DNA of 52,135 bases from an uncultured Opitutia bacterium (GTDB taxonomy: Bacteria > Verrucomicrobiota > Verrucomicrobiia > Opitutales > Opitutaceae), in assembly GCA_903855985.1 (NCBI GenBank), contig CAIOAO010000042.1, forward strand, positions 1 through 52,135, given 5' to 3'. Shown here piece after piece: positions 1 through 52,135 of this stretch. Both the position numbers and the translations under genes were made by a program. How positions within the stretch are numbered: the stretch's first letter is position 1; every line of letters begins with the position of its first letter. A model generated the notes under the pieces. That model did not search any database and was not told the origin of the DNA. It saw only the letters and a program-made list of their open reading frames with translations.

Positions 1-56
1 GGTTACACTGGATGGCAGGCCGGGGAAAGAAAGGCGGCGCGCCCAACGCGGCGGGA

Positions 57-3000
57 TTACCGGGGAAACAGCTTGTCGAGTGACCCGAGATTCTTGAGCG
101 GCGCGGATTTTTTCTCCCGCACCGGCGCCACGACGATCGGCTTCGCGGCTGCGGCCGGTTCCTCCCGGCGCACCACCACGCCGGACTGCACCGCGGCCAG
201 TGCCCGGTCGAGTTTCACCGCTGACACCGGTTCCGCCGTGCCGAGTTCCTGCGCAAACAGGCTCACCCGGAATTCCTCGACCAGCCAGCGCAGCGCGTCC
301 CCACCCTCGCGGTCGCGCAGCTTGGCCGCCGCCGCCAGATACGGCGCCAGCTGGGCCGTGCGCTCGGCGTCCTTCGCCGAATTCTTCCGCCAGCGGTCCG
401 CGCGCAGTTTCATCGCCTTGAGGTACCGCGGGAGATGCGCGAGTTGCGCATAGGGAGTGGCCTGCAGGAAGTCCGTTCCGAGGAGGGCCGTCACGTCGCG
501 CTCCAGCCCCGAGGGCGGCGTGGCGTGCACCAGCAACGCCTGGCGCAGCGTCAAAATCTCGCGCAACAGATCCGTCAACCGCGGCACCAGCCCGCGCAGG
601 TCGGACTTCGCCCGTTCCAGCACCGCCGTGAACGCCGCCGTTGTCAGTGGCACCACGGGACGTTCGCACACCCAGCGCCGGATCGACTCCAGCGCCTGCG
701 CCTGCAGCTCCTCCAGCGGCAGCAGCGTTGCGGTGAGCGTGCCCAGCTCGCGCAGGGCCCGCAGATCGCGCTCCAGCCAGCCGAGGTCGTGGCCGAGCTG
801 GCGCCCCAGCAGCGCCGCGAGCCCGCGGCGGGTCGCCGCTTGGGCTTCCTCCGGAGTTTTAAAGAGGCGCAGTTCAATGCCTCCGTCCGCGGGCCGGAGT
901 CCGGGAAACGCGACGACCGGCACTCCCGCTGCGTCCGCAACCGGCACGCGCTCCGGGATATCCCCGAACGTCCAGGTGGTCTGCGCGGACTTCTCCCATT
1001 TCACCCGCGCGATGCGCCACGCCACCGGGTCCTCCCGCGCCACACTCGCGCTCGCCGCCCGCGACTGCAGGTGCAGCGCGGCGTGAATCTCGGCCAGCTC
1101 CCGGCTCGCACACAGTTCGCGCCCGTCCGCAGCGAGCACCCGGATGCGCACGCGCAGGTGGTCGGGCAGCGGTTTGTCCACCCACTGCGCCGGATCCACC
1201 GTCACGCGAAACCGTTCCGCAATCTGCGCGGCCAGCGCCACCGTCAGCGACTCCCGCCGGTCAGTGAGCCGGTCCCGCGCCGCCACCTGCGTAGCCAGGC
1301 TCTTCGCCGTGTCCGCCAGTGGCACAAACGCCCGCCGCAACTCCTTCGGCAGCGCCCGCAGGTAATGCTCCACCTTTGCCTCGAGGTGACCCGGCACCGC
1401 CCAGTCAAGCGCCGCGGGCGTGAGCAATTCCGCCTCGCGCACGCTCACGTCGAGCGTCACGCCGTCGTCGGCCTGCCCGGGCTTGTACGCATAGTTGAGG
1501 GGCAGCGCGGAGTTTTCCAGCGGCAGCTCGGCGGGAAACGCCTCCGCGTCATGGGCCAGCGCCTCGGGGTCGCGCAAGTCGTCCGGCTCCATCATCAGGA
1601 ACTTCGGCTCCTTGCCACGCCGCTCGCGCACGAGGTCCACCAGTTCGCCGACGGAGGAAACGGGGGTCCCGGCCAGTCGGGCCGCATAAAACCGGAACGC
1701 GGCCTCGTCGAGGTTGAGATACCCGCTGTCCCGCGTGCGCGTGAGGATCACCTCGATCTGTTCGCGCACCCGGCGGTTGTGCGCGATGAAATCCAACGGG
1801 AACACGATGGTGTCGTTCACGAGCCCCTCGCGGATGAAAATCTCCGTCGCCTGCGCCGGGTTGATCTTGCCGAAGCTCACCGCCTTGGTCTCCAGCTCGA
1901 GCCCGTACAGCCGGGTCCGCTGCTTCACCAGCACCCGCCCGCCCTCCTCATTCCAAAACGGCTCGCTATGCGCCACCCGCACGAGATGCGCCCCGAGATC
2001 CAGCGCCCACGCCGGGTCCAGCCGCGCACCGGTCCGGGCATACAGCCGCGTCGTCTCCATGATCTCGGCGGCCATCAGCCACGCCGGGGCCTTGCTGGGA
2101 CGCGGCTTCTCCTTCGGTCCCTTGCCCGGGGAGGATTTCTTCTTCGGGTCCTCCCGCACAAACAGCACCGAACCGGGAAACAGCGTCACGCGGCGGTCAT
2201 GCGTCGCCTTGTAGCCTCCGTTCTCCTCGTCGCGGTGCGCGATGTTGCCCAGCAAGCCGGCAAGGATGCTGCGGTGGATCGCGCGGAACGGCGGCGTGCC
2301 ATACGCCGTCGCCGCCGCGTCGTCGGTCTTCAGCCCGGTGAACGCCGACGTGAACTTGAACCCGTCCCGCTCCTTCAGCACGTCGAGCAGCTGGGTGTAG
2401 ATGTCGCGCCACTCGCGCATCCGGGTGTAGCTCAGGAAGTGGTCGCGACAGAAGCGGCGCAGCTTCGACTGCGCCAGTGTCTCAAACTGGTCGTGGTAGG
2501 TTTCCCAGATGTTGAGCAGCGTGAGGAAATCCGAGTCCGGGTGCGCAAACCGCCGGTGCGCCGCATCCGCCTGCGTCTGCTTGTCCATCGGCCGCTCACG
2601 CGGGTCCTGGATGGAGAGGCCCGCCGCAATCACGAGCACTTCGCGCACTGCTTTCTCCGTCCGCGCCTGCAGGATCATCCGGCCCACCGTCGGATCCACC
2701 GGCAGCCGCGCCAGCTCGCGGCCGATGGGCGTCAGCTGGCGCGTCAATGGAGGGCGGGTGCCCCCACCCGCTCCCACCTCTGAACGCGGTGAGGGCATCG
2801 CGTCTCCGCTATCTTCTTCGATCGCCCCCAGTTCCTCCAGCAGTGCATAACCCGCGCGGATGGATTTTACCGCGGGCATGTTGATGAACGGGAACCGCTC
2901 GATGTCGCCCAGCCCGAAGGCCTTCATCCGCAGGATGACATCCGCCAGGTTGGCGCGCTGGATCTCCGGCTGCGTAAAGCGCGGCCGCTCCAGGTAATCC

Positions 3001-4118
3001 GCCTCCGCGTAAAGCCGGATGCAGACGCCGTCGGCCACGCGGCCGCAGCGGCCCTTCCGCTGGTCGGCGCTCGACTGTGCAATCGGCTCGATCGGCAGCC
3101 GCCGCGTGCGCGCCTGCGGGGCGTAGCGGCTGAGCCGCGCCAGGCCGGTGTCCACGACAAAGCGGATGCCCGGGATGGTCAGCGAGGTCTCGGCGATGTT
3201 CGTCGCGATGACGATTTTCCGCCGCTGGCTCGGCGCAAACACGCGGGCCTGCTCCGCGTTGGAAAGCCGGCCGAAGAGCGGGACGAGCTCTTGCTGCTGC
3301 CCGAATGAGCGCAGCCGGCCCTCCAGCAAGTCGCTGGCTTCGCGGATGTCGCGCTCGCTCGGCATGAACACGAGGATGTCGCCCGACTGACTGTCGCGCA
3401 CGATGCGCTCCACCGCCTCCACCGCGCCGTCGATGTAGTGAAGCGCCTCGGATTTCGCGGTCTGTTCGTCGCCCTCGGCGGCGTCGCTGCCGAGGGAATC
3501 GAGCGGCGCATAGATGACTTCGACGGGATAGGTGCGGCCTTCGACCTTGAGCACGGGGGCGCCGTCGAAGGCCTGGCTGAACATCTCGGTGTCGATCGTA
3601 GCCGACGTGATGATGATCTTCAGCTCGGGCCGCTTATACCGGAGCGTGCGCAGGTGCCCGAGCAGGAAGTCGATGTTGAGCGACCGCTCGTGCGCCTCGT
3701 CGATGATCAGCGTGTCGTACTCGCGCAGCAGCGGGTCGCCCTGCACCTCGGCCAGCAGCATGCCGTCGGTGAGGAACTTGATCACCGTCGCCGGCGTGGT
3801 CTGGTCGTTGAAGCGGATCTTGCAGCCCACCTCGCGGCCCCAGGTCACGCCCAGCTCCTCCGCCACGCGGCGCGAGATGGACAGCGCCGCCACGCGCCGC
3901 GGCTGGGTGCAGGCGATGCGGCCGGTCATGCCGCGGCCGGCGGCGAGGCACATCTTCGGGATCTGCGTGGTTTTGCCGGAACCCGTCTCACCCGCCAGGA
4001 TTACCACCGGGTGCGCCTGGATGGCCGCGACGATTTCCTCCGCCCGGCTGCTGATGGGCAGCTCGGGCGGAAACTCGAGGCGGAAGCGGAAGGGTTGACT
4101 GGACGATGGCGCCGGCAC
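57..4118 (-). CDS. hrpA: ATP-dependent RNA helicase HrpA (DEAH box)
   Basis: A 1353-residue DEAH-box 3'-5' RNA helicase of the HrpA family, whose members are about 1300 residues long. The Walker A motif AGETGSGKT is at residues 42-50 and the DEAH box is at 140-143. It is followed by the second RecA domain (motif IATNIAETSLTIPGI, then QRKGRCGRV), the helicase-associated domain, and a long C-terminal region typical of HrpA. In other bacteria the family works on mRNA and stalled ribosomes. The chosen start is a GTG at 4118. The frame stays open for another 190 codons upstream, but that stretch lies antisense to the neighbouring membrane protein gene and has no helicase similarity. The divergent gene begins 48 bases away. 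No Shine-Dalgarno is visible, so the exact start is moderately sure; the identity is very sure. Confidence 0.95.
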   Translation of the reverse strand: MPAPSSSQPFRFRLEFPPELPISSRAEEIVAAIQAHPVVILAGETGSGKTTQIPKMCLAAGRGMTGRIACTQPRRVAALSISRRVAEELGVTWGREVGCKIRFNDQTTPATVIKFLTDGMLLAEVQGDPLLREYDTLIIDEAHERSLNIDFLLGHLRTLRYKRPELKIIITSATIDTEMFSQAFDGAPVLKVEGRTYPVEVIYAPLDSLGSDAAEGDEQTAKSEALHYIDGAVEAVERIVRDSQSGDILVFMPSERDIREASDLLEGRLRSFGQQQELVPLFGRLSNAEQARVFAPSQRRKIVIATNIAETSLTIPGIRFVVDTGLARLSRYAPQARTRRLPIEPIAQSSADQRKGRCGRVADGVCIRLYAEADYLERPRFTQPEIQRANLADVILRMKAFGLGDIERFPFINMPAVKSIRAGYALLEELGAIEEDSGDAMPSPRSEVGAGGGTRPPLTRQLTPIGRELARLPVDPTVGRMILQARTEKAVREVLVIAAGLSIQDPRERPMDKQTQADAAHRRFAHPDSDFLTLLNIWETYHDQFETLAQSKLRRFCRDHFLSYTRMREWRDIYTQLLDVLKERDGFKFTSAFTGLKTDDAAATAYGTPPFRAIHRSILAGLLGNIAHRDEENGGYKATHDRRVTLFPGSVLFVREDPKKKSSPGKGPKEKPRPSKAPAWLMAAEIMETTRLYARTGARLDPAWALDLGAHLVRVAHSEPFWNEEGGRVLVKQRTRLYGLELETKAVSFGKINPAQATEIFIREGLVNDTIVFPLDFIAHNRRVREQIEVILTRTRDSGYLNLDEAAFRFYAARLAGTPVSSVGELVDLVRERRGKEPKFLMMEPDDLRDPEALAHDAEAFPAELPLENSALPLNYAYKPGQADDGVTLDVSVREAELLTPAALDWAVPGHLEAKVEHYLRALPKELRRAFVPLADTAKSLATQVAARDRLTDRRESLTVALAAQIAERFRVTVDPAQWVDKPLPDHLRVRIRVLAADGRELCASRELAEIHAALHLQSRAASASVAREDPVAWRIARVKWEKSAQTTWTFGDIPERVPVADAAGVPVVAFPGLRPADGGIELRLFKTPEEAQAATRRGLAALLGRQLGHDLGWLERDLRALRELGTLTATLLPLEELQAQALESIRRWVCERPVVPLTTAAFTAVLERAKSDLRGLVPRLTDLLREILTLRQALLVHATPPSGLERDVTALLGTDFLQATPYAQLAHLPRYLKAMKLRADRWRKNSAKDAERTAQLAPYLAAAAKLRDREGGDALRWLVEEFRVSLFAQELGTAEPVSAVKLDRALAAVQSGVVVRREEPAAAAKPIVVAPVREKKSAPLKNLGSLDKLFPR

Positions 4119-4166
4119 GGAAAGAGGCTTGAGATTCCGCGTCCCAGCGGGAATGACAAACCTTCC

Positions 4167-4670
4167 ATGCAGCCTCCTCTCCTTCCCGAAGCCACCCTGC
4201 ACCGCGTGCTCCGCCTCGCGCGGATGGACGGTTTGGGCGTACTGTGGCTGGCCACGTTCTTCGCCCTGACCGCGGCGGCCGTGGGGGATCTCCCGGGCGC
4301 GATCGCCTGGCTGCTCGTCGCCGGCGCCGGCGCGATCGAGCTGCACGGCGCCGTGCTGCTGCGGGGGGCGGAAAAACGCGGGCTGGGCTGGCTCATCGCC
4401 AGCCAGCTCCTGTTCATGGGCGCCGTGTTCGTCTATTGCGCGTTCCGGCTGACGCACTACGACCCGACCGCGCTCCGCGAGGCACTCACCGAGGAGATGA
4501 AGGCCACGCTCACCCAGGCCAACTATGACGAGGAGGATTTCCTGCTCACCGTCTATCGCACCACCTACGGCCTGATGGCGGGAGTGACGCTGATCTACAA
4601 GGGCGGCCTGGCGGTTTACTATTTCCGGCGCCAGACGTCCGTCGCCGCGGCGGTGGAAATGGCCGAGTAA
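4167..4670 (+). CDS. Small integral membrane protein, unknown function
   Basis: A 167-residue protein that I do not recognise. It appears to have four hydrophobic segments: two in the first third (LGVLWLATFFALTAA and IAWLLVAGAGAIEL), one at GWLIASQLLFMGAVFVYCAF and one near the C-terminus at GLMAGVTLIYKGGLAVYYF. A charged loop of about 40 residues sits between the third and fourth. The ATG at 4167 is preceded by AAACCTTCC rather than a Shine-Dalgarno. It is transcribed divergently from hrpA with 48 bases between them, so their promoters overlap. The stop codon is 7 bases before an inverted repeat shared with the end of mobA. Coding is supported by coherent membrane topology and by the lack of a better frame. 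Confidence 0.75.
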   Translation: MQPPLLPEATLHRVLRLARMDGLGVLWLATFFALTAAAVGDLPGAIAWLLVAGAGAIELHGAVLLRGAEKRGLGWLIASQLLFMGAVFVYCAFRLTHYDPTALREALTEEMKATLTQANYDEEDFLLTVYRTTYGLMAGVTLIYKGGLAVYYFRRQTSVAAAVEMAE

Positions 4671-4677
4671 GCAGTCA

Positions 4678-4698
4678 GGGCAGGTCAAAGACCTGCCC
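4678..4698. repeat. Perfect hairpin between convergent genes, carries the mobA stop
   Basis: Nine-base arms GGGCAGGTC and GACCTGCCC separated by AAA. It lies between the stop of the membrane protein gene and the end of mobA on the other strand. The mobA TAG stop (4698-4700) overlaps the last base of the right arm. There is no T-run directly after the stem on either strand, so it is not a textbook terminator, although it may slow transcription from both sides. Confidence 0.8.
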
Positions 4699-5303
4699 TA
4701 CTTTGCCGCCGGTTCGTTCCAGTTGGTGAACAGCGGCGCCTCCGCCGTGGCAATCCCCCGCACCTGGAGCAAGCCCTGCGCTTCCGCCGCCGTGAGGAGC
4801 TTTTGCAGCGACAGTTCGCGCCGCTCCAGCGCCGCCCGCGCCAGCGGCAGGAGCTCGCGCGGATAAACCGCCGCCAGCGGTTCAAACCACTGGCCGTTCC
4901 GGCCCACCGCCCCGCGCCCCGGCGCGCAATCGGCCAGCAGCGACGCAAACCACGTCGGCGTCATCTGCGGCAAATCCACCGCCAGCACCGCCAGGTGACC
5001 CGCCCCGCACTGTTCCAGCCCGGCCACGATCCCACCCAGCGGCCCGCTGTCCGGACTGGCGTCGCGCACCACGCTGGCAAACCCCGGTGCCTCCAAAGCC
5101 CATGTCTGGTCCTCCCGGGCCGACAGAAAAACCTGCTTCGCGCCCGCGCGATCCAGCACGTCAAGCTGGCGCTGCCAGAGCAGCCCGCCTTCATGCGGGA
5201 GCAGCGCCTTGTCCCGCCGCATGCGGATCGAATGGCCCGCGGCGAGCAGGACGGCGTCAAAGCTGGCGGCGGACGCGGCCACGCTAGGATTTGAACGCGG
5301 CAT
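4698..5303 (-). CDS. mobA: Molybdenum cofactor guanylyltransferase MobA
   Basis: A 201-residue nucleotidyltransferase that would transfer GMP from GTP to molybdopterin to give the guanine dinucleotide form of the cofactor. The N-terminal nucleotide-binding signature reads LLAAGHSIRMRRDKALL at residues 19-35, a variant of the usual GGxSxRMGxDKA. Further on are GPLGGIVAGL and the acidic site AVDLPQM, both typical of the family. Its ATG at 5303 overlaps the last 20 bases of the upstream symporter gene, so the two are probably cotranscribed. It lies about 27 kb from the mod/moa block in this window. The stop codon falls at the edge of an inverted repeat. A related cytidylyl or adenylyl transferase such as MocA is possible but less likely. 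Confidence 0.85.
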   Translation of the reverse strand: MPRSNPSVAASAASFDAVLLAAGHSIRMRRDKALLPHEGGLLWQRQLDVLDRAGAKQVFLSAREDQTWALEAPGFASVVRDASPDSGPLGGIVAGLEQCGAGHLAVLAVDLPQMTPTWFASLLADCAPGRGAVGRNGQWFEPLAAVYPRELLPLARAALERRELSLQKLLTAAEAQGLLQVRGIATAEAPLFTNWNEPAAK

Positions 5304-6603
5304 CGCCGAAGTTCGCCTCGGCCTTCTTGTCGTCAAACTCCCCTTCCCACCGCGCGACCACCACGCTGGCGAGGCAGTTGCCGACGACGTTCACCGACGT
5401 GCGCGCCATGTCGAGGAGCGCGTCCACGCCGAGGATCATCGCCGCGCCTTCCAGCGGCAGGTTGAACGACTGCAGCGCCGCGATGAGCACGACGAGCGAC
5501 GCCCGGGGCACGGCCGCCACGCCCTTCGAAGTGAGCATGAGCGTGATCATCATCGTGATCTGCTGGCCGAGCCCGAAATGAATGCCCGTCGTCGCCTCCG
5601 CCGCCTGCGCGACAAACACCGAGGCGACCGCGAGGTGCAGGGTCGAGCCGTCGAGGTTGAACGTGTAGCCCGCCGGCAGCACGAAGCCCACGATGCCGCG
5701 CGGCACGCCGAGCTTTTCCATGTTGGCGAACGCGTCCGGCAGCGCCGCCTCGCTGTTCGCCGTGGCGAACGCCAGGGCGAACGGCTCGCGCACCGCGCGC
5801 ACGAAGGCCTTGAGCGGCACCTTCGCGAACCAGATCACGGCGCCAAACACGACCACCACGAAGATGACGAGCGCGAGGTACAGGGTGAGCACCAGCTTGC
5901 CCAGGTTGAGCAGCACGCCGAGTCCCTGGTGCCCGACCGTCACCGCGATGGCCGCCCCCACGCCGAGCGGCGCGAACTTCATGATGAGCCCGGCAAACTT
6001 GAACATCACCTGCGTGAGACTGGCGCAGAACGTCAGCACCGGCTTGCCCGCCTCGCCCGCGGCGATGACCGCGGTCGCGAAGATCACGGAGAACGCCACG
6101 ATCTGCAGCACGTCGTTGCGCGCGAGCGCGTCGAGGAAGCTCGTCGGGAAGATGTGCAGCAGCGTCTCCACCAGCGTCAGCGGCTTGTTCTGCGCCGCGG
6201 CGCCAAGGGCGGCCGCGCTGGCGGGGAGCTTCACCCCGACGCCCGGCCCGATGAAGTTGACCACCGCCAGGCCGACCACGAGCGCGGCGGTGGTGACGAT
6301 CTCAAAGTAAAGCAGCGCCTTCGCGCCGATGCGGCCGACCTTCCGGATGTCCCCCGTGCCCGCGATGCCCTGCACGATGCTGGCGAAGACCAGCGGCGCG
6401 ATCATCGCCTTGATCAGGTGCAGGAAGATGTCGCGTACCAGCGTCATCCACTCGTCCCAGCCCGTCTTCGTCGCCGGCGGCAGGCTGCTCATCCACCAGC
6501 CCACCAGGCAGCCCACGACCAAACCCAGGAGAATCTGCTGGGTGAGGCTGATGCGGTACCAAGGTCCGCGGGTCGTGCCGGCGGCAGAGTGTGGGCTGGC
6601 CAT
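5284..6603 (-). CDS. GltP-like dicarboxylate/amino acid:cation symporter
   Basis: A 439-residue protein of the DAACS family (GltP, DctA, GltPh), which imports glutamate, aspartate or C4-dicarboxylates. Family signatures are all present: the LPAGYTFNLDGS loop, SKGVAAVPRAS in the re-entrant hairpin, and DMARTSVNVVGN in the last transmembrane helix. The final residue of that last motif is Asn, where sodium-coupled GltPh has a sodium-binding Asp. From memory, Asn is also found in proton-coupled members, so proton coupling is likely; this is inference. About eight transmembrane helices are expected. The ATG at 6603 follows CAACCTCCC. mobA overlaps its 3' end. The substrate cannot be read from sequence, so no gene symbol is given. 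Confidence 0.93.
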   Translation of the reverse strand: MASPHSAAGTTRGPWYRISLTQQILLGLVVGCLVGWWMSSLPPATKTGWDEWMTLVRDIFLHLIKAMIAPLVFASIVQGIAGTGDIRKVGRIGAKALLYFEIVTTAALVVGLAVVNFIGPGVGVKLPASAAALGAAAQNKPLTLVETLLHIFPTSFLDALARNDVLQIVAFSVIFATAVIAAGEAGKPVLTFCASLTQVMFKFAGLIMKFAPLGVGAAIAVTVGHQGLGVLLNLGKLVLTLYLALVIFVVVVFGAVIWFAKVPLKAFVRAVREPFALAFATANSEAALPDAFANMEKLGVPRGIVGFVLPAGYTFNLDGSTLHLAVASVFVAQAAEATTGIHFGLGQQITMMITLMLTSKGVAAVPRASLVVLIAALQSFNLPLEGAAMILGVDALLDMARTSVNVVGNCLASVVVARWEGEFDDKKAEANFGDAAFKS

Positions 6604-6655
6604 GGGGAGGTTGTTTCAGCGGGTCCCGCCGACGCCAAGCCTGAAGGCGCATCAA

Positions 6656-6711
6656 GTAGCGCAGGCGTCCCCGCCTGCTATCACCCGGTGCAGGCGGGAC
6701 GCCTGCGCTAC
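6656..6711. repeat. Long inverted repeat with arms of 22-23 bases
   Basis: Left arm 6656-6678 and right arm 6690-6711 are complementary apart from one extra C in the left arm; the loop is 11 bases. The arms begin GTAGCGCAGGCGTCC. It sits two bases beyond the stop of the PhyH gene at 6714 and before the symporter start. I recall this sort of GTAGCGCAGGCG string recurring in Verrucomicrobiota genomes; a genome-wide count would settle that. It could serve as a rho-independent-like block or mRNA 3' stabiliser. Confidence 0.9.
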
Positions 6712-6713
6712 CC

Positions 6714-7556
6714 TCACCCGCGCGAGCGCTCCGTCATCGACGCGCGCGCTTTGCGCGACAGCTCGGCGATATGGCCGTCGTTGGCCATGACCTGCTCGAG
6801 GTGCCGCTTCCGCTGCGGACCCGCGGTGTTCATCATGATGTCACCGTACGCGCGTTCGACCCAGAAGCGGGAGACGCCGTTCAAGTAGTCACGCAGTTCC
6901 TGGATGCGGGCCTCGGGGTAGCGCTGGCACAGATTCATCGTAAACATCCGCCGCCACCCGCTGCCGCCAAACGCCGCGTGCTTGGTGTTGTGGTTGAACA
7001 CGAGGATGTCGCCCGGCTTGGTTTCCAGCGCGACCGCGGGCACATCCCGGCCGTGCAGGCCCCAGTTCTCCTCGCATTTGTAAATTTCGTTGTTGAGCGC
7101 CTGCGCGAAGCCGTCGCCGGTCCGATGACTGCCCGGGATCACGCGGAGGCAGCCGCTGTCCCGGCCCAGCGGGTCGAGGTAAAAGGCGATCTTGATGTGC
7201 AGCGTCTGCCCGGGATTCCAGCCGTCGGAGTGCCAGCCGGTGTCGCCCGCGTAATAATTTCCGTCGCTGGGCATGTAGTTGAAATCCTCGCCGAGGAGAC
7301 CCGCGGCGATTCCATGGATTCGCGAGTCATCCAGCAGGCTCGAAAGATATTCACTCCGGTCGATGAACGGCACGATGCAGGAGCGCCGCTTGCCGTCATG
7401 CGGTTTACCGTCATGGCCGCCGCCGTACTGGGTGACCACGGACTCGAACTCGCGGAGGATGTCGTCAATGCGGTCCTTGAGCAGGCCGGGAAATGCGAGA
7501 AAGCCGAAAGTCTTGAACTGGGTCAGCTGCTGTTCGGTAAGCTTGAGGTCGGACAT
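6714..7556 (-). CDS. Phytanoyl-CoA dioxygenase (PhyH) family protein
   Basis: A 280-residue non-heme Fe(II)/2-oxoglutarate dioxygenase of the PhyH fold. The metal triad is visible as H109-x-D111 in GWHSDGW and H193 in NTKHAAFGG; R202/R203 in WRRMF is the likely 2-oxoglutarate anchor. Bacterial members oxidise many kinds of small molecule, so the substrate is unknown. The ATG at 7556 is used because the frame upstream to 8117 is antisense to the divergent secreted-protein gene. A 184-base divergent intergenic region separates the two genes; I see no convincing promoter or operator in it. A second PhyH paralogue lies at 11105-11953 but is too divergent to be a recent duplicate. Confidence 0.88.
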   Translation of the reverse strand: MSDLKLTEQQLTQFKTFGFLAFPGLLKDRIDDILREFESVVTQYGGGHDGKPHDGKRRSCIVPFIDRSEYLSSLLDDSRIHGIAAGLLGEDFNYMPSDGNYYAGDTGWHSDGWNPGQTLHIKIAFYLDPLGRDSGCLRVIPGSHRTGDGFAQALNNEIYKCEENWGLHGRDVPAVALETKPGDILVFNHNTKHAAFGGSGWRRMFTMNLCQRYPEARIQELRDYLNGVSRFWVERAYGDIMMNTAGPQRKRHLEQVMANDGHIAELSRKARASMTERSRG

Positions 7557-7740
7557 GGGGTCAGGGGTTAGGCGGTGCGCTGGGATGGAAGAAGGTTCGG
7601 CCGCGGGGTTACAATCTAAATTCCCGCGCTCCGCCGGAGAGAAACCCGCCCGGAACTGTATCGGGTTGAACCGGACGCCCCGTCTGGCACCCTGCAGGAC
7701 AACCGCGCTTGCGCCGGCTGATCCCGAACCACCCCTGCCC

Positions 7741-8178
7741 ATGAAATTCCTCCTCGCCCTGCTCTGTCTGTCCGCCGGCACCGCCCTGGCCGAGGACGCC
7801 ACGCTCGCCGCCAACACCGTCCTGCGGACCGCGCACAGCCTCGTGATCCTCAAGGCTGGCACCACCGTCCAGGTCCTCGCGCGCAATGACAAGACCGTCA
7901 CGATCAAGTCCGGGGACAAGACCGGCCAGATTCCCGTGAGCGCCCTGGAGGCGTATTCCGCCGCCGACATGATGTCCGCCCCGCGCACCGCGCCGGTGAC
8001 TCCCCCGCCCGCCCCCGCGCCCGTTGCCGCGACCTCCCCGGCGCCCGCCCCCGCCCCCGCCGAACCCCGCCGGGCCCAGACGATGTACGGCAAGGCCGTG
8101 GAAAAAGCCCGCGACACCGCCGCCAGCCACGAGAAAACCCTCGTGCAGCCGACGGACGAGATCCTCGACGGAAAATAA
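7741..8178 (+). CDS. Secreted small protein with SH3-like core and Pro/Ala-rich linker
   Basis: A 145-residue protein that I cannot name. Residues 1-17 form a clear signal peptide (MKFLLALLCLSAGTALA), probably cleaved before EDATLAA. Residues 20-75 contain alternating beta strands of the type seen in small SH3-like domains (VLKAGTTVQVLARND-like pattern, then TIKSGDKTGQIPVSAL). A stretch of about 30 residues is nearly all Pro and Ala, a likely periplasmic spacer. The C-terminal 40 residues are charged and probably helical. It is followed after 12 bases by a membrane protein, so the two are likely one operon. Confidence 0.75.
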   Translation: MKFLLALLCLSAGTALAEDATLAANTVLRTAHSLVILKAGTTVQVLARNDKTVTIKSGDKTGQIPVSALEAYSAADMMSAPRTAPVTPPPAPAPVAATSPAPAPAPAEPRRAQTMYGKAVEKARDTAASHEKTLVQPTDEILDGK

Positions 8179-8190
8179 TCCCCGGCCTTC

Positions 8191-8628
8191 GTGGAATCCC
8201 AACCCCTCGCCTGGCGGCAGCGTCAGCCCAAGCTGTTTTACACCGCCATCGGGGTGGGCTCCGCGCTGGTTCTGGCCAGCGTCATCGCCCTGGTGTTCAC
8301 GGTCATCGTCGGGTTCATCAAGTCTTCCGACGCCTACGTGGGCGCCCTCGCGCGCGCGAAATCCTCCCCGGCCGTCGTGGCAGCGTTGGGCACGCCGCTC
8401 CAGGCAGGCTGGCTCGTCACAGGCAACATCCACGTCAGCGGCCCCACCGGCCTGGCCGAGCTCGCGATCCCGGTTTCCGGACCCAAGGGCCAGGCCACGA
8501 TCTACGTCGAGGCGACGAAGCACCTCGGCGAATGGCAGTTCGACCATCTCGTCGTCCAGCTCGAGTCCACCCACGAGCGCATTGACCTCGCCCCGCCCCC
8601 GCCACTCCCCGCGACCCCCGCGCGCTGA
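8191..8628 (+). CDS. Coa1-like (cytochrome oxidase assembly 1 family) membrane protein
   Basis: A 145-residue protein with one N-terminal transmembrane helix (about residues 19-43) followed by a soluble domain. The soluble part, with LGTPLQAGWLVTGNIHVSG, then PVSGPKGQATIYVEA and a final FDHLVVQLE strand, resembles the Coa1/Tim21-type domain found in many bacterial proteins annotated as cytochrome oxidase complex assembly protein 1. Whether it acts in oxidase assembly here is unknown, because no oxidase genes are nearby. The start is a GTG at 8191, 12 bases after the stop of the secreted protein gene. The Pro-rich C-terminus is low-complexity. Confidence 0.7.
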   Translation: MESQPLAWRQRQPKLFYTAIGVGSALVLASVIALVFTVIVGFIKSSDAYVGALARAKSSPAVVAALGTPLQAGWLVTGNIHVSGPTGLAELAIPVSGPKGQATIYVEATKHLGEWQFDHLVVQLESTHERIDLAPPPPLPATPAR

Positions 8629-8648
8629 CCGCCCGGGGCGGCCCGCGA

Positions 8649-8697
8649 TGTCACTTAATAAGTGACACTACGGCGGCGCGGCGCGCCGTCACTTTGC
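8649..8697. repeat. Palindromic repeat between convergent genes, contains the stop of the lipase maturation factor gene
   Basis: The core is a perfect 19-base palindrome at 8649-8667 (TGTCACTTA, A, TAAGTGACA). Just beyond it the sequence CACTACGGCGGCGCGG runs into GCCGTCACTTTGC, so AAGTGAC appears a further time near 8689-8694 on the minus strand. The TGA stop of the lipase maturation factor gene (8689-8691) lies in that second AAGTGAC. A similar string occurs inside the coding sequence of the MoaE-MoeB-rhodanese gene at 32820-32839. Confidence 0.8.
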
Positions 8698-10563
8698 GGA
8701 TTTTCGGGCCTCGATGGCGGCCCAGATGGCCGCGCTGCGCAGGCGCGCGGCTTGGACGCCGGCCGGGCCCACCCGGCTTTCGGCGAACCGGCGGTTGCGT
8801 TCGGCGTCGGGATCGCCCGCGCGCGCGGCGAGAGTGAACCACACCAACGCCTCCACTTCATCGCGCGGCGCGCCGTCGCCCTGGGCGTACATCATCCCGA
8901 GGCCGGACTGCGCCGCGACATTGCCCAGTTCCCCCAGCAGGCGCACGGCCTCCAGCGGCGAAGCCACCGCCTCGCCCTGGCCCTGGGCGTTGAGGTGCAT
9001 CATCGGCTGATATTCTCCCTCCAGCACCTTGTGCCAGTAGGCGCCCGTCGCGCGGTGCGTAGCGGTGTCGGTGAAGGTGAGCCGGTACGCGGGCATCCGG
9101 ATGATCGCCGGCGGCCGGCCGGGAAACGGATTGCGGGCAAACAGTCCCGTCACGGCGGGATCGCCCTGGAGCAGGTGGGTGGCGACCAGGCCGTAGAGCG
9201 GTGACGGCGTGCTGCGGGTGGCCTCGATCTGCAGCGTCGCCTCGAACCGCGGATACCACGGCGCAATGTAGGGGCAGATGCGGTCCACCCGCTGCGGCTG
9301 AAAGTGGTACTCGTAAGTTCGCCAGGTCACGCCGCCGTCGTTCGAACCCTCGAACTCGATGCCAAACCGCGCCGGCAACAGTCCGCCGAAGAGCGTAAAG
9401 GAATTCGCGCTGTGCAATCCCCCGAAGAGGAACTTCACCGGCCGGCCCAGCTCCGTCGGAAACCCCGCCACCGCCCCGCCGCAGAAGAGCACAAAGACGA
9501 TCACCGTCAGCGCAAAGTGCGTCCACAGCCCGGTGCGCAACGCATAAAGTTTCCACGGCGCAAGCACCGGCGCCGCCAGCTTCACCGCCCGGGCGGTGAG
9601 GAACTCCGCCAGCCGGCGCAGCCGGAGCTTCGCCGCCGCCGCCGCGAGCATCTGGTCGTCGAGCAGCAACAGGCCCAGCGCGATCGAGGCCGTGTTGAGC
9701 CAGCCGAAATTATTCGTGAGCTGGATGCCGGCCTGGAACATCACCCAGATCGCCAGCGCCACCCAGCGGCCCCGCCGCCCGCCGAACACGATCAGCGCCG
9801 GCGCAAGGAACTCCGCGGCATAGGTCAGCACCGCCTCGAACACATGGTGCGCATGCGGCAGCTGGTGGTCGAGATAGCCGAGGATCGTCGGGAACGGGCT
9901 CGTCTCGTACAGCACGTCCATCGCCGTCAGGTCGCGCCAGCGGGGATCCCCGGAGATCACCTTCACCACGCCGTTCTCAAACATCACGCGGAAGAGCAGC
10001 CAGCGCATCATGAACAACGCCACCGGCCGCGGCGGCGACGCCGCGCCCAGCCCCGGCCGGTAGCCCGCCGGAGCGAAGGGGATGCACAGCAGCGCCACCT
10101 CGAGCATCAGCTGGTCCACCTGGCTCCCCGACCAGATGCTCCACGCCGTCACGAACGACAGGTGGATCACCCAGCAGGCGGCCAGTGCCAGCCGCGGCCA
10201 CAGGTTCAACACCAGCGCCACGGCCGCGAGCAGCCCGAGCCACGACAGCAGCGAAATCATCCCCGGCCCCGTGCCCAGCCAGAACAGGCTTGGTGCCTGG
10301 ATGAACGCCGCGAGCGTGGAGGGAAACCGCACGTGCAGGTCCGTGAAAAAATTTGCGAGCGGGATCAGCCCGTGCGGGCCGACCAGTGCCTGGCCTTCCT
10401 GCAGGATGCCCGCAAAAACCAGCACGTAGACCAGCCCGACCGCCCGCAGGACCAGCCACCGCGGCCACAGGTAGGTCGCGTCACCGCCCGCCCCGGCAAA
10501 ATCCTGCACTAGCCGCCACGTTTTCCGGAGCAGGCCCGGCGGCGAATTTTCGCCGCCCGCCAC
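8689..10563 (-). CDS. Lipase maturation factor family protein with C-terminal Sel1-type repeat
   Basis: A 624-residue multi-pass membrane protein. The first 330 residues resemble the LMF1 family: many hydrophobic helices, then LFRVMFENGVVKVISGDPRWRDLTAMDVLYE, whose core FENGVVKVISGDPRW is characteristic. Eukaryotic LMF1 folds lipases in the ER; the bacterial role is not established. Residues of about 380-500 form a soluble domain with LFAGLL-type and EFEGSNDGG strands. The last 80 residues contain a Sel1-like motif (AQSGLGMMYAQGDG, EALVWFTLAARAGD), a fusion not part of the eukaryotic protein. The start is a GTG at 10563 with no Shine-Dalgarno. The stop codon lies within an inverted repeat. 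Confidence 0.85.
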   Translation of the reverse strand: MAGGENSPPGLLRKTWRLVQDFAGAGGDATYLWPRWLVLRAVGLVYVLVFAGILQEGQALVGPHGLIPLANFFTDLHVRFPSTLAAFIQAPSLFWLGTGPGMISLLSWLGLLAAVALVLNLWPRLALAACWVIHLSFVTAWSIWSGSQVDQLMLEVALLCIPFAPAGYRPGLGAASPPRPVALFMMRWLLFRVMFENGVVKVISGDPRWRDLTAMDVLYETSPFPTILGYLDHQLPHAHHVFEAVLTYAAEFLAPALIVFGGRRGRWVALAIWVMFQAGIQLTNNFGWLNTASIALGLLLLDDQMLAAAAAKLRLRRLAEFLTARAVKLAAPVLAPWKLYALRTGLWTHFALTVIVFVLFCGGAVAGFPTELGRPVKFLFGGLHSANSFTLFGGLLPARFGIEFEGSNDGGVTWRTYEYHFQPQRVDRICPYIAPWYPRFEATLQIEATRSTPSPLYGLVATHLLQGDPAVTGLFARNPFPGRPPAIIRMPAYRLTFTDTATHRATGAYWHKVLEGEYQPMMHLNAQGQGEAVASPLEAVRLLGELGNVAAQSGLGMMYAQGDGAPRDEVEALVWFTLAARAGDPDAERNRRFAESRVGPAGVQAARLRSAAIWAAIEARKSAK

Positions 10564-10689
10564 CGGGGGACTCGGGGGCGCAGCCGGCTGCAGCTTGGAT
10601 CGGGGTGGGGTAATGCCCCGACGCTCGCGAAACTTCCCCGCGAGTCAGGCCAAAAATGGGTGCGACCCTTCGCGGCGCACAGTGCCGCG

Positions 10690-10980
10690 TTACGCGCTCA
10701 GCCCGGCTGTGACCGCGTACAGCGCGGACGTGGCGGCGTGTTTCGCGTCGAGCTGGCTGGGTTCGTGGCCGTCCTGCATAACCCGGCCACGGGCGTTGAC
10801 TATAGCCCACCGCCAGGAGCCGGGCTCTTGCTGTTCGATCAGCGCAAAACTTTTCGTCTCGGGATCACAGTCCACTTCCAAGGTGGCCAGCGAGTAGCGG
10901 CAGCATTCCGCAAAGGACGACGCCTCCGCCCCCGAGGAGACGGTTTCGAAGCAACGCCAGTGGGGAATGAGCAGGGACAT
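10690..10980 (-). CDS. Hypothetical protein, 96 residues
   Basis: I do not recognise this protein. It starts at an ATG at 10980 and reads as a soluble protein with alternating strands (LATLEVDCDP, SFALIEQQ, WRWAIVNARGRVMQDG) and a C-terminal helix ending in a small hydrophobic stretch. Composition is balanced, unlike the Arg/Pro-rich antisense frames, which supports real coding. It lies between the PhyH gene at 11105-11953 and the lipase maturation factor gene on the same strand. The 126 bases between its stop and the GTG of the next gene show nothing I can name. A two-armed inverted repeat precedes its start. Confidence 0.6.
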   Translation of the reverse strand: MSLLIPHWRCFETVSSGAEASSFAECCRYSLATLEVDCDPETKSFALIEQQEPGSWRWAIVNARGRVMQDGHEPSQLDAKHAATSALYAVTAGLSA

Positions 10981-10982
10981 GG

Positions 10983-11093
10983 TTGGAGCGGAGTGAGCCG
11001 CGGCTGAAGATAGCCCCGCGGCGCGTGCGGCGCTATGGGGTCTTGCCCGCGTTTCGTCCGCCGGTGGAACGCTTGTCTCTCACTGCGCTCCAC
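10983..11093. repeat. Imperfect inverted repeat flanking an intergenic spacer
   Basis: Left arm TTGGAGCGGAGTGAG at 10983-10997 pairs with CTCACTGCGCTCCAC at 11079-11093 with 13 of 15 positions matching. The spacer between the arms is about 80 bases and has no gene. It lies between the end of the second PhyH gene and the start of the 96-residue gene, again within 12 bases of a stop codon. Confidence 0.55.
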
Positions 11094-11104
11094 CTTCGCA
11101 TCCC

Positions 11105-11953
11105 TCACCCCCACCGCGGCTCGGGCGGGTCAAACAAGAACCCGTGGAATAATTTCCGCTGCGCCGGCGACAGCCGGTAGTTGTAGAATTCCTTGCTGTA
11201 GCCCCAGTGGCCCTGCGCGCCGATCATCCACGGGTGCTCGTACGCGTAGTAGGCCATGGTGCGGCGGTTCGCCGGCGACGCGAAGACCGAGGCGGTGTGG
11301 AACAGTGCGTTGTGAAACAGGATCGCCGTGCCCGCCGGCGCGCAAACCTGCACGGCGCCGGGGATCGTGACCTTGGCCTCCAGTTCCTTGGCCGAGGGGA
11401 TGTTCCGGGCCCGGTGGCTGCCGGGCACGACGGTGAGGTTCCCATTGCCAGGCGACGTCATGTCGGTGAGGTAGTAGCCCACCTTGAGCTGCAGCAGCGG
11501 GATCGGCCAGCCGAAGCTGCGGTAGCCGCTGTCGTTGCCATCGATGTGCCAGCCGGGCGGCCGGGCCAGCAGCTCGCTCCCCTCCTCCACGATGGCGTCG
11601 GACGCGTGGTAATGCGGCATCGGGTTGATCAGCGCGTGCACGTACGGCATGAGCGGCGCCCAGTTCACCAGTTCCAAGAACAACGGATCGTCCTCGAGGA
11701 TGTAGAGGAGCCGCGTGCTCCGCGCGCCGTTAATCAGCGTGTTGCGGGCATACGCGGGGTCGGCGGCAACCTGCGCGCGGCGGCGGTTGACCGCGCGGTC
11801 GAGTGCGGCGAGCAACCGGGCGACGTGGTCGGGCTGGAGAAAACGCTCGAGCACCAGATAGCCGGAGGTGTCGAAGGCGAAGCGTTCCTCCGCCGTGGGA
11901 CCGGGGTGCTCCACGGCGACGGCGGGTGCGTCAAGGGTGGCGGTGGGAGGCAT
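11105..11953 (-). CDS. Phytanoyl-CoA dioxygenase (PhyH) family protein
   Basis: A 282-residue Fe(II)/2-oxoglutarate dioxygenase. The iron ligands are H136-x-D138 in PPGWHIDGN and H219 in LFHNALFHTAS, and R230/R231 in ANRRTM is the probable 2-oxoglutarate ligand. LTVVPGSHRARN is the usual PhyH strand before the distal histidine. A Thr/Ala/Val-rich N-terminal 20 residues precedes the domain. It sits between two small genes on the same strand and ends 12 bases after an inverted repeat. The substrate is unknown. It is a distant paralogue of the gene at 6714-7556, with the metal site in a different local context. Confidence 0.88.
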   Translation of the reverse strand: MPPTATLDAPAVAVEHPGPTAEERFAFDTSGYLVLERFLQPDHVARLLAALDRAVNRRRAQVAADPAYARNTLINGARSTRLLYILEDDPLFLELVNWAPLMPYVHALINPMPHYHASDAIVEEGSELLARPPGWHIDGNDSGYRSFGWPIPLLQLKVGYYLTDMTSPGNGNLTVVPGSHRARNIPSAKELEAKVTIPGAVQVCAPAGTAILFHNALFHTASVFASPANRRTMAYYAYEHPWMIGAQGHWGYSKEFYNYRLSPAQRKLFHGFLFDPPEPRWG

Positions 11954-12006
11954 GGAATTTGGCGGACCGGCCGGACACTCACCGCTTACGACCGTCGTCC
12001 CGGCCC

Positions 12007-12294
12007 TCAGAGCCCGTCGGTGTAGTGCTCGTAGGTCGACTTGATCATGTCGACGATGTCATCCACCGACATGGACTTGCCCGTCTGCAGGGCGCTGGTC
12101 CCCATCGCCACGCTCCGCACCGCGAAGGGCGCGCGATCCGCGCTCAGGCCGTCCTTCTCCTTGAACCAGGTGAACAGGTCCTGCCCGGTGTCTTGGGCGA
12201 TGTCCGGCGACATCAGGGAGTGACGGTCGTTGATCGCCTGCGTGAAGGAGATGCACGCGTCGGCGACGGAAAATTGGGCGGAGGCGTCGGCCAT
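12007..12294 (-). CDS. Hypothetical protein, 95 residues
   Basis: I do not recognise this gene. The protein begins at an ATG at 12294 and is predicted soluble and mostly helical, with MADASAQFSVADACISF at the start and SVDDIVDMIKSTYEHY near the end. It has no signal peptide or membrane segment. Amino acid composition is normal, which supports coding. It is followed 53 bases later by the second PhyH gene on the same strand and is divergent from the heparinase gene, with a 103-base spacer. That spacer contains GTCAACGCGCGG and CCCGGCGTTGAC as a loose inverted pair, a possible operator but weak. Confidence 0.6.
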   Translation of the reverse strand: MADASAQFSVADACISFTQAINDRHSLMSPDIAQDTGQDLFTWFKEKDGLSADRAPFAVRSVAMGTSALQTGKSMSVDDIVDMIKSTYEHYTDGL

Positions 12295-12397
12295 GGTGCG
12301 GGGCAGCCTGCGCCGTCAACGCGCGGACTCAATCCATTATTCGCCTCCGCCCGGCGTTGACTGCGATGGGTTGCAGGGCGTCTGCTGTGCGCACTCC

Positions 12398-15382
12398 ATG
12401 AACCGCGAACCCTCCGTCCTGAGTGTCGGCGCCGAATTCTCGCATCGCACCGGCCGGCCCGGGGAGGAAATCGCGCTGCACACCTGGGACACGGCTGTCG
12501 CGGGGAATTTTTCCGCGCCCCTCGCTCCGCCGCCACCGGGGGCGAAGGTCTGGGCGGTGGGCATGCCGCTGAATTCCTCCCGTGCCACGATGATGCTCGT
12601 CACGGTCTGGCTCGATTGCGAGTCGGACGCCGCCGCGGCCGTCACGCTCGGCTACCAAACGACCTTCGTCGTGGAGTGGTCGGGGTGGAACACGCTGTAT
12701 TTCACCGCCTCCTCGCTCAAGCCGGTTGGGACGCCCGCGGGCCTGCACACGGTCCGGCGCATTCGTTTCGCGGCCGTCAGCACCACCTTCGCCGGCACGC
12801 GACTGGAGCTGGGCCGCGTGACTTGGCCGGACGACTCCCCGCTGATCCCCGTCACGGCGGACGAGGACATGGTGGTGAATTTCCTGCACGAGCGGATGTG
12901 GGACCGCGCGGACTGGACGCATGCCGGGCCGGCGGCCCTGCCGGACGGCGAGCAGGCCCTGGAAGTGGCGTGGATGTACGCCACCCTCCGTTACGTGCAA
13001 AAGCCCGGCCGCCGCCACCGCACCGCGTACACCCGCCGGATGAACGTGGACCTCGCGGGTTACCAGGCGGTCTCGTTGTTCACGGCGACGGACCTGCGCG
13101 CGAATTTCAGCCTGATCCTCGAGATTGACGGCGTCGCCGTGCGCGTCATCGACCGCCGCCGGGGCCTGGGCGGCGGCGACGAGATGCGCGCGCCCGTCTC
13201 CGGCCGCCGGCTCACCGCGCTCACGCTCGAGCTGGAGCAGGCGGAGGAGGAAATCCGCGAGACCATGCCCGTCCAGGTGGCGACGATGATCCGTTGGATC
13301 CTGCTGGAAAAAACCGGCGCCGACCCCGCGGCGGCCGGGCAGGCCTGGGGCGTTCCCGCCATTCCGCCGCCGGAGCGTGTCGGCAACCTGGAGACCGGCA
13401 TCCTGCCGGTGGGACTGATGATCGGCCGGGACGAATTCCTGCGTCTGCGCGACGCGGCCCGGAAGCCCGGGCCGCTGCAGAAGATGGCCGGTGAGATGAT
13501 CGCGGAGGCCACCGCCCACCTGGAGTACGCGCCGGAGCGCTTCGCAGGCCGCTATTTGCCGGTGGACCTCGCGAACCAGGGCTGCGAGCGCCGCGTGTCG
13601 CCGGCCGACCAGATGTATCACGTCAACAGCAGCATGGTATATGGGGCGGTCGCGTATGCCCTGACCGGCGACGTGCGCCACGGCCAGACCGCGCGGCGGA
13701 GCCTGTTCACCGCCGTGCGCTGCCGGACATGGCAGGCCGGGTTCGCCAGCCGCATCCCCGCCGGGCTGCCGGGCTATCGCGCGCCCTTCGTCGAGGGTGC
13801 CACCGGCGAGGCGGTCGCGGTGTGCTACGATTTCATTTATCCGCTGCTGTCCGACGCCGAGCGGCGCGAGGTGGAGGACGCACTCTACGAGAAGGCGCTG
13901 CCGTGGCTCGACATGTACCTCCGCTATTGCGGCGAGGGTTACCTGCTCAACAGCAACCAGGGCGCGGTCTACGTGGCCGGGCTCGTGTTCACGGCGCTCG
14001 TGGCGCGACGGAGCCATCCCGACGTGGATGAGGTGCTGGAACGAAGTATCCGGTGGTTCCCGCGGATGATGAACAACTACTACAAGGAGAACGGCGCCAC
14101 CAACGAGGGCCCGGGCTACTGGGAATACACGACGATGAACGCCGCGTCGGCCCTCATCGCCATCGCGCGTCACCGCGGCTGCACCGTCCCGGAGTGCGCG
14201 CCGGCGCATTTCGGGCGGACGATCGATTACCTCCTGCACCTGCGCTCGCTGGCGCGGACCACCCTCTCGTTCCTCCCGCTGGGGGACAACATCGAGGGCG
14301 TGGGCTTCAATTTCATCAACAGCTCGCTCATGTTCTTCGCCAAGTACTACGGCGACCGCCACGCCCTCTGGCTCTGGCATAAATTCTTCGGCCACCGGCC
14401 CAATCCCCCCGGCAGCGACTTCTTCGGCAAGAAAATCGCCGGTTCCTACGCCACCTCCGGGCTCAAGGATTTCCTGCTCTTTGTCGACGCCGAGCCCGTC
14501 CCGCCCTCGCTGCCGCCGGCAAAACACTTCGAGGTGTGCGACCGCATCGTCCTCCGCACCGGCTCCGGCTACGGCGACCTGCTCTTTCTCTTCGAGGGCG
14601 GGCCGCAGACTTTTGACCACACGCACAATGACAAGGGCCAGTTCATCCTCGAGGCTTACGGCGAGCGCCTCGCAGCCGACCCCGGCGTCATCAAGTACCA
14701 GGACCCGCAGCACATTTATTTCAAGGACACCTCCCATCACAACCTGGTCACGCTCCGGGGCCGCAACCAGGACTACCGCGATCCCCAGCATGCCGTGGTC
14801 CTGGACCAGGTGACGTTCGGATCCGCCTGCGACTATCTCTCCGCCGACCTCCGCAATTCCTACAAGGCCTTCCCGAAGTACCGCCGGCATGTGCTCTTCG
14901 TGCGGCCGTACTATTTCGTGATTCTCGAAGACGTCGAGGCGGACGAAACCGGGCTCGAGTGGAACTACCATTCGTGCGCGCCGATCCGGGAGATCGACCT
15001 CGCCCGGGGCCTCATCACGCTGCGCGGGGAAAAGGCGGGCCTGACCCTGGCCATCGGGTGCCCGCAGGCCCTGTCCGCCGCCACCGGCGCCTACCAATCG
15101 GAGGGCGTCGTGCTGACCCACAACCTCGTGCTCACCCCTGTCACGCCCGCCAAGTCGCTGCAGCTCGCCGCCTTGCTCCTGCCCTACCCGCTGGCCGGCA
15201 ACCCCGCCGGCAGCCCGGCAGTGACGGTCGCGCATGAGCCCGGCGCGGCGGTGTTCACCGTCACGCATGCCGGTGGCACCGACCAGGTGCGCTGCAACCT
15301 CGGCGACTCCATCGCCCCCGCCATCCAAGTCACCCGCCGCCAGGCCGGCCGCGAGGAAGACGTGTTCCCCGGCCCCGGCTGA
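12398..15382 (+). CDS. Heparinase II/III family protein (polysaccharide lyase-like)
   Basis: A 994-residue protein. The N-terminal 380 residues look like beta-rich carbohydrate-binding modules (CBM-like strands such as WLDCESDAAAAVTLGYQ). Residues of about 400-700 form the alpha-toroid expected of heparinase II/III lyases, with NSNQGAVYVAGLVFTAL and NEGPGYWEYTTMNAA, the latter containing the conserved Glu/Tyr region. The C-terminal beta-sandwich starts near residue 738 with FDHTHNDKGQFILEA, the signature of the heparinase II/III-like domain. I see no signal peptide at the chosen ATG (12398), so either export is by another route or it is cytoplasmic. The substrate is likely an acidic polysaccharide. 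Upstream in-frame codons to 12230 look non-coding. Confidence 0.87.
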   Translation: MNREPSVLSVGAEFSHRTGRPGEEIALHTWDTAVAGNFSAPLAPPPPGAKVWAVGMPLNSSRATMMLVTVWLDCESDAAAAVTLGYQTTFVVEWSGWNTLYFTASSLKPVGTPAGLHTVRRIRFAAVSTTFAGTRLELGRVTWPDDSPLIPVTADEDMVVNFLHERMWDRADWTHAGPAALPDGEQALEVAWMYATLRYVQKPGRRHRTAYTRRMNVDLAGYQAVSLFTATDLRANFSLILEIDGVAVRVIDRRRGLGGGDEMRAPVSGRRLTALTLELEQAEEEIRETMPVQVATMIRWILLEKTGADPAAAGQAWGVPAIPPPERVGNLETGILPVGLMIGRDEFLRLRDAARKPGPLQKMAGEMIAEATAHLEYAPERFAGRYLPVDLANQGCERRVSPADQMYHVNSSMVYGAVAYALTGDVRHGQTARRSLFTAVRCRTWQAGFASRIPAGLPGYRAPFVEGATGEAVAVCYDFIYPLLSDAERREVEDALYEKALPWLDMYLRYCGEGYLLNSNQGAVYVAGLVFTALVARRSHPDVDEVLERSIRWFPRMMNNYYKENGATNEGPGYWEYTTMNAASALIAIARHRGCTVPECAPAHFGRTIDYLLHLRSLARTTLSFLPLGDNIEGVGFNFINSSLMFFAKYYGDRHALWLWHKFFGHRPNPPGSDFFGKKIAGSYATSGLKDFLLFVDAEPVPPSLPPAKHFEVCDRIVLRTGSGYGDLLFLFEGGPQTFDHTHNDKGQFILEAYGERLAADPGVIKYQDPQHIYFKDTSHHNLVTLRGRNQDYRDPQHAVVLDQVTFGSACDYLSADLRNSYKAFPKYRRHVLFVRPYYFVILEDVEADETGLEWNYHSCAPIREIDLARGLITLRGEKAGLTLAIGCPQALSAATGAYQSEGVVLTHNLVLTPVTPAKSLQLAALLLPYPLAGNPAGSPAVTVAHEPGAAVFTVTHAGGTDQVRCNLGDSIAPAIQVTRRQAGREEDVFPGPG

Positions 15383-15391
15383 GTCATCTGT

Positions 15392-18300
15392 TCAATCCTT
15401 CGAGCCGCCCGCGCCGGCTCCCTGCCCGCGGGAATTTCGCCGCGACGGCCGCGATTGGTCCTCCGGTTCTTTGGGTTCCTTCGGTTCTTTCGCTTCGTCT
15501 CCCGCCGCCGGTTTCGCGTTCGCGGCCTTGACGAGCAGGTCGTGCCACATGCTCCGGTCAATTTTTTCCAAGGTGCCGCCGAAGCGGAGCGGCGTTGTGA
15601 GATTGGTAAAGCCGTCGGAATCCTTCGTCCCGGCCAGCAAGCCGGCCTTCGCGAAGATCTCCGTCAGTTGGCCGCGCACGCCCAGCGTCAGATCGAGGCT
15701 GAGCGGTCCCGCACTATAAGGCTGGCCGGCGGCCGCGGCAATCCGCCCGCTGCCCTGCAGGCGTTCCTCCTGGGCCGTCACCTTGACTCCGGTCAGCCGG
15801 ACCTCGCCGGTCGCGTCGCGTTCGCCGGTGATCGTGAGCGTGTCGTAGAAAATCCCGGCGACGCGGTTGGTGATATCGATCACGTTTTCCGCCGTCCGGC
15901 CGACGGTTCGCACACCCGAGCCCCCCTTGGCGCCGAACAGCTTTCCGAACAGCGAGCCGACCCCGGCGACCGTTTCCCCGACCGCCGATGGCTGTGAGTC
16001 CTGCGGCAGGCCGTCCGAGATGTCGGTCTTCAGGATGCGGATCATGCCGCGCGTGCCGGCCAGCTTGAATTCCATGCGCGTGTTCCCGGTCAGCTCGCCG
16101 AGGCCGGTCCCGCGGCCGGTGAGCGTGCCGGTGAGCGAAAACCGGCCTTCCAACAACGCATCCTCCTCCACGGGCGCCGGCGGCAGCAGCGTCGCAGCAT
16201 CCACCTCGCCAAAGTCAACGCTGGCTGTCAGCTGATACGGCGACTCCGCCTTCGGCTCGAAAGCCAGGGCGCCGTCGAACTGCAGCGGCGGTTTTTGCGG
16301 CACCGCGCCCCGGCCGTGCGCCAGGCGCAGCTCGCCGGGGGCGAACTCAATCGAGCCCCCCACGCGCTGGTAGATTTTGTCCCCGGCTTGCAGCTGGTCG
16401 AAATCAAACACCACCGAGCCCGCACCCGAGCCCCAGAACGGCGTGCGATCCGGCTCCGGACGCGGCCGCGCGGACCGGCCTGCGCTTGTCGCAAATCCCG
16501 CCGGCATGCGCCAGCCGGCCAGCATCGCCACCGGTCCGGCCAAGAGGCGCAAATGATCGAGGTCCACCTTTTCGCCGGTCAATCGGACGTAACTCAGGCC
16601 CCCTGCCGCCGGATCGCTCCAGGTGCCTTCGGCGGAAAAGTCCGAGACGCGCGGACCGAACTCCATCCGGACCGGGATGTGAAACGTGGCCTTGCCCGCG
16701 GATTCCTGCACCCAGCTGACGCTTGTCGTGAGCGTGTGCTTGGGATCGTGCCCGGTCAGCGTGACCTTTCCGTCCAGTTCGCTCAGGTCACCGAGATTTG
16801 CCGTGAATTCGACGTTCGCAGAGCGCGCCGCGCACTTCATCTCCGCCGGCCACTCCGGCACCGCGGCCAGCGCCTCAAGATCAACGCTGCCCCGGCCCTC
16901 GACCGCCGTGGCGCGGTCCGCGCCGGTCCGACGGCTGGCCTTGACCTCCAGCGTCGCCAGCGCCCGGCCCGCCCGGCTCACCACCAGCGACGCCACCTGC
17001 ACGCGCCAGCCGGCGGCATCGATGTCCGCCTGCCAAGGCAGCGACACCGCGAGCGCGCGGGCGAGCACCCGGCCCTGCCGTTGCAGGGTGATGCCGTTAA
17101 CGAGCAAGGGAGTCCCGGGGCGCACGGCAAATCCGCCCTTGGCCGCGAGAACCGCGAAGTCCGCATTCACGTTTTCACCCGAGAGGACGAGCCCGCCCGG
17201 CAACGCCGGCAGCCAAGCCAGCGGCCAGTCGCGGAGCGAGCCTTCCAGCCATTCGCCCGCGGGATCCGCCGGCTTCAAACCGCCGGTCTGTTCGTTGAAC
17301 TCGAAGGGTCCACGGGCGTGCAGTACGAGCATCGGGCCGGCGCCGCTGAGCGTGGCTTGCAACTCGTCGAATCGGATGACTCCGTCCGTCCGCTCCAGGC
17401 TGAACTGCGTCGCCAGCGTGACCGTCCCGTGCCCGGCCAGCAGCGGCACCGAAACACCCGCCAAGTCCGAAGCCACCTCCAGCCGGCCGTTCACGCGCAC
17501 GCGCGCCATGGCTGGATCCGTTTCGAATTGTCCGCCACCGGCCGCCGTCCCGGCGGGCCAGACAAAATCGGCCGGCTGCCAGGGCAGGTCCGAACTTTTC
17601 AAATCCACCTGCCACGTGCCCGCCAGCCGGCGGGTCGCATCCGTCTGCTGCATCCGGAGGCCGATCAGGTGCCGGCCTTCCCGGTTCAGGTCCACGGCAT
17701 AAGTCTGCTCCGCCTTGCCCCGGGCCACCTCGATGACCGTCGTCGCCGCGATATCCGCGGGCAAAACCGGACCGCGCAGCCAGATGTCCGCGGTCAGCGC
17801 GAGTCGATCCAACCGGCGCGCCGATTTCGGCGTCAGGGTGAGCTGGCCGTGCAGCGTCGCTTGCCGGAGGCCCGGCCAGGGCGCCAGCGCCTCGGCCTCA
17901 ACGGCGAAGCGGCCGGTTTGAACTGCGGTCAGGCCGCCGCCTTGGATGACGACGTGGATTTTGACCGCATCCTGGTTGGGCGGGGCGACGATGACATCGC
18001 CCTCCACATCGATGCCATCCAGCGAAAGATCGTAGGCCAGCGCCTGGCCGCCGACGAGACCGCGCAGTTGTTGCAGGACCGCCCGCACCGCCGCCTCGGC
18101 CGCGGTCCGGCTCGCGGCTGTCGCGGTCGTGGCAACTTGCGCCGGGGCCACGGCGGGCGCAGACGCCGAGGACGCAGCCGGCGGCGTTTCCTGCGGCCGG
18201 CTCAAGTCAATCGTCCAGCCTTTCGCCACGAGGCTGTGCAATTGGATTTTCCCGTCCCAGACCGCGGCCTTGACGGGCAGCGTGGCCTGCAGCGAGGGCA

Positions 18301-18523
18301 CGTCTATGATCGCGTCGCCGGTTTCAAGATGGAGCTCAGTGGCCTCGACCCGCTGCCATCCCGCCGACAAGGCGCCGATCGTGCCGCGGACGCCCGGCTG
18401 GGCATCGAGCCGCTTCTGCGCATACCACGTCTGCACCTCCGGGATGAACGCCGCGCCCGCCAGCATGCCCAAAAGCACGATCACGAGCCCCAATCCAATT
18501 AGACTGCGCCGAAGAAATTTCAC
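15392..18523 (-). CDS. Large AsmA-like periplasmic protein anchored by one N-terminal helix
   Basis: A protein of about 1043 residues with an N-terminal positively charged start (VKFLRRSLIG) and one hydrophobic helix, followed by a very long beta-rich region. The pattern of repeated amphipathic strands, and a final 130 residues resembling the AsmA C-terminal region (LTLGVRGQLTEIF, then TPLRFGGTLEKID), suggest the AsmA/TamB-like superfamily, which moves lipids between membranes. That is a fold-level guess. The last 30 residues are a Glu/Lys/Pro repeat (KEPKEPKEP). The start could be the GTG at 18523 or a TTG at 18559; I prefer GTG because it gives a compact charged leader. It converges on the heparinase gene with 9 bases between stops. 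Confidence 0.75.
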   Translation of the reverse strand: MKFLRRSLIGLGLVIVLLGMLAGAAFIPEVQTWYAQKRLDAQPGVRGTIGALSAGWQRVEATELHLETGDAIIDVPSLQATLPVKAAVWDGKIQLHSLVAKGWTIDLSRPQETPPAASSASAPAVAPAQVATTATAASRTAAEAAVRAVLQQLRGLVGGQALAYDLSLDGIDVEGDVIVAPPNQDAVKIHVVIQGGGLTAVQTGRFAVEAEALAPWPGLRQATLHGQLTLTPKSARRLDRLALTADIWLRGPVLPADIAATTVIEVARGKAEQTYAVDLNREGRHLIGLRMQQTDATRRLAGTWQVDLKSSDLPWQPADFVWPAGTAAGGGQFETDPAMARVRVNGRLEVASDLAGVSVPLLAGHGTVTLATQFSLERTDGVIRFDELQATLSGAGPMLVLHARGPFEFNEQTGGLKPADPAGEWLEGSLRDWPLAWLPALPGGLVLSGENVNADFAVLAAKGGFAVRPGTPLLVNGITLQRQGRVLARALAVSLPWQADIDAAGWRVQVASLVVSRAGRALATLEVKASRRTGADRATAVEGRGSVDLEALAAVPEWPAEMKCAARSANVEFTANLGDLSELDGKVTLTGHDPKHTLTTSVSWVQESAGKATFHIPVRMEFGPRVSDFSAEGTWSDPAAGGLSYVRLTGEKVDLDHLRLLAGPVAMLAGWRMPAGFATSAGRSARPRPEPDRTPFWGSGAGSVVFDFDQLQAGDKIYQRVGGSIEFAPGELRLAHGRGAVPQKPPLQFDGALAFEPKAESPYQLTASVDFGEVDAATLLPPAPVEEDALLEGRFSLTGTLTGRGTGLGELTGNTRMEFKLAGTRGMIRILKTDISDGLPQDSQPSAVGETVAGVGSLFGKLFGAKGGSGVRTVGRTAENVIDITNRVAGIFYDTLTITGERDATGEVRLTGVKVTAQEERLQGSGRIAAAAGQPYSAGPLSLDLTLGVRGQLTEIFAKAGLLAGTKDSDGFTNLTTPLRFGGTLEKIDRSMWHDLLVKAANAKPAAGDEAKEPKEPKEPEDQSRPSRRNSRGQGAGAGGSKD

Positions 18524-18637
18524 CTGCTGGACCAAGCTGCGACCCCGACCCGACGTCAATGTGTCATCGAATCACCGCCCGCCTTCACTCCGTTCCGGCA
18601 AGAAACCTCGCCTTAGCCTTGCAAAGGCGTTGGCAAA

Positions 18638-18722
18638 TGGTGCCCGAGGGGGGACTCGAACCCCCACGCTTTTAGGCACAGGCTTCTGAGACCTGCGTGT
18701 CTACCAATTCCACCACCCGGGC
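18638..18722 (-). tRNA. tRNA-Leu (anticodon CAG)
   Basis: An 85-base tRNA including an encoded CCA end. Read on the minus strand it starts GCCCGGGTGGTGGAATTGG and ends with the TTCGAGTCC T-loop region. The acceptor arms GCCCGGG and CTCGGGC pair with one G-U. The anticodon loop CTCAGAA gives CAG, decoding CUG. A long variable arm is present, as expected for leucine. A weak stem (18609-18629) lies downstream on the same strand and may end transcription. Confidence 0.95.
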
Positions 18723-18816
18723 AAATGAGCGGATGGTCAAGAGACACACCCAGCCCACCTCCGGCAAGAAAATTGATTTCCCCCCGCCCACCCCCGCTGC
18801 CACGCTGCCCGTCCCG

Positions 18817-19455
18817 ATGAACAAAGCCGCCGTCCTCACCAAGATCAAAACCGAGAAGGTCATTGCCCTCATCCGGGCGGATTCCTCCGACGGGCTGCTC
18901 GACTGCGCCCGCGCCCTCGCCGCCGGCGGGCTTACCAGCATCGAGCTCACCATGACCACCCCGGGCGCCATCGCCATGCTCCGCCAGGCGACCGCCGCCC
19001 TGCCCGACTTCGTCTTCGGCCTCGGCACGGTCCTCGACGCCGCCACCGCCCGCGAGGGCATCGCCGCCGGCGCCCGCTTCATCGTCACCCCGGCCTTCCG
19101 CCCCGACGTGATTGTGGCCTGCCGCGAGGCCCAGGTGCCCATCTTCAGCGGCGCGCTCACCCCCACTGAGATCCTCAATACCTGGGACGCCGGCGCCGAC
19201 GCCGTGAAGGTGTTCCCCGCCGAGTTCTTCGGCCCGGCCTACATCAAGTCCGTCCGCGCCCCCTTTCCCAATATCTCACTCGTGCCGACCGGCGGCGTGA
19301 ACGCCGAGAACGTCGGCGAGTTCATCAAGGCCGGCGCCTATGCCACCGCCGCCGGCAGCTCGCTGGTCGACGCCAAGACCCTGAAGGAAAAGAACTGGGC
19401 CGTCATCACCGCCCGCGCCAAGGCCTTCGTCGCCGCCGTCGCGGCCGTGAAGTGA
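18817..19455 (+). CDS. eda: 2-dehydro-3-deoxyphosphogluconate (KDPG/KHG) aldolase
   Basis: A 212-residue class I aldolase that splits 2-keto-3-deoxy-6-phosphogluconate into pyruvate and glyceraldehyde 3-phosphate. The Schiff-base lysine is K131 in DAVKVFPAE, and E43 in SIELTM is the catalytic acid/base. The phosphate-binding PTGGVN motif is also present. The length matches the family. The ATG at 18817 is chosen; the open frame continues upstream into the tRNA-Leu gene and cannot be coding there. It is divergent from the tRNA. There are no Entner-Doudoroff or uronate genes beside it, so which sugar acid pathway it serves is not shown. Confidence 0.94.
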   Translation: MNKAAVLTKIKTEKVIALIRADSSDGLLDCARALAAGGLTSIELTMTTPGAIAMLRQATAALPDFVFGLGTVLDAATAREGIAAGARFIVTPAFRPDVIVACREAQVPIFSGALTPTEILNTWDAGADAVKVFPAEFFGPAYIKSVRAPFPNISLVPTGGVNAENVGEFIKAGAYATAAGSSLVDAKTLKEKNWAVITARAKAFVAAVAAVK

Positions 19456-19509
19456 AGCGGGCCAGGTAGGGCGGGGCTCCGAATCCCCCCCAAAGCCTCA
19501 CCAAACTTT

Positions 19510-19576
19510 CCCGCGGATATCGCGAATTGACGCGGATAAATTCCGGTCATCCGCGTCCATCTGCGTCATCCGCGGG
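19510..19576. repeat. Inverted repeat with 28-base arms, supplies the end of the adjacent gene
   Basis: Arms at 19510-19537 and 19549-19576 both begin or end with the word CCCGCGGAT/ATCCGCGGG and pair at about 22 of 28 positions. The spacer is 11 bases. The right arm encodes the last eight residues (ADDADGRG) of the gene on the minus strand and its TGA stop at 19547. It separates eda from that gene. Confidence 0.85.
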
Positions 19577-20347
19577 ACGGTATTCTCCGGATGCCGGCGG
19601 CAGGAACTTCGCAATGTCCGGGACCTTCTTTTCCCGGCGCTGCGCCATGTCGCGGACGAAGTAGGGGTCCACCGCCGCGGTGACCTCGACCTCCTCCTCA
19701 CCCTCGCTCTCCTCGTCCTCCTCGATCTCGTCGCCCTCGGAATCCGTGAAAACCCAGTCCTGGTCCGCGTCAAACGCGTGCGACATCCGCCGCGCCAGCG
19801 GGTCGAGCACGAGCGCGGGATTCTTCACCCGGCCGCCCTTCACCAGCTCGAACAGGCAGGGATAAAACTGTCCGTCGAAGTGCGCGCGGAACTCGCTCAG
19901 CCACTTGTTGGCGACGCCCTCGCGGCGCGTCAGCAGCACCACGTCGGAAAAATGCACGCACGCCTCGTACCACGCGAGCAGCGGCGGGTGCTGCTCCGCC
20001 AGGGCACAGTTGACCACGCAGAAGATGCGCCCGAGCTCGGCGCCCTGCGCCTCGAGCCAGGCCTTGCCCGCCTCGAGCTGGTCCACCGGGTTGCGCCGGC
20101 CGTCGGTCACGAAAAACACGTGCGTCGCCTCCGCCGGCAGCCGCCCGTCAATGCTGTCGCCGGTCCAGGTCCAGCGCCCGAGCCCGGGCAGCTTCGCGTC
20201 AAAGTCGTCCGGCGCCTCGGCGTCGGCCAGCAGCACCGCCGCGCGATCCTCCGCGCCCAGCCCGTCCGTGATCAGGTCGGCCAGGATCTCGCGCCGGCCG
20301 GAACCGGCCGCGCCGAGGATGATATAAACGAGGGGTTGGTCGGCCAT
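19547..20347 (-). CDS. P-loop-NTPase-like protein with degenerate Walker A and acidic tail
   Basis: A 266-residue protein of unknown function. Its N-terminus reads VYIILGAAGSGRRE (residues 7-20), which looks like a Walker A (GxxxxGK[ST]) in which the Lys and the Ser/Thr are both Arg (R18, R19). The layout afterwards (strand, HVFFVTDGRR, IFCVVNCAL, VVLLTRREGV) recalls G3E/CobW-type GTPases but is missing the guanine-specificity motif. A run of acidic residues (EGDEIEEDEESEGEEE) sits near residues 207-222. The ATG is at 20347. It follows aroC on the same strand across an inverted repeat. The final residues and stop are read from a repeat arm. The nucleotide-binding call is tentative. Confidence 0.65.
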   Translation of the reverse strand: MADQPLVYIILGAAGSGRREILADLITDGLGAEDRAAVLLADAEAPDDFDAKLPGLGRWTWTGDSIDGRLPAEATHVFFVTDGRRNPVDQLEAGKAWLEAQGAELGRIFCVVNCALAEQHPPLLAWYEACVHFSDVVLLTRREGVANKWLSEFRAHFDGQFYPCLFELVKGGRVKNPALVLDPLARRMSHAFDADQDWVFTDSEGDEIEEDEESEGEEEVEVTAAVDPYFVRDMAQRREKKVPDIAKFLPPASGEYRPADDADGRG

Positions 20348-20358
20348 GGTGAGGTCAT

Positions 20359-20424
20359 CACGAAAAACACGATTTCCACGAAAGGGCAAATCTCCCGCCT
20401 TTCGGGTTTCTCGCGTTTTTCGCG
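20359..20424. repeat. Inverted repeat between aroC and the P-loop-like gene
   Basis: Arms at 20359-20385 and 20398-20424, 27 bases each, share words such as CGAAAAACACGA and CGCGAAAAACGCGA on opposite strands; most positions pair. It starts 6 bases after the aroC stop on the minus strand and ends 12 bases before the next start codon, so it occupies essentially the whole spacer. Confidence 0.8.
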
Positions 20425-20429
20425 GTTAA

Positions 20430-21527
20430 CTAAAATTTAAACGTCCGGTTCTGCGCCGACTGGCGCAGCCAGTGGTCCACCAGCACCAGTGCCGCCATCG
20501 CCTCGACGATCGGCACCGCGCGCGGGAGCACACAGGGGTCGTGCCGGCCCTTGGCGGCGAGTTCCGTCGCCTGGCCGTGCACATCCACCGTCTGCTGCGG
20601 CTGCAGGATCGTGGCGGTGGGCTTGAACGCCGTGCGAAAGACAATCTCCTCGCCGTTGCTGATGCCGCCCTGCACGCCGCCGGAGCGGTTGGTCACGGTG
20701 CGCACGCGGCCGTCGCGCGGCACGAAAGCGTCGTTGTGCTCCGAGCCCTTCAGCCGTGTGCCGGCAAAACCGCTGCCGATTTCAAAGCCCTTCGTCGCGG
20801 GCAGCGAGAGCATCGCCTTCGCCAGGTCCGCCTCCAGCCGGTCAAACACCGGCTCGCCCAACCCGGGCGGCACGCCGCGCACCCGGCACTCGATCACGCC
20901 GCCGACGGAATCACCCGCGCTGCGCGCGGCCTTGATGCGCTCGATCATCGCCGCGGCTGTCGCTGGGTGCGGGCAGCGCACCGCGGTCGCCTCGACCTCG
21001 GCCAGCGTGGGAAATTTTTCCAGGGCGGCGGCCGGAACCGTGATGTCATGCACCGCCGTGAGAAACGCCCGGATTTCCACGTTGCCGGCCAGCGCCAGGA
21101 TCTTCTTGGCAATGGCCCCCGCCGCCACGCGGCCGATGGTCTCGCGCGCGGAACTGCGGCCGCCACCGCGGTGGTCGCGCACGCCGAACTTGGCCTGATA
21201 GGTGTAGTCGGCGTGCGACGGCCGGAACTTCTCCTTCATGTCGTCGTATGCGCCGGGCCGCTGGTCGGTATTGTGAACGACCAGTGAAATGGGCGTGCCC
21301 ATGGTCCGGCCCTCAAAGATCCCGGCCAGGAACTCGACCCGGTCGGCCTCCTTGCGGGGGGTCACAATGTCGCTCTGACCCGGCCGGCGGCGGTCCAACT
21401 CGGCCTGGATCTCCTCCACCGTCAGCGGCAGGTTCGGCGGGCAGCCGTCAATGACGACGCCCACGGCCGCCCCGTGGCTTTCGCCCCAGGTCGTAATCGT
21501 AAAAAGTTTTCCAAAACTGTTCGGCAT
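20430..21527 (-). CDS. aroC: Chorismate synthase
   Basis: A 365-residue chorismate synthase, which converts 5-enolpyruvylshikimate-3-phosphate to chorismate using reduced FMN, the last step of the shikimate pathway. The N-terminal signature [14 protein letters not shown], the central [14 protein letters not shown] with [11 protein letters not shown], and the C-terminal [15 protein letters not shown] and KPTATI segments are all present. The length matches the family. The ATG at 21527 gives the conserved short N-terminus MPNSFGK; the frame is open upstream but not conserved. It is divergent from gspD across 174 bases, in which no clear promoter can be named. Confidence 0.96.
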
Positions 21528-21701
21528 CGCGGTGCCGGAGCGTTGGGTGCGCCCTCCAGCCCGGCAAGCGACAAATCCGCCCGGGCGGGCAACTTTCACC
21601 GGAACCCGCCGTCATAGCACAAGACCGTTTACATACCGGGGGCTTTCACCTTTCATCTGCACCCCGGGCCCGGCCCGCCAACCTTCCTACGCTTTCCCTG
21701 C

Positions 21702-23726
21702 ATGAGCCTGCGTTTTATCCGCCTGAGCCTCGCCACCTGTTTCGTGTCCGTCGCCCTGGCCGACCCTACCCCGCTGCCCGCGCCGGACGCCACCGCCCCG
21801 GTCCCCGCGCCCGTCCCCGATGACCTGGTCAGCCTCAAGCTGGCGGATGCGGACATCGACACCGTGCTCAGCACGATCGAAATCTACACCGGCCGGACCA
21901 TTCTCCGCCCGCAGGCGCTGCCCGCGGCCACCTATTCGATGAAGATCGTCAAACCCGTGCCGAAGGCGGAGGCGGTCCTCGCCCTGGAAACCCTGCTCGC
22001 GCTCAACGGCGTCGGCGTCGCCCCGCTCGGCGACAAGTTCCTCAAGGTCGTCGCCCTCACCCAGGTCAAGAACGAGGCGCCGGAATTGATCGAGGGCTCC
22101 ACCCTCGCCCTGCCGGCCAGCGGCCGGATCGCCACCAAGCTCTTCCAGTTCGAGTTCCTCCGCGCCAGCGAGTTCATCCCGCAGATCATCCCGCTGATGT
22201 CCCCCGGCATCGCCAACGGCATCGTCACCCTCGACAAGGCCAACGCCGCGCTCATCACCGACTCGATCAGCAACCTCCAGCGGGTCGAAAACCTCCTCCG
22301 CCTGCTCGACCGCCCCTCGTCCCACGGCCTCACGCCGAAATTCTACACCCTGCACAACGGCGCCAAGGCCAGCGACCTGGTCAACCGGCTCCGCACCATG
22401 TTCCAGGGCCCGCTCGCGTCCCAGCTCGGCAGCGCCACATCCTACAGCGCCGACGACCGCACCAACCAGGTCATCCTGCTCGCCGACCCGCGCCAGTACC
22501 CGCTGTTCGACGAGCTGGTCGAGAAACTCGACGTCAAGGCCGACCCCAACACCCGCAACGAGGTCATCTACCTCAAACACGCCACCGCCAAGGACGTCGC
22601 CACCCTGCTCAGCTCGCTCGTGTCCGGCCAGAACGCCGCGCAAAAATCCAGCGACTCCGCCCGGCCCAACGCGCTGCAGCCGGCCCTGCCCACCGCGCCC
22701 AACGCCCCGAACGTCCCCACCCCCGCCGCGCCGGCCATCGTCACCCTGGGCGAGGGCACCACGAATTTCAGCGGTCTCGTCACCATCCTCGCCGACGACC
22801 GCAGCAACGCCGTCGTCGTCTCCGGCACCGTTGACGACATCCGCCTCATCCGCGACCTGGTGGACAAGATCGACATCGTCCTGGCCCAGGTCCGCATCGA
22901 GGTCATCATCGCCGAGGTCACGCTCACCGACACCGACAAGAGCGGCATCTCCGCCCTCAACCTCACCGTCAGCCCGAATACCAAGACCGGCGCGCTGCAG
23001 ATCACCAATTTCACCGGCAGCGTCGCGGGCTGGAACGTGAGCGCCGGGGTCGTCAACCCGCTGTCGTTCGCCGCCGCCATGACCGACGCCGGCAGCCGGC
23101 ACAAGGTGAAGATCCTCTCCGCCCCGACCATCGTCACCACCCACAACAAGCAGGCGCAGTTCGCCGTCACCCAACAGCAGCCCATCATCACGGGCACCAC
23201 CTCCACGCCCACCTCCGGCTCGAGCACCAGCGGCTTCTCCACCAACTCCTCGGTCACCTACAAGGACATCGGCATCACCCTCAAGGTCACCCCGCTCATT
23301 GGCGACGACGGCAGCATCCAGCTGCAGATCGACCAGGTCGTGGATGACGTGATCAGCAACGTCACCATCGACAACAACCAGCAGCCCGTCATCGGCCACC
23401 GCGAGGCCAACTCCTTCGTGAACGTCAACGACGGCCAGATGATCGTCCTCGGCGGCCTGCAGCGCAGCTCCACCTCCGCCGACCGCACCAAGCTCGGCTT
23501 CCTCCACGAGATCCCGATCCTCAGCCACATCTTCGGCGGCCGGACCAACGAGGTCGACCGCACCGAGCTGCTGCTCTTCATCCGGCCGCACGTGCTGCGG
23601 CCCGAGGAGGGCTCGGCCGACACGACCAAAAAAATCGAGGAGCTTTCGAACAAGGGGCAGATCCAGCAGTTCCTGACCGACCCGGCCAAGCCCGCGAAGG
23701 AAAGCCTGACCGAGAAGCTCAAGTAG
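21702..23726 (+). CDS. gspD: Type II secretion system secretin GspD
   Basis: A 674-residue outer-membrane secretin. A signal peptide is present (MSLRFIRLSLATCFVSVALA). A Pro/Ala-rich spacer follows, then an N0 domain near residues 45-120, N1-N3-type repeats (FYTLHNGAKASDLVNRLR, VIYLKHATAKDVATLLSSL), a low-complexity loop around residue 320-345, and the secretin barrel domain with VEVIIAEVT-like, SFVNVNDGQMIVLGGL and TELLLFIRPHVL signatures. The protein forms the outer-membrane pore of the secretion system. It opens a tight plus-strand run gspD-gspE-gspF. The length is normal for the family. There is no gspC before it, which in many species supplies the inner/outer membrane link. Confidence 0.93.
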   Translation: MSLRFIRLSLATCFVSVALADPTPLPAPDATAPVPAPVPDDLVSLKLADADIDTVLSTIEIYTGRTILRPQALPAATYSMKIVKPVPKAEAVLALETLLALNGVGVAPLGDKFLKVVALTQVKNEAPELIEGSTLALPASGRIATKLFQFEFLRASEFIPQIIPLMSPGIANGIVTLDKANAALITDSISNLQRVENLLRLLDRPSSHGLTPKFYTLHNGAKASDLVNRLRTMFQGPLASQLGSATSYSADDRTNQVILLADPRQYPLFDELVEKLDVKADPNTRNEVIYLKHATAKDVATLLSSLVSGQNAAQKSSDSARPNALQPALPTAPNAPNVPTPAAPAIVTLGEGTTNFSGLVTILADDRSNAVVVSGTVDDIRLIRDLVDKIDIVLAQVRIEVIIAEVTLTDTDKSGISALNLTVSPNTKTGALQITNFTGSVAGWNVSAGVVNPLSFAAAMTDAGSRHKVKILSAPTIVTTHNKQAQFAVTQQQPIITGTTSTPTSGSSTSGFSTNSSVTYKDIGITLKVTPLIGDDGSIQLQIDQVVDDVISNVTIDNNQQPVIGHREANSFVNVNDGQMIVLGGLQRSSTSADRTKLGFLHEIPILSHIFGGRTNEVDRTELLLFIRPHVLRPEEGSADTTKKIEELSNKGQIQQFLTDPAKPAKESLTEKLK

Positions 23727-23737
23727 GCCGCACCGCC

Positions 23738-25447
23738 ATGATTGCGTCCGCCCCTGCGTCCCTGCCCGCCACCCTCGCCGCGCGCCTCGACGACCCCCAG
23801 CGCCAGGCCCTGCTCGAGGCGCCGCGCGAAAAACGCCTCGCCGTCCTCGCCGCCGCCCTCGCGCTCACCGAGCCCGAGGCGCTCTCCGCCCTCGCCACGG
23901 CCGCCGGCCTCGCCACCGCCAGCAATCTCGAGCCCGACCCCGCCGCCCGCGGCCTCCTGCCCGCCCGGCTCGTCCACGATTACCAGATCATCCCGATCCG
24001 CTTCGGCGAACCCGCCGAGTCCGGCCCGACCCCGCCGCCGCTGCACCTCGCCTCCGCCTGGCTGCCCGACGAGGTCATGAACGACTGGCTGCGCACCTTT
24101 ACCCCGCGCCCACCTGTCTGGCACCTCGCCGTGCCGGAACGCGTTCACCAGCTCATCATCGAGAACTACGGCGTCGGCTCCGGCTCGCTCGACGACGGGG
24201 ACGATTCCTACGTCGCGCCCGAAACCTCCCCGCAAAACGAGGAGGTCGTCGACGAGGATGCCGCGGTCGTGCGCTTCGTGACCGATGTAATTTCGCAGGC
24301 GGTCGAGGACCAGGCCACGGACATCCACTGGGAGCCCCAGGAGGGCCAACTCCGCATCCGCTACCGCGTGGACGGCCTGCTCGTGCCCGTGCCGGTGCCG
24401 GAAAACCTCCTGCGCTTCCAGGACGCCATCATCTCGCGCCTCAAGATCATGGCGCGCCTCAACATCTCCGAGCGCCGCCTCCCGCAGGACGGCCGCATCA
24501 ACTTCAAGGCCAACGGCACCACCCTCGACATCCGCGTCTCCACCATCCCGACGATCTACGCCGAGTCCATTTCGCTCCGCCTCCTCAACCAGAAGAAGGA
24601 AGCCTATACGATGGACCGCCTCGGCATGAGCGCCGAGGAACAGGCGCAGATCACGTCGATTCTCGACTACCCGCACGGCATCATCCTTGTCACGGGTCCC
24701 ACCGGCTCGGGCAAGTCCACCTCGCTCAACGCCTTCCTGCGGAAGATCAACTCCACCGACCTGCGCATCATCACCATCGAGGACCCGATCGAGTACGAGG
24801 TGCCCGGCGTGAACCAGATGCAGGTGCGGCCCGAGATCGGCCTCAGCTTCGCCGACGCCCTCCGCCACGTGCTGCGCCAGGACCCCGACGTCATCATGGT
24901 CGGCGAAATCCGCGACAAGGACACCGCCGAGATCGCCATCCGCGCCTCCCTCACGGGTCACCTCGTCTTTTCCACGCTGCACACCAACGACGCACCCGGC
25001 GCCATCACGCGCCTCGTCGACATGGGCATCGAGCCCTTCCTCGTCGCCTCGGCCATCGAGCTCGTCATCGCCCAGCGCCTCGTGCGCCGCCTCTGTTCCC
25101 AGTGCTCGCGCCCGGCGCCCGTCACCCGGATGAAACTCGTCGAGAGCCTCGCCATCCTCGGCTGCAACGCCGCCGAGGCCGAGCTCATCACCTCCCTCAA
25201 CTCCCCCGTCGGCTGCGACCGCTGCCGCGGCACCGGCTACCGCGGCCGCATCGGCATCTTCGAGATCTTCCGGCTCAACGAGGAAATGCATGAGCTCGTG
25301 CTGAAGCGTGAAAGCACCCGCACCCTCGCCGAGTCCGCCCGCAAGCACGGCATGCGCACCCTCGGCCAAAGCGGCTGGGAAAAGGTGAAGGCCGGGTACA
25401 CGACGCTGGATGAGGTGCTCCGGGTCATAACCGTCGCAGAGAAGTAA
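23738..25447 (+). CDS. gspE: Type II secretion system ATPase GspE
   Basis: A 569-residue hexameric ATPase that powers pseudopilus assembly from the cytoplasm. The N-terminal 200 residues form the regulatory/linker domains; the Walker A motif GPTGSGKS lies near residue 318-325. It is followed by the Asp box with TIEDPIEYEVPG, the Walker B RQDPDVIMVGEIRD, and the His box GHLVFSTLHTND. The four-cysteine zinc site typical of GspE/PilB is present as CSQC near residue 453 and CDRC near 492. The gene is 11 bases after gspD. The TAA stop at 25445-25447 lies inside the left arm of an inverted repeat. Confidence 0.95.
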   Translation: MIASAPASLPATLAARLDDPQRQALLEAPREKRLAVLAAALALTEPEALSALATAAGLATASNLEPDPAARGLLPARLVHDYQIIPIRFGEPAESGPTPPPLHLASAWLPDEVMNDWLRTFTPRPPVWHLAVPERVHQLIIENYGVGSGSLDDGDDSYVAPETSPQNEEVVDEDAAVVRFVTDVISQAVEDQATDIHWEPQEGQLRIRYRVDGLLVPVPVPENLLRFQDAIISRLKIMARLNISERRLPQDGRINFKANGTTLDIRVSTIPTIYAESISLRLLNQKKEAYTMDRLGMSAEEQAQITSILDYPHGIILVTGPTGSGKSTSLNAFLRKINSTDLRIITIEDPIEYEVPGVNQMQVRPEIGLSFADALRHVLRQDPDVIMVGEIRDKDTAEIAIRASLTGHLVFSTLHTNDAPGAITRLVDMGIEPFLVASAIELVIAQRLVRRLCSQCSRPAPVTRMKLVESLAILGCNAAEAELITSLNSPVGCDRCRGTGYRGRIGIFEIFRLNEEMHELVLKRESTRTLAESARKHGMRTLGQSGWEKVKAGYTTLDEVLRVITVAEK

Positions 25448-25551
25448 GAAGGCAGAAGGAAGAATGAAGACGTTCAGCATTCGAACCACTGGCTTCTGAC
25501 CTCTTCTTTCCGGCATCCGACTTCTTCATTCTTCCTTCTTACCTCTTACTT
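25442..25551. repeat. Inverted repeat with 28-base arms between gspE and gspF
   Basis: Left arm 25442-25469 and right arm 25524-25551 pair at roughly 24 of 28 positions. Both arms have AAGTAAGA at one end and AGAAGGAAGAATGAAG at the other (right arm read on the minus strand). The gspE TAA stop is within the left arm, and the gspF ATG is 6 bases after the right arm. It is strongly A/G-biased on one strand, unlike the GC-rich genes on both sides. Confidence 0.9.
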
Positions 25552-25557
25552 CCATCC

Positions 25558-26787
25558 ATGCCCCGCTTCACCTACAGCGCCCGTGACCGTGCCGGCAAAA
25601 CCGTCACCGACACGCTCGAGGCGCCGAGCCGCAAGGACGCCCTCCGGCTCCTCGCCGCGCGCGGGCTGCAGGTCTCCGCGGTGAATGAAACCGGCGCGGG
25701 CGCGGGTCCGGCGCGGCAGGTGGTGACCGTTGACACCCGCGTCATCACCCTCAGCCGGAAACAGCGGCTGCCCTTTCTCGAGGCCCTGCGCGACCTCGTC
25801 ACCAGTGGCATGTCCGCCGGCGAGGCCGTGCGCCTGCTCTCGGTTCGCATCAAGGACCCCGGCCTGCGCCTGCTCAGCGTGGGCCTCTGGGAGCGGCTGA
25901 GCGAAGGCGCCCCGCTCTCCCGGGCCATGGCGGCGTTTCCGGCGGTGTTCGACTCCTCGACCATCAGCCTGATCCAGGCGGGCGAGGCCACGGGCTCGCT
26001 GGCCGACACGCTGGAGCGCCTGATTGCCCATCTCAACGAGCAGCGGGACCTCCGCACCCAGCTGCTGACCGCCCTCGCCTATCCCTGCCTGCTGATGGTC
26101 GTGGCCGGCGGCCTCGTGCTGTTCTTCCTGTTCTTCCTGCTGCCGCGGCTGCAGGCACTCTTCAACTCCCTCCACGGCGAACTCCCGCTCTCGACGCGCC
26201 TGCTCGTCGCCGGCTCCAGCTTTGCCCTGCACTACGGCATTTTCTTCGTGATCACCGCGGTGCTGGGCGCCATCTCGCTCTGGCGCTGGCGGCAGACGGA
26301 CGCTGGCCGCGAGGCGACCGACGCGTGGCTGCTCCGGGTGCCGCTCGCCGGGCCGTTCGCGGTTTCGCAGACCGTCCTGGCATTCAGCCAGACCCTCGGC
26401 GTGCTGCTGGCCAACGGCATCACGGCGTCCGAGGCGCTCCGCATGACGGAGCGGCAGATCGGCAACCGGGTGCACCGCCGGGCGTTCCATGACGCGACCG
26501 ACCGCGTGCTCGAGGGCGAGGCGCTCTCCACCGCCCTCGCGCGCACGGGCTGCTTCCCTGACCTGGTCCTCGACCGCCTCGCCGTCGGCGAGAACACCGG
26601 CAACATCGTGCCCAGCCTCCGCGAGATCGCCCGCAACTATCAGCGCATCATCTCCAGCCAGCTGAACCTCTTCGTGAAGGTCATCGCGACGGTCGTGCTG
26701 CTGGCGGTGTTCGTCATCGTGGGCTTCATCGCCTTCGCGATCGTCAGCGCCGTCTTCAAGGTCAGCGCCAGTTTCAAACTGGGCTGA
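25558..26787 (+). CDS. gspF: Type II secretion system inner membrane protein GspF
   Basis: A 409-residue platform protein of the inner membrane. Two homologous GspF domains are visible, each beginning with a FLEALRDLV or FSQTLGVLL helix and containing the GEATGSLADTLERL and GENTGNIVPSLREI motifs. Three transmembrane helices are expected, including MVVAGGLVLFFLFFLLP after the first domain and VATVVLLAVFVIVGFIAFAIV at the end. The N-terminal 60 residues carry the YSARDRAGKTVTDTLEA beta motif. It is the third gene of the plus-strand run; the inverted repeat at its 5' side fills the gap to gspE. It converges on gspM. Confidence 0.95.
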   Translation: MPRFTYSARDRAGKTVTDTLEAPSRKDALRLLAARGLQVSAVNETGAGAGPARQVVTVDTRVITLSRKQRLPFLEALRDLVTSGMSAGEAVRLLSVRIKDPGLRLLSVGLWERLSEGAPLSRAMAAFPAVFDSSTISLIQAGEATGSLADTLERLIAHLNEQRDLRTQLLTALAYPCLLMVVAGGLVLFFLFFLLPRLQALFNSLHGELPLSTRLLVAGSSFALHYGIFFVITAVLGAISLWRWRQTDAGREATDAWLLRVPLAGPFAVSQTVLAFSQTLGVLLANGITASEALRMTERQIGNRVHRRAFHDATDRVLEGEALSTALARTGCFPDLVLDRLAVGENTGNIVPSLREIARNYQRIISSQLNLFVKVIATVVLLAVFVIVGFIAFAIVSAVFKVSASFKLG

Positions 26788-26793
26788 CACGAC

Positions 26794-26899
26794 AGTTTAA
26801 GGGGAAGCCAGGAAACCAGGAACCTGATCGAGTCAGTCGGGCAAGGCCGGTTCGACTTGCCCGTCCGGACTCCTGGCTTCCTGGCTTCCCCTTGAAACT
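26794..26899. terminator. Long inverted repeat between the two convergent halves of the gsp locus
   Basis: Left arm 26794-26821 and right arm 26871-26899 pair almost completely; the left arm lacks one C and has one further mismatch. Both carry AAGGGGAAGCCAGGAA in one orientation. An inner stem CGGGCAAG/CTTGCCCG is nested inside. It begins 6 bases after the gspF stop and lies between gspF and the end of gspM. A bidirectional terminator is the natural reading, but no U-tract follows the stem, so that role is inferred. The 44 bases to the gspM stop show only the word TTCCGTGTATTCCGTGG. Confidence 0.7.
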
Positions 26900-26943
26900 C
26901 CGGGGCCTGACTTCCGTGTATTCCGTGGGCCATCCCTTCGGAC

Positions 26944-27474
26944 TCAATGCACGATCTCGACTGACGACACCCGCAGCGACGCGTTCAGCACCGCCGGGTT
27001 CGCCCGCTCGGACTGCAGCGAGAACTGCTCGATGCCGATGTACGGCGAGCGCTTGGTCAGCTCGAGGTAGAACCGCTTCAGCCCCTCCCAGTCCATCTTC
27101 AGCAAATTGAACTGCACCGTGTGCACCGCAAACTGGCCGCTGCGCTCCGTGCGCGGCGTGTCGCTGGTGAACTTCAGCCCCTGCGCCCGCGCCAGCCCGT
27201 TGAGTTCGCCGACCAGCTGCGTGTCGTCGAGCGTCTTCGCCGGGTCGAGGTTCTTCACCGCCTGGCCCGCCCCCGCCTCGATGGTCCCGCGGTTCGCGAG
27301 CCATTGCTGCTGGTCGGCCAGGGCCACCGTCGTTGCACGCTGCGTCCGCCAGGCCCGTGCCACGCGGCCGCTGAAATTCGACAGCAGCGTCAGCGCCACG
27401 AGCAAAGCAATCACCACGAGGAGCAGCTTCTCACGCAGCAGCCGGCTGAGGAAAAAGACCTTGAGCGCGTTCAT
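26944..27474 (-). CDS. gspM: Type II secretion system protein GspM-like
   Basis: A 176-residue bitopic protein with a short cytoplasmic N-terminus (MNALKVFFLSRLLREK), one transmembrane helix at about residues 17-36, a coiled-coil-prone stretch (VALADQQQWLANRG) and a small ferredoxin-like periplasmic domain. In other species GspM pairs with GspL in the inner membrane platform. The identification rests on this layout and on being the last gene after gspL; sequence identity to GspM is always low. The ATG at 27474 overlaps the end of gspL by four bases (ATGA), so translation is coupled. Confidence 0.82.
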   Translation of the reverse strand: MNALKVFFLSRLLREKLLLVVIALLVALTLLSNFSGRVARAWRTQRATTVALADQQQWLANRGTIEAGAGQAVKNLDPAKTLDDTQLVGELNGLARAQGLKFTSDTPRTERSGQFAVHTVQFNLLKMDWEGLKRFYLELTKRSPYIGIEQFSLQSERANPAVLNASLRVSSVEIVH

Positions 27475-28613
27475 GAGGATGCGGCGGGCTTCAGCGCCTC
27501 GGGCCGGAAGGTGATGACGAGCGTGAACGTCATGAGGTTGTCGCGCGTGCGCTGGTCGCGCACCTCGACGGCCGCACAGGCCGGCTGCTCGCCGAGGGCC
27601 GAGCGGAAGGCCGCCACGTCGCCGGGCGAGGTCGTCTGGGCGTCCACCGTCAGGGTGTAGAGCCCGCTGGTCGTCGCCCGGAGGAACTGGATCGTCGCGG
27701 GCTTCCGCTCGCTGGCAACGGAGAGCATTTCCAGCGGCAGGAGCCGCTTGGTGGAGAGTTCGTTGGTCCGCGTCGCCAGGCTTTGCGCCGTCATGATCTG
27801 GTCCACGACCGGCTGCTGCGCCGCGACCTTCGCCTCGCGGGTCCGTTGCCACACGCCCTCGCCGAGGAGGGCTACCAGGCCCAGCAGCATCAACGCCACC
27901 GCCGCGATGCTGCCGATGAACAGCCGCCAGAGCAGCAGGTCGCGTCCCTGCGCGCGTCGCAGCGCCGCCAGCTCGGCCTTGTCGCGCACATCCATCGCGG
28001 CAGCCCGGCTGGCGGGCAGGCGCGACGCCAGCGCTTCCGCGTGAAACACAAATTCATCCCCGCCGCGCGCCATCGCCTCGGCCACCGGCGCCACGGCCAG
28101 CTCCACCACCTGCTTGCTGCCGCCCGCCAGGCGCAGCAGCTCGTCTTTCACCTTGGCTTGGTCGGACTCGGTCGCCTCGGGCGGCAACGGCCGGAAAAAC
28201 ACCGCCGCCGGCACGGGACCGTTCTCCCAATGCACCGCCGTGAGTCCGCCGGCCGACGGCACCAGCAGTGTCGTCGCGGGTTTCACCTCGGCGCCCAGCA
28301 GCGCGGCAAAGGCCGGCAGCACCAGCACCGCGCCGTCCCACTCCGCGAGCTGCTCGCGGGTAAACCGCCGGCGGTAGGCCGCAAAGACCAGCACACGCTC
28401 CGCCCCGGGCGCCCAGAAATATCCGTGATAAAGCTGCCCGGCGGGAAACGGCGAGAGGCCCTCCAGCGCCAGCTCGGCCTGCATCGCCACCTCGGCCGGG
28501 GTCGCCCCGGCGGACACGGGAAACGCCCGCGTGAAAAACAGCGCGTCCGGCAGCAGGACCACCTTGGGCGCCCGGGCGCCGGTCGGGAGGAGTTTGAGGG
28601 ACGGCGGGGTCAT
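27471..28613 (-). CDS. gspL: Type II secretion system protein GspL-like
   Basis: A 380-residue protein with an actin-like cytoplasmic half (residues 1 to about 215), a single transmembrane helix at 230-251 (RLFIGSIAAVALMLLGLVALL) and a periplasmic ferredoxin-like domain in the last 70 residues. This is the plan of GspL, and of a PilM-PilN pair in one chain. GspL recruits the GspE ATPase to the membrane. The ATG at 28613 overlaps the gspK stop by four bases, and its own stop overlaps the gspM start, so the three are translated as a unit. Confidence 0.84.
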   Translation of the reverse strand: MTPPSLKLLPTGARAPKVVLLPDALFFTRAFPVSAGATPAEVAMQAELALEGLSPFPAGQLYHGYFWAPGAERVLVFAAYRRRFTREQLAEWDGAVLVLPAFAALLGAEVKPATTLLVPSAGGLTAVHWENGPVPAAVFFRPLPPEATESDQAKVKDELLRLAGGSKQVVELAVAPVAEAMARGGDEFVFHAEALASRLPASRAAAMDVRDKAELAALRRAQGRDLLLWRLFIGSIAAVALMLLGLVALLGEGVWQRTREAKVAAQQPVVDQIMTAQSLATRTNELSTKRLLPLEMLSVASERKPATIQFLRATTSGLYTLTVDAQTTSPGDVAAFRSALGEQPACAAVEVRDQRTRDNLMTFTLVITFRPEALKPAASS

Positions 28614-29788
28614 GCGGCGGGCGGCGGAACAGGTGACATGTCGGCATTTTCCCTAATTTCCAAGAGTGTAAATGGGGAGTTGAGCCGCGCGGCCGGAGTC
28701 ACCGGGGCCACGGCTGGTCCGGTGGGCGCCGCCGAAGTGGGAGTGGTGCTGTTGCCAGACGCGGCCTCGGTGGCGGAGGTTGCAGTCGATTTGACGATTG
28801 TGGCCCCGCCCGACGGCGCCACGACCGCGGTCAGCCGGAACTCCGCGCGGCCCTCGCGGATCGTGATGTTCACCCGCAGCGCCCGGATCTGCGCTCCGGC
28901 CAGCGGTGGCAGCGCGGCCGAGCCCAGCACCGCGGAGATGTCGCCGGCGGAGTTGAACCAGCGCGGCCCCTGCGACACATACGCCCCGGTTCCGGCCAGA
29001 TACTCGCTCACGCGCTGCTGTTGCGTGACATCCGAAAACCCGAGCGCCATGAACACATCCGGCGGCGCGGCGTTGAGGTTGACCTGGGTAAAATTGTAGA
29101 GGGAGAACGTCGCCTCAAACCGGCGGCCTAGGTCGTTGAGCCGCCCCTGGTCGTCATAGAACACCTCGCGTGCGTAATCGATCGCCGCCAGCTCGGAGAA
29201 GGAGCGCAACGAGCGGCCGGGCGCGGTGTAAGGGATCGCCATCTGGTCGTAGTCCGTCGGCTGGCCCGACGCCGGCACGTAGTCCTTCCGCATCCAGCCC
29301 AACAGCGCGTCGGCCAGCCGCTGTGCGTCCGCCGGCGCCAGTTGCCACGCGTCGAACAGGTTCACCAGCGTCGCCGCGTCCACGCGGGTCAGAGGGAGTT
29401 TGCCGCTCTCGTCCACCAGTGTGACCTCCGCCGTGCAGCCCTCGCGCGGCGTCCAGCCGGCGAACCCCAGCGGATCGCCCCAGCCTTCCGCCGGGCTGTG
29501 CAGGCCGTTGTCGGCCTGACCGAAACTCTGCAGCGTCGCGAGGGTGACATCCAGGGCCGAGTAGGCCTCCTGCCGCAGGCGCTTCGCCGACGCGGTCCGC
29601 GCCTCGACCAGCAGGTCGTTGCTCGCCTGCTCGATGAACGCCACCAGCGCCACCGACGTGAACAGCAGTGTGACCAGCACGATCACGAGCACCGATGCGC
29701 GGGTCCGGACCGGGCGTACGGGCGCAGACTTGCTGCGCCCGTCAGTGTTGCGCGCCCGCCCTGCGAAGCCTTGGCGAAGTGGGGTCAT
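28610..29788 (-). CDS. gspK: Type II secretion system minor pseudopilin GspK
   Basis: A 392-residue minor pseudopilin that caps the pseudopilus tip. A long hydrophobic helix (SVLVIVLVTLLFTSVALVAF, residues 32-51) is followed by the large alpha domain typical of GspK (LPLTRVDAATLVNLFDAW, VNLNAAPPDVFMALGF). As in other GspK proteins, Glu at position 5 of the mature helix is missing. The leader is odd: about 30 residues long (MTPLRQGFAGRARNTDGRSK at its start), and encoded by two repeat-like stretches. No other start codon lies between the leader and the helix, so the leader is probably real. The C-terminal 70 residues are Ala/Thr/Pro-rich. The ATG is 1 base after the gspJ stop. Confidence 0.88.
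   Translation of the reverse strand: MTPLRQGFAGRARNTDGRSKSAPVRPVRTRASVLVIVLVTLLFTSVALVAFIEQASNDLLVEARTASAKRLRQEAYSALDVTLATLQSFGQADNGLHSPAEGWGDPLGFAGWTPREGCTAEVTLVDESGKLPLTRVDAATLVNLFDAWQLAPADAQRLADALLGWMRKDYVPASGQPTDYDQMAIPYTAPGRSLRSFSELAAIDYAREVFYDDQGRLNDLGRRFEATFSLYNFTQVNLNAAPPDVFMALGFSDVTQQQRVSEYLAGTGAYVSQGPRWFNSAGDISAVLGSAALPPLAGAQIRALRVNITIREGRAEFRLTAVVAPSGGATIVKSTATSATEAASGNSTTPTSAAPTGPAVAPVTPAARLNSPFTLLEIRENADMSPVPPPAA
29718..29783. repeat. Repeat-like DNA forming the GspK leader
   Basis: A perfect hairpin ACGGGCGCAG-ACTTG-CTGCGCCCGT occupies 29718-29742. Next to it, read on the minus strand, is CTTCGCCAAGGCTTCGCAGG at about 29756-29775. I recall strings of this kind as frequent intergenic repeats in related genomes, but cannot count them here. 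Both are translated as the leader of GspK. Confidence 0.6.
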
Positions 29789-29789
29789 G

Positions 29790-30542
29790 CTAGAAATTCG
29801 GCAGCCCCTCCGTCGGCGTGGGCAGGGTGATGACGCTCTCCCGCTTCAATTTCCCGTAGGCGAACTTCAGCCGCAGCCGCTGCGGGGTCTGCAGCTGGCC
29901 GGACGCGTCTTTGCGGATGACCGGCTCCGTCTTCCAGGTCTTGAAGTCGGCATCGTAATACTCGTACGCCAACGCGGTCACCAGCGGCGTGATGACCGTC
30001 TCGCGCGGCGGGTCGTCGTTGAACTTCGTCTCGAGCCGCGAGTGCCACAGCAGCACGAGCCCGTCGCGATCCCGCGCCTGCAGCGAGCAGACCACCTCCG
30101 GCAGCGGCCGGTCGGGCCACACCAGCAGCCGGCTCCCGGCGGGCAGCTCGAAGGTGAGCAGGTTGTCCGTCGCACCGTTGAGCGGCTTGATCTCCTGCGG
30201 CGTGATCGGCGTGGTCCCGGCGGACGCCGAAGGTGGCAGCGCCGCGGTGTGCAGCTCCTGGTCGAGGTAACGCGTGACCGCCCGCACGTGCCTGTCAAAC
30301 AGCCGCACGTCCGTGTTGCGCCCCCACAGCTCGCCCATCGAGAACACAAAGACATTGAGCGAAACCAGCACCAGCGCCGTCAGCGCCAGGGCCAGAAGGA
30401 TCTCGAGCAACGTGAATCCATTGCTCGCCACGCCGAAGCTCAACGGGCGAAGGCGGGCCGGACGGGTGAAGCCACGTTTGTCAGGGCCAGGCCTCCCGCC
30501 CAGCGGAACTCCTCTCACTGACATCTCAGGTCGAAGGTTCAT
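29790..30542 (-). CDS. gspJ: Type II secretion system minor pseudopilin GspJ
   Basis: A 250-residue minor pseudopilin. The prepilin cleavage site is SNG|FTLLE, with Gly42 as the -1 residue and Glu at mature position 5, followed by a hydrophobic helix (ILLALALTALVLVSLNVFVF). The downstream beta-rich domain, including YYDADFKTWKTEPVI, matches the GspJ type. The leader is 42 residues, far longer than the usual 5-15. Its last part, LRPLSFGVAS, resembles the same region of GspG. The ATG at 30542 overlaps the gspI stop (ATGA), which fixes the start well. Confidence 0.88.
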   Translation of the reverse strand: MNLRPEMSVRGVPLGGRPGPDKRGFTRPARLRPLSFGVASNGFTLLEILLALALTALVLVSLNVFVFSMGELWGRNTDVRLFDRHVRAVTRYLDQELHTAALPPSASAGTTPITPQEIKPLNGATDNLLTFELPAGSRLLVWPDRPLPEVVCSLQARDRDGLVLLWHSRLETKFNDDPPRETVITPLVTALAYEYYDADFKTWKTEPVIRKDASGQLQTPQRLRLKFAYGKLKRESVITLPTPTEGLPNF

Positions 30543-31003
30543 TTCTGGTTCGAGTTGGTTTTCCCCTGCAGCTTCGCGATCCGGTCCTGCGCGTCCTGCT
30601 TCAGCTTGGTGTTCTCCGTCGGATCCGCCCAGGTCGGGCGCAACACCGTGAAATTCTCCGTCACCGTTTGCGTCCCGCCCCCGCTCGCCGACTCCGCCGC
30701 CAGCTCGCAGACAAACGTCACCGTGAAGAGGTCGGCCATGGCCGTGGACGCGATCGTCGCGTGCCACCGCACCTGGCGTCCACCCGGCGAGACAAAATCC
30801 CCGCCCTTCTCCGCCGTGTCGTGGTCGGGTTCGGCGAGCAGCTGCGCGCGGGCGAAGCGGACGTCCTCGTCGGCCTGGTTGCCGCGCGCGACCGTCTCGT
30901 AGGCGTTGAGGACGTTCACATACGCCGAGCCGAGCACGACCGCCGCGAGCGCGAAAATCGCCAGCGCCACGATGACCTCCAGGAGTGTGAATCCACGACG
31001 CAT
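30539..31003 (-). CDS. gspI: Type II secretion system minor pseudopilin GspI
   Basis: A 154-residue minor pseudopilin with a very short leader (MRRG) and the site G|FTLLEVIVALAIFALAAVV, the standard prepilin peptidase site with Glu5. After the helix are a YETVARGNQADEDVRFARAQ region and a beta domain, as expected of GspI. It starts at an ATG at 31003, one base after the gspH stop, and overlaps gspJ by four bases. The short, normal leader contrasts with those of its neighbours gspG, gspH, gspJ and gspK. Confidence 0.9.
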   Translation of the reverse strand: MRRGFTLLEVIVALAIFALAAVVLGSAYVNVLNAYETVARGNQADEDVRFARAQLLAEPDHDTAEKGGDFVSPGGRQVRWHATIASTAMADLFTVTFVCELAAESASGGGTQTVTENFTVLRPTWADPTENTKLKQDAQDRIAKLQGKTNSNQK

Positions 31004-31004
31004 G

Positions 31005-31625
31005 TCAGGGATTGCCCTCCACCCGCGGCAGCACCTGCGCGCAGGTCCACGGGTCAATGCTGAGCACCTTGGCCGCCCCGCCGGCCCGGAACTGGGCCCG
31101 GAACGGCGAGCAGGTGCCGTCGGGATAAAATGTCACCGCCGGCACGGTCTTGGTGTCCACGAGTTCGCCCCCGATGAGCACCGAACTCTGGCCGGGCTGC
31201 GCCGAGAGGAAATCCACCGTCAGGTCGCGCACGACCAGGACCGGAAGGGCCAGCGGCGCCGCCCCGTCATCCAGTATGAAGGCTTGTTGCTTGGGATCAA
31301 AACTCAGCCGCACCTCGCGCTCGGCCGTGAGTGCCGCAGTGCGGGATTGCTGCACCGCCTGCCAGAAAACGGCTTCCGGTGTCGCCGGCATGTCGCTGAG
31401 CAGGTTGACCGACCCCGTCACCAGCACCGCCGCGAGCAACCCCATCAGCGCTATGGCGAGCAGGATTTCCAGCAGCGTGAACGCGTACTCGAGGTGGGGC
31501 GTGTTGTCCCTGACACGCTGGTAATGACTTGGGGACGGGGCGCCCCCGCCCCGTCTAAGGCCCAACCGCGGCGAGGGTGCCGCGGCCCCATCCCCACCCA
31601 ACGAGGGCCGAAAGCGTGTCTCCAC
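31005..31625 (-). CDS. gspH: Type II secretion system minor pseudopilin GspH
   Basis: A protein of about 206 residues with the prepilin motif EYA|FTLLEILLAIALMGLLAAV; the residue before the cleavage is Ala rather than Gly. The rest is a GspH-type beta domain (FWQAVQQSRTAALTAEREVR, then VTFYPDGTCSPF). The leader is about 48 residues and is encoded by two GC-rich hairpins. The start is uncertain: a GTG at 31625 lies 11 bases after the gspG stop, and a TTG at 31643 overlaps that stop. No closer start codon exists except a TTG inside the leader (LGLRRGG), so hairpin sequence is translated in every case. Confidence 0.82.
   Translation of the reverse strand: METRFRPSLGGDGAAAPSPRLGLRRGGGAPSPSHYQRVRDNTPHLEYAFTLLEILLAIALMGLLAAVLVTGSVNLLSDMPATPEAVFWQAVQQSRTAALTAEREVRLSFDPKQQAFILDDGAAPLALPVLVVRDLTVDFLSAQPGQSSVLIGGELVDTKTVPAVTFYPDGTCSPFRAQFRAGGAAKVLSIDPWTCAQVLPRVEGNP
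31534..31585. repeat. Two tandem GC-rich hairpins inside the GspH leader
   Basis: The first stem is GACGGGG (31534-31540) with CCCCGTC (31549-31555); the second is CCGCGGC (31566-31572) with GCCGCGG (31579-31585). Both are fully translated as part of the GspH leader (SPRLGLRRGGGAPSPS). Such hairpins usually sit between genes in this window, so an intergenic element may have been taken into the reading frame. Confidence 0.65.
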
Positions 31626-31636
31626 GGAGAGGTAGC

Positions 31637-32143
31637 CTACCAATTCCCAATATCGTCCGCCGTCCCGTCCTGCTTGTCGGGTCCCTTGGAATAAATGTCG
31701 TAGCCCTTGGGGTTATGCACGCCGGGGTACTTGTAAACGTAGGGCTCGCCCCAGGGGTCGACCGGGAGCTTCGGATCGCTGAAATACGGCCCATGCCACG
31801 ACTCGGTCCTGCTCGCCGGCGCGGTGATCAACGCCTGCAGCCCTTCCGCCGTCGAGGGATAGTCGCCCATCGCGATGCGGTAGCTGCTGAGCGGCAGCTT
31901 GATGGATTCGCTGACAAACAGCTTGGCCGTGGTGCCCTGCGCGTTGCCAAAGATGGTGTCGAGATTGGTGACCGCCAGCCCCACCAGCAGCGCCAGGATC
32001 GCCAGCGCGATCATGATCTCCAGCAGGGTGAACGCCCTGCTGGCCACGCCGGAGTTCCGCCGGGCGGGACGAAGGCAGGCGAGGAGCTTGGAGCCAACGG
32101 TCTTAGTCCGCGGGGCATTTCGAACCGAATTGGAAAGCATCAT
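31637..32143 (-). CDS. gspG: Type II secretion system major pseudopilin GspG
   Basis: A 168-residue major pseudopilin, the main subunit of the pseudopilus. The cleavage site is SRA|FTLLEIMIALAILALLV, with Ala37 at -1 and Glu5 conserved. The family signatures follow: MGDYPSTAEGLQALI, then KLPVDPWGEPYVYKYPG and the final DGTADDIGNW loop, where calcium binds in studied GspG proteins. The leader of 37 residues is unusually long and shares LRP, GVAS and FTLLE words with GspJ. The start is an ATG at 32143, or the adjacent ATG at 32140. It opens the minus-strand gspGHIJKLM run. Confidence 0.93.
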   Translation of the reverse strand: MMLSNSVRNAPRTKTVGSKLLACLRPARRNSGVASRAFTLLEIMIALAILALLVGLAVTNLDTIFGNAQGTTAKLFVSESIKLPLSSYRIAMGDYPSTAEGLQALITAPASRTESWHGPYFSDPKLPVDPWGEPYVYKYPGVHNPKGYDIYSKGPDKQDGTADDIGNW

Positions 32144-32231
32144 GGCAGGCAAAGGTTGGCGTCGCAGCGCATGGATGTCGAGACGCCCGCGGCGGCCAAA
32201 AGTTGCCCGGAACCGGAACGCCCAAGGGCTT

Positions 32232-32444
32232 TCAGGCACTCATCCGCAGCAGATCGGGCAGCAGCTCCCGCTCGGCCGTCTCCCAATAACCGCAGGCCAT
32301 ATCGTGCTCCTGCAGCCGGGCCAGTTCATCCGCGCGGCGCGCGATCCTGAGCTGCAACCGGACCAGATCGTCCAACGGGAAGTCGACGACTGCCACAGGT
32401 TCTATTGTGGGTGAAGCGAGGGTCATGGTGGCGGCGGGGCTCAT
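32232..32444 (-). CDS. Small hypothetical protein upstream of gspG
   Basis: A 70-residue protein that I do not recognise. It is predicted soluble and largely helical, with a central DDLVRLQLRIARRADELARL segment and a conserved-looking end (ACGYWETAERELLPDLL). It starts at an ATG at 32444 (MSPAATM) or at 32426. It lies 88 bases before gspG on the same strand and 87 bases after the MoaE-MoeB-rhodanese gene. It could be an accessory of the secretion locus or unrelated. The 86-base spacer toward the Mo genes shows nothing I can name. Confidence 0.55.
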   Translation of the reverse strand: MSPAATMTLASPTIEPVAVVDFPLDDLVRLQLRIARRADELARLQEHDMACGYWETAERELLPDLLRMSA

Positions 32445-32530
32445 CCTCCAGCTTGTCGCTCCCACTCCATTCCACAACCCGCCCCCGGTTAAGAACAGGC
32501 AACGAAACGCCGCCCTTCACCCGGTTACAC

Positions 32531-34048
32531 TCAACGCCCGGGCCGAATCGCCGACAGTGCTCCGGCCAGGGCGTGAATGTTGGGCCGGCCCTCCGCGCGG
32601 AGCAACCGCGCCAGGGCCACGCTGCGCAGGCCGTGGCGGCAGGTCAGGACGGTCGGGCCCTTGGCGGCAACTTCGCGGAGGCGTCCAAGGTCGGCCATCG
32701 CGATGGCCATCGTGTTCGCCGGGGCCGACGCGGCGTCGAGGGTCTCGCCGGGTTCGAGAAGCGCGATCGTCTGGACCGGGCCGAGGTCCACGACTTGCTC
32801 GGCGGTCAGCACCACGGAGTCATTTAACGTATTAAGTGAAAACGACCCATCCTCTGCGGCAGATGACGTGACCACCTTGCTGCAGACCGGACACGTGGGA
32901 TCGGCGGGGCGCTCGAGCGACTGCGTCGAGGCGTCCAGGAGATTAACGAGGCGCGTGGAGGTAAGATCGGCGGGGGTCGAGAGGCCGAGGATCAGCTTCA
33001 GCGTCTCCGCGGCTTGCATCACGCCGAGCAGGCCGACCGTCGGCGCAAACACCGGGCCGCCGTCGCAGTTGGCCGCGGTTTCCAGGCTGAGCGCCGGCTT
33101 GCCCGCCCAGAGGCAGTGCAGGCAGCCGGTCTGGTGCGGCGCGAAGACGTTAAGCTCGCCTTCGAAGCGGTACACGGCGGCGGAGACCAGTGGCACGCCG
33201 GCCGCGCGGCAGGCGTCGTGCAACAGAAAGCGCGTCGCAAAATTGTCCGTGCAGTCCAGCACCGCCGTGCGGCCCGTCACGAGCGCGCGCACATTCGCCG
33301 GCGTCACGTCGGACGCGTGGGCCTCGATCTTCACCAGCGGATTTTGCGCGCGCAGCCGCGCCGCGGCCACGGTCGCCTTCGCTGCGCCGACGTCGTCGGC
33401 GGTAAACAGGATCTGCCGGTGCAAATTCGACACCTCCACTTTGCCAGCGTCGGCGAGCGTCAGCCGCCCCACCCCGGACGTCGCCAGGTACAGCGCCGCC
33501 GGGCACCCCAGGCCGCCCGCGCCCACCACCAGCACGCTGGCCTCGGCGAGTCGCACCTGCCCGGCGGCCCCCACCTCGGGCAGTGACGCCTGACGGGCGT
33601 AATAATTTTCCGGAGCCAGCCGGCCGGCGACGGACTCCGTCGTGCAGTTGACCCACTCCGCGAGGTTGCCGGAGTGGTGCTCCTTCTTCCACACCGGCAG
33701 CCGGCGCTTGATCTCCTCGATCACCTGCCGGCACGCGAGAAACGCCGCGTGGCGGTGCGGCGAGACCACCCCGATCCACACCGCGAGTTCGCCAATCCCC
33801 AGCGAGCCCGTGCGGTGCACGCAGAGCACCGTGCAGCCGGGATGCTCCTGTTCCGCCTCCGACGTGATCGCTTCACCCTCGAGCCGGGCCAGCTCGTCGA
33901 ACGCCTCGTACTCGAGCCGCGAGACGGGTTTCCCGGCGTGGTGATTCCGCACCCAGCCCTCAAACACGACACACGCCCCGGCGTCGGGCCGCGCCAGCCG
34001 CGTGCGCAGCGCAGCGAAATCGATGGGTTGGTCGGTGAGTTCAAACAT
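32531..34048 (-). CDS. MoaE-MoeB-rhodanese triple fusion for molybdopterin synthesis
   Basis: A 505-residue fusion of three parts. Residues 1-135 are MoaE, the large subunit of molybdopterin synthase, with the catalytic lysine region VWKKEHHSG (K121/K122). Residues 140-395 are a MoeB/MOCS3-type adenylyltransferase: ATP site GAGGLG at 176-181, zinc cysteines C309/C312 and C386/C389, and NCDGG with C328 in the region of the MOCS3 cysteine. Residues of about 412-505 form a rhodanese domain with the active loop CRHGLRS (C470). MoeB activates the MoaD C-terminus, rhodanese gives sulfur, and MoaE uses it, so one chain would hold successive steps. A repeat-like sequence encodes the linker around 404-410. 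It follows moaD by 3 bases and ends the mod-moa run. Confidence 0.92.
   Translation of the reverse strand: MFELTDQPIDFAALRTRLARPDAGACVVFEGWVRNHHAGKPVSRLEYEAFDELARLEGEAITSEAEQEHPGCTVLCVHRTGSLGIGELAVWIGVVSPHRHAAFLACRQVIEEIKRRLPVWKKEHHSGNLAEWVNCTTESVAGRLAPENYYARQASLPEVGAAGQVRLAEASVLVVGAGGLGCPAALYLATSGVGRLTLADAGKVEVSNLHRQILFTADDVGAAKATVAAARLRAQNPLVKIEAHASDVTPANVRALVTGRTAVLDCTDNFATRFLLHDACRAAGVPLVSAAVYRFEGELNVFAPHQTGCLHCLWAGKPALSLETAANCDGGPVFAPTVGLLGVMQAAETLKLILGLSTPADLTSTRLVNLLDASTQSLERPADPTCPVCSKVVTSSAAEDGSFSLNTLNDSVVLTAEQVVDLGPVQTIALLEPGETLDAASAPANTMAIAMADLGRLREVAAKGPTVLTCRHGLRSVALARLLRAEGRPNIHALAGALSAIRPGR
32820..32839. repeat. Palindromic repeat inside the fusion gene linker
   Basis: TCATTTAA-CGTA-TTAAGTGA: eight-base arms with one mismatch. 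On the minus strand it reads TCACTTAATA, then CGTTAAATGA, then CTCCGTGG, closely matching the intergenic repeat at 8649-8670, which reads TCACTTAATA, then AGTGACACTACGG. It is an AT-rich island in GC-rich coding sequence, translated as SLNTLND between the MoeB zinc site and the rhodanese domain. Confidence 0.7.
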
Positions 34049-34051
34049 GGG

Positions 34052-34303
34052 TCAGCCTCCGGCCACCGGCGGGATGAACACCACACGGTCCCCCGGCGAC
34101 AGCGGGGTGTCCATCGTGGCGTAACGGTCGTTGATCGCCACGCGGAGCAGCGCCACGGGCAGCGTCAGCCCGCGTGTCGCCGCCAGCTCCGCGTACAGCT
34201 CCGCCGGCGTGCGGGCGGAAGTGGTTACGGCGAGCGTGGACACGCCAGCCTGCTCGCGAAGTACCGCGAAAAACTTGATGTGCAGCTGGCGTGAAGCGGT
34301 CAT
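34052..34303 (-). CDS. moaD: Molybdopterin synthase small subunit MoaD
   Basis: An 83-residue ubiquitin-fold sulfur carrier. It ends in the double glycine VAGG required for adenylation by MoeB and thiocarboxylate formation, and has the usual beta-grasp pattern (LHIKFFAVLREQAG, VAINDRYATMDTPLSPGDRVVFIPPV). It lies between moaA (6 bases) and the MoaE-MoeB-rhodanese fusion (3 bases), so the carrier and the enzymes that charge and use it are made together. The ATG at 34303 gives a short Thr-rich N-terminus. Confidence 0.95.
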   Translation of the reverse strand: MTASRQLHIKFFAVLREQAGVSTLAVTTSARTPAELYAELAATRGLTLPVALLRVAINDRYATMDTPLSPGDRVVFIPPVAGG

Positions 34304-34309
34304 GGCGGT

Positions 34310-35287
34310 TCAGCCCCCGATCTCCGACATGCCGCGCGTGGGGATCACGTGCTGCTCGAGTCCATGGCCCCAGGGCTTGTCGAACACGGCCGCGCGGATG
34401 CGTTCGGTCAGCGCCGCGTCGTCCGCCCCGCCGCGTAGCAGGGCGCGCAGGTCCATCTCGTTGTCGCGCAGCAGGCAGAGGTGCAGCCGGCCTTCCGCCG
34501 TCAGGCGCATCCGCGTGCAGTCGGCGCAGAACGGCTTCGACACCGGGCTGATGAAACCGATGCAGCCGGCGGCGCCCGCGATCCGGTAGAGGCGCGCCTC
34601 GCCGTCCAGCCGGCCGTGGTTGACGAGCTCGAGCGGGCCGTAGGCCTCCGCCAGGACGGCGAGCAGTTCGTCCTCGCTGACCATGCTGTGGGTCTGGAAC
34701 TCCGCGTTGTTGCCGAACGGCATCTGCTCGATGAACCGCACCTGCCAGGGGTGCTCCAGGGTGTATCGCGCCAGCGCGACGACGTCGGCGCGGTCGTTGC
34801 GGCCGCGGGACACAACGGCGTTGAGCTTGATGCCCAGGCCGACGCGCGCGGCGGCGTCGAGTCCCGCCAGGACCTTGTCGAGCTGGCCCCAACGCGTGAT
34901 CTGCTTGAATTTGTCCGGGTCGAGCGTGTCGAGGGAGAGGTTGACCGCGCGCAACCCGGCCGCGCGCAGCGGCGCCGCCAGGTCGGCGAGCAGGATGCCG
35001 TTGGTCGTCAGCCCGATCGTCTCGATGCCCGGCGTGCGCGCGGCGGTGGCGACGAGGTCCACCAGGCCGGGCCGCAGCGTGGGCTCGCCGCCGGTGAAGC
35101 GGATTTTGCGGAAGCCCACCGCGGCAAACAGCCCGATCAGCCGGTGCAGCTCGGCGTCGGAGAGCAGTTCCTCGCGGGGGCGGAAGGTCATCTTCTCCGG
35201 CATGCAGTACACGCAGCGGAGGTTGCAGGCATCCGTGAGCGAAATGCGCAGGTAGCTGATGTCGCGGTTGAAGCGGTCGAAGGGCAT
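34310..35287 (-). CDS. moaA: GTP 3',8-cyclase MoaA
   Basis: A 325-residue radical SAM enzyme that turns GTP into the cyclic intermediate in the first step of molybdenum cofactor synthesis, together with MoaC. The N-terminal cluster cysteines are C21, C25 and C28 in CNLRCVYC. The C-terminal cluster region reads PFCADCTRMRL, followed by HLCLLRD. RFTGGEPTLRPG is the SAM-binding GGE motif. The protein ends in GG, as is usual for MoaA. The start at 35287 is fixed by a one-base gap to the mogA stop (TGAAATG), pointing to translational coupling. Confidence 0.97.
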   Translation of the reverse strand: MPFDRFNRDISYLRISLTDACNLRCVYCMPEKMTFRPREELLSDAELHRLIGLFAAVGFRKIRFTGGEPTLRPGLVDLVATAARTPGIETIGLTTNGILLADLAAPLRAAGLRAVNLSLDTLDPDKFKQITRWGQLDKVLAGLDAAARVGLGIKLNAVVSRGRNDRADVVALARYTLEHPWQVRFIEQMPFGNNAEFQTHSMVSEDELLAVLAEAYGPLELVNHGRLDGEARLYRIAGAAGCIGFISPVSKPFCADCTRMRLTAEGRLHLCLLRDNEMDLRALLRGGADDAALTERIRAAVFDKPWGHGLEQHVIPTRGMSEIGG

Positions 35288-35288
35288 T

Positions 35289-35783
35289 TCAGGAGGGGCG
35301 CAGCGCGGGACGGAAACCGGCAACGTGGTCCAGCGCCTCGGCAATGGCCGGCAGCAGGAGCGGCAGGCACTCGGCGACAGCGGTGGGACGGCCGGGGAGG
35401 TTGATGATCAGCGAACGGCCGCGGATGCCGGCGGTGGCGCGGGAGAGGATCGCGGTCTTCACCTTGGCGTAATTGGTCAGCCGCATGATCTCGCCAAAAC
35501 CGGGCAGCTCCCGTTCCAGCACGGCTCGCGTGGCCTCGGGCGTGAAGTCGCGGGCGGAGGGTCCCGTGCCACCGGCGGTGAGGATAAGCGGGCAGTGCTC
35601 CTCGTCCACGAGCCGGCGCAGGGTCTTTTCCAGTTCGGCGCGGTCGTCGGGCAGCAGCACGCGCGTCCACTCGAGCGGCTCCGCAAACGCCGACTCGACG
35701 ATGCGCTCGATCTCCGGACCGCTGGCGTCGGGGTATACGCCGGCGGCGGCGCGGTCGCTGAGTTTGATGCGGGCGATCTTCAT
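35289..35783 (-). CDS. Molybdopterin adenylyltransferase MogA/MoaB
   Basis: A 164-residue protein of the MogA/MoaB family, which adenylates molybdopterin before metal insertion. It carries the substrate loop LTAGGTGPSARDFTPEAT and the strand SLIINLPGRPTAVAECL. The length is closer to MoaB than to the longer MogA, but the two cannot be separated safely here, so no symbol is given. The ATG at 35783 overlaps the moaC stop by four bases. The molybdenum-inserting MoeA partner is not in the window. Confidence 0.9.
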   Translation of the reverse strand: MKIARIKLSDRAAAGVYPDASGPEIERIVESAFAEPLEWTRVLLPDDRAELEKTLRRLVDEEHCPLILTAGGTGPSARDFTPEATRAVLERELPGFGEIMRLTNYAKVKTAILSRATAGIRGRSLIINLPGRPTAVAECLPLLLPAIAEALDHVAGFRPALRPS

Positions 35784-36250
35784 GACTTGAGTTTTTGCAC
35801 GACGCGGATGCCGCCGATGGACATGCCCTTGTCCACGGCCTTGCACATGTCGTAGACGGTGAGTGCGGCGACGGACACGGCGGTGAGCGCCTCCATCTCG
35901 ACCCCGGTCTTGCCGGTGGTGCGGGCGCTGGCGCGGATGACGATGCCGTCGGACTCGACCTCAAACCCGATCTCCACCGCCGAGAGCGCAAGCGGGTGGC
36001 AGAGCGGGATGAGCGTGCTGGTGGCCTTGGCCGCCGAGATACCGGCAATCTTGGCCACAGTGAGGACGTCACCCTTCGGTAGCGCAGCGGCGCGCAACAA
36101 CCGGATGGTCGAGGGGGCACACGTGAGCCGGCCCTCGGCGATGGCGAGGCGGACGGAGTCGGGCTTCGCGCTCACGTCCACCATCTTGGCGTTACCTTGG
36201 GTGTCGAGGTGGCTGAAAGCCGCCGCCGTTTTGGTGAGTTTTTTAGGCAT
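35780..36250 (-). CDS. moaC: Cyclic pyranopterin monophosphate synthase MoaC
   Basis: A 156-residue MoaC that rearranges the MoaA product to cyclic pyranopterin monophosphate. Diagnostic motifs are LTVAKIAGISAAKATSTLI with PLCHPL, GKTGVEMEALTAVSVAALTVYDMCKA and VDKGM, which contains the catalytic Asp and Lys. The ATG is at 36250, following CTGGTTCC rather than a Shine-Dalgarno. It opens the moa part of the run, 69 bases after the modC stop, with a repeat filling the gap. It overlaps mogA by four bases. Confidence 0.97.
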   Translation of the reverse strand: MPKKLTKTAAAFSHLDTQGNAKMVDVSAKPDSVRLAIAEGRLTCAPSTIRLLRAAALPKGDVLTVAKIAGISAAKATSTLIPLCHPLALSAVEIGFEVESDGIVIRASARTTGKTGVEMEALTAVSVAALTVYDMCKAVDKGMSIGGIRVVQKLKS

Positions 36251-36265
36251 GGAACCAGGGATGGG

Positions 36266-36350
36266 GAGTTAGGATTTATGACTTATGAGTGATGAATCGC
36301 CGCTGAAGGCATTCGTTTCCTAATTCCTAACTCCTAAATCATAATTATTT
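36266..36350. repeat. AT-rich word repeats at the modC/moaC junction
   Basis: An AT-rich stretch between moaC and modC. Words such as GAGTTAGGATTTATGA (36266-36281) recur on the minus strand in the other half as TTATGATTTAGGAG and GTTAGGAATTAGG. They are in a scrambled inverted order rather than a perfect stem. The minus-strand part encodes the last nine residues of ModC (NNYDLGVRN) and its TAG stop. Confidence 0.7.
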
Positions 36351-37054
36351 TTCGCCAGCACGTGATGCGGCCGGGGGCTGGTGGTGAACAGCTCCGCCGG
36401 CGGGCCGCGCCGCACGCAGCGGCCGGAATCCAAGACCAGCACCTCGTCGCAGAGCGCCACCATCTCGTCGGCGTCGTGGCTGACCATGAGCGTCGGGATT
36501 TGAAACTCGTCGCGGATCTTCTTGAGGTACGGCAGGATCTGGTCCTTCAGCCCGGCATCGAGGTTCGTCAGCGGCTCGTCGAGCAGCAGCAAACGCGGCG
36601 CCGCGAGCAGCGCCCGGCCGAACGCGACGCGCTGTTTTTCCCCGCCGGAAAGCGAGCCGATGCGCCGTACCGCCAGCGGGCCGATGTTCAGGATCTCCAC
36701 CACGTGGTCGTAGCCCAACCCGGGCCGGGCCCCGGGGCCGCTCGCCCGCTGGCTGTAGCAGAGGTTTTCGTGCACCGACAGGTGCGTGAACAGCGCGCCG
36801 TCCTGCGGCACATAGCCGATCCCGCGCTGTTCCGGGGCGCGAAAGATGTCGGCGGCCACATCCGTGAGCGCCTCGCCGTCGAGGGCGATGCGGCCCTCGG
36901 CCGGGCGGCGGAGGCCGGCGATGGCTTCGAGCAGGGAGGTCTTGCCCGCACCCGAGGCGCCGAACAGCCCCGTCATGCGCGCGGTCAGCCGCGCATCGAG
37001 TTCCAGCTCAAACGTGGCCAGCGGGAGCCACAGCCCGGAGATTTCCAGGTTCAT
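36320..37054 (-). CDS. modC: Molybdate ABC transporter ATP-binding protein ModC
   Basis: A 244-residue ABC ATPase that drives molybdate import. Walker A is GASGAGKTS at residues 32-40, the signature is LSGGEKQRVAFGRALL, and Walker B is LLLLDEPLTNLD, followed by the switch histidine in LMVSHD. It is about 100 residues shorter than E. coli ModC: the C-terminal molybdate-binding (TOBE/Mop) domain is absent. The last nine residues, NNYDLGVRN, are AT-rich coding and come from a repeat. The ATG at 37054 overlaps the modB stop by four bases. Confidence 0.93.
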   Translation of the reverse strand: MNLEISGLWLPLATFELELDARLTARMTGLFGASGAGKTSLLEAIAGLRRPAEGRIALDGEALTDVAADIFRAPEQRGIGYVPQDGALFTHLSVHENLCYSQRASGPGARPGLGYDHVVEILNIGPLAVRRIGSLSGGEKQRVAFGRALLAAPRLLLLDEPLTNLDAGLKDQILPYLKKIRDEFQIPTLMVSHDADEMVALCDEVLVLDSGRCVRRGPPAELFTTSPRPHHVLAKNNYDLGVRN

Positions 37055-37719
37055 GCGGGGATCCTCCGCAGCAGGCGCTCGCTGAACCACACCGCGCCAA
37101 ACGCCAGCGCCACGGCAATCGCCAGCAGCACCAGCGCCTCGCTGTCGCGGCCGAGTTGCACGAGGTGGTAAATCGAGAGGGAGAGCGTCTCCGTTTTTCC
37201 CGGGATGAAACCCGCCAGCATCACCGTCGCGCCGAACTCGCCGAGCGCGCGGGCAAAGGCCAGCACCGCGCCGGCAATCACGCCCGGGCGGGCGAGCGGC
37301 AGTGTGATCGTCCAGAACACCCGCCACGGCCCGGCGCCCAGCGTGCGGGCGACGTGCTCCACCCGCGGATTGACGCTTTCAAACGCCACCCGGGCCGTCC
37401 GGACCAGCAGCGGGAACGACATCACCGCCGTCGCGACCACGACCGCCTTCCACGTAAACACGATCTCGAGGCCCAGGCTGGTCTCGAGCCAGTGTCCGAT
37501 CACCCCCCGCCGGCCGAGCAGTTTCAGCAGCAGCAGGCCGGTGGCCACCGGCGGAATCACCAGCGGCAGGGCGACCAGCGTTTCCACCACGGATTTCCCC
37601 GGCCAGTCGCGCCGCGCCAGCAGCCAGGCCAGCGCGAGGCCCGGCGGCAGGATGCAGAGCGTGCTCACGACCGCGACCCACGCGGTAAACCAAGTGATCT
37701 GCCAGGCGGCGGAGGACAT
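37051..37719 (-). CDS. modB: Molybdate ABC transporter permease ModB
   Basis: A 222-residue inner membrane permease with five or more hydrophobic helices. The EAA loop that contacts ModC reads EHVARTLGAGPWRVFWTITL, and ARALGEFGATVMLAGFIPGK, which lines the molybdate pathway, is diagnostic for ModB. The ATG at 37719 lies two bases after the modA stop. The open frame runs much further upstream, but that part is antisense-like and overlaps modA, so it was not used. Confidence 0.95.
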   Translation of the reverse strand: MSSAAWQITWFTAWVAVVSTLCILPPGLALAWLLARRDWPGKSVVETLVALPLVIPPVATGLLLLKLLGRRGVIGHWLETSLGLEIVFTWKAVVVATAVMSFPLLVRTARVAFESVNPRVEHVARTLGAGPWRVFWTITLPLARPGVIAGAVLAFARALGEFGATVMLAGFIPGKTETLSLSIYHLVQLGRDSEALVLLAIAVALAFGAVWFSERLLRRIPA

Positions 37720-37721
37720 GG

Positions 37722-38486
37722 TCAGGGCAGCAAGGTGAAACCGTACCGGGCGAACACCGCCCGGCTCTCCGCCGAGGTCAGGCGGGCGAGAAACAACGCT
37801 GCGCCGGCGGGATTTTTTCCACCCTTCACGAGCGCCACGGGATAGGAAATGTGCGGGGCGGCGGCGCCGGTGACTTCGCAGGCGATCTTCACCTTCCGGG
37901 AAATCAGGGCGTCGGTCTGGTAAACGATGCCGGCGTCGGCGTTGCCGCTTTCGACGGCGGCCAGGGCGGCGCGGACGTTTTCCGTGGCCACCACCCGGGC
38001 CGCGACCGCGTCCCAGACCTTCGCTTGTTGCAGATATTGCCTGGCGTAGATTCCCGCGGGCACCGTGGCGGTCTCGGCGAGGGCGAGGTGCTTCACCGCG
38101 GGGCCGGCGAGGTCGGCCGGCGTGCCCAGCGCCAGCAGGCTGTCGAGCGGCACGACGACGACGAGACGGTTGCCCAGGAGGCTCCGCCGGCTGGCGGCGT
38201 CGATGTGCCCGATCTTCGCCAGATCGTTCATCTTGGCCTCGTCGGCGGAGAAAAAGAGATCGGCGGGCGCGCCCTCCCGGATCTGGCGGGCCAGCAGGCT
38301 GGACGCGGCGAGATTCAACCGGACGGCGTCCCCGGTCGCCCGCTGGTGGGCGGCGGCGATTTCCTTCAGCGCATCGGCCAGGCTGGCGGCGGCAAACACG
38401 CTGATCTCCGCGGCGGCGGCAGACGACAGGCCGAGCCACCCGAGGACCAGCCCGAGCGCAAGCAGGGAGCGGCGGGGAAAGTGCAT
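37722..38486 (-). CDS. modA: Molybdate-binding periplasmic protein ModA
   Basis: A 254-residue solute-binding protein for molybdate. An N-terminal signal peptide (MHFPRRSLLALGLVLGWLGL, then SSAAA) is cleaved near AEISVF. The mature start ISVFAAASLADALKEIA is the ModA hallmark, with the oxyanion-binding serines in AASL and LAASSLLARQI. DAGIVYQTDAL near the C-terminus is also typical. The ATG at 38486 is chosen; a TTG 21 bases upstream is less likely. It is first in a run of eight genes (modABC, moaC, mogA, moaA, moaD, fusion) and lies beside a palindrome shared with the divergent regulator gene. Confidence 0.96.
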   Translation of the reverse strand: MHFPRRSLLALGLVLGWLGLSSAAAAEISVFAAASLADALKEIAAAHQRATGDAVRLNLAASSLLARQIREGAPADLFFSADEAKMNDLAKIGHIDAASRRSLLGNRLVVVVPLDSLLALGTPADLAGPAVKHLALAETATVPAGIYARQYLQQAKVWDAVAARVVATENVRAALAAVESGNADAGIVYQTDALISRKVKIACEVTGAAAPHISYPVALVKGGKNPAGAALFLARLTSAESRAVFARYGFTLLP

Positions 38487-38508
38487 GGAGGAACATTTTC
38501 TGGCCAAG

Positions 38509-38540
38509 TTTCCGACCTATTCAAGTGAATAGGTCGGAAA
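38509..38540. promoter_or_regulatory. 32-bp palindrome between modA and the ModE-like gene, probable operator
   Basis: Perfect 15-base arms, TTTCCGACCTATTCA at 38509-38523 and TGAATAGGTCGGAAA at 38526-38540, with AG between. It lies 22 bases upstream of modA and 64 bases upstream of the regulator's ATG, in the only space available for both promoters. The form fits a dimeric regulator site. The regulator next to it is the obvious candidate binder; the sequence differs from the E. coli ModE box that I know. Confidence 0.75.
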
Positions 38541-38604
38541 CGGGCCGGCCCCGGGAACGGACAATTCAGTTGCGTGCCCGCGCCCGCCCAGCTTCATCGC
38601 CGGG

Positions 38605-38964
38605 ATGCCCGCGCCGGCCAGGTCGCTCACGATTGTGCCCAGCATCCGCCTGTACCACGGGCGGATCTTCGCCTTCGGGCCGGGCAAGGCCGCGCTACTC
38701 GAGCACATCGGCCGCACCGGCTCGATCAGCGAGGCCGCCAAGGCCATGGAGATGTCCTACATGAAGGCGTGGAAGCTCGTGAAGAGCATGGAGCGCGGGT
38801 TCGCCGAACCCCTCGTCCGCAAGACCCGCGGCGGCTCGGCCCGCGGCGGCGCGACCATCTCCCCCACCGGCCGGAAGGTCCTCACCCTCTACCGGGAAAT
38901 GGAATCCGCCAGCCAGGCCGTCATCCGCCGCGCCGTCCCGCGGCTCAACCGCCTGCTCAAGTAG
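38605..38964 (+). CDS. ModE-like molybdate-responsive regulator, DNA-binding domain only
   Basis: A 119-residue winged-helix protein with the ModE N-terminal domain: IGRTGSISEAAKAMEMSYMK (residues 35-54) is the helix-turn-helix, followed by AWKLVKSMERGF and the wing GGSARGGATISPTG. It has no C-terminal Mop domains for molybdate binding, so if it senses molybdate it does so differently. Divergent placement from modA and the palindrome between them support control of the mod-moa run. The ATG at 38605 is chosen; upstream codons reach back toward the palindrome. Confidence 0.9.
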   Translation: MPAPARSLTIVPSIRLYHGRIFAFGPGKAALLEHIGRTGSISEAAKAMEMSYMKAWKLVKSMERGFAEPLVRKTRGGSARGGATISPTGRKVLTLYREMESASQAVIRRAVPRLNRLLK

Positions 38965-38983
38965 CCACCGCCCCACCCCTCGG

Positions 38984-39331
38984 CTAAGCCCGGGGTTTGG
39001 CCAGTGACCGCAAGGACCCGCCGAAGTGGCGCCCGCGGATCCGCTGCGGGGCTTCGCCCGCGGCCACATTCACCCGGTCGTCGTGCACGGTGGCCGGCGA
39101 ATGGAAGTGGTGCGCCGGGTCGCTCATGTTCGCCGCCACGGTCGTACGAATGGTGTGGTGGGCTGGTTCCACCAGGCGGCGGGCCGCCCGCCGCTGGAGG
39201 GCTTCCGCTTCCAGCCAGTGCGCCTGGTGCTGCCCATGGGGACAACCGCGATCGAGCCAGAGATAGTAGGCGCGGGTGCGGATCTCTTCCGCGGATTCAA
39301 AGTTGATCGGCTGAACGTGGCCTTGGTTCAT
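38984..39331 (-). CDS. DUF2934 domain protein
   Basis: A 115-residue protein with the DUF2934 motif: IRTRAYYLWLDRGCPHGQ, then HWLEAEAL (residues 17-45). This short helical domain is common in soil bacteria and of unknown function; it often pairs with unrelated tails. The rest is His- and Arg-rich with no recognised domain (TVAANMSDPAHHFHS). It converges with the ModE-like gene, with 19 bases between stops. The ATG at 39331 follows CCCATCCCAAC. Confidence 0.72.
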   Translation of the reverse strand: MNQGHVQPINFESAEEIRTRAYYLWLDRGCPHGQHQAHWLEAEALQRRAARRLVEPAHHTIRTTVAANMSDPAHHFHSPATVHDDRVNVAAGEAPQRIRGRHFGGSLRSLAKPRA

Positions 39332-39477
39332 GTTGGGATGGGGTTGAGGCTAAAACGTACTCCCAATGCCCGGCCAGCGCTGCGCATCCCTTGGTATTTG
39401 CCGGGCCGGTTTTGCCTGCCTGTCCGGCGCTCCAGCATGGGCTATTGCCGGGGAGCGGGACCCCGGCCCGGAAAGAC

Positions 39478-39553
39478 TGGTGCCCCCGTCCGGAATTGAA
39501 CCGGAATATGCCGTTTAGGAAACGGCTGCTCTATCCATTTGAGCTACGGGGAC
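39478..39553 (-). tRNA. tRNA-Arg (anticodon CCT)
   Basis: A 76-base tRNA with encoded CCA. On the minus strand it starts GTCCCCGTAGCTCAAATGGA. The acceptor arms GTCCCCG and CGGGGGC pair with one U-G. The anticodon stem GCCGT/ACGGC surrounds the loop TTCCTAA, giving CCT, which decodes AGG. A GC-rich stem GCCGGGG/CCCCGGC (39447-39467) follows its 3' end on the minus strand. The remaining spacer to 39331 shows no gene. Confidence 0.95.
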
Positions 39554-39655
39554 GTACCGGGGGTGAAGATGGGTCGAAAACCACCGGTTTTGCATCCCAA
39601 AAATGCGGGTTGACACCCCCCTCTCGAAATCCACTGTCTCCCCTCCCTTTCCGCC

Positions 39656-39850
39656 ATGAGCACCACCGAAAACACGCAGCAGACTCCCACGCCCGCCGAA
39701 CTCCCGTTCACGAACCCCTCAGCCATGAAGCTGTTCGTCACCGACACGGGTAAGATCCTCCCGCGCAAGTACACGCACCTGACGGCCCGCCACCAGCGCG
39801 CCATCACCAAGACCATCAAGCACTCGCGCAACAGGCTGCTCGCCCAGTAA
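39656..39850 (+). CDS. rpsR: 30S ribosomal protein S18
   Basis: A 64-residue S18. The conserved core is TGKILPRKYTHLTARHQRAI (residues 31-50), then TKTIKHSRNRLL. The N-terminal 25 residues (Thr/Pro-rich, before NPSAMKLF) are variable. S18 is usually found with rpsF and rplI; neither is here. TTGACA at 39610-39615 could be a -35 element, but I see no good -10. The ATG follows CCCTTTCCGCC. A strong terminator follows 21 bases after the stop, so the gene is probably a single transcription unit. Confidence 0.94.
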   Translation: MSTTENTQQTPTPAELPFTNPSAMKLFVTDTGKILPRKYTHLTARHQRAITKTIKHSRNRLLAQ

Positions 39851-39871
39851 GCTGGGTTGACCCTTTTCAAT

Positions 39872-39901
39872 GGCCGGAGTCTTTGGGCTCCGGCCTTTTT
39901 T
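39872..39901 (+). terminator. Rho-independent terminator after rpsR
   Basis: Perfect eight-base stem GGCCGGAG (39872-39879) and CTCCGGCC (39888-39895) with an eight-base loop, followed by six T. It is the clearest intrinsic terminator in the window. The Sua5-type gene starts 6 bases after the T-run. Confidence 0.93.
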
Positions 39902-39906
39902 GTGTC

Positions 39907-40905
39907 ATGACGGCTAAACCCTCCGCCCGCCTCCTCCGCGGCACCCCCGCCACCCTCGCCCGGCTCGCCCGCCGGTTGCGCGCCGGTGACCTCGTGGCCG
40001 TGCCCACCGAGACGGTCTACGGCCTCGCCGCCAACGCCCTCGACGCCCGCGCCTGCCGCAGGATTTTCACCGCCAAGGGCCGCCCGGCCAACGATCCGCT
40101 CATCGTCCACCTCCACGCCCTCGCCCAGCTCAGCCAGGTCGCCGAGGTCAACGCCGCCGCCCTCAAGCTCGCGAAGAAATTCTGGCCCGGCCCGCTGACC
40201 CTCGTCCTCCCCAAAAAAGCGGTCATCCCGTCGGTCGTGTCCTCCGGCCTGCCCAGCGTCGCCGTGCGCATGCCGAGCCACCCGCTTTTCCGCCGCCTGC
40301 TCAAGCTGACCGGCCTGCCCCTCGCCGCCCCCAGCGCCAACCGGTTCGGCTACGTCAGCCCGACCACCGCCGAGCACGTCCGCGCCGGCCTCGGAAACAA
40401 GATCAAGTACATCCTCGACGGCGGCCCCTGCACCATCGGCCTGGAATCCACCATCGTGGACCTCCGCGACCCGCGTCATCCCCGCCTGCTGCGTCCCGGC
40501 GCCGTCACGCGCGCCCAGCTCGAACGCACGCTCGGCGTCCGCGTGCTCACCGCCCCCTCCCGCACCAAGGCCAAAACCGGCGCCCAACTCGCCCCCGGCC
40601 TGCTCGCCCGCCATTACAGCCCACGCACGCCGGTCACCTTGCACACCAGGCTCTCCCCCGCCGCCACGCAGCGCAGCCCGGCCAGCGAGGCCTGGGTTTT
40701 CCTCGCGCAGCCCAAAAACCTCGCCGGCAAAAATGTCTTCTGGCTCGATGCCGACGGCGACCTCCCCGGCGTGGCCCGCCGCCTGTTCGCCACGTTGCGT
40801 CGCGTGGACGCCCTGCGTTTCACCCGCATCCACGTCGAACTCGCGCGCGGCCAGGGCCTCGCTGAAGCGATCAACGACCGCCTGCGGCGGGCGGCAGCCA
40901 CCTGA
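39907..40905 (+). CDS. L-threonylcarbamoyladenylate synthase (Sua5/YwlC type)
   Basis: A 332-residue Sua5-type enzyme that makes threonylcarbamoyl-AMP for the t6A37 modification of ANN-decoding tRNAs. The N-terminal TsaC domain carries VPTETVYGLAANA, TAKGRPANDPLIVH, the FWPGPLTLVL motif and PSANRFGYVSPTTAEHV. A C-terminal Sua5 domain follows from about residue 210 (GQLAPGLLARHYSP-type linker, here AQLAPGLLARHYSPRTP). The start at 39907 is just after the rpsR terminator, so transcription must begin within or after it, or read through. Confidence 0.95.
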   Translation: MTAKPSARLLRGTPATLARLARRLRAGDLVAVPTETVYGLAANALDARACRRIFTAKGRPANDPLIVHLHALAQLSQVAEVNAAALKLAKKFWPGPLTLVLPKKAVIPSVVSSGLPSVAVRMPSHPLFRRLLKLTGLPLAAPSANRFGYVSPTTAEHVRAGLGNKIKYILDGGPCTIGLESTIVDLRDPRHPRLLRPGAVTRAQLERTLGVRVLTAPSRTKAKTGAQLAPGLLARHYSPRTPVTLHTRLSPAATQRSPASEAWVFLAQPKNLAGKNVFWLDADGDLPGVARRLFATLRRVDALRFTRIHVELARGQGLAEAINDRLRRAAAT

Positions 40906-40916
40906 TTTTCAACCCG

Positions 40917-41102
40917 TTTTTCCGCGGATCGCGCGGATACCATCCGGATGAATTCATCCGGAAACAGAAGTTGAACAGAAGATCGCGGAGATAACGAAGC
41001 TCCCCTGGAGGGACCAGTTCTTCGTTCCCTCCGTTACCTTCTATAAAATGGCTGGAGATTGGATCTCCGAATCCGTGCCCATCCGCGCAATCTGCGGGAA
41101 AT
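40917..41102. repeat. Nested inverted repeats between convergent genes
   Basis: An outer pair (about 40917-40950 and 41070-41102) uses words such as CCGCGGAT, GCGCGGAT and their complements ATCCGCGC, CTGCGG. An inner pair (about 40975-40999 and 41020-41043) uses AGAAGATCGCGGAGATAACG and its partial complement. It fills the 212-base space between the Sua5-type gene and hisC; no gene is visible in it. Confidence 0.75.
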
Positions 41103-41117
41103 ATTCCGGAGATTGGG

Positions 41118-42212
41118 TCAGCTGCTCCTCACCGCGTCCAATTCCGCCAGCAGCCGCTCGTTCTGCGCGGGCGTGCCGACGGTGATACGCAGCCACTCGG
41201 GCATGCCGTAGGATTTCATCGGGCGCACGATCACGCCGCGCCGCTGCAGGGCGTCGAAGAGCCGCGCGCCGTCGCCCACCTTCACCAGGATGAAATTCGC
41301 CACGCTCGGCACCCACTCGAGTTTCCGGGCCGTGAACCCCTGCTCCAGCTGGGCCATGCCCGCCCGGTTCTCGCGCACGCACTTGGCCGTGAACTCCGTG
41401 TCGTCCAACGCCGCCACCGCCGCCGCCTGCGCGATGGCGTTCACGTTGAACGGCTGCCGCATGCGGTTGAGCAACGCGATGATGTCCGCCGTCGCATAAC
41501 CGTAGCCCACGCGCAGCGCGGCGAGCCCGTAGATCTTCGAGAACGTCCGGAGGCAGACGACCTTGCGGCCCTCGCGGATCAGCGGCCGCAGGTCCGGCGC
41601 CGCGGGATCGTACTCCGCATATGCCTCGTCGAACACGCCCACCACGTGGTCCGGCAGCGCGCGCGCAAAGGCCAGCAGGTCCGGTTCAGTGTTGGCCGTA
41701 CCCGTTGGGTTGTTCGGGCTGCAGACATAGACCAGCTTCGTCCTCGGCGTGATCGCCGCGGCGAGCTGTTTGAGATCATGGCGGAAATGGGTGAGCGGGA
41801 TCTCGATCGCCTTGGCGCCAAAGACCAGCGTCACCAGCTTGTAGACCACGAAAGCCGGGGCGGCCATGACGACCTCGTCGCCGGGCCCGAGCAAGGCGTG
41901 GCCGAGCAACTCGATGATCTCGTTGGAGCCGTTGCCGACGATGAACTGGTCCGCACCGAGCCCGCGCACCGCCGCGAGTTTCTGCCGGAGCGCAAAGCAG
42001 CCGCCGTCGGGGTAAAGCTCGCCGTGCAACAGGGCATGCTGCGCCGCCGCGAGCGCCTTGGGCGACGGGCCAAAGGGGTTTTCGTTCGAGGCCAGCTTGA
42101 TGATGCCGTCCGGCTTGAGCCCGAGCTCGCGCGCGACCTCCTCGATCGGCTTGCCCGGCTCATAGACGGGCTGCGTCAGCACCGCGGGTTTGACCAGTGA
42201 CTCGAACTTCAT
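41118..42212 (-). CDS. hisC: Histidinol-phosphate aminotransferase
   Basis: A 364-residue PLP aminotransferase of the HisC type, which converts imidazole acetol phosphate and glutamate to histidinol phosphate. The PLP lysine is K226 in RTFSKIYGLAALRVGY, and the family signatures LASNENPFGPSP, SPNNPTGT and FDEAYAEY are present. The ATG at 42212 is the first with conserved sequence after it. It is separated from the HAD gene on the same strand by 39 bases and is not near other his genes. Some members of this subgroup also accept aromatic keto acids. Confidence 0.93.
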   Translation of the reverse strand: MKFESLVKPAVLTQPVYEPGKPIEEVARELGLKPDGIIKLASNENPFGPSPKALAAAQHALLHGELYPDGGCFALRQKLAAVRGLGADQFIVGNGSNEIIELLGHALLGPGDEVVMAAPAFVVYKLVTLVFGAKAIEIPLTHFRHDLKQLAAAITPRTKLVYVCSPNNPTGTANTEPDLLAFARALPDHVVGVFDEAYAEYDPAAPDLRPLIREGRKVVCLRTFSKIYGLAALRVGYGYATADIIALLNRMRQPFNVNAIAQAAAVAALDDTEFTAKCVRENRAGMAQLEQGFTARKLEWVPSVANFILVKVGDGARLFDALQRRGVIVRPMKSYGMPEWLRITVGTPAQNERLLAELDAVRSS

Positions 42213-42251
42213 CCGGGCAGCAGAACACAAATTCCCGGCCCCGCGAAACCC

Positions 42252-42845
42252 TTAAATTTTCCGGCTCACCACGCGGACAACCTGCATCCCCGCCGCCTGC
42301 GCGCCCTGGATGCCGGGCTCGGCGTCCTCAAACACCAGGCACTGCCCGGGCGCCACGCCCAGCTGCTCCGCGGCGAGCAGGAACATGTCGGGCGACGGCT
42401 TGCCGTGCTTCACATCGTCCGCCGTCACCACCGCGCGAAACATCGGCCGCAGTCCCGTGATCTCCAGCGAGCGCTCGACGATCACCCGCGGTCCACCCGA
42501 GGCGATGGCCATCGGGTGCGTGGCCTGCATGCGCCGCGCGAAATCCACCACCGGCTGGATCAGCTTCACGTCCTGCTGCAGCTCCGTGAACAGCGTCTCC
42601 TTGGCGTGGAACACGAGGTCCGGGTCCAGCTTGAGACCGTAGCGTTCGCCAAACATCTCGGCCACGCGCCGCGTCGGCACGCCTCCCAGCGAATAGAAAT
42701 AATCCTCGTCCAGGGCATGCGGCAGCCCGGCCACCCGCATCGCGGCGTCCCACGCGCGGTAATGCAGCGGCATGGTGTCGATCAGCGTGCCGTCGAGGTC
42801 GAAGATGTACCCGGCGAAGTCGCCGGGGGGAATGTCGAGTTGCAT
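42252..42845 (-). CDS. HAD-superfamily phosphatase (beta-phosphoglucomutase-like)
   Basis: A 197-residue HAD hydrolase. The nucleophile loop is FDLDGTLIDT with D16 and D18; a cap domain follows (YFYSLGGVPTRRVAEMF). Motif II is ASGG, the lysine is in KHGKPSPDMF, and motif IV is FEDAEPGIQGAQAAGM. The fold matches sugar phosphatases and beta-phosphoglucomutases such as YqaB; the true substrate cannot be told. It is 46 bases after the acetyltransferase gene of the arsenic run and may be cotranscribed without a role in arsenic handling. Confidence 0.88.
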   Translation of the reverse strand: MQLDIPPGDFAGYIFDLDGTLIDTMPLHYRAWDAAMRVAGLPHALDEDYFYSLGGVPTRRVAEMFGERYGLKLDPDLVFHAKETLFTELQQDVKLIQPVVDFARRMQATHPMAIASGGPRVIVERSLEITGLRPMFRAVVTADDVKHGKPSPDMFLLAAEQLGVAPGQCLVFEDAEPGIQGAQAAGMQVVRVVSRKI

Positions 42846-42891
42846 GAGCCGCCCACGCCACGGCCAAACCCCCGGCACGGCAACGGCAAAC

Positions 42892-43419
42892 TCAGCTCCG
42901 CCCCGCCACGCTGCTGCGCCGTTCCAGCAGCACCGTGTCCCGCCACTGCCCCGCCAGCGGGCCGTGGCTCATCTTGCCGATGCGCTCCCGCCGGCCCACC
43001 TCGCGGAACCCGTTCCGCACATGCAGCGCGATGCTCGACTTGTTCTCCGGGAAAATGCCCGCCTGCAGGGTCCAGACCCCGAGGACTTCCGACCGCGCGA
43101 TGAGGTCGCGGATCAGCACGTCGCCCACGCCGCGGCCGCGGGCGGACTGCGCCACATACACACTCACCTCGGCGACGCCGACATAGACGCACCGGTCCGA
43201 GACCGGCGTCAGGCAGGCCCAGCCAAGCACCAGCCCGGCACCGTCGCGGGCAATCAGGCTGCATCCCACCATCTTGCCGTTGCTCCACTCGGCGTAGGAA
43301 TCCGGGGGCTCGCTCGCGAACGTGGCATGGCCCGTCGCGATGCCCTCGCGGTAAATCTCCGCCACGACCGGCCAGTCGGCCGCACTCATTGCCGCGATCT
43401 GAATCCCGGGTGGGCTCAT
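42892..43419 (-). CDS. GNAT acetyltransferase, probable arsinothricin N-acetyltransferase (ArsN1-like)
   Basis: A 175-residue GNAT enzyme of the phosphinothricin acetyltransferase type. The acetyl-CoA loop is SARGRGVGDVLI, and IFPENKSSIALHVRNGFREV is the family's C-terminal signature. EGIATGHATF near the N-terminus fits the PAT/ArsN1 group. In other bacteria ArsN1 acetylates the arsenic-containing antibiotic arsinothricin and sits in ars operons; placement seven bases after the acr3 gene supports that. Acetylation of phosphinothricin or methionine sulfoximine remains possible. The ATG is at 43419. Confidence 0.82.
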   Translation of the reverse strand: MSPPGIQIAAMSAADWPVVAEIYREGIATGHATFASEPPDSYAEWSNGKMVGCSLIARDGAGLVLGWACLTPVSDRCVYVGVAEVSVYVAQSARGRGVGDVLIRDLIARSEVLGVWTLQAGIFPENKSSIALHVRNGFREVGRRERIGKMSHGPLAGQWRDTVLLERRSSVAGRS

Positions 43420-43426
43420 GCGGCCG

Positions 43427-44482
43427 TCACGTTGGACGACCCAGCCGCCTTTTCCAAGCCAGCGCTACGCTGACCAGCGCGATGAGTGCGGGCACCTCCA
43501 CCAGGGGCCCGACCACGGCGGCAAAGGCCGCACCCGACGCGAGTCCGAACACCCCCACCGCCACCGCGATCGCCAGCTCGAAGTTGTTGCCCGAGGCGGT
43601 AAATGCCAGCGTGGCCGCCCGGGCGTAATCCGTGCCGGCCCGGATGCTCATCCAGAAGGTGGCGAAGAACATGATGGCGAAATAAACCACCAGCGGCAGT
43701 GCGATCCGCAGCACATCGAGCGGGATGCGCAGCACCGTGTCGCCCTTCAGGCTGAACATCACAAAGATCGTGAACAGAAGCGCGGCCAGCGTCAGCGGGC
43801 TGATCGCCGGGGCAAACTTCCCGTCATACCACGCCACCCGCGCCCCGCGGCGCAGGACCAGCCGGGTCAGCCAGCCGGCCAGGAACGGAATCCCGAGGTA
43901 AATGAAGACGCTTTTCGCCACGCTCGCGATCGTGATGCTCGTCAGGTCGAGCGCCCCGGTGTGCACGCCGACGAGCGGCGGCAGCACGCGGAGAAACAGC
44001 CAGGCCAGCGGTGCGTAGAAAAACACCTGGAAGAGCGCGTTGAATGCCACGAGTCCCGCGCAGTACTCGCGGCTGCCGCCCGCGAGGTCGTTCCACACGA
44101 TCACCATCGCGATGCAGCGGGCCAGTCCGATCATCACCAGCCCGGCGAAATACTCCGGCCGGTCGCGGAGGAAGATCACCGCCAGCCCAAACATCAGCAC
44201 CGGGCCGACCAGCCAGTTCTGCACAAGGGAAAGCACCAGGACCTTCTTGTCGCGGAACACGTCGCCCAGTTCCTCGTAACGCACCTTCGCCAGCGGCGGG
44301 TACATCATCACGATCAGCCCGAGCGCAATCGGGATCGAGGTGGTCCCGACGCTCCAGGCGGTCAGCGCGGCCGGGATCGCCGGCAGCCAGCGTCCGGCCA
44401 GCACGCCCGCGAGCATCGCGAGGAATATCCAGACGGTCAGATAACGGTCGAGGAACGACAGGCGGGCGGAGATGGGATTCAT
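43427..44482 (-). CDS. ACR3-family arsenite efflux permease
   Basis: A 351-residue membrane protein with about ten helices that exports arsenite. The essential cysteine region of ACR3 is present as [13 protein letters not shown] (C123), and the other hallmark, [18 protein letters not shown], is near residue 300. [19 protein letters not shown] at the N-terminus is typical. It is the third gene after arsR and arsC, with a 26-base gap from arsC. The ATG at 44482 is clear; upstream frame is antisense to arsC. It is often labelled arsB although unrelated to E. coli ArsB. Confidence 0.96.
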
Positions 44483-44508
44483 GGCGGGTTGAGCGACGGG
44501 CTGCGGCC

Positions 44509-45021
44509 TCAGGTCTTCATCGCCGACTCGCCGGGCAGTTTGAATTGCTCGCCCACGCTGCGCACCGCCACTGCGTCGAGCAGCTTGTCGTCGGGAAACG
44601 CACAGAACAGGTCCACGCGCCGCGCAATCTGGGACGCCACGTTCACGAAGCAGCGGTATTTCTCGTCCTCGGTGCCCTCCGCCCCGGCCGGGTCGGGCGA
44701 ACCCCAGTGCGCGATCATCGGCTGACCCGGCCAGACCGGGCAGGCTTCTTTCGCGTTGTCGCAGACGGTGATGACAAAATCGAATTTCACCCCCTTGAAC
44801 TCGTCCCACGACTTCGAACGCGCGGCGCTGGCGTCCAGGTTGTACTTCTCCCGCAGCGTGCGCACCGCGAGCGGATTCACCCGGCCGGTGGGATGCGAAC
44901 CCGCGCTGAACACCTCAAAGCGATCCCGCCCCTTCGCGCGGAGCAGGTATTCGCCGAGGACGGAGCGGGCGGAATTGCCGGTGCAGAGGATCAGGACCTT
45001 GTACGGTGCTTTTTGGCTCAT
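44509..45021 (-). CDS. arsC: Thioredoxin-type arsenate reductase ArsC
   Basis: A 170-residue arsenate reductase of the low-molecular-weight phosphatase fold. The catalytic loop is CTGNSARS with C13 and R19. The relay cysteines C87 and C94 in [13 protein letters not shown] are spaced as in the Staphylococcus pI258 enzyme (10, 82, 89), so it should be recycled by thioredoxin. It reduces arsenate to arsenite for export by the ACR3 pump. The 30-residue C-terminal tail is longer than in the shortest members. The ATG is at 45021, seven bases after the arsR stop. Confidence 0.95.
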
Positions 45022-45027
45022 GGAAAA

Positions 45028-45396
45028 TCAGCGGGATTTGGCCGGCGCGCAGCAGGCCGGCCCGGTGGCGGAGAGTTTCGGCGCCAGCTGCCTCAGCCGG
45101 GCAAGGTCCTGCCGGAAAACGGGGTCCTCCCCCGTGCAGTCCTGCAGGCAGGCGAGATTGGTCCGAAGCTCGCGCGACGGCTTGGCCGGCAGCGCGTAGA
45201 CCATCCAGTTGCCGTCCCGCTCGCACTGCACCAGCCCGCGCGCCTTCAGGTAGGCGAGATGCTTGGAAATCTTCACCTGCGGCTCCCGCAGGACCGCCTG
45301 GAAGTGACAGACGCAGAGCGGGCCCTGCGCCAGCACATGAAGCAGCCGCAGCCGCGTCGGGTCACAGAGGCACTCGTAGATCGAAATCAGCTTCAC
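45028..45396 (-). CDS. arsR: ArsR-family arsenic-responsive repressor
   Basis: A 122-residue winged-helix repressor. The metalloid-sensing helix carries PLCVCHF (C28, C30), the usual ELCVCDL motif, and the recognition helix is QVKISKHLAYLKARGLV. An extra C-terminal cysteine pair (PACCAP) could add a third thiol or serve another role. The start is a GTG at 45396. Binding of arsenite should release the protein from the palindrome 10 bases upstream and induce arsR-arsC-acr3-arsN1. Confidence 0.94.
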   Translation of the reverse strand: MKLISIYECLCDPTRLRLLHVLAQGPLCVCHFQAVLREPQVKISKHLAYLKARGLVQCERDGNWMVYALPAKPSRELRTNLACLQDCTGEDPVFRQDLARLRQLAPKLSATGPACCAPAKSR

Positions 45397-45405
45397 CGCC
45401 CATCC

Positions 45406-45425
45406 ATATACCTAGAGAGGAATAT
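45406..45425. promoter_or_regulatory. Putative ArsR operator
   Basis: ATATACCT-AGAG-AGGAATAT: eight-base arms with one mismatch, 10 bases upstream of the arsR GTG. It is an AT-rich palindrome in GC-rich surroundings and includes TATA-like words that may be part of the promoter. Confidence 0.6.
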
Positions 45426-45472
45426 AGATCAAGCCGGAAGACGCGGGTTGGCGTCAATGCCGGGTCAACCGC

Positions 45473-46939
45473 TCAATGCCCCGCGCGCGGGTTCTGCTTC
45501 TCGATCCGCTTCATCTCCGCGAGGCTGCGCGTCTTCAGGCGCGCGGCGCCGCGGGTGACCTTCGTCTTGAGGAGCTTGCCCTTCGCCAGGCGCTTCTTGG
45601 CGGCGGCGATGGCGCGCTTGTAGCGGGGCAGCCAGGGCGCCTGCGCCACGAGCATCTCGTCGACCATCTGCCAGATTTCGGGCGGGTTGCAGACCGCGCC
45701 GGTGAGCGGGTCCATCATGAAGGCCTGGCGCAGGAGGGTGTCGTCACCAGCCACCGCCGCCTCGACGCCGAGGCGCTGGACCGAGATCGAGGCGTTGCAC
45801 ACCGCGGCACAGCCGAGCGGCAGGTCGCCCACCTGGATCATGTTGATGCCATGGCGGTCCACGAAGCCGGGGGCCTCGATGATCGCGTCCGGCGCGAGAT
45901 TGGTGATGGTGCCGCCGTTCGGCAGGTTGAAGTGGCCGCGGTAGACGCGCCCCGTCTCCAGCGCCTCGAGGATGCGGCTGCCGTGTTCCTCGCTGCGGTT
46001 TTCCTGGGTGTAACGCAGGGGCTCGTGCTTTTTTTTGCCGCCGAACTCCGCCTCGAACCAGTTCCGGCCCTCGGTGCAGACGCGCAGATAGCCGCCCGTC
46101 TCGCCGCCGATCCAGACGTTCATGTTGCTCCACCGCTTGATCTCGTTGGTGCGCTTGCGGTACCACGGCACGTATTCGCTGAGGTGGCCGTTCGACTCGG
46201 TCGAGTAATAGCCAAAGCGCCGCAGCATATCGATGCGCACCTTCTCCTCCTGCGGGTAAACGGGATGCTTCTCAAACGCCGCCAGCAGCTCCGGCGTGCG
46301 CTCCTGGCCGTCGGTCTTGACCGAGATGAACCAGGTCTGGTGGTTGATGCCGGCGCAGATGATATCCACCTCGGACTTCTTCTTGCCCAGCACCTCCGCG
46401 ATCTGGAAGTGCCCGTGCTGCACGCCGTGGCACAGGCCCACGCAGCGAACGCCGCCGTACTTGTTCACGGCCCACGTCATCATCGCCATCGGGTTGGCGT
46501 AGTTCAGGAGCAGGCAGTCCGGCGCGGCGACCTCGCGGATGTCCTTGCAGAAATCCAGCAGCGCCGAGATGCCGCGCTGCGCGTACATGATGCCGCCCGC
46601 GCAGAGCGTGTCGCCCACGCACTGGTCCACGCCATACTTCAGGGGGATATCCACGTCGGTCGCGAAGGCCTCCAGCCCGCCGATGCGCACCACGGTGAAG
46701 ATGTATTTCGCCCCGCGCAGCGCGTCGCGGCGGTTCGTGGTCGCGGTGATCTTCGTCGTGAGGCCGTTGGCGGCGATGTCCTGCCGGCAAAGGTCCGTGA
46801 CCATCTTCAGGTTGCGGGCGTTGATGTCGGTGAAGGCGAACTCGACGTCCGCGAACTCCGGCACCGCCAGCAGGTCGGCGAGCAGGCGGCGGGTGAAGCC
46901 GATCGAGCCGGCGCCAATGAAGGTGATTTTGAAGGGCAT
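45473..46939 (-). CDS. Glycoside hydrolase family 4 (alpha-galactosidase/alpha-glucosidase type)
   Basis: A 488-residue GH4 enzyme. These use NAD and Mn in a redox-assisted glycoside cleavage. The NAD loop is FIGAGSIGF (residues 7-15), the metal ligands are C170 in GLCHGVQ and H200 in GINHQTW, and NYANPMAMMTWA is the family motif. The C-terminal 50 residues are Lys/Arg-rich (AAAKKRLAKGKLLKTK), a tail not typical of the family core. The ATG at 46939 is chosen. Specificity for alpha-galactosides is likely from CHGVQHG but not proven. It is divergent from nothing and stands alone, with arsR 76 bases beyond its stop. Confidence 0.92.
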   Translation of the reverse strand: MPFKITFIGAGSIGFTRRLLADLLAVPEFADVEFAFTDINARNLKMVTDLCRQDIAANGLTTKITATTNRRDALRGAKYIFTVVRIGGLEAFATDVDIPLKYGVDQCVGDTLCAGGIMYAQRGISALLDFCKDIREVAAPDCLLLNYANPMAMMTWAVNKYGGVRCVGLCHGVQHGHFQIAEVLGKKKSEVDIICAGINHQTWFISVKTDGQERTPELLAAFEKHPVYPQEEKVRIDMLRRFGYYSTESNGHLSEYVPWYRKRTNEIKRWSNMNVWIGGETGGYLRVCTEGRNWFEAEFGGKKKHEPLRYTQENRSEEHGSRILEALETGRVYRGHFNLPNGGTITNLAPDAIIEAPGFVDRHGINMIQVGDLPLGCAAVCNASISVQRLGVEAAVAGDDTLLRQAFMMDPLTGAVCNPPEIWQMVDEMLVAQAPWLPRYKRAIAAAKKRLAKGKLLKTKVTRGAARLKTRSLAEMKRIEKQNPRAGH

Positions 46940-47044
46940 GTTGAGGGGTAAATTCGCGCGCAGGTTGCGAAGGTTCGGACCGGCTGGCGATGCCGAAAAC
47001 ACCCACGACCGGGTCCCCGCCGGTTGCCGGCGCCGGCCGGACAC

Positions 47045-47079
47045 AAAAACGCCCCGGACCGGGATCGGCCGCGGGGCGT
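47045..47079 (-). terminator. Intrinsic terminator after the peroxiredoxin gene
   Basis: Read on the minus strand, a stem ACGCCCCG (47072-47079) and CGGGGCGT (47049-47056) closes a loop containing further GC pairs, and five T follow. It is 20 bases after the peroxiredoxin stop. The rest of the spacer to the GH4 start (46940-47044) shows nothing I can name. Confidence 0.82.
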
Positions 47080-47098
47080 GATTCAGGCGAAGATCGGC

Positions 47099-47734
47099 TC
47101 AGTTCTTGGCCAGGTACTCGGCGACGCCCTTGTTGGTCGCCTTCATGCCGCTTTTGCCCGGGGTCCAATTGGCCGGGCAGACCTCGCCATGCTTCTCGAA
47201 GAACTGCAGGGCGTCCACGATGCGCAGCGTTTCGGCGACGTCGCGGCCAAGCGGCAGATCGTTCACCAGCGCGTGGCGCACGATGCCCTTGCGGTCGATC
47301 AGGAAGAGGCCGCGGTAGGCAATCAGGTCGCCCTTCGCGGTGAACGGCGCGTCCGGCGTCGCCCCGGGGACGAGTTCGCCGACGAGCACGCCGTAGGCGG
47401 ATGCGATCGTCTTGTTGGTGTCGGCCACGATGGGATAGGTCACGCCGCCGATGCCACCCTGGTTCTTCGGCACCTGGAGCCAGCCCCAGTGGGACTGTTC
47501 GGTGTCCGTGGAGCAGGCCACGACCGCCGAGCCGCGGGACTCAAAGTCCTTCAGGGCGGCCTGGAAGGCGTGCAGCTCGCTGGGGCAGACGAACGTGAAA
47601 TCCTTCGGGTAGAAGAACAGCACGACATGCTGCTTGCCGAGATAGCGCGTCAGCGAGAAGTCATTCACGACCTCACCATTGACGACGGCGTTGGCGTTGA
47701 AGAGGGGGGCGGGTTTTCCGACGAGGGTGGACAT
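47099..47734 (-). CDS. Typical 2-Cys peroxiredoxin (AhpC/Prx1 type)
   Basis: A 211-residue peroxiredoxin that reduces hydrogen peroxide and organic peroxides. The peroxidatic cysteine is C50 in PKDFTFVCPSE and the resolving cysteine is C186 in GEVCPANW. GGVTYPIVADTNKTIASAYGV is the usual middle segment. The long C-terminal tail (ending EYLAKN) is that of eukaryote-like, inactivation-prone Prx1 proteins. The ATG at 47734 is chosen. There is no ahpF beside it, so the reductant is probably thioredoxin. It ends in a good terminator. Confidence 0.94.
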   Translation of the reverse strand: MSTLVGKPAPLFNANAVVNGEVVNDFSLTRYLGKQHVVLFFYPKDFTFVCPSELHAFQAALKDFESRGSAVVACSTDTEQSHWGWLQVPKNQGGIGGVTYPIVADTNKTIASAYGVLVGELVPGATPDAPFTAKGDLIAYRGLFLIDRKGIVRHALVNDLPLGRDVAETLRIVDALQFFEKHGEVCPANWTPGKSGMKATNKGVAEYLAKN

Positions 47735-47828
47735 AGTGGTTTGAAAATAGGGCAATCAGCGCACCAGACAAGAGCCTAGCGCATTGTTCGCATGAAAAAA
47801 CAATCCGTGAACAAGCCCCCGGCGCGCC

Positions 47829-49466
47829 TCAGCGCCGGGCGCCGCGATGGAGCCGGCTGGTGGGCTTGACCGCAGCCGCCACCTCTTCCGCCAGCGCCTT
47901 CTCGTCGAAGAGCGCGGAGTAAATGTAGGGGAAGCCCTCGATCTTCTTCCGTTCCACGGCCATGCCCATGTACCGCTCGATGCTGCGCGCGTCGCGCACG
48001 TCATCCTCGGTCACAAGCGTGAAGGCGTCACCCGAGGCATGCGCGCGGCCCGTGCGGCCGATGCGGTGCACGTAATCCTCGGCGTTTTCCGGCACGTCGT
48101 AGTTCACCACGTGCGAGACACCCGCGATGTCGAGGCCGCGCGCCGCGATGTCCGTCGCCACGAGCACCTCGAACTTGCCGGTCTTGAAGCCGTCGAGCGC
48201 CTCGATGCGCTCGCGCTGGCTGCGGTCGGAGTGCATCACGCCCACGGTGTGCCCCTTGGCCTGCAGGCGGTGGGCGATGCGGTCCGCGCCCATGCGGGTG
48301 CGGGAGAAGATGATCACGCTCTTGAAGTCGGTCTGCTCCAGCAACAGCTGCAGCAGGTCGAACTTCTGCGACGCCACCACGGGGTAGAACGCGTGCGAGA
48401 CGGTCTCCGCCGGCGAACGCTGGCGGCCGATCTCGACCTTCACGGGGTTCTTCAGCGCCCAGGCCGCGAGGGACGCGATCTCGGGCGGCAGCGTGGCGGT
48501 GAAAAACAGCGTCTGGCGCGTGGCGGGCGTCTTTTGGACGATGCGCTTCACGTCCGGCAGGAAGCCCATGTCGAGCATCCGGTCGACCTCGTCGAGCACC
48601 AGGATGTCGACGTCCTTCAGCGAGACGTTCCCCTGCTCCATGTGGTCGAGCAGCCGGCCCGGCGTCGCCGCCAGGATGTCCATGCCGCGCTTCAGGTCCT
48701 CGAGTTGCTTCCCGTAGCCCACGCCGCCGTAGACGATGGTGACGTTGAGGTCGGTGAACTTGGCAAATTTCTGGAACGCCTCCTCGACCTGCAGCGCGAG
48801 TTCGCGCGTGGGCTCGAGGATGAGGACCCGCAGTTTGCCGTGCGACCCCAGGCGCTGGATGATCGGCAGTGCAAACGCCGCGGTCTTGCCCGTGCCCGTC
48901 TGGGCCGAACCGATGACGTCGCCGCCCTGCAGCACGACCGGGATGGCCTGCGCCTGGATCGGCGTCGGGGTCACGTAGCCCATTTCCTGCACGGCGAAGG
49001 CAAGCGCATCGCACAGGCCGAGTTTGGTAAATTCCGTGTCCATCTTCGGCACATCCACCTTGATCGCCGGTTTCACCGGGGCGGAGCGCGGATGGTCAAA
49101 GGTCTTGTCGATCATCGGCCGCTCGCGCTCACCGCGCGGTCCACCCGGGCCGCCACTGGAGCGGGAATGCAGGCCCCGGCCACCGCCTTGCGCGGAGCCA
49201 CCATGGGAAGAGCTGCCGTGGGAACCAGCAGCACCGCCGCGGCTGCCACGTCCGTCCGACTCCTGGCGCGGACCGCGATCATCGCGGCGCGGGCGCGATT
49301 CATGCGAACCGTGCGCGCCGGGCTGCTGCGGCTGGCCATGGTGTGGGCCGGAACCGCGCTCGGGGCGCGGCGTGGAATGGGACCTGGCCGGGGCGGCGGG
49401 CGCGGGCGAGGAGGAACGGGAAGGCGCGATCGATTGGCGCAGCTTCGACAGAAATTTCTTCAGCAT
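47829..49466 (-). CDS. DEAD-box RNA helicase with N-terminal low-complexity extension
   Basis: A 545-residue DEAD-box helicase of the RhlE/CsdA type. The Q motif is GYVTPTPIQAQAIP, Walker A is AQTGTGKT near residue 187, motif II reads DEVD rather than DEAD, motif III reads TAT instead of SAT, and motif VI is HRIGRTGRA. The first 120 residues are a Gly/Ser/Arg/His-rich, disordered stretch with SHGSSSHGGSAQGGGRG-type sequence. RGG-like tails are usually C-terminal in this family; here the C-terminus is short. The ATG at 49466 is fixed by a conserved-looking MLKKFLSKLRQS start. A role in RNA unwinding under stress or in ribosome assembly is inferred. Confidence 0.92.
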   Translation of the reverse strand: MLKKFLSKLRQSIAPSRSSSPAPAAPARSHSTPRPERGSGPHHGQPQQPGAHGSHESRPRRDDRGPRQESDGRGSRGGAAGSHGSSSHGGSAQGGGRGLHSRSSGGPGGPRGERERPMIDKTFDHPRSAPVKPAIKVDVPKMDTEFTKLGLCDALAFAVQEMGYVTPTPIQAQAIPVVLQGGDVIGSAQTGTGKTAAFALPIIQRLGSHGKLRVLILEPTRELALQVEEAFQKFAKFTDLNVTIVYGGVGYGKQLEDLKRGMDILAATPGRLLDHMEQGNVSLKDVDILVLDEVDRMLDMGFLPDVKRIVQKTPATRQTLFFTATLPPEIASLAAWALKNPVKVEIGRQRSPAETVSHAFYPVVASQKFDLLQLLLEQTDFKSVIIFSRTRMGADRIAHRLQAKGHTVGVMHSDRSQRERIEALDGFKTGKFEVLVATDIAARGLDIAGVSHVVNYDVPENAEDYVHRIGRTGRAHASGDAFTLVTEDDVRDARSIERYMGMAVERKKIEGFPYIYSALFDEKALAEEVAAAVKPTSRLHRGARR

Positions 49467-49554
49467 TGGCGGGAGTTAAAGGGTCACCGTCAGCGAAAGG
49501 GCCCCGTTTGGCAACCCCGGAAACCGGCTGCCCGCCTCCCCTCCCCGGCACCAA

Positions 49555-49956
49555 TCAGAGGTTCGACTTAATCTTGTCCAGAATCGCCAACGACAGCGAC
49601 TGGTCGCCGAACGTGTCGACCCGGATGGTCACCTTCGTCAGGTTATCGCCCGTGCGCTCCAACGTGATCTTGATCTTCTTATTGACGGCGTTGTTCACCT
49701 TGATGACGGCGATCAGTGCATCCTTGGACTCGCTGACCTTGGTGAATTCCAGCTGCTGCACCGCCCGCTCGGTCGCCCGAACGCTCCGGTCGAAGCTGGC
49801 ATCGAGATTGGCAGTAAGGTCCCCCGTCACATAGGCCACGCCCGCGGCGCCGGCACCCGCCGCCGCCGCAATGCAACCGGAGAAGAGGGTGAGGGCGGAC
49901 AAGCCGAGAACAAGGGAGGACAAAATGGCGGCCCGGGAGAGGATGGAGTGCTTCAT
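49555..49956 (-). CDS. DUF3568 family lipoprotein
   Basis: A 133-residue lipoprotein. The signal peptide ends in the lipobox LFSGC, with Cys28 as the acylation site. A Gly/Ala-rich stretch (AAAAGAGAAGVAYVTG) and a small alpha/beta domain follow (ALIAVIKVNN, TKVTIRVDTFGDQ). This matches DUF3568, a family of unknown function common in Gram-negative bacteria. The ATG at 49956 is preceded by AATCCTCCCAT. It is divergent from the PilT-like gene with only 12 bases between proposed starts. Confidence 0.85.
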   Translation of the reverse strand: MKHSILSRAAILSSLVLGLSALTLFSGCIAAAAGAGAAGVAYVTGDLTANLDASFDRSVRATERAVQQLEFTKVSESKDALIAVIKVNNAVNKKIKITLERTGDNLTKVTIRVDTFGDQSLSLAILDKIKSNL

Positions 49957-49968
49957 ATGGGAGGATTT

Positions 49969-51495
49969 ATGACCCATGGACCCCGGCCGCGTAAAGTGGT
50001 TTCCCACCTTCGCGCTTGGCTTGTCCGCCGGTCGTTGCCTGACTTGCCCCATCCCCCTGACTTCTCCCGCATAACCCATGACGTTCTCTGGCTAGTTCGC
50101 CTCGGCATCGACCAGGGCCTGTTCAAGCGCGAGCAGGCCGTTGCCGTCCGGGCCGCGGTCGGGAATGACGCGGATATCGGGACTTTTGCCCAGCGGCTCG
50201 TCGACGAGGGTTTCGTCGAGGAAGTGGACCGGCTCGAAAAGGTCGCGGGTCTGGCGATGTACAAGGGCCAGAAGTCCCCTCCGTTCGGCGACCCGTTCGC
50301 CGACAGCGGCACCGAGCCGCCCTTCGCGGAAGCCCCCGCCGCCGCGAAGGTTGAGGTCGAGACGAAAAAAACCGCGATCGGGCCGGCGCCCAAGTTCCCC
50401 TTCGACACCATCGGCATCCTAGACGATGCGGGGCTTGCCTCGGCGTTCCGCGACCTCCTCCGCCAGACCTCGGACTTTGGCGTGAGCGATCTCCACCTTT
50501 CCACCGGCTCGCGGCCCTTCATCCGCAAGAGCCGGGCGCTCACGTTCCTCTCGGATTACATTCTCACCGCCGACGATGCCCTCCGGTTGAACACCGCGCT
50601 CCTCTCCGACGGGCAGAAAAAGATCTTCCTCGACCGCAAGGACTACGACTACGCCCTCGCCCTCAGCGGCACCGACCGGTACCGCGTGAACCTGATGTTC
50701 CACAAGGGTGGCGCGGCGGGTTCCTACCGCATGGTGCCGGACAAGGTGCCCTCGCTCGGCAACCTCGGCTTCTCGGCCCACCTGGAGACGATCAAGAAGC
50801 TCCTCTCCTACCACAACGGCCTGATCCTCATCACCGGCCCCGTCGGCTCCGGCAAGACCACCACGCTTGCCGCGATGGTCGACTACCTCAATTCGACCCG
50901 CACCGACCACATCATCACCGTGGAGGATTCCATCGAGGTCGTGCAGCCGCCCAAGGGCTGCAATGTCACCCAGCGTGAGATCGGCCAGCACACGAAGTCG
51001 TTCGCCAGCGCGCTCAAGGGCGCCCTTCGCGAGGACCCCGACGTCATCATCATCGGCGAGCTCCGCGACCTGGAGACCATCGAGATGGCCATCACCGCGT
51101 CCGAGACCGGCCACCTCGTCATCGGCACCATGCACACGAGCGATGCCGCCACCACGCTCAACCGCGTGCTCGATGTCTTCCCCCCCGGCCAGCTGCCGCA
51201 GATCCGCGCCAGCGTCGCCGAGAGTCTCCGCGGCGTCGTCTGCCAGCGCCTTCTCCCCGACGCCAAGGGCGGGCTCACCCTCGCCTGCGAGATCCTCATC
51301 AACAACGTCGCCATCCAGAACCTCATCCGCGAGGGCAAGTCCCAGGGCCTGCGCAACACCATGGAAACCGGCGTCCGCGAGGGCATGTGCCTGATGGACA
51401 ATGTGGTCTTCAGCCTCTGGCAGGACCGGTCGATCACCGCCGAGACCGCCCTCGCCAACATCACCAACCGCGTCCTGCGGGCTAAAATTTCCTGA
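49969..51495 (+). CDS. PilT/PilU-like type IV pilus ATPase with N-terminal extension
   Basis: A protein of about 508 residues. The C-terminal 340 residues form a PilT-type retraction ATPase: SDLHLSTGSRPFIR, Walker A GPVGSGKTTT near residue 290-299, the Asp box ITVEDSIEVVQ, Walker B REDPDVIIIGELRD, and the His box GHLVIGTMHTSDAATT. Normal PilT proteins are about 350 residues; here some 150 extra residues precede the domain, including a helical segment (DIGTFAQRLVDEGFVEEVDR) and a Pro/Ala/Glu-rich linker. The start is uncertain: ATG at 49969, or TTG at 50035 or 50044. The stop is two bases before the pilT start, so the two are cotranscribed. Confidence 0.88.
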   Translation: MTHGPRPRKVVSHLRAWLVRRSLPDLPHPPDFSRITHDVLWLVRLGIDQGLFKREQAVAVRAAVGNDADIGTFAQRLVDEGFVEEVDRLEKVAGLAMYKGQKSPPFGDPFADSGTEPPFAEAPAAAKVEVETKKTAIGPAPKFPFDTIGILDDAGLASAFRDLLRQTSDFGVSDLHLSTGSRPFIRKSRALTFLSDYILTADDALRLNTALLSDGQKKIFLDRKDYDYALALSGTDRYRVNLMFHKGGAAGSYRMVPDKVPSLGNLGFSAHLETIKKLLSYHNGLILITGPVGSGKTTTLAAMVDYLNSTRTDHIITVEDSIEVVQPPKGCNVTQREIGQHTKSFASALKGALREDPDVIIIGELRDLETIEMAITASETGHLVIGTMHTSDAATTLNRVLDVFPPGQLPQIRASVAESLRGVVCQRLLPDAKGGLTLACEILINNVAIQNLIREGKSQGLRNTMETGVREGMCLMDNVVFSLWQDRSITAETALANITNRVLRAKIS

Positions 51496-51497
51496 CC

Positions 51498-52135
51498 ATG
51501 GCCCTCGTCGACCAACTGCTCCGCACCATGCTCAATCAGGGCGGGTCCGACCTGCACCTCACCGTCGGCCTGCCCCCGAAGGCCCGCATCTCCGGCGCCC
51601 TCAAGGCCATCGGCCCCGATCCGCTCGACGCGGCCACGATGGAGAAAATGCTCAAGGAACTCGTCAGCGAGACGCGCTGGAAGGACTACCTGGAGCGCAA
51701 GGACCTCGACCTCGCCCACGAAATCCCGGGCATCGCACGCTTCCGCGCCAATTTCCTCTACAACCACACCGGCCAGGGGGCCGTCCTGCGCCAGATCCCC
51801 GTCAAGATCCGCTCGTTCGACGAGTTGAAGCTCCCCGAGGCGCTAAAGAAGCTCTGCCACCTCAACGAGGGCCTCGTGGTCGTCACGGGCCCCACCGGCT
51901 CCGGCAAGTCGACCACGCTCGCAGCGATGATCGACTACATCAACACGAACCTCGCGAAGCACATCATCACGATCGAGGACCCGATCGAGTTCGTGCACCA
52001 GGCGAAGAAATCCACCATCGTCCACCGCGAGGTCGGCGAGCACACGGCCTCGTTCGCCGCCGCCCTCAAGGGCGCCATGCGCCACGATCCCGACGTCGTC
52101 CTCATCGGTGAAATGCGCGAGATGGAGACCATCAA
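51498..52135 (+). CDS. Twitching motility ATPase PilT (partial, runs off the window)
   Basis: The first 212 codons of a PilT-type retraction ATPase, cut by the right edge. It starts MALVDQLLRTMLNQGGSDLH at an ATG at 51498, with Walker A GPTGSGKSTTLAAMIDYIN near residue 130-138, the Asp box TIEDPIEFVH and Walker B RHDPDVVLIGEMREMET. It lacks the N-terminal extension of its upstream neighbour, so the pair resembles a pilT/pilU set. The gene presumably encodes about 350-380 residues in full. Retraction of type IV pili is the expected role. Confidence 0.93.
   Translation, partial: MALVDQLLRTMLNQGGSDLHLTVGLPPKARISGALKAIGPDPLDAATMEKMLKELVSETRWKDYLERKDLDLAHEIPGIARFRANFLYNHTGQGAVLRQIPVKIRSFDELKLPEALKKLCHLNEGLVVVTGPTGSGKSTTLAAMIDYINTNLAKHIITIEDPIEFVHQAKKSTIVHREVGEHTASFAAALKGAMRHDPDVVLIGEMREMETI

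What the first reader, a model, noticed from the sequence alone, without database searches (positions are those of the whole stretch)
32531..34048. MoaE, MoeB and rhodanese in one polypeptide
Three successive functions of molybdopterin synthesis are fused: sulfur mobilisation (rhodanese C470), MoaD activation (MoeB with NCDGG and two CxxC pairs) and dithiolene formation (MoaE lysines K121/K122). The eukaryotic MOCS3 fuses only MoeB and rhodanese. Key residues are intact in all three parts, and moaD, the substrate carrier, is encoded 3 bases upstream. It may channel MoaD between charging and consuming sites.
Basis: partly seen in the sequence, partly recalled or inferred. Interest (0 to 1): 0.6.

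Follow-up and report, generated by a model that had tools for sequence, protein, structure and literature searches.

The report
Fused molybdopterin synthase, activating enzyme, rhodanese
One bacterial gene joins, in a single protein, three normally separate steps that put sulfur into the molybdenum cofactor; the same joined gene recurs in related and some distant bacteria and looks like a working enzyme rather than an error.

Summary
Window 32531-34048 (minus strand, 505 aa) is one open frame with MoaE, a MoeB/ThiF-type E1 and a short divergent rhodanese; moaD ends 3 bases upstream in a mod-moa operon. It is no frameshift artefact: relatives at 94, 92, 83 and 78% identity are fused too. In the window's family 35 of 252 genomes hold MoaE and E1 in one frame, 29 spanning all three parts; more lie in Pseudomonadota and Krumholzibacteriota. 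No other MoaE or MoaD/ThiS was found in the window's genome, and its second E1 is TcdA-like. Catalytic residues are intact, with one correction: E. coli MoaE K119/K126 map to K114/K121, not K121/K122. The rhodanese scores below Pfam's cut-off, but its model resembles rhodaneses and C470/R475 stand in 32 of 32 rows holding the domain. The E1 tree rejects a local fusion of Opitutaceae genes (p 0.0135) and allows one old origin, without bootstrap support. Best explanation: one chain that charges MoaD, like MOCS3/MoeZ, and uses it, like MoaE. Channelling is untested. The open papers searched gave no description. New variant of a known kind, moderate interest.

The parts
32531..34048 (-). fused gene, 505 aa: MoaE + MoeB/ThiF E1 + rhodanese
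33644..34048 (-). MoaE domain (residues 1-135); K114 and K121 align with E. coli K119 and K126; R34, H98, R99 kept
33602..33643 (-). linker 1 (residues 136-149), low model confidence; His-rich in Pseudomonadota relatives
32879..33601 (-). MoeB/ThiF-type adenylating E1 domain (residues 150-390); R152, N208, R211, K224, D268; Zn cysteines C309, C312, C386, C389; C328
32813..32878 (-). linker 2 (residues 391-412), mostly low model confidence (393-409), little constraint
32534..32812 (-). rhodanese domain (residues 413-505), active-site loop CRHGLRS with C470
34052..34303 (-). moaD, 83 aa, ends in Gly-Gly; stop codon 3 bases before the fused gene
34310..35344 (-). moaA (ORF; true start probably a little inside)
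35289..35846 (-). mogA-type molybdopterin adenylyltransferase
35780..36250 (-). moaC
36320..37327 (-). modC (ORF; ATPase match starts near residue 103)
   Evidence: TIGR02142 below its cut-off
37051..38496 (-). modB (ORF; permease match residues 259-478)
37722..38507 (-). modA
38605..38964 (+). ModE-like DNA-binding domain, divergent from the operon
   Evidence: TIGR00637 below its cut-off

Best explanation
The protein is the only MoaE found in this genome and its only MoeB-type activating enzyme, joined to a rhodanese. MoaD binds the E1 domain, whose ATP site makes MoaD-AMP at the C-terminal Gly-Gly. A persulfide on C470 of the rhodanese gives the sulfur, and C328 helps to release MoaD thiocarboxylate, as C412 and C239 are said to do in MOCS3. 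MoaD-COSH then moves to the MoaE domain, where K114 and probably K121 act in the two sulfur transfers to cyclic pyranopterin monophosphate that make molybdopterin; spent MoaD returns to the E1. Shown here: one frame, domain identities, conserved residues, purifying selection on all three parts, moaD next door, no other moaE, moaD or moeB found. Inferred: the chemistry, from the named families. Not shown: that MoaD passes between domains of one molecule without leaving (channelling), and which protein loads C470.
For: Domains. Residue mapping to E. coli MoaE and MoeB; K114 and K121 in 39 of 39 distinct fused rows, C470 and R475 in 32 of the 32 rows that hold the rhodanese (one copy of the window, L085, removed). 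Whole-chain model: best PDB match by E-value Uba4 6yub, an E1 with rhodanese (TM 0.41/0.49, rmsd 15.5, so the domain arrangement differs or is not predicted). Rhodanese fragment: mean pLDDT 89.5; most of the 50 listed PDB matches are named rhodanese or sulfurtransferase, best E 1.0e-3. dN/dS against L004, L015, L005, L105: MoaE 0.09-0.19, E1 0.07-0.20, rhodanese 0.20-0.35. Only one MoaE in the own genome and in each of 14 of 14 genomes of other fused loci searched; one MoaD/ThiS; second E1 is TcdA-like. MoaD match within 250 bases upstream and ending in GG in 34 of 38 relatives; the other four showed no MoaD match. Two MoeA_N matches and a molybdopterin oxidoreductase in the genome give the product a use. 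MOCS3 C412/C239 (stated there for URM1): passage of PMC5372717; MoaE K119/K126: passage of PMC4443979.
Against: No activity was measured. The rhodanese is below Pfam's cut-off and its first half is divergent; no PDB match of its model is below E 0.001. Three relatives lack it (L089, L134, L135). In Haloferax the equivalent of K121 (K247R) was tolerated in vivo (passage), and in Uba4 the E1 cysteine helps but is not essential, while MoeB is said to form no thioester (passages of PMC12954526), so the roles of K121 and C328 are less sure. Nothing tests channelling. The genome is a 110-contig assembly, so absence of separate genes is not absolute; one family member, G324, has two MoaE matches.
Confidence: 0.78

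Rival explanations
1. The rhodanese is a fading appendage: sulfur reaches MoaD-AMP on the E1 domain straight from a cysteine desulfurase or TusA-like protein, as in E. coli, and the protein is in effect a MoaE-MoeB fusion.
For: Sub-threshold rhodanese; highest dN/dS of the three parts in most comparisons; only five invariant columns in the tail alignment; not present in L134, L135 and L089.
Against: C470, G473 and R475 invariant in alignment A1 and C470/R475 in 32 of 32 rows with the domain; dN/dS 0.20-0.35 in the four closest comparisons; in the three rows without rhodanese, C328 or zinc cysteines and D268 are changed as well, which suggests that the parts work together.
Confidence: 0.2
2. 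The chain is cut after translation into MoaE and MoeB-rhodanese, as MoaX is cut, so that the fusion is only a way of equal expression.
For: MoaX cleavage is needed for activity (title of PMC4326299); linker 1 is short, variable and of low model confidence.
Against: The case for cutting MoaX rests on MoaD's C-terminus (passages); here MoaD is a separate protein with a free Gly-Gly end in 34 of 34 loci where it was seen. By eye no conserved cleavage site stands out at the junction.
Confidence: 0.1
3. The fusion works, but without channelling: MoaD is released and finds either domain by diffusion, and the fusion brings only co-expression and fixed ratio.
For: In E. coli MoaD forms a complex with MoeB and then reassociates with MoaE (passage of PMC5372717); the model gives no confident arrangement of domains (pTM 0.51).
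Against: The fused order recurs in distant phyla, which suggests some advantage, but does not say which.
Confidence: 0.45
4. Sequencing or assembly error, or a chance readthrough of neighbouring genes.
For: One relative (L018) has a stop codon inside the E1 part, and L024 has separate neighbouring genes.
Against: Relatives at 94, 92, 83 and 78% identity in other assemblies are fused too (the 83% one, L005, stops about ten residues earlier), and 29 of 252 genomes of the family match over all three parts.
Confidence: 0.01

Closest known systems
MOCS3 / Uba4 and bacterial MoeBR, MoeZR (MoeB with C-terminal rhodanese)
   Same: E1 and rhodanese in the same order, with the E1 cysteine and the rhodanese cysteine kept; best structural match by E-value is Uba4 6yub
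   Different: MoaE is added at the N-terminus; the rhodanese is divergent; the fused E1 domains lie outside the supported group of separate MoeB/MoeBR enzymes in the tree
MoaE / MOCS2B (catalytic subunit of molybdopterin synthase)
   Same: Whole domain with K114, K121, R34, H98, R99
   Different: Not a separate subunit; carries the enzyme that recharges its partner MoaD
MoaX and MoaD-MoaE fusions
   Same: Fusion within the same step of the pathway
   Different: There MoaD is fused and must be cut free (PMC4326299, title and passages); here MoaD is separate
MoaD-MoeB, MoaD-MoeBR, MoaC-MoaE and MobB-MoaE fusions
   Same: Other pairings of the same pathway parts (passages of PMC11237513, and PMC4443979)
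   Different: None of the passages read names MoaE joined to MoeB

Membership tests
MoaE (molybdopterin synthase catalytic subunit) | Match to the family profile over its whole length | tested here: met
   PF02391 1-114 of 114, 114 bits against cut-off 23.4; the NCBIfam MoaE model PRK10678 is below its cut-off, 67.6 of 175
MoaE (molybdopterin synthase catalytic subunit) | Catalytic lysines (E. coli K119, K126) and R39, H103, R104 | tested here: met
   K114, K121, R34, H98, R99; K114 and K121 in 39 of 39 rows. That R39, H103, R104 matter is recalled
MoaE (molybdopterin synthase catalytic subunit) | Forms MPT synthase with MoaD | not testable with these tools
   Needs protein
MoeB/MoeBR activating enzyme | ThiF fold with adenylation residues R14, N70, R73, K86, D130 of E. 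coli MoeB | tested here: met
   R152, N208, R211, K224, D268 (that these residues matter is recalled)
MoeB/MoeBR activating enzyme | Two CxxC pairs for zinc | tested here: met
   C309/C312, C386/C389; in L021, L044, L056, L108 the second pair is changed
MoeB/MoeBR activating enzyme | Falls among known MoeB/MoeBR in a tree | tested here: not met
   47 of the 50 rows counted as separate form a supported group (99/98) without fused rows; the others are L024, the contig-cut L028 and the TcdA-like outgroup L102. No NCBIfam MoeB or MoeZ model reaches its cut-off. So it is filed as MoeB-like, not as a MoeB/MoeBR member
Rhodanese | Profile match above cut-off | tested here: not met
   14 and 17 bits, cut-off 22.2; met in L016, L044, L056 of 8 relatives scanned. 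So for the window's protein: rhodanese-like
Rhodanese | Rhodanese fold and active-site loop that starts with the cysteine | tested here: met
   Fragment model: best E 1.0e-3, none below 0.001, TM (query) 0.46-0.63 in the 50 listed; CRHGLRS, C470 and R475 kept
Rhodanese | Sulfurtransferase activity | not testable with these tools
   Needs protein

The most novel reading that the evidence does not exclude
The protein is a self-contained molybdopterin assembly line: within one homodimer, held together by both the MoaE and the E1 dimer faces, a single MoaD swings between the charging site and the consuming site for both sulfur transfers without being set free. That would make the old question of how MoaD is handed from MoeB to MoaE open to direct structural and kinetic study.
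Probability: 0.25. Interest if true: 0.6.

Novelty: new variant of a known kind. Interest (0 to 1): 0.42.

Why it matters
In E. coli and humans MoaD/MOCS2A must be recharged by MoeB/MOCS3 and come back to the synthase; how this hand-over is organised is, as far as I recall, poorly seen. A natural enzyme that holds both partners of MoaD in one chain reduces the system to two proteins (MoaD and the fusion), which could be studied by cryo-EM or tested for channelling. It also gives a clear marker gene: a one-gene replacement of moaE, moeB and a rhodanese that keeps its order over long distances and may have moved between phyla.

Tried and rejected
Artefact or frameshift: rejected by close relatives that are fused too. 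Idea that C135 at the MoaE/E1 junction is special to the fusion: rejected, since 9 of 9 separate MoaE of the window's family that were compared have the same WVNC/WINC ending (L097, L099, L100, L110-L115). Idea that the fusion arose by joining the local MoaE and MoeBR of Opitutaceae: the E1 tree rejects it (p 0.0135; the grouping was named after the first tree). A second function of the E1 for thiamine: no ThiS-family protein other than this MoaD was found. Rfam found only two tRNAs in the window. Promoter scan of 32200-38800 found no sigma-70-like site; terminator-like hits were 8 against 3.6 expected, the 8 listed all on the plus strand; not used.

Rows dropped or relabelled: one search left out loci that repeat the same gene; one search used 84 of 108 E1 rows (24 left out, mostly near-copies) and counted L018, whose gene is cut by a stop, as fused. 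In the first one-clade test the 34 fused E1 rows without L028 were rejected as a clade (p 0.0007). L028 is cut by its contig end inside a His-rich stretch like the linkers of its neighbours, so I counted it as fused after seeing the tree; with it the clade is not rejected (p 0.51, the held tree slightly better). That change is after the fact. In the MoaE tree the fused rows need 3 changes and one clade is not rejected (p 0.48). In both trees the fused rows, as first labelled, were one side of a branch in 0% of 200 bootstrap trees. In one search there were 40 rows, one (L085) a copy of the window; counts here are for 39. Eight dN/dS comparisons were made; four are quoted, in the others the rhodanese gave 0.22, 0.37, 0.45 and one saturated.

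Full report
What is there. The open frame 32531-34048 on the minus strand codes for 505 residues. Pfam finds MoaE at 4-116 and ThiF at 150-388, both far above cut-off. The tail, 413-505, matches Rhodanese only weakly: 14 bits in the whole protein, 17 bits for the last 109 residues, cut-off 22.2. Of the 24 tails of alignment A2, 19 match Rhodanese at E 0.05 or better, and three of the eight relatives scanned pass the cut-off (L016, L044, L056). A model of the tail alone (mean pLDDT 89.5) has mostly proteins named rhodanese or sulfurtransferase among its 50 listed PDB matches; the best E is 1.0e-3, none is counted below 0.001, and the TM-scores by query length are 0.46-0.63. The model of the whole chain (mean pLDDT 83.6, pTM 0.51) has Uba4, an E1 with a rhodanese, as best match by E-value, but at rmsd 15.5. 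The linkers, 136-149 and 393-409, have low confidence, so the arrangement of the domains is not known.

Residues. Aligned to E. coli K-12 genes, K119 and K126 of MoaE fall on K114 and K121; R39, H103, R104 fall on R34, H98, R99. A passage of PMC4443979 says that K119 of bacterial MoaE is essential and that the K126A variant is nearly 60 times slower; in Haloferax the equivalent of K119 (K240) is crucial, while K247R (the equivalent of K126) and K248R behaved like wild type in vivo. In the E1 part R14, N70, R73, K86, D130 fall on R152, N208, R211, K224, D268, the zinc cysteines on C309, C312, C386, C389, and C187 on C328 (the roles of these MoeB residues are recalled). A passage of PMC5372717 describes, for URM1, a persulfide on C412 of the MOCS3 rhodanese, a disulfide with the carrier, and release by C239. 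C470 and C328 stand in those places. Passages of PMC12954526 say that in Uba4 the E1 cysteine promotes the reaction but is not essential, and that MoeB forms no thioester, so the role of C328 is an inference.

Conservation. In 39 distinct fused rows (one copy of the window removed) K114 and K121 are in 39 of 39; D268 in 36 of the 37 rows that reach it; C328 in 34 of 36; C470 and R475 in 32 of 32 rows with the domain. Seven rows lack the rhodanese: three are cut by contig ends (L017, L106, L131), one is broken by a stop (L018), and three do not have it. Of these, L134 and L135 (sister rows in both trees) have a different frame in its place, and L089 shows no rhodanese in the 251 bases left on its stretch. 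L135 has also lost C328 and the first zinc pair and does not reach the second, L134 has S for C328, and L089 (a second copy in a genome that keeps a first copy, L088, with these residues) has lost zinc cysteines and has N for D268 but keeps C328. The MoaE lysines are kept in all three. The joint changes suggest that the E1 cysteines and the rhodanese work together; with two losses at most this is weak. dN/dS between the window and L004, L015, L005, L105 is 0.09-0.19 for MoaE, 0.07-0.20 for the E1 and 0.20-0.35 for the rhodanese, and about 1 in the 22-codon linker 2 for two of them.

Context. On the minus strand the order is modA, modB, modC, moaC, mogA, moaA, moaD, fused gene, with a ModE-like gene facing away at 38605. 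The stop codon of moaD lies 3 bases before the ATG, and GGAGG lies just upstream. Of 38 relatives, 34 show a MoaD match on the locus, each within 250 bases upstream and ending in Gly-Gly; one has no MoaD match on the locus (L019) and three begin at or near a contig end. The window's genome (2.9 Mb, 110 contigs, 100% complete by the tool) has one MoaE, one ThiS/MoaD and one further E1 whose best NCBIfam model is TcdA, 276.8 bits, below its cut-off of 304. It has two MoeA_N matches and two Molybdopterin matches, of 258 and 41 bits. So the pathway and a likely user of its product are present.

Distribution. A scan of named genomes returned the best 79 loci of at least 560; 21 hold MoaE and E1 in one continuous frame (some cut by contig ends), from Verrucomicrobiota, Pseudomonadota, Krumholzibacteriota and one record named only bacterium; one more is broken by a stop (L018). 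Three have the parts as separate neighbouring genes: L024 (Ignavibacteria), moaE first, and L071 and L079 (Bacteroidota), moaE last. In the window's family 202 of 252 genomes have MoaE. 35 of 252 have MoaE and E1 in one frame; 29 of these span residues 2 or lower to 484 or higher, two end before the rhodanese, and four are incomplete at contig ends or at the N-terminus. Five of the 29 alignments run over a stop codon; in the four that I hold as sequence (L005, L012, L088, L091) the frame ends near its C-terminal end. In the window's genus 11 of 12 genomes have the fusion (one cut by a contig end) and the twelfth has no MoaE match. In 14 genomes of other fused loci the only MoaE is the fused one, 14 of 14. 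This is not a rule: G266 has two fused copies and G324 two MoaE matches, and G477, G480 and G324 have a second E1 match. Of 17 distinct genomes searched for E1 (19 handles, two doubled), 3 have a further non-fused E1 over 200 bits. Among 274 genomes of the class of L044 (Gammaproteobacteria by its record title) 200 have MoaE, and in the capped list two frames are long enough for the fusion; both, L044 and L108, are fused.

Origin. In the E1 tree 47 of 50 rows counted as separate form one supported group (99/98) without any fused row; the other three are L024, the contig-cut L028 and the TcdA-like outgroup. The separate MoeBR genes of the window's family that were included lie inside that group. 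A tree in which the family's fused and separate E1 domains are one clade is rejected (p 0.0135), while all fused rows with L028 as one clade is not (p 0.51); without L028 it is rejected (p 0.0007). L028 begins at its contig end inside a His-rich stretch like the linkers of L044 and L056, so I take it for a cut fused gene, a choice made after the tree. The MoaE tree is weaker: one clade is not rejected (p 0.48). In neither tree did any of 200 bootstrap trees show the fused rows, as first labelled, as one side of a branch. I conclude that the window's gene was probably not made by joining local genes, and that one old fusion, later passed between phyla or often lost, is possible and the simplest reading, but not shown.

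How it most likely works. The fused chain charges MoaD (E1 and rhodanese) and uses it (MoaE). Each chemical step is inferred from the named families. In E. coli MoeB and MoaE each act as dimers with MoaD (passage of PMC5372717), so the fusion could be a closed dimer or a chain; I could not test this. Channelling is a fair hypothesis with no direct support.

Known or new. Searches of the open-access library for MoaE with MoeB, rhodanese, ThiF, fusion and related phrases gave no paper that, in its listing or in the passages I read, describes MoaE joined to MoeB; not every listed paper was opened. Passages of PMC11237513 describe MoaC-MoaE, MoaD-MoaE, MoaD-MoeB and MoaD-MoeBR fusions; passages of PMC1779556 describe MoaD-MoaE fusions and E1-rhodanese; PMC4326299 (title, start of abstract and passages) MoaX; PMC3227635 (passages) bacterial MoeBR and MoeZR with thiosulfate sulfurtransferase activity; passages of PMC6147048, a survey of molybdenum use, do not mention it. 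Most subscription papers and the domain-architecture pages of databases were not searched, so the architecture may be listed there without comment. I rate it a new variant of a known kind.

Noticed in passing
L092 3683-5434(-), L093 4303-5949(-), L094 5775-7538(+), L095 5970-7613(+), L096 5795-7465(+): Five genomes of other families in the same class carry a different fusion, MoaE followed by a MoeA-like protein (548-588 aa frames). Only L093 was scanned (MoeA 258 bits, below cut-off 440); the other four were judged by eye.
   Followed up: partly
L016, L021, L044, L056, L108, L028 (linker between MoaE and E1): In Pseudomonadota members the linker is His-rich, with a further cysteine in some (NCERC), and in L021, L044, L056 and L108 the second zinc CxxC pair of the E1 is changed. 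It may bind metal; the window's gene lacks it.
   Followed up: partly
L089 5369-6541(+) and L088 4850-6310(-): One genome (G266) has two fused copies: one with all checked residues, one with zinc cysteines changed, D268 changed to N and no rhodanese seen, but with the MoaE residues kept.
   Followed up: partly
L134 and L135, just downstream of the fused gene: Where the rhodanese is missing, the next frame is a conserved one that looks like a MOSC-type protein (by eye, not searched).
   Followed up: no
window 25546-32239: Run of genes that look like a type II secretion or pseudopilin cluster (a GspF-like frame on the plus strand and several prepilin-like N-termini on the minus strand), next to the mod-moa operon; by eye.
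   Followed up: no
window 39481-39553 and 18641-18722, minus strand: Two tRNA genes (Rfam RF00005).
   Followed up: no
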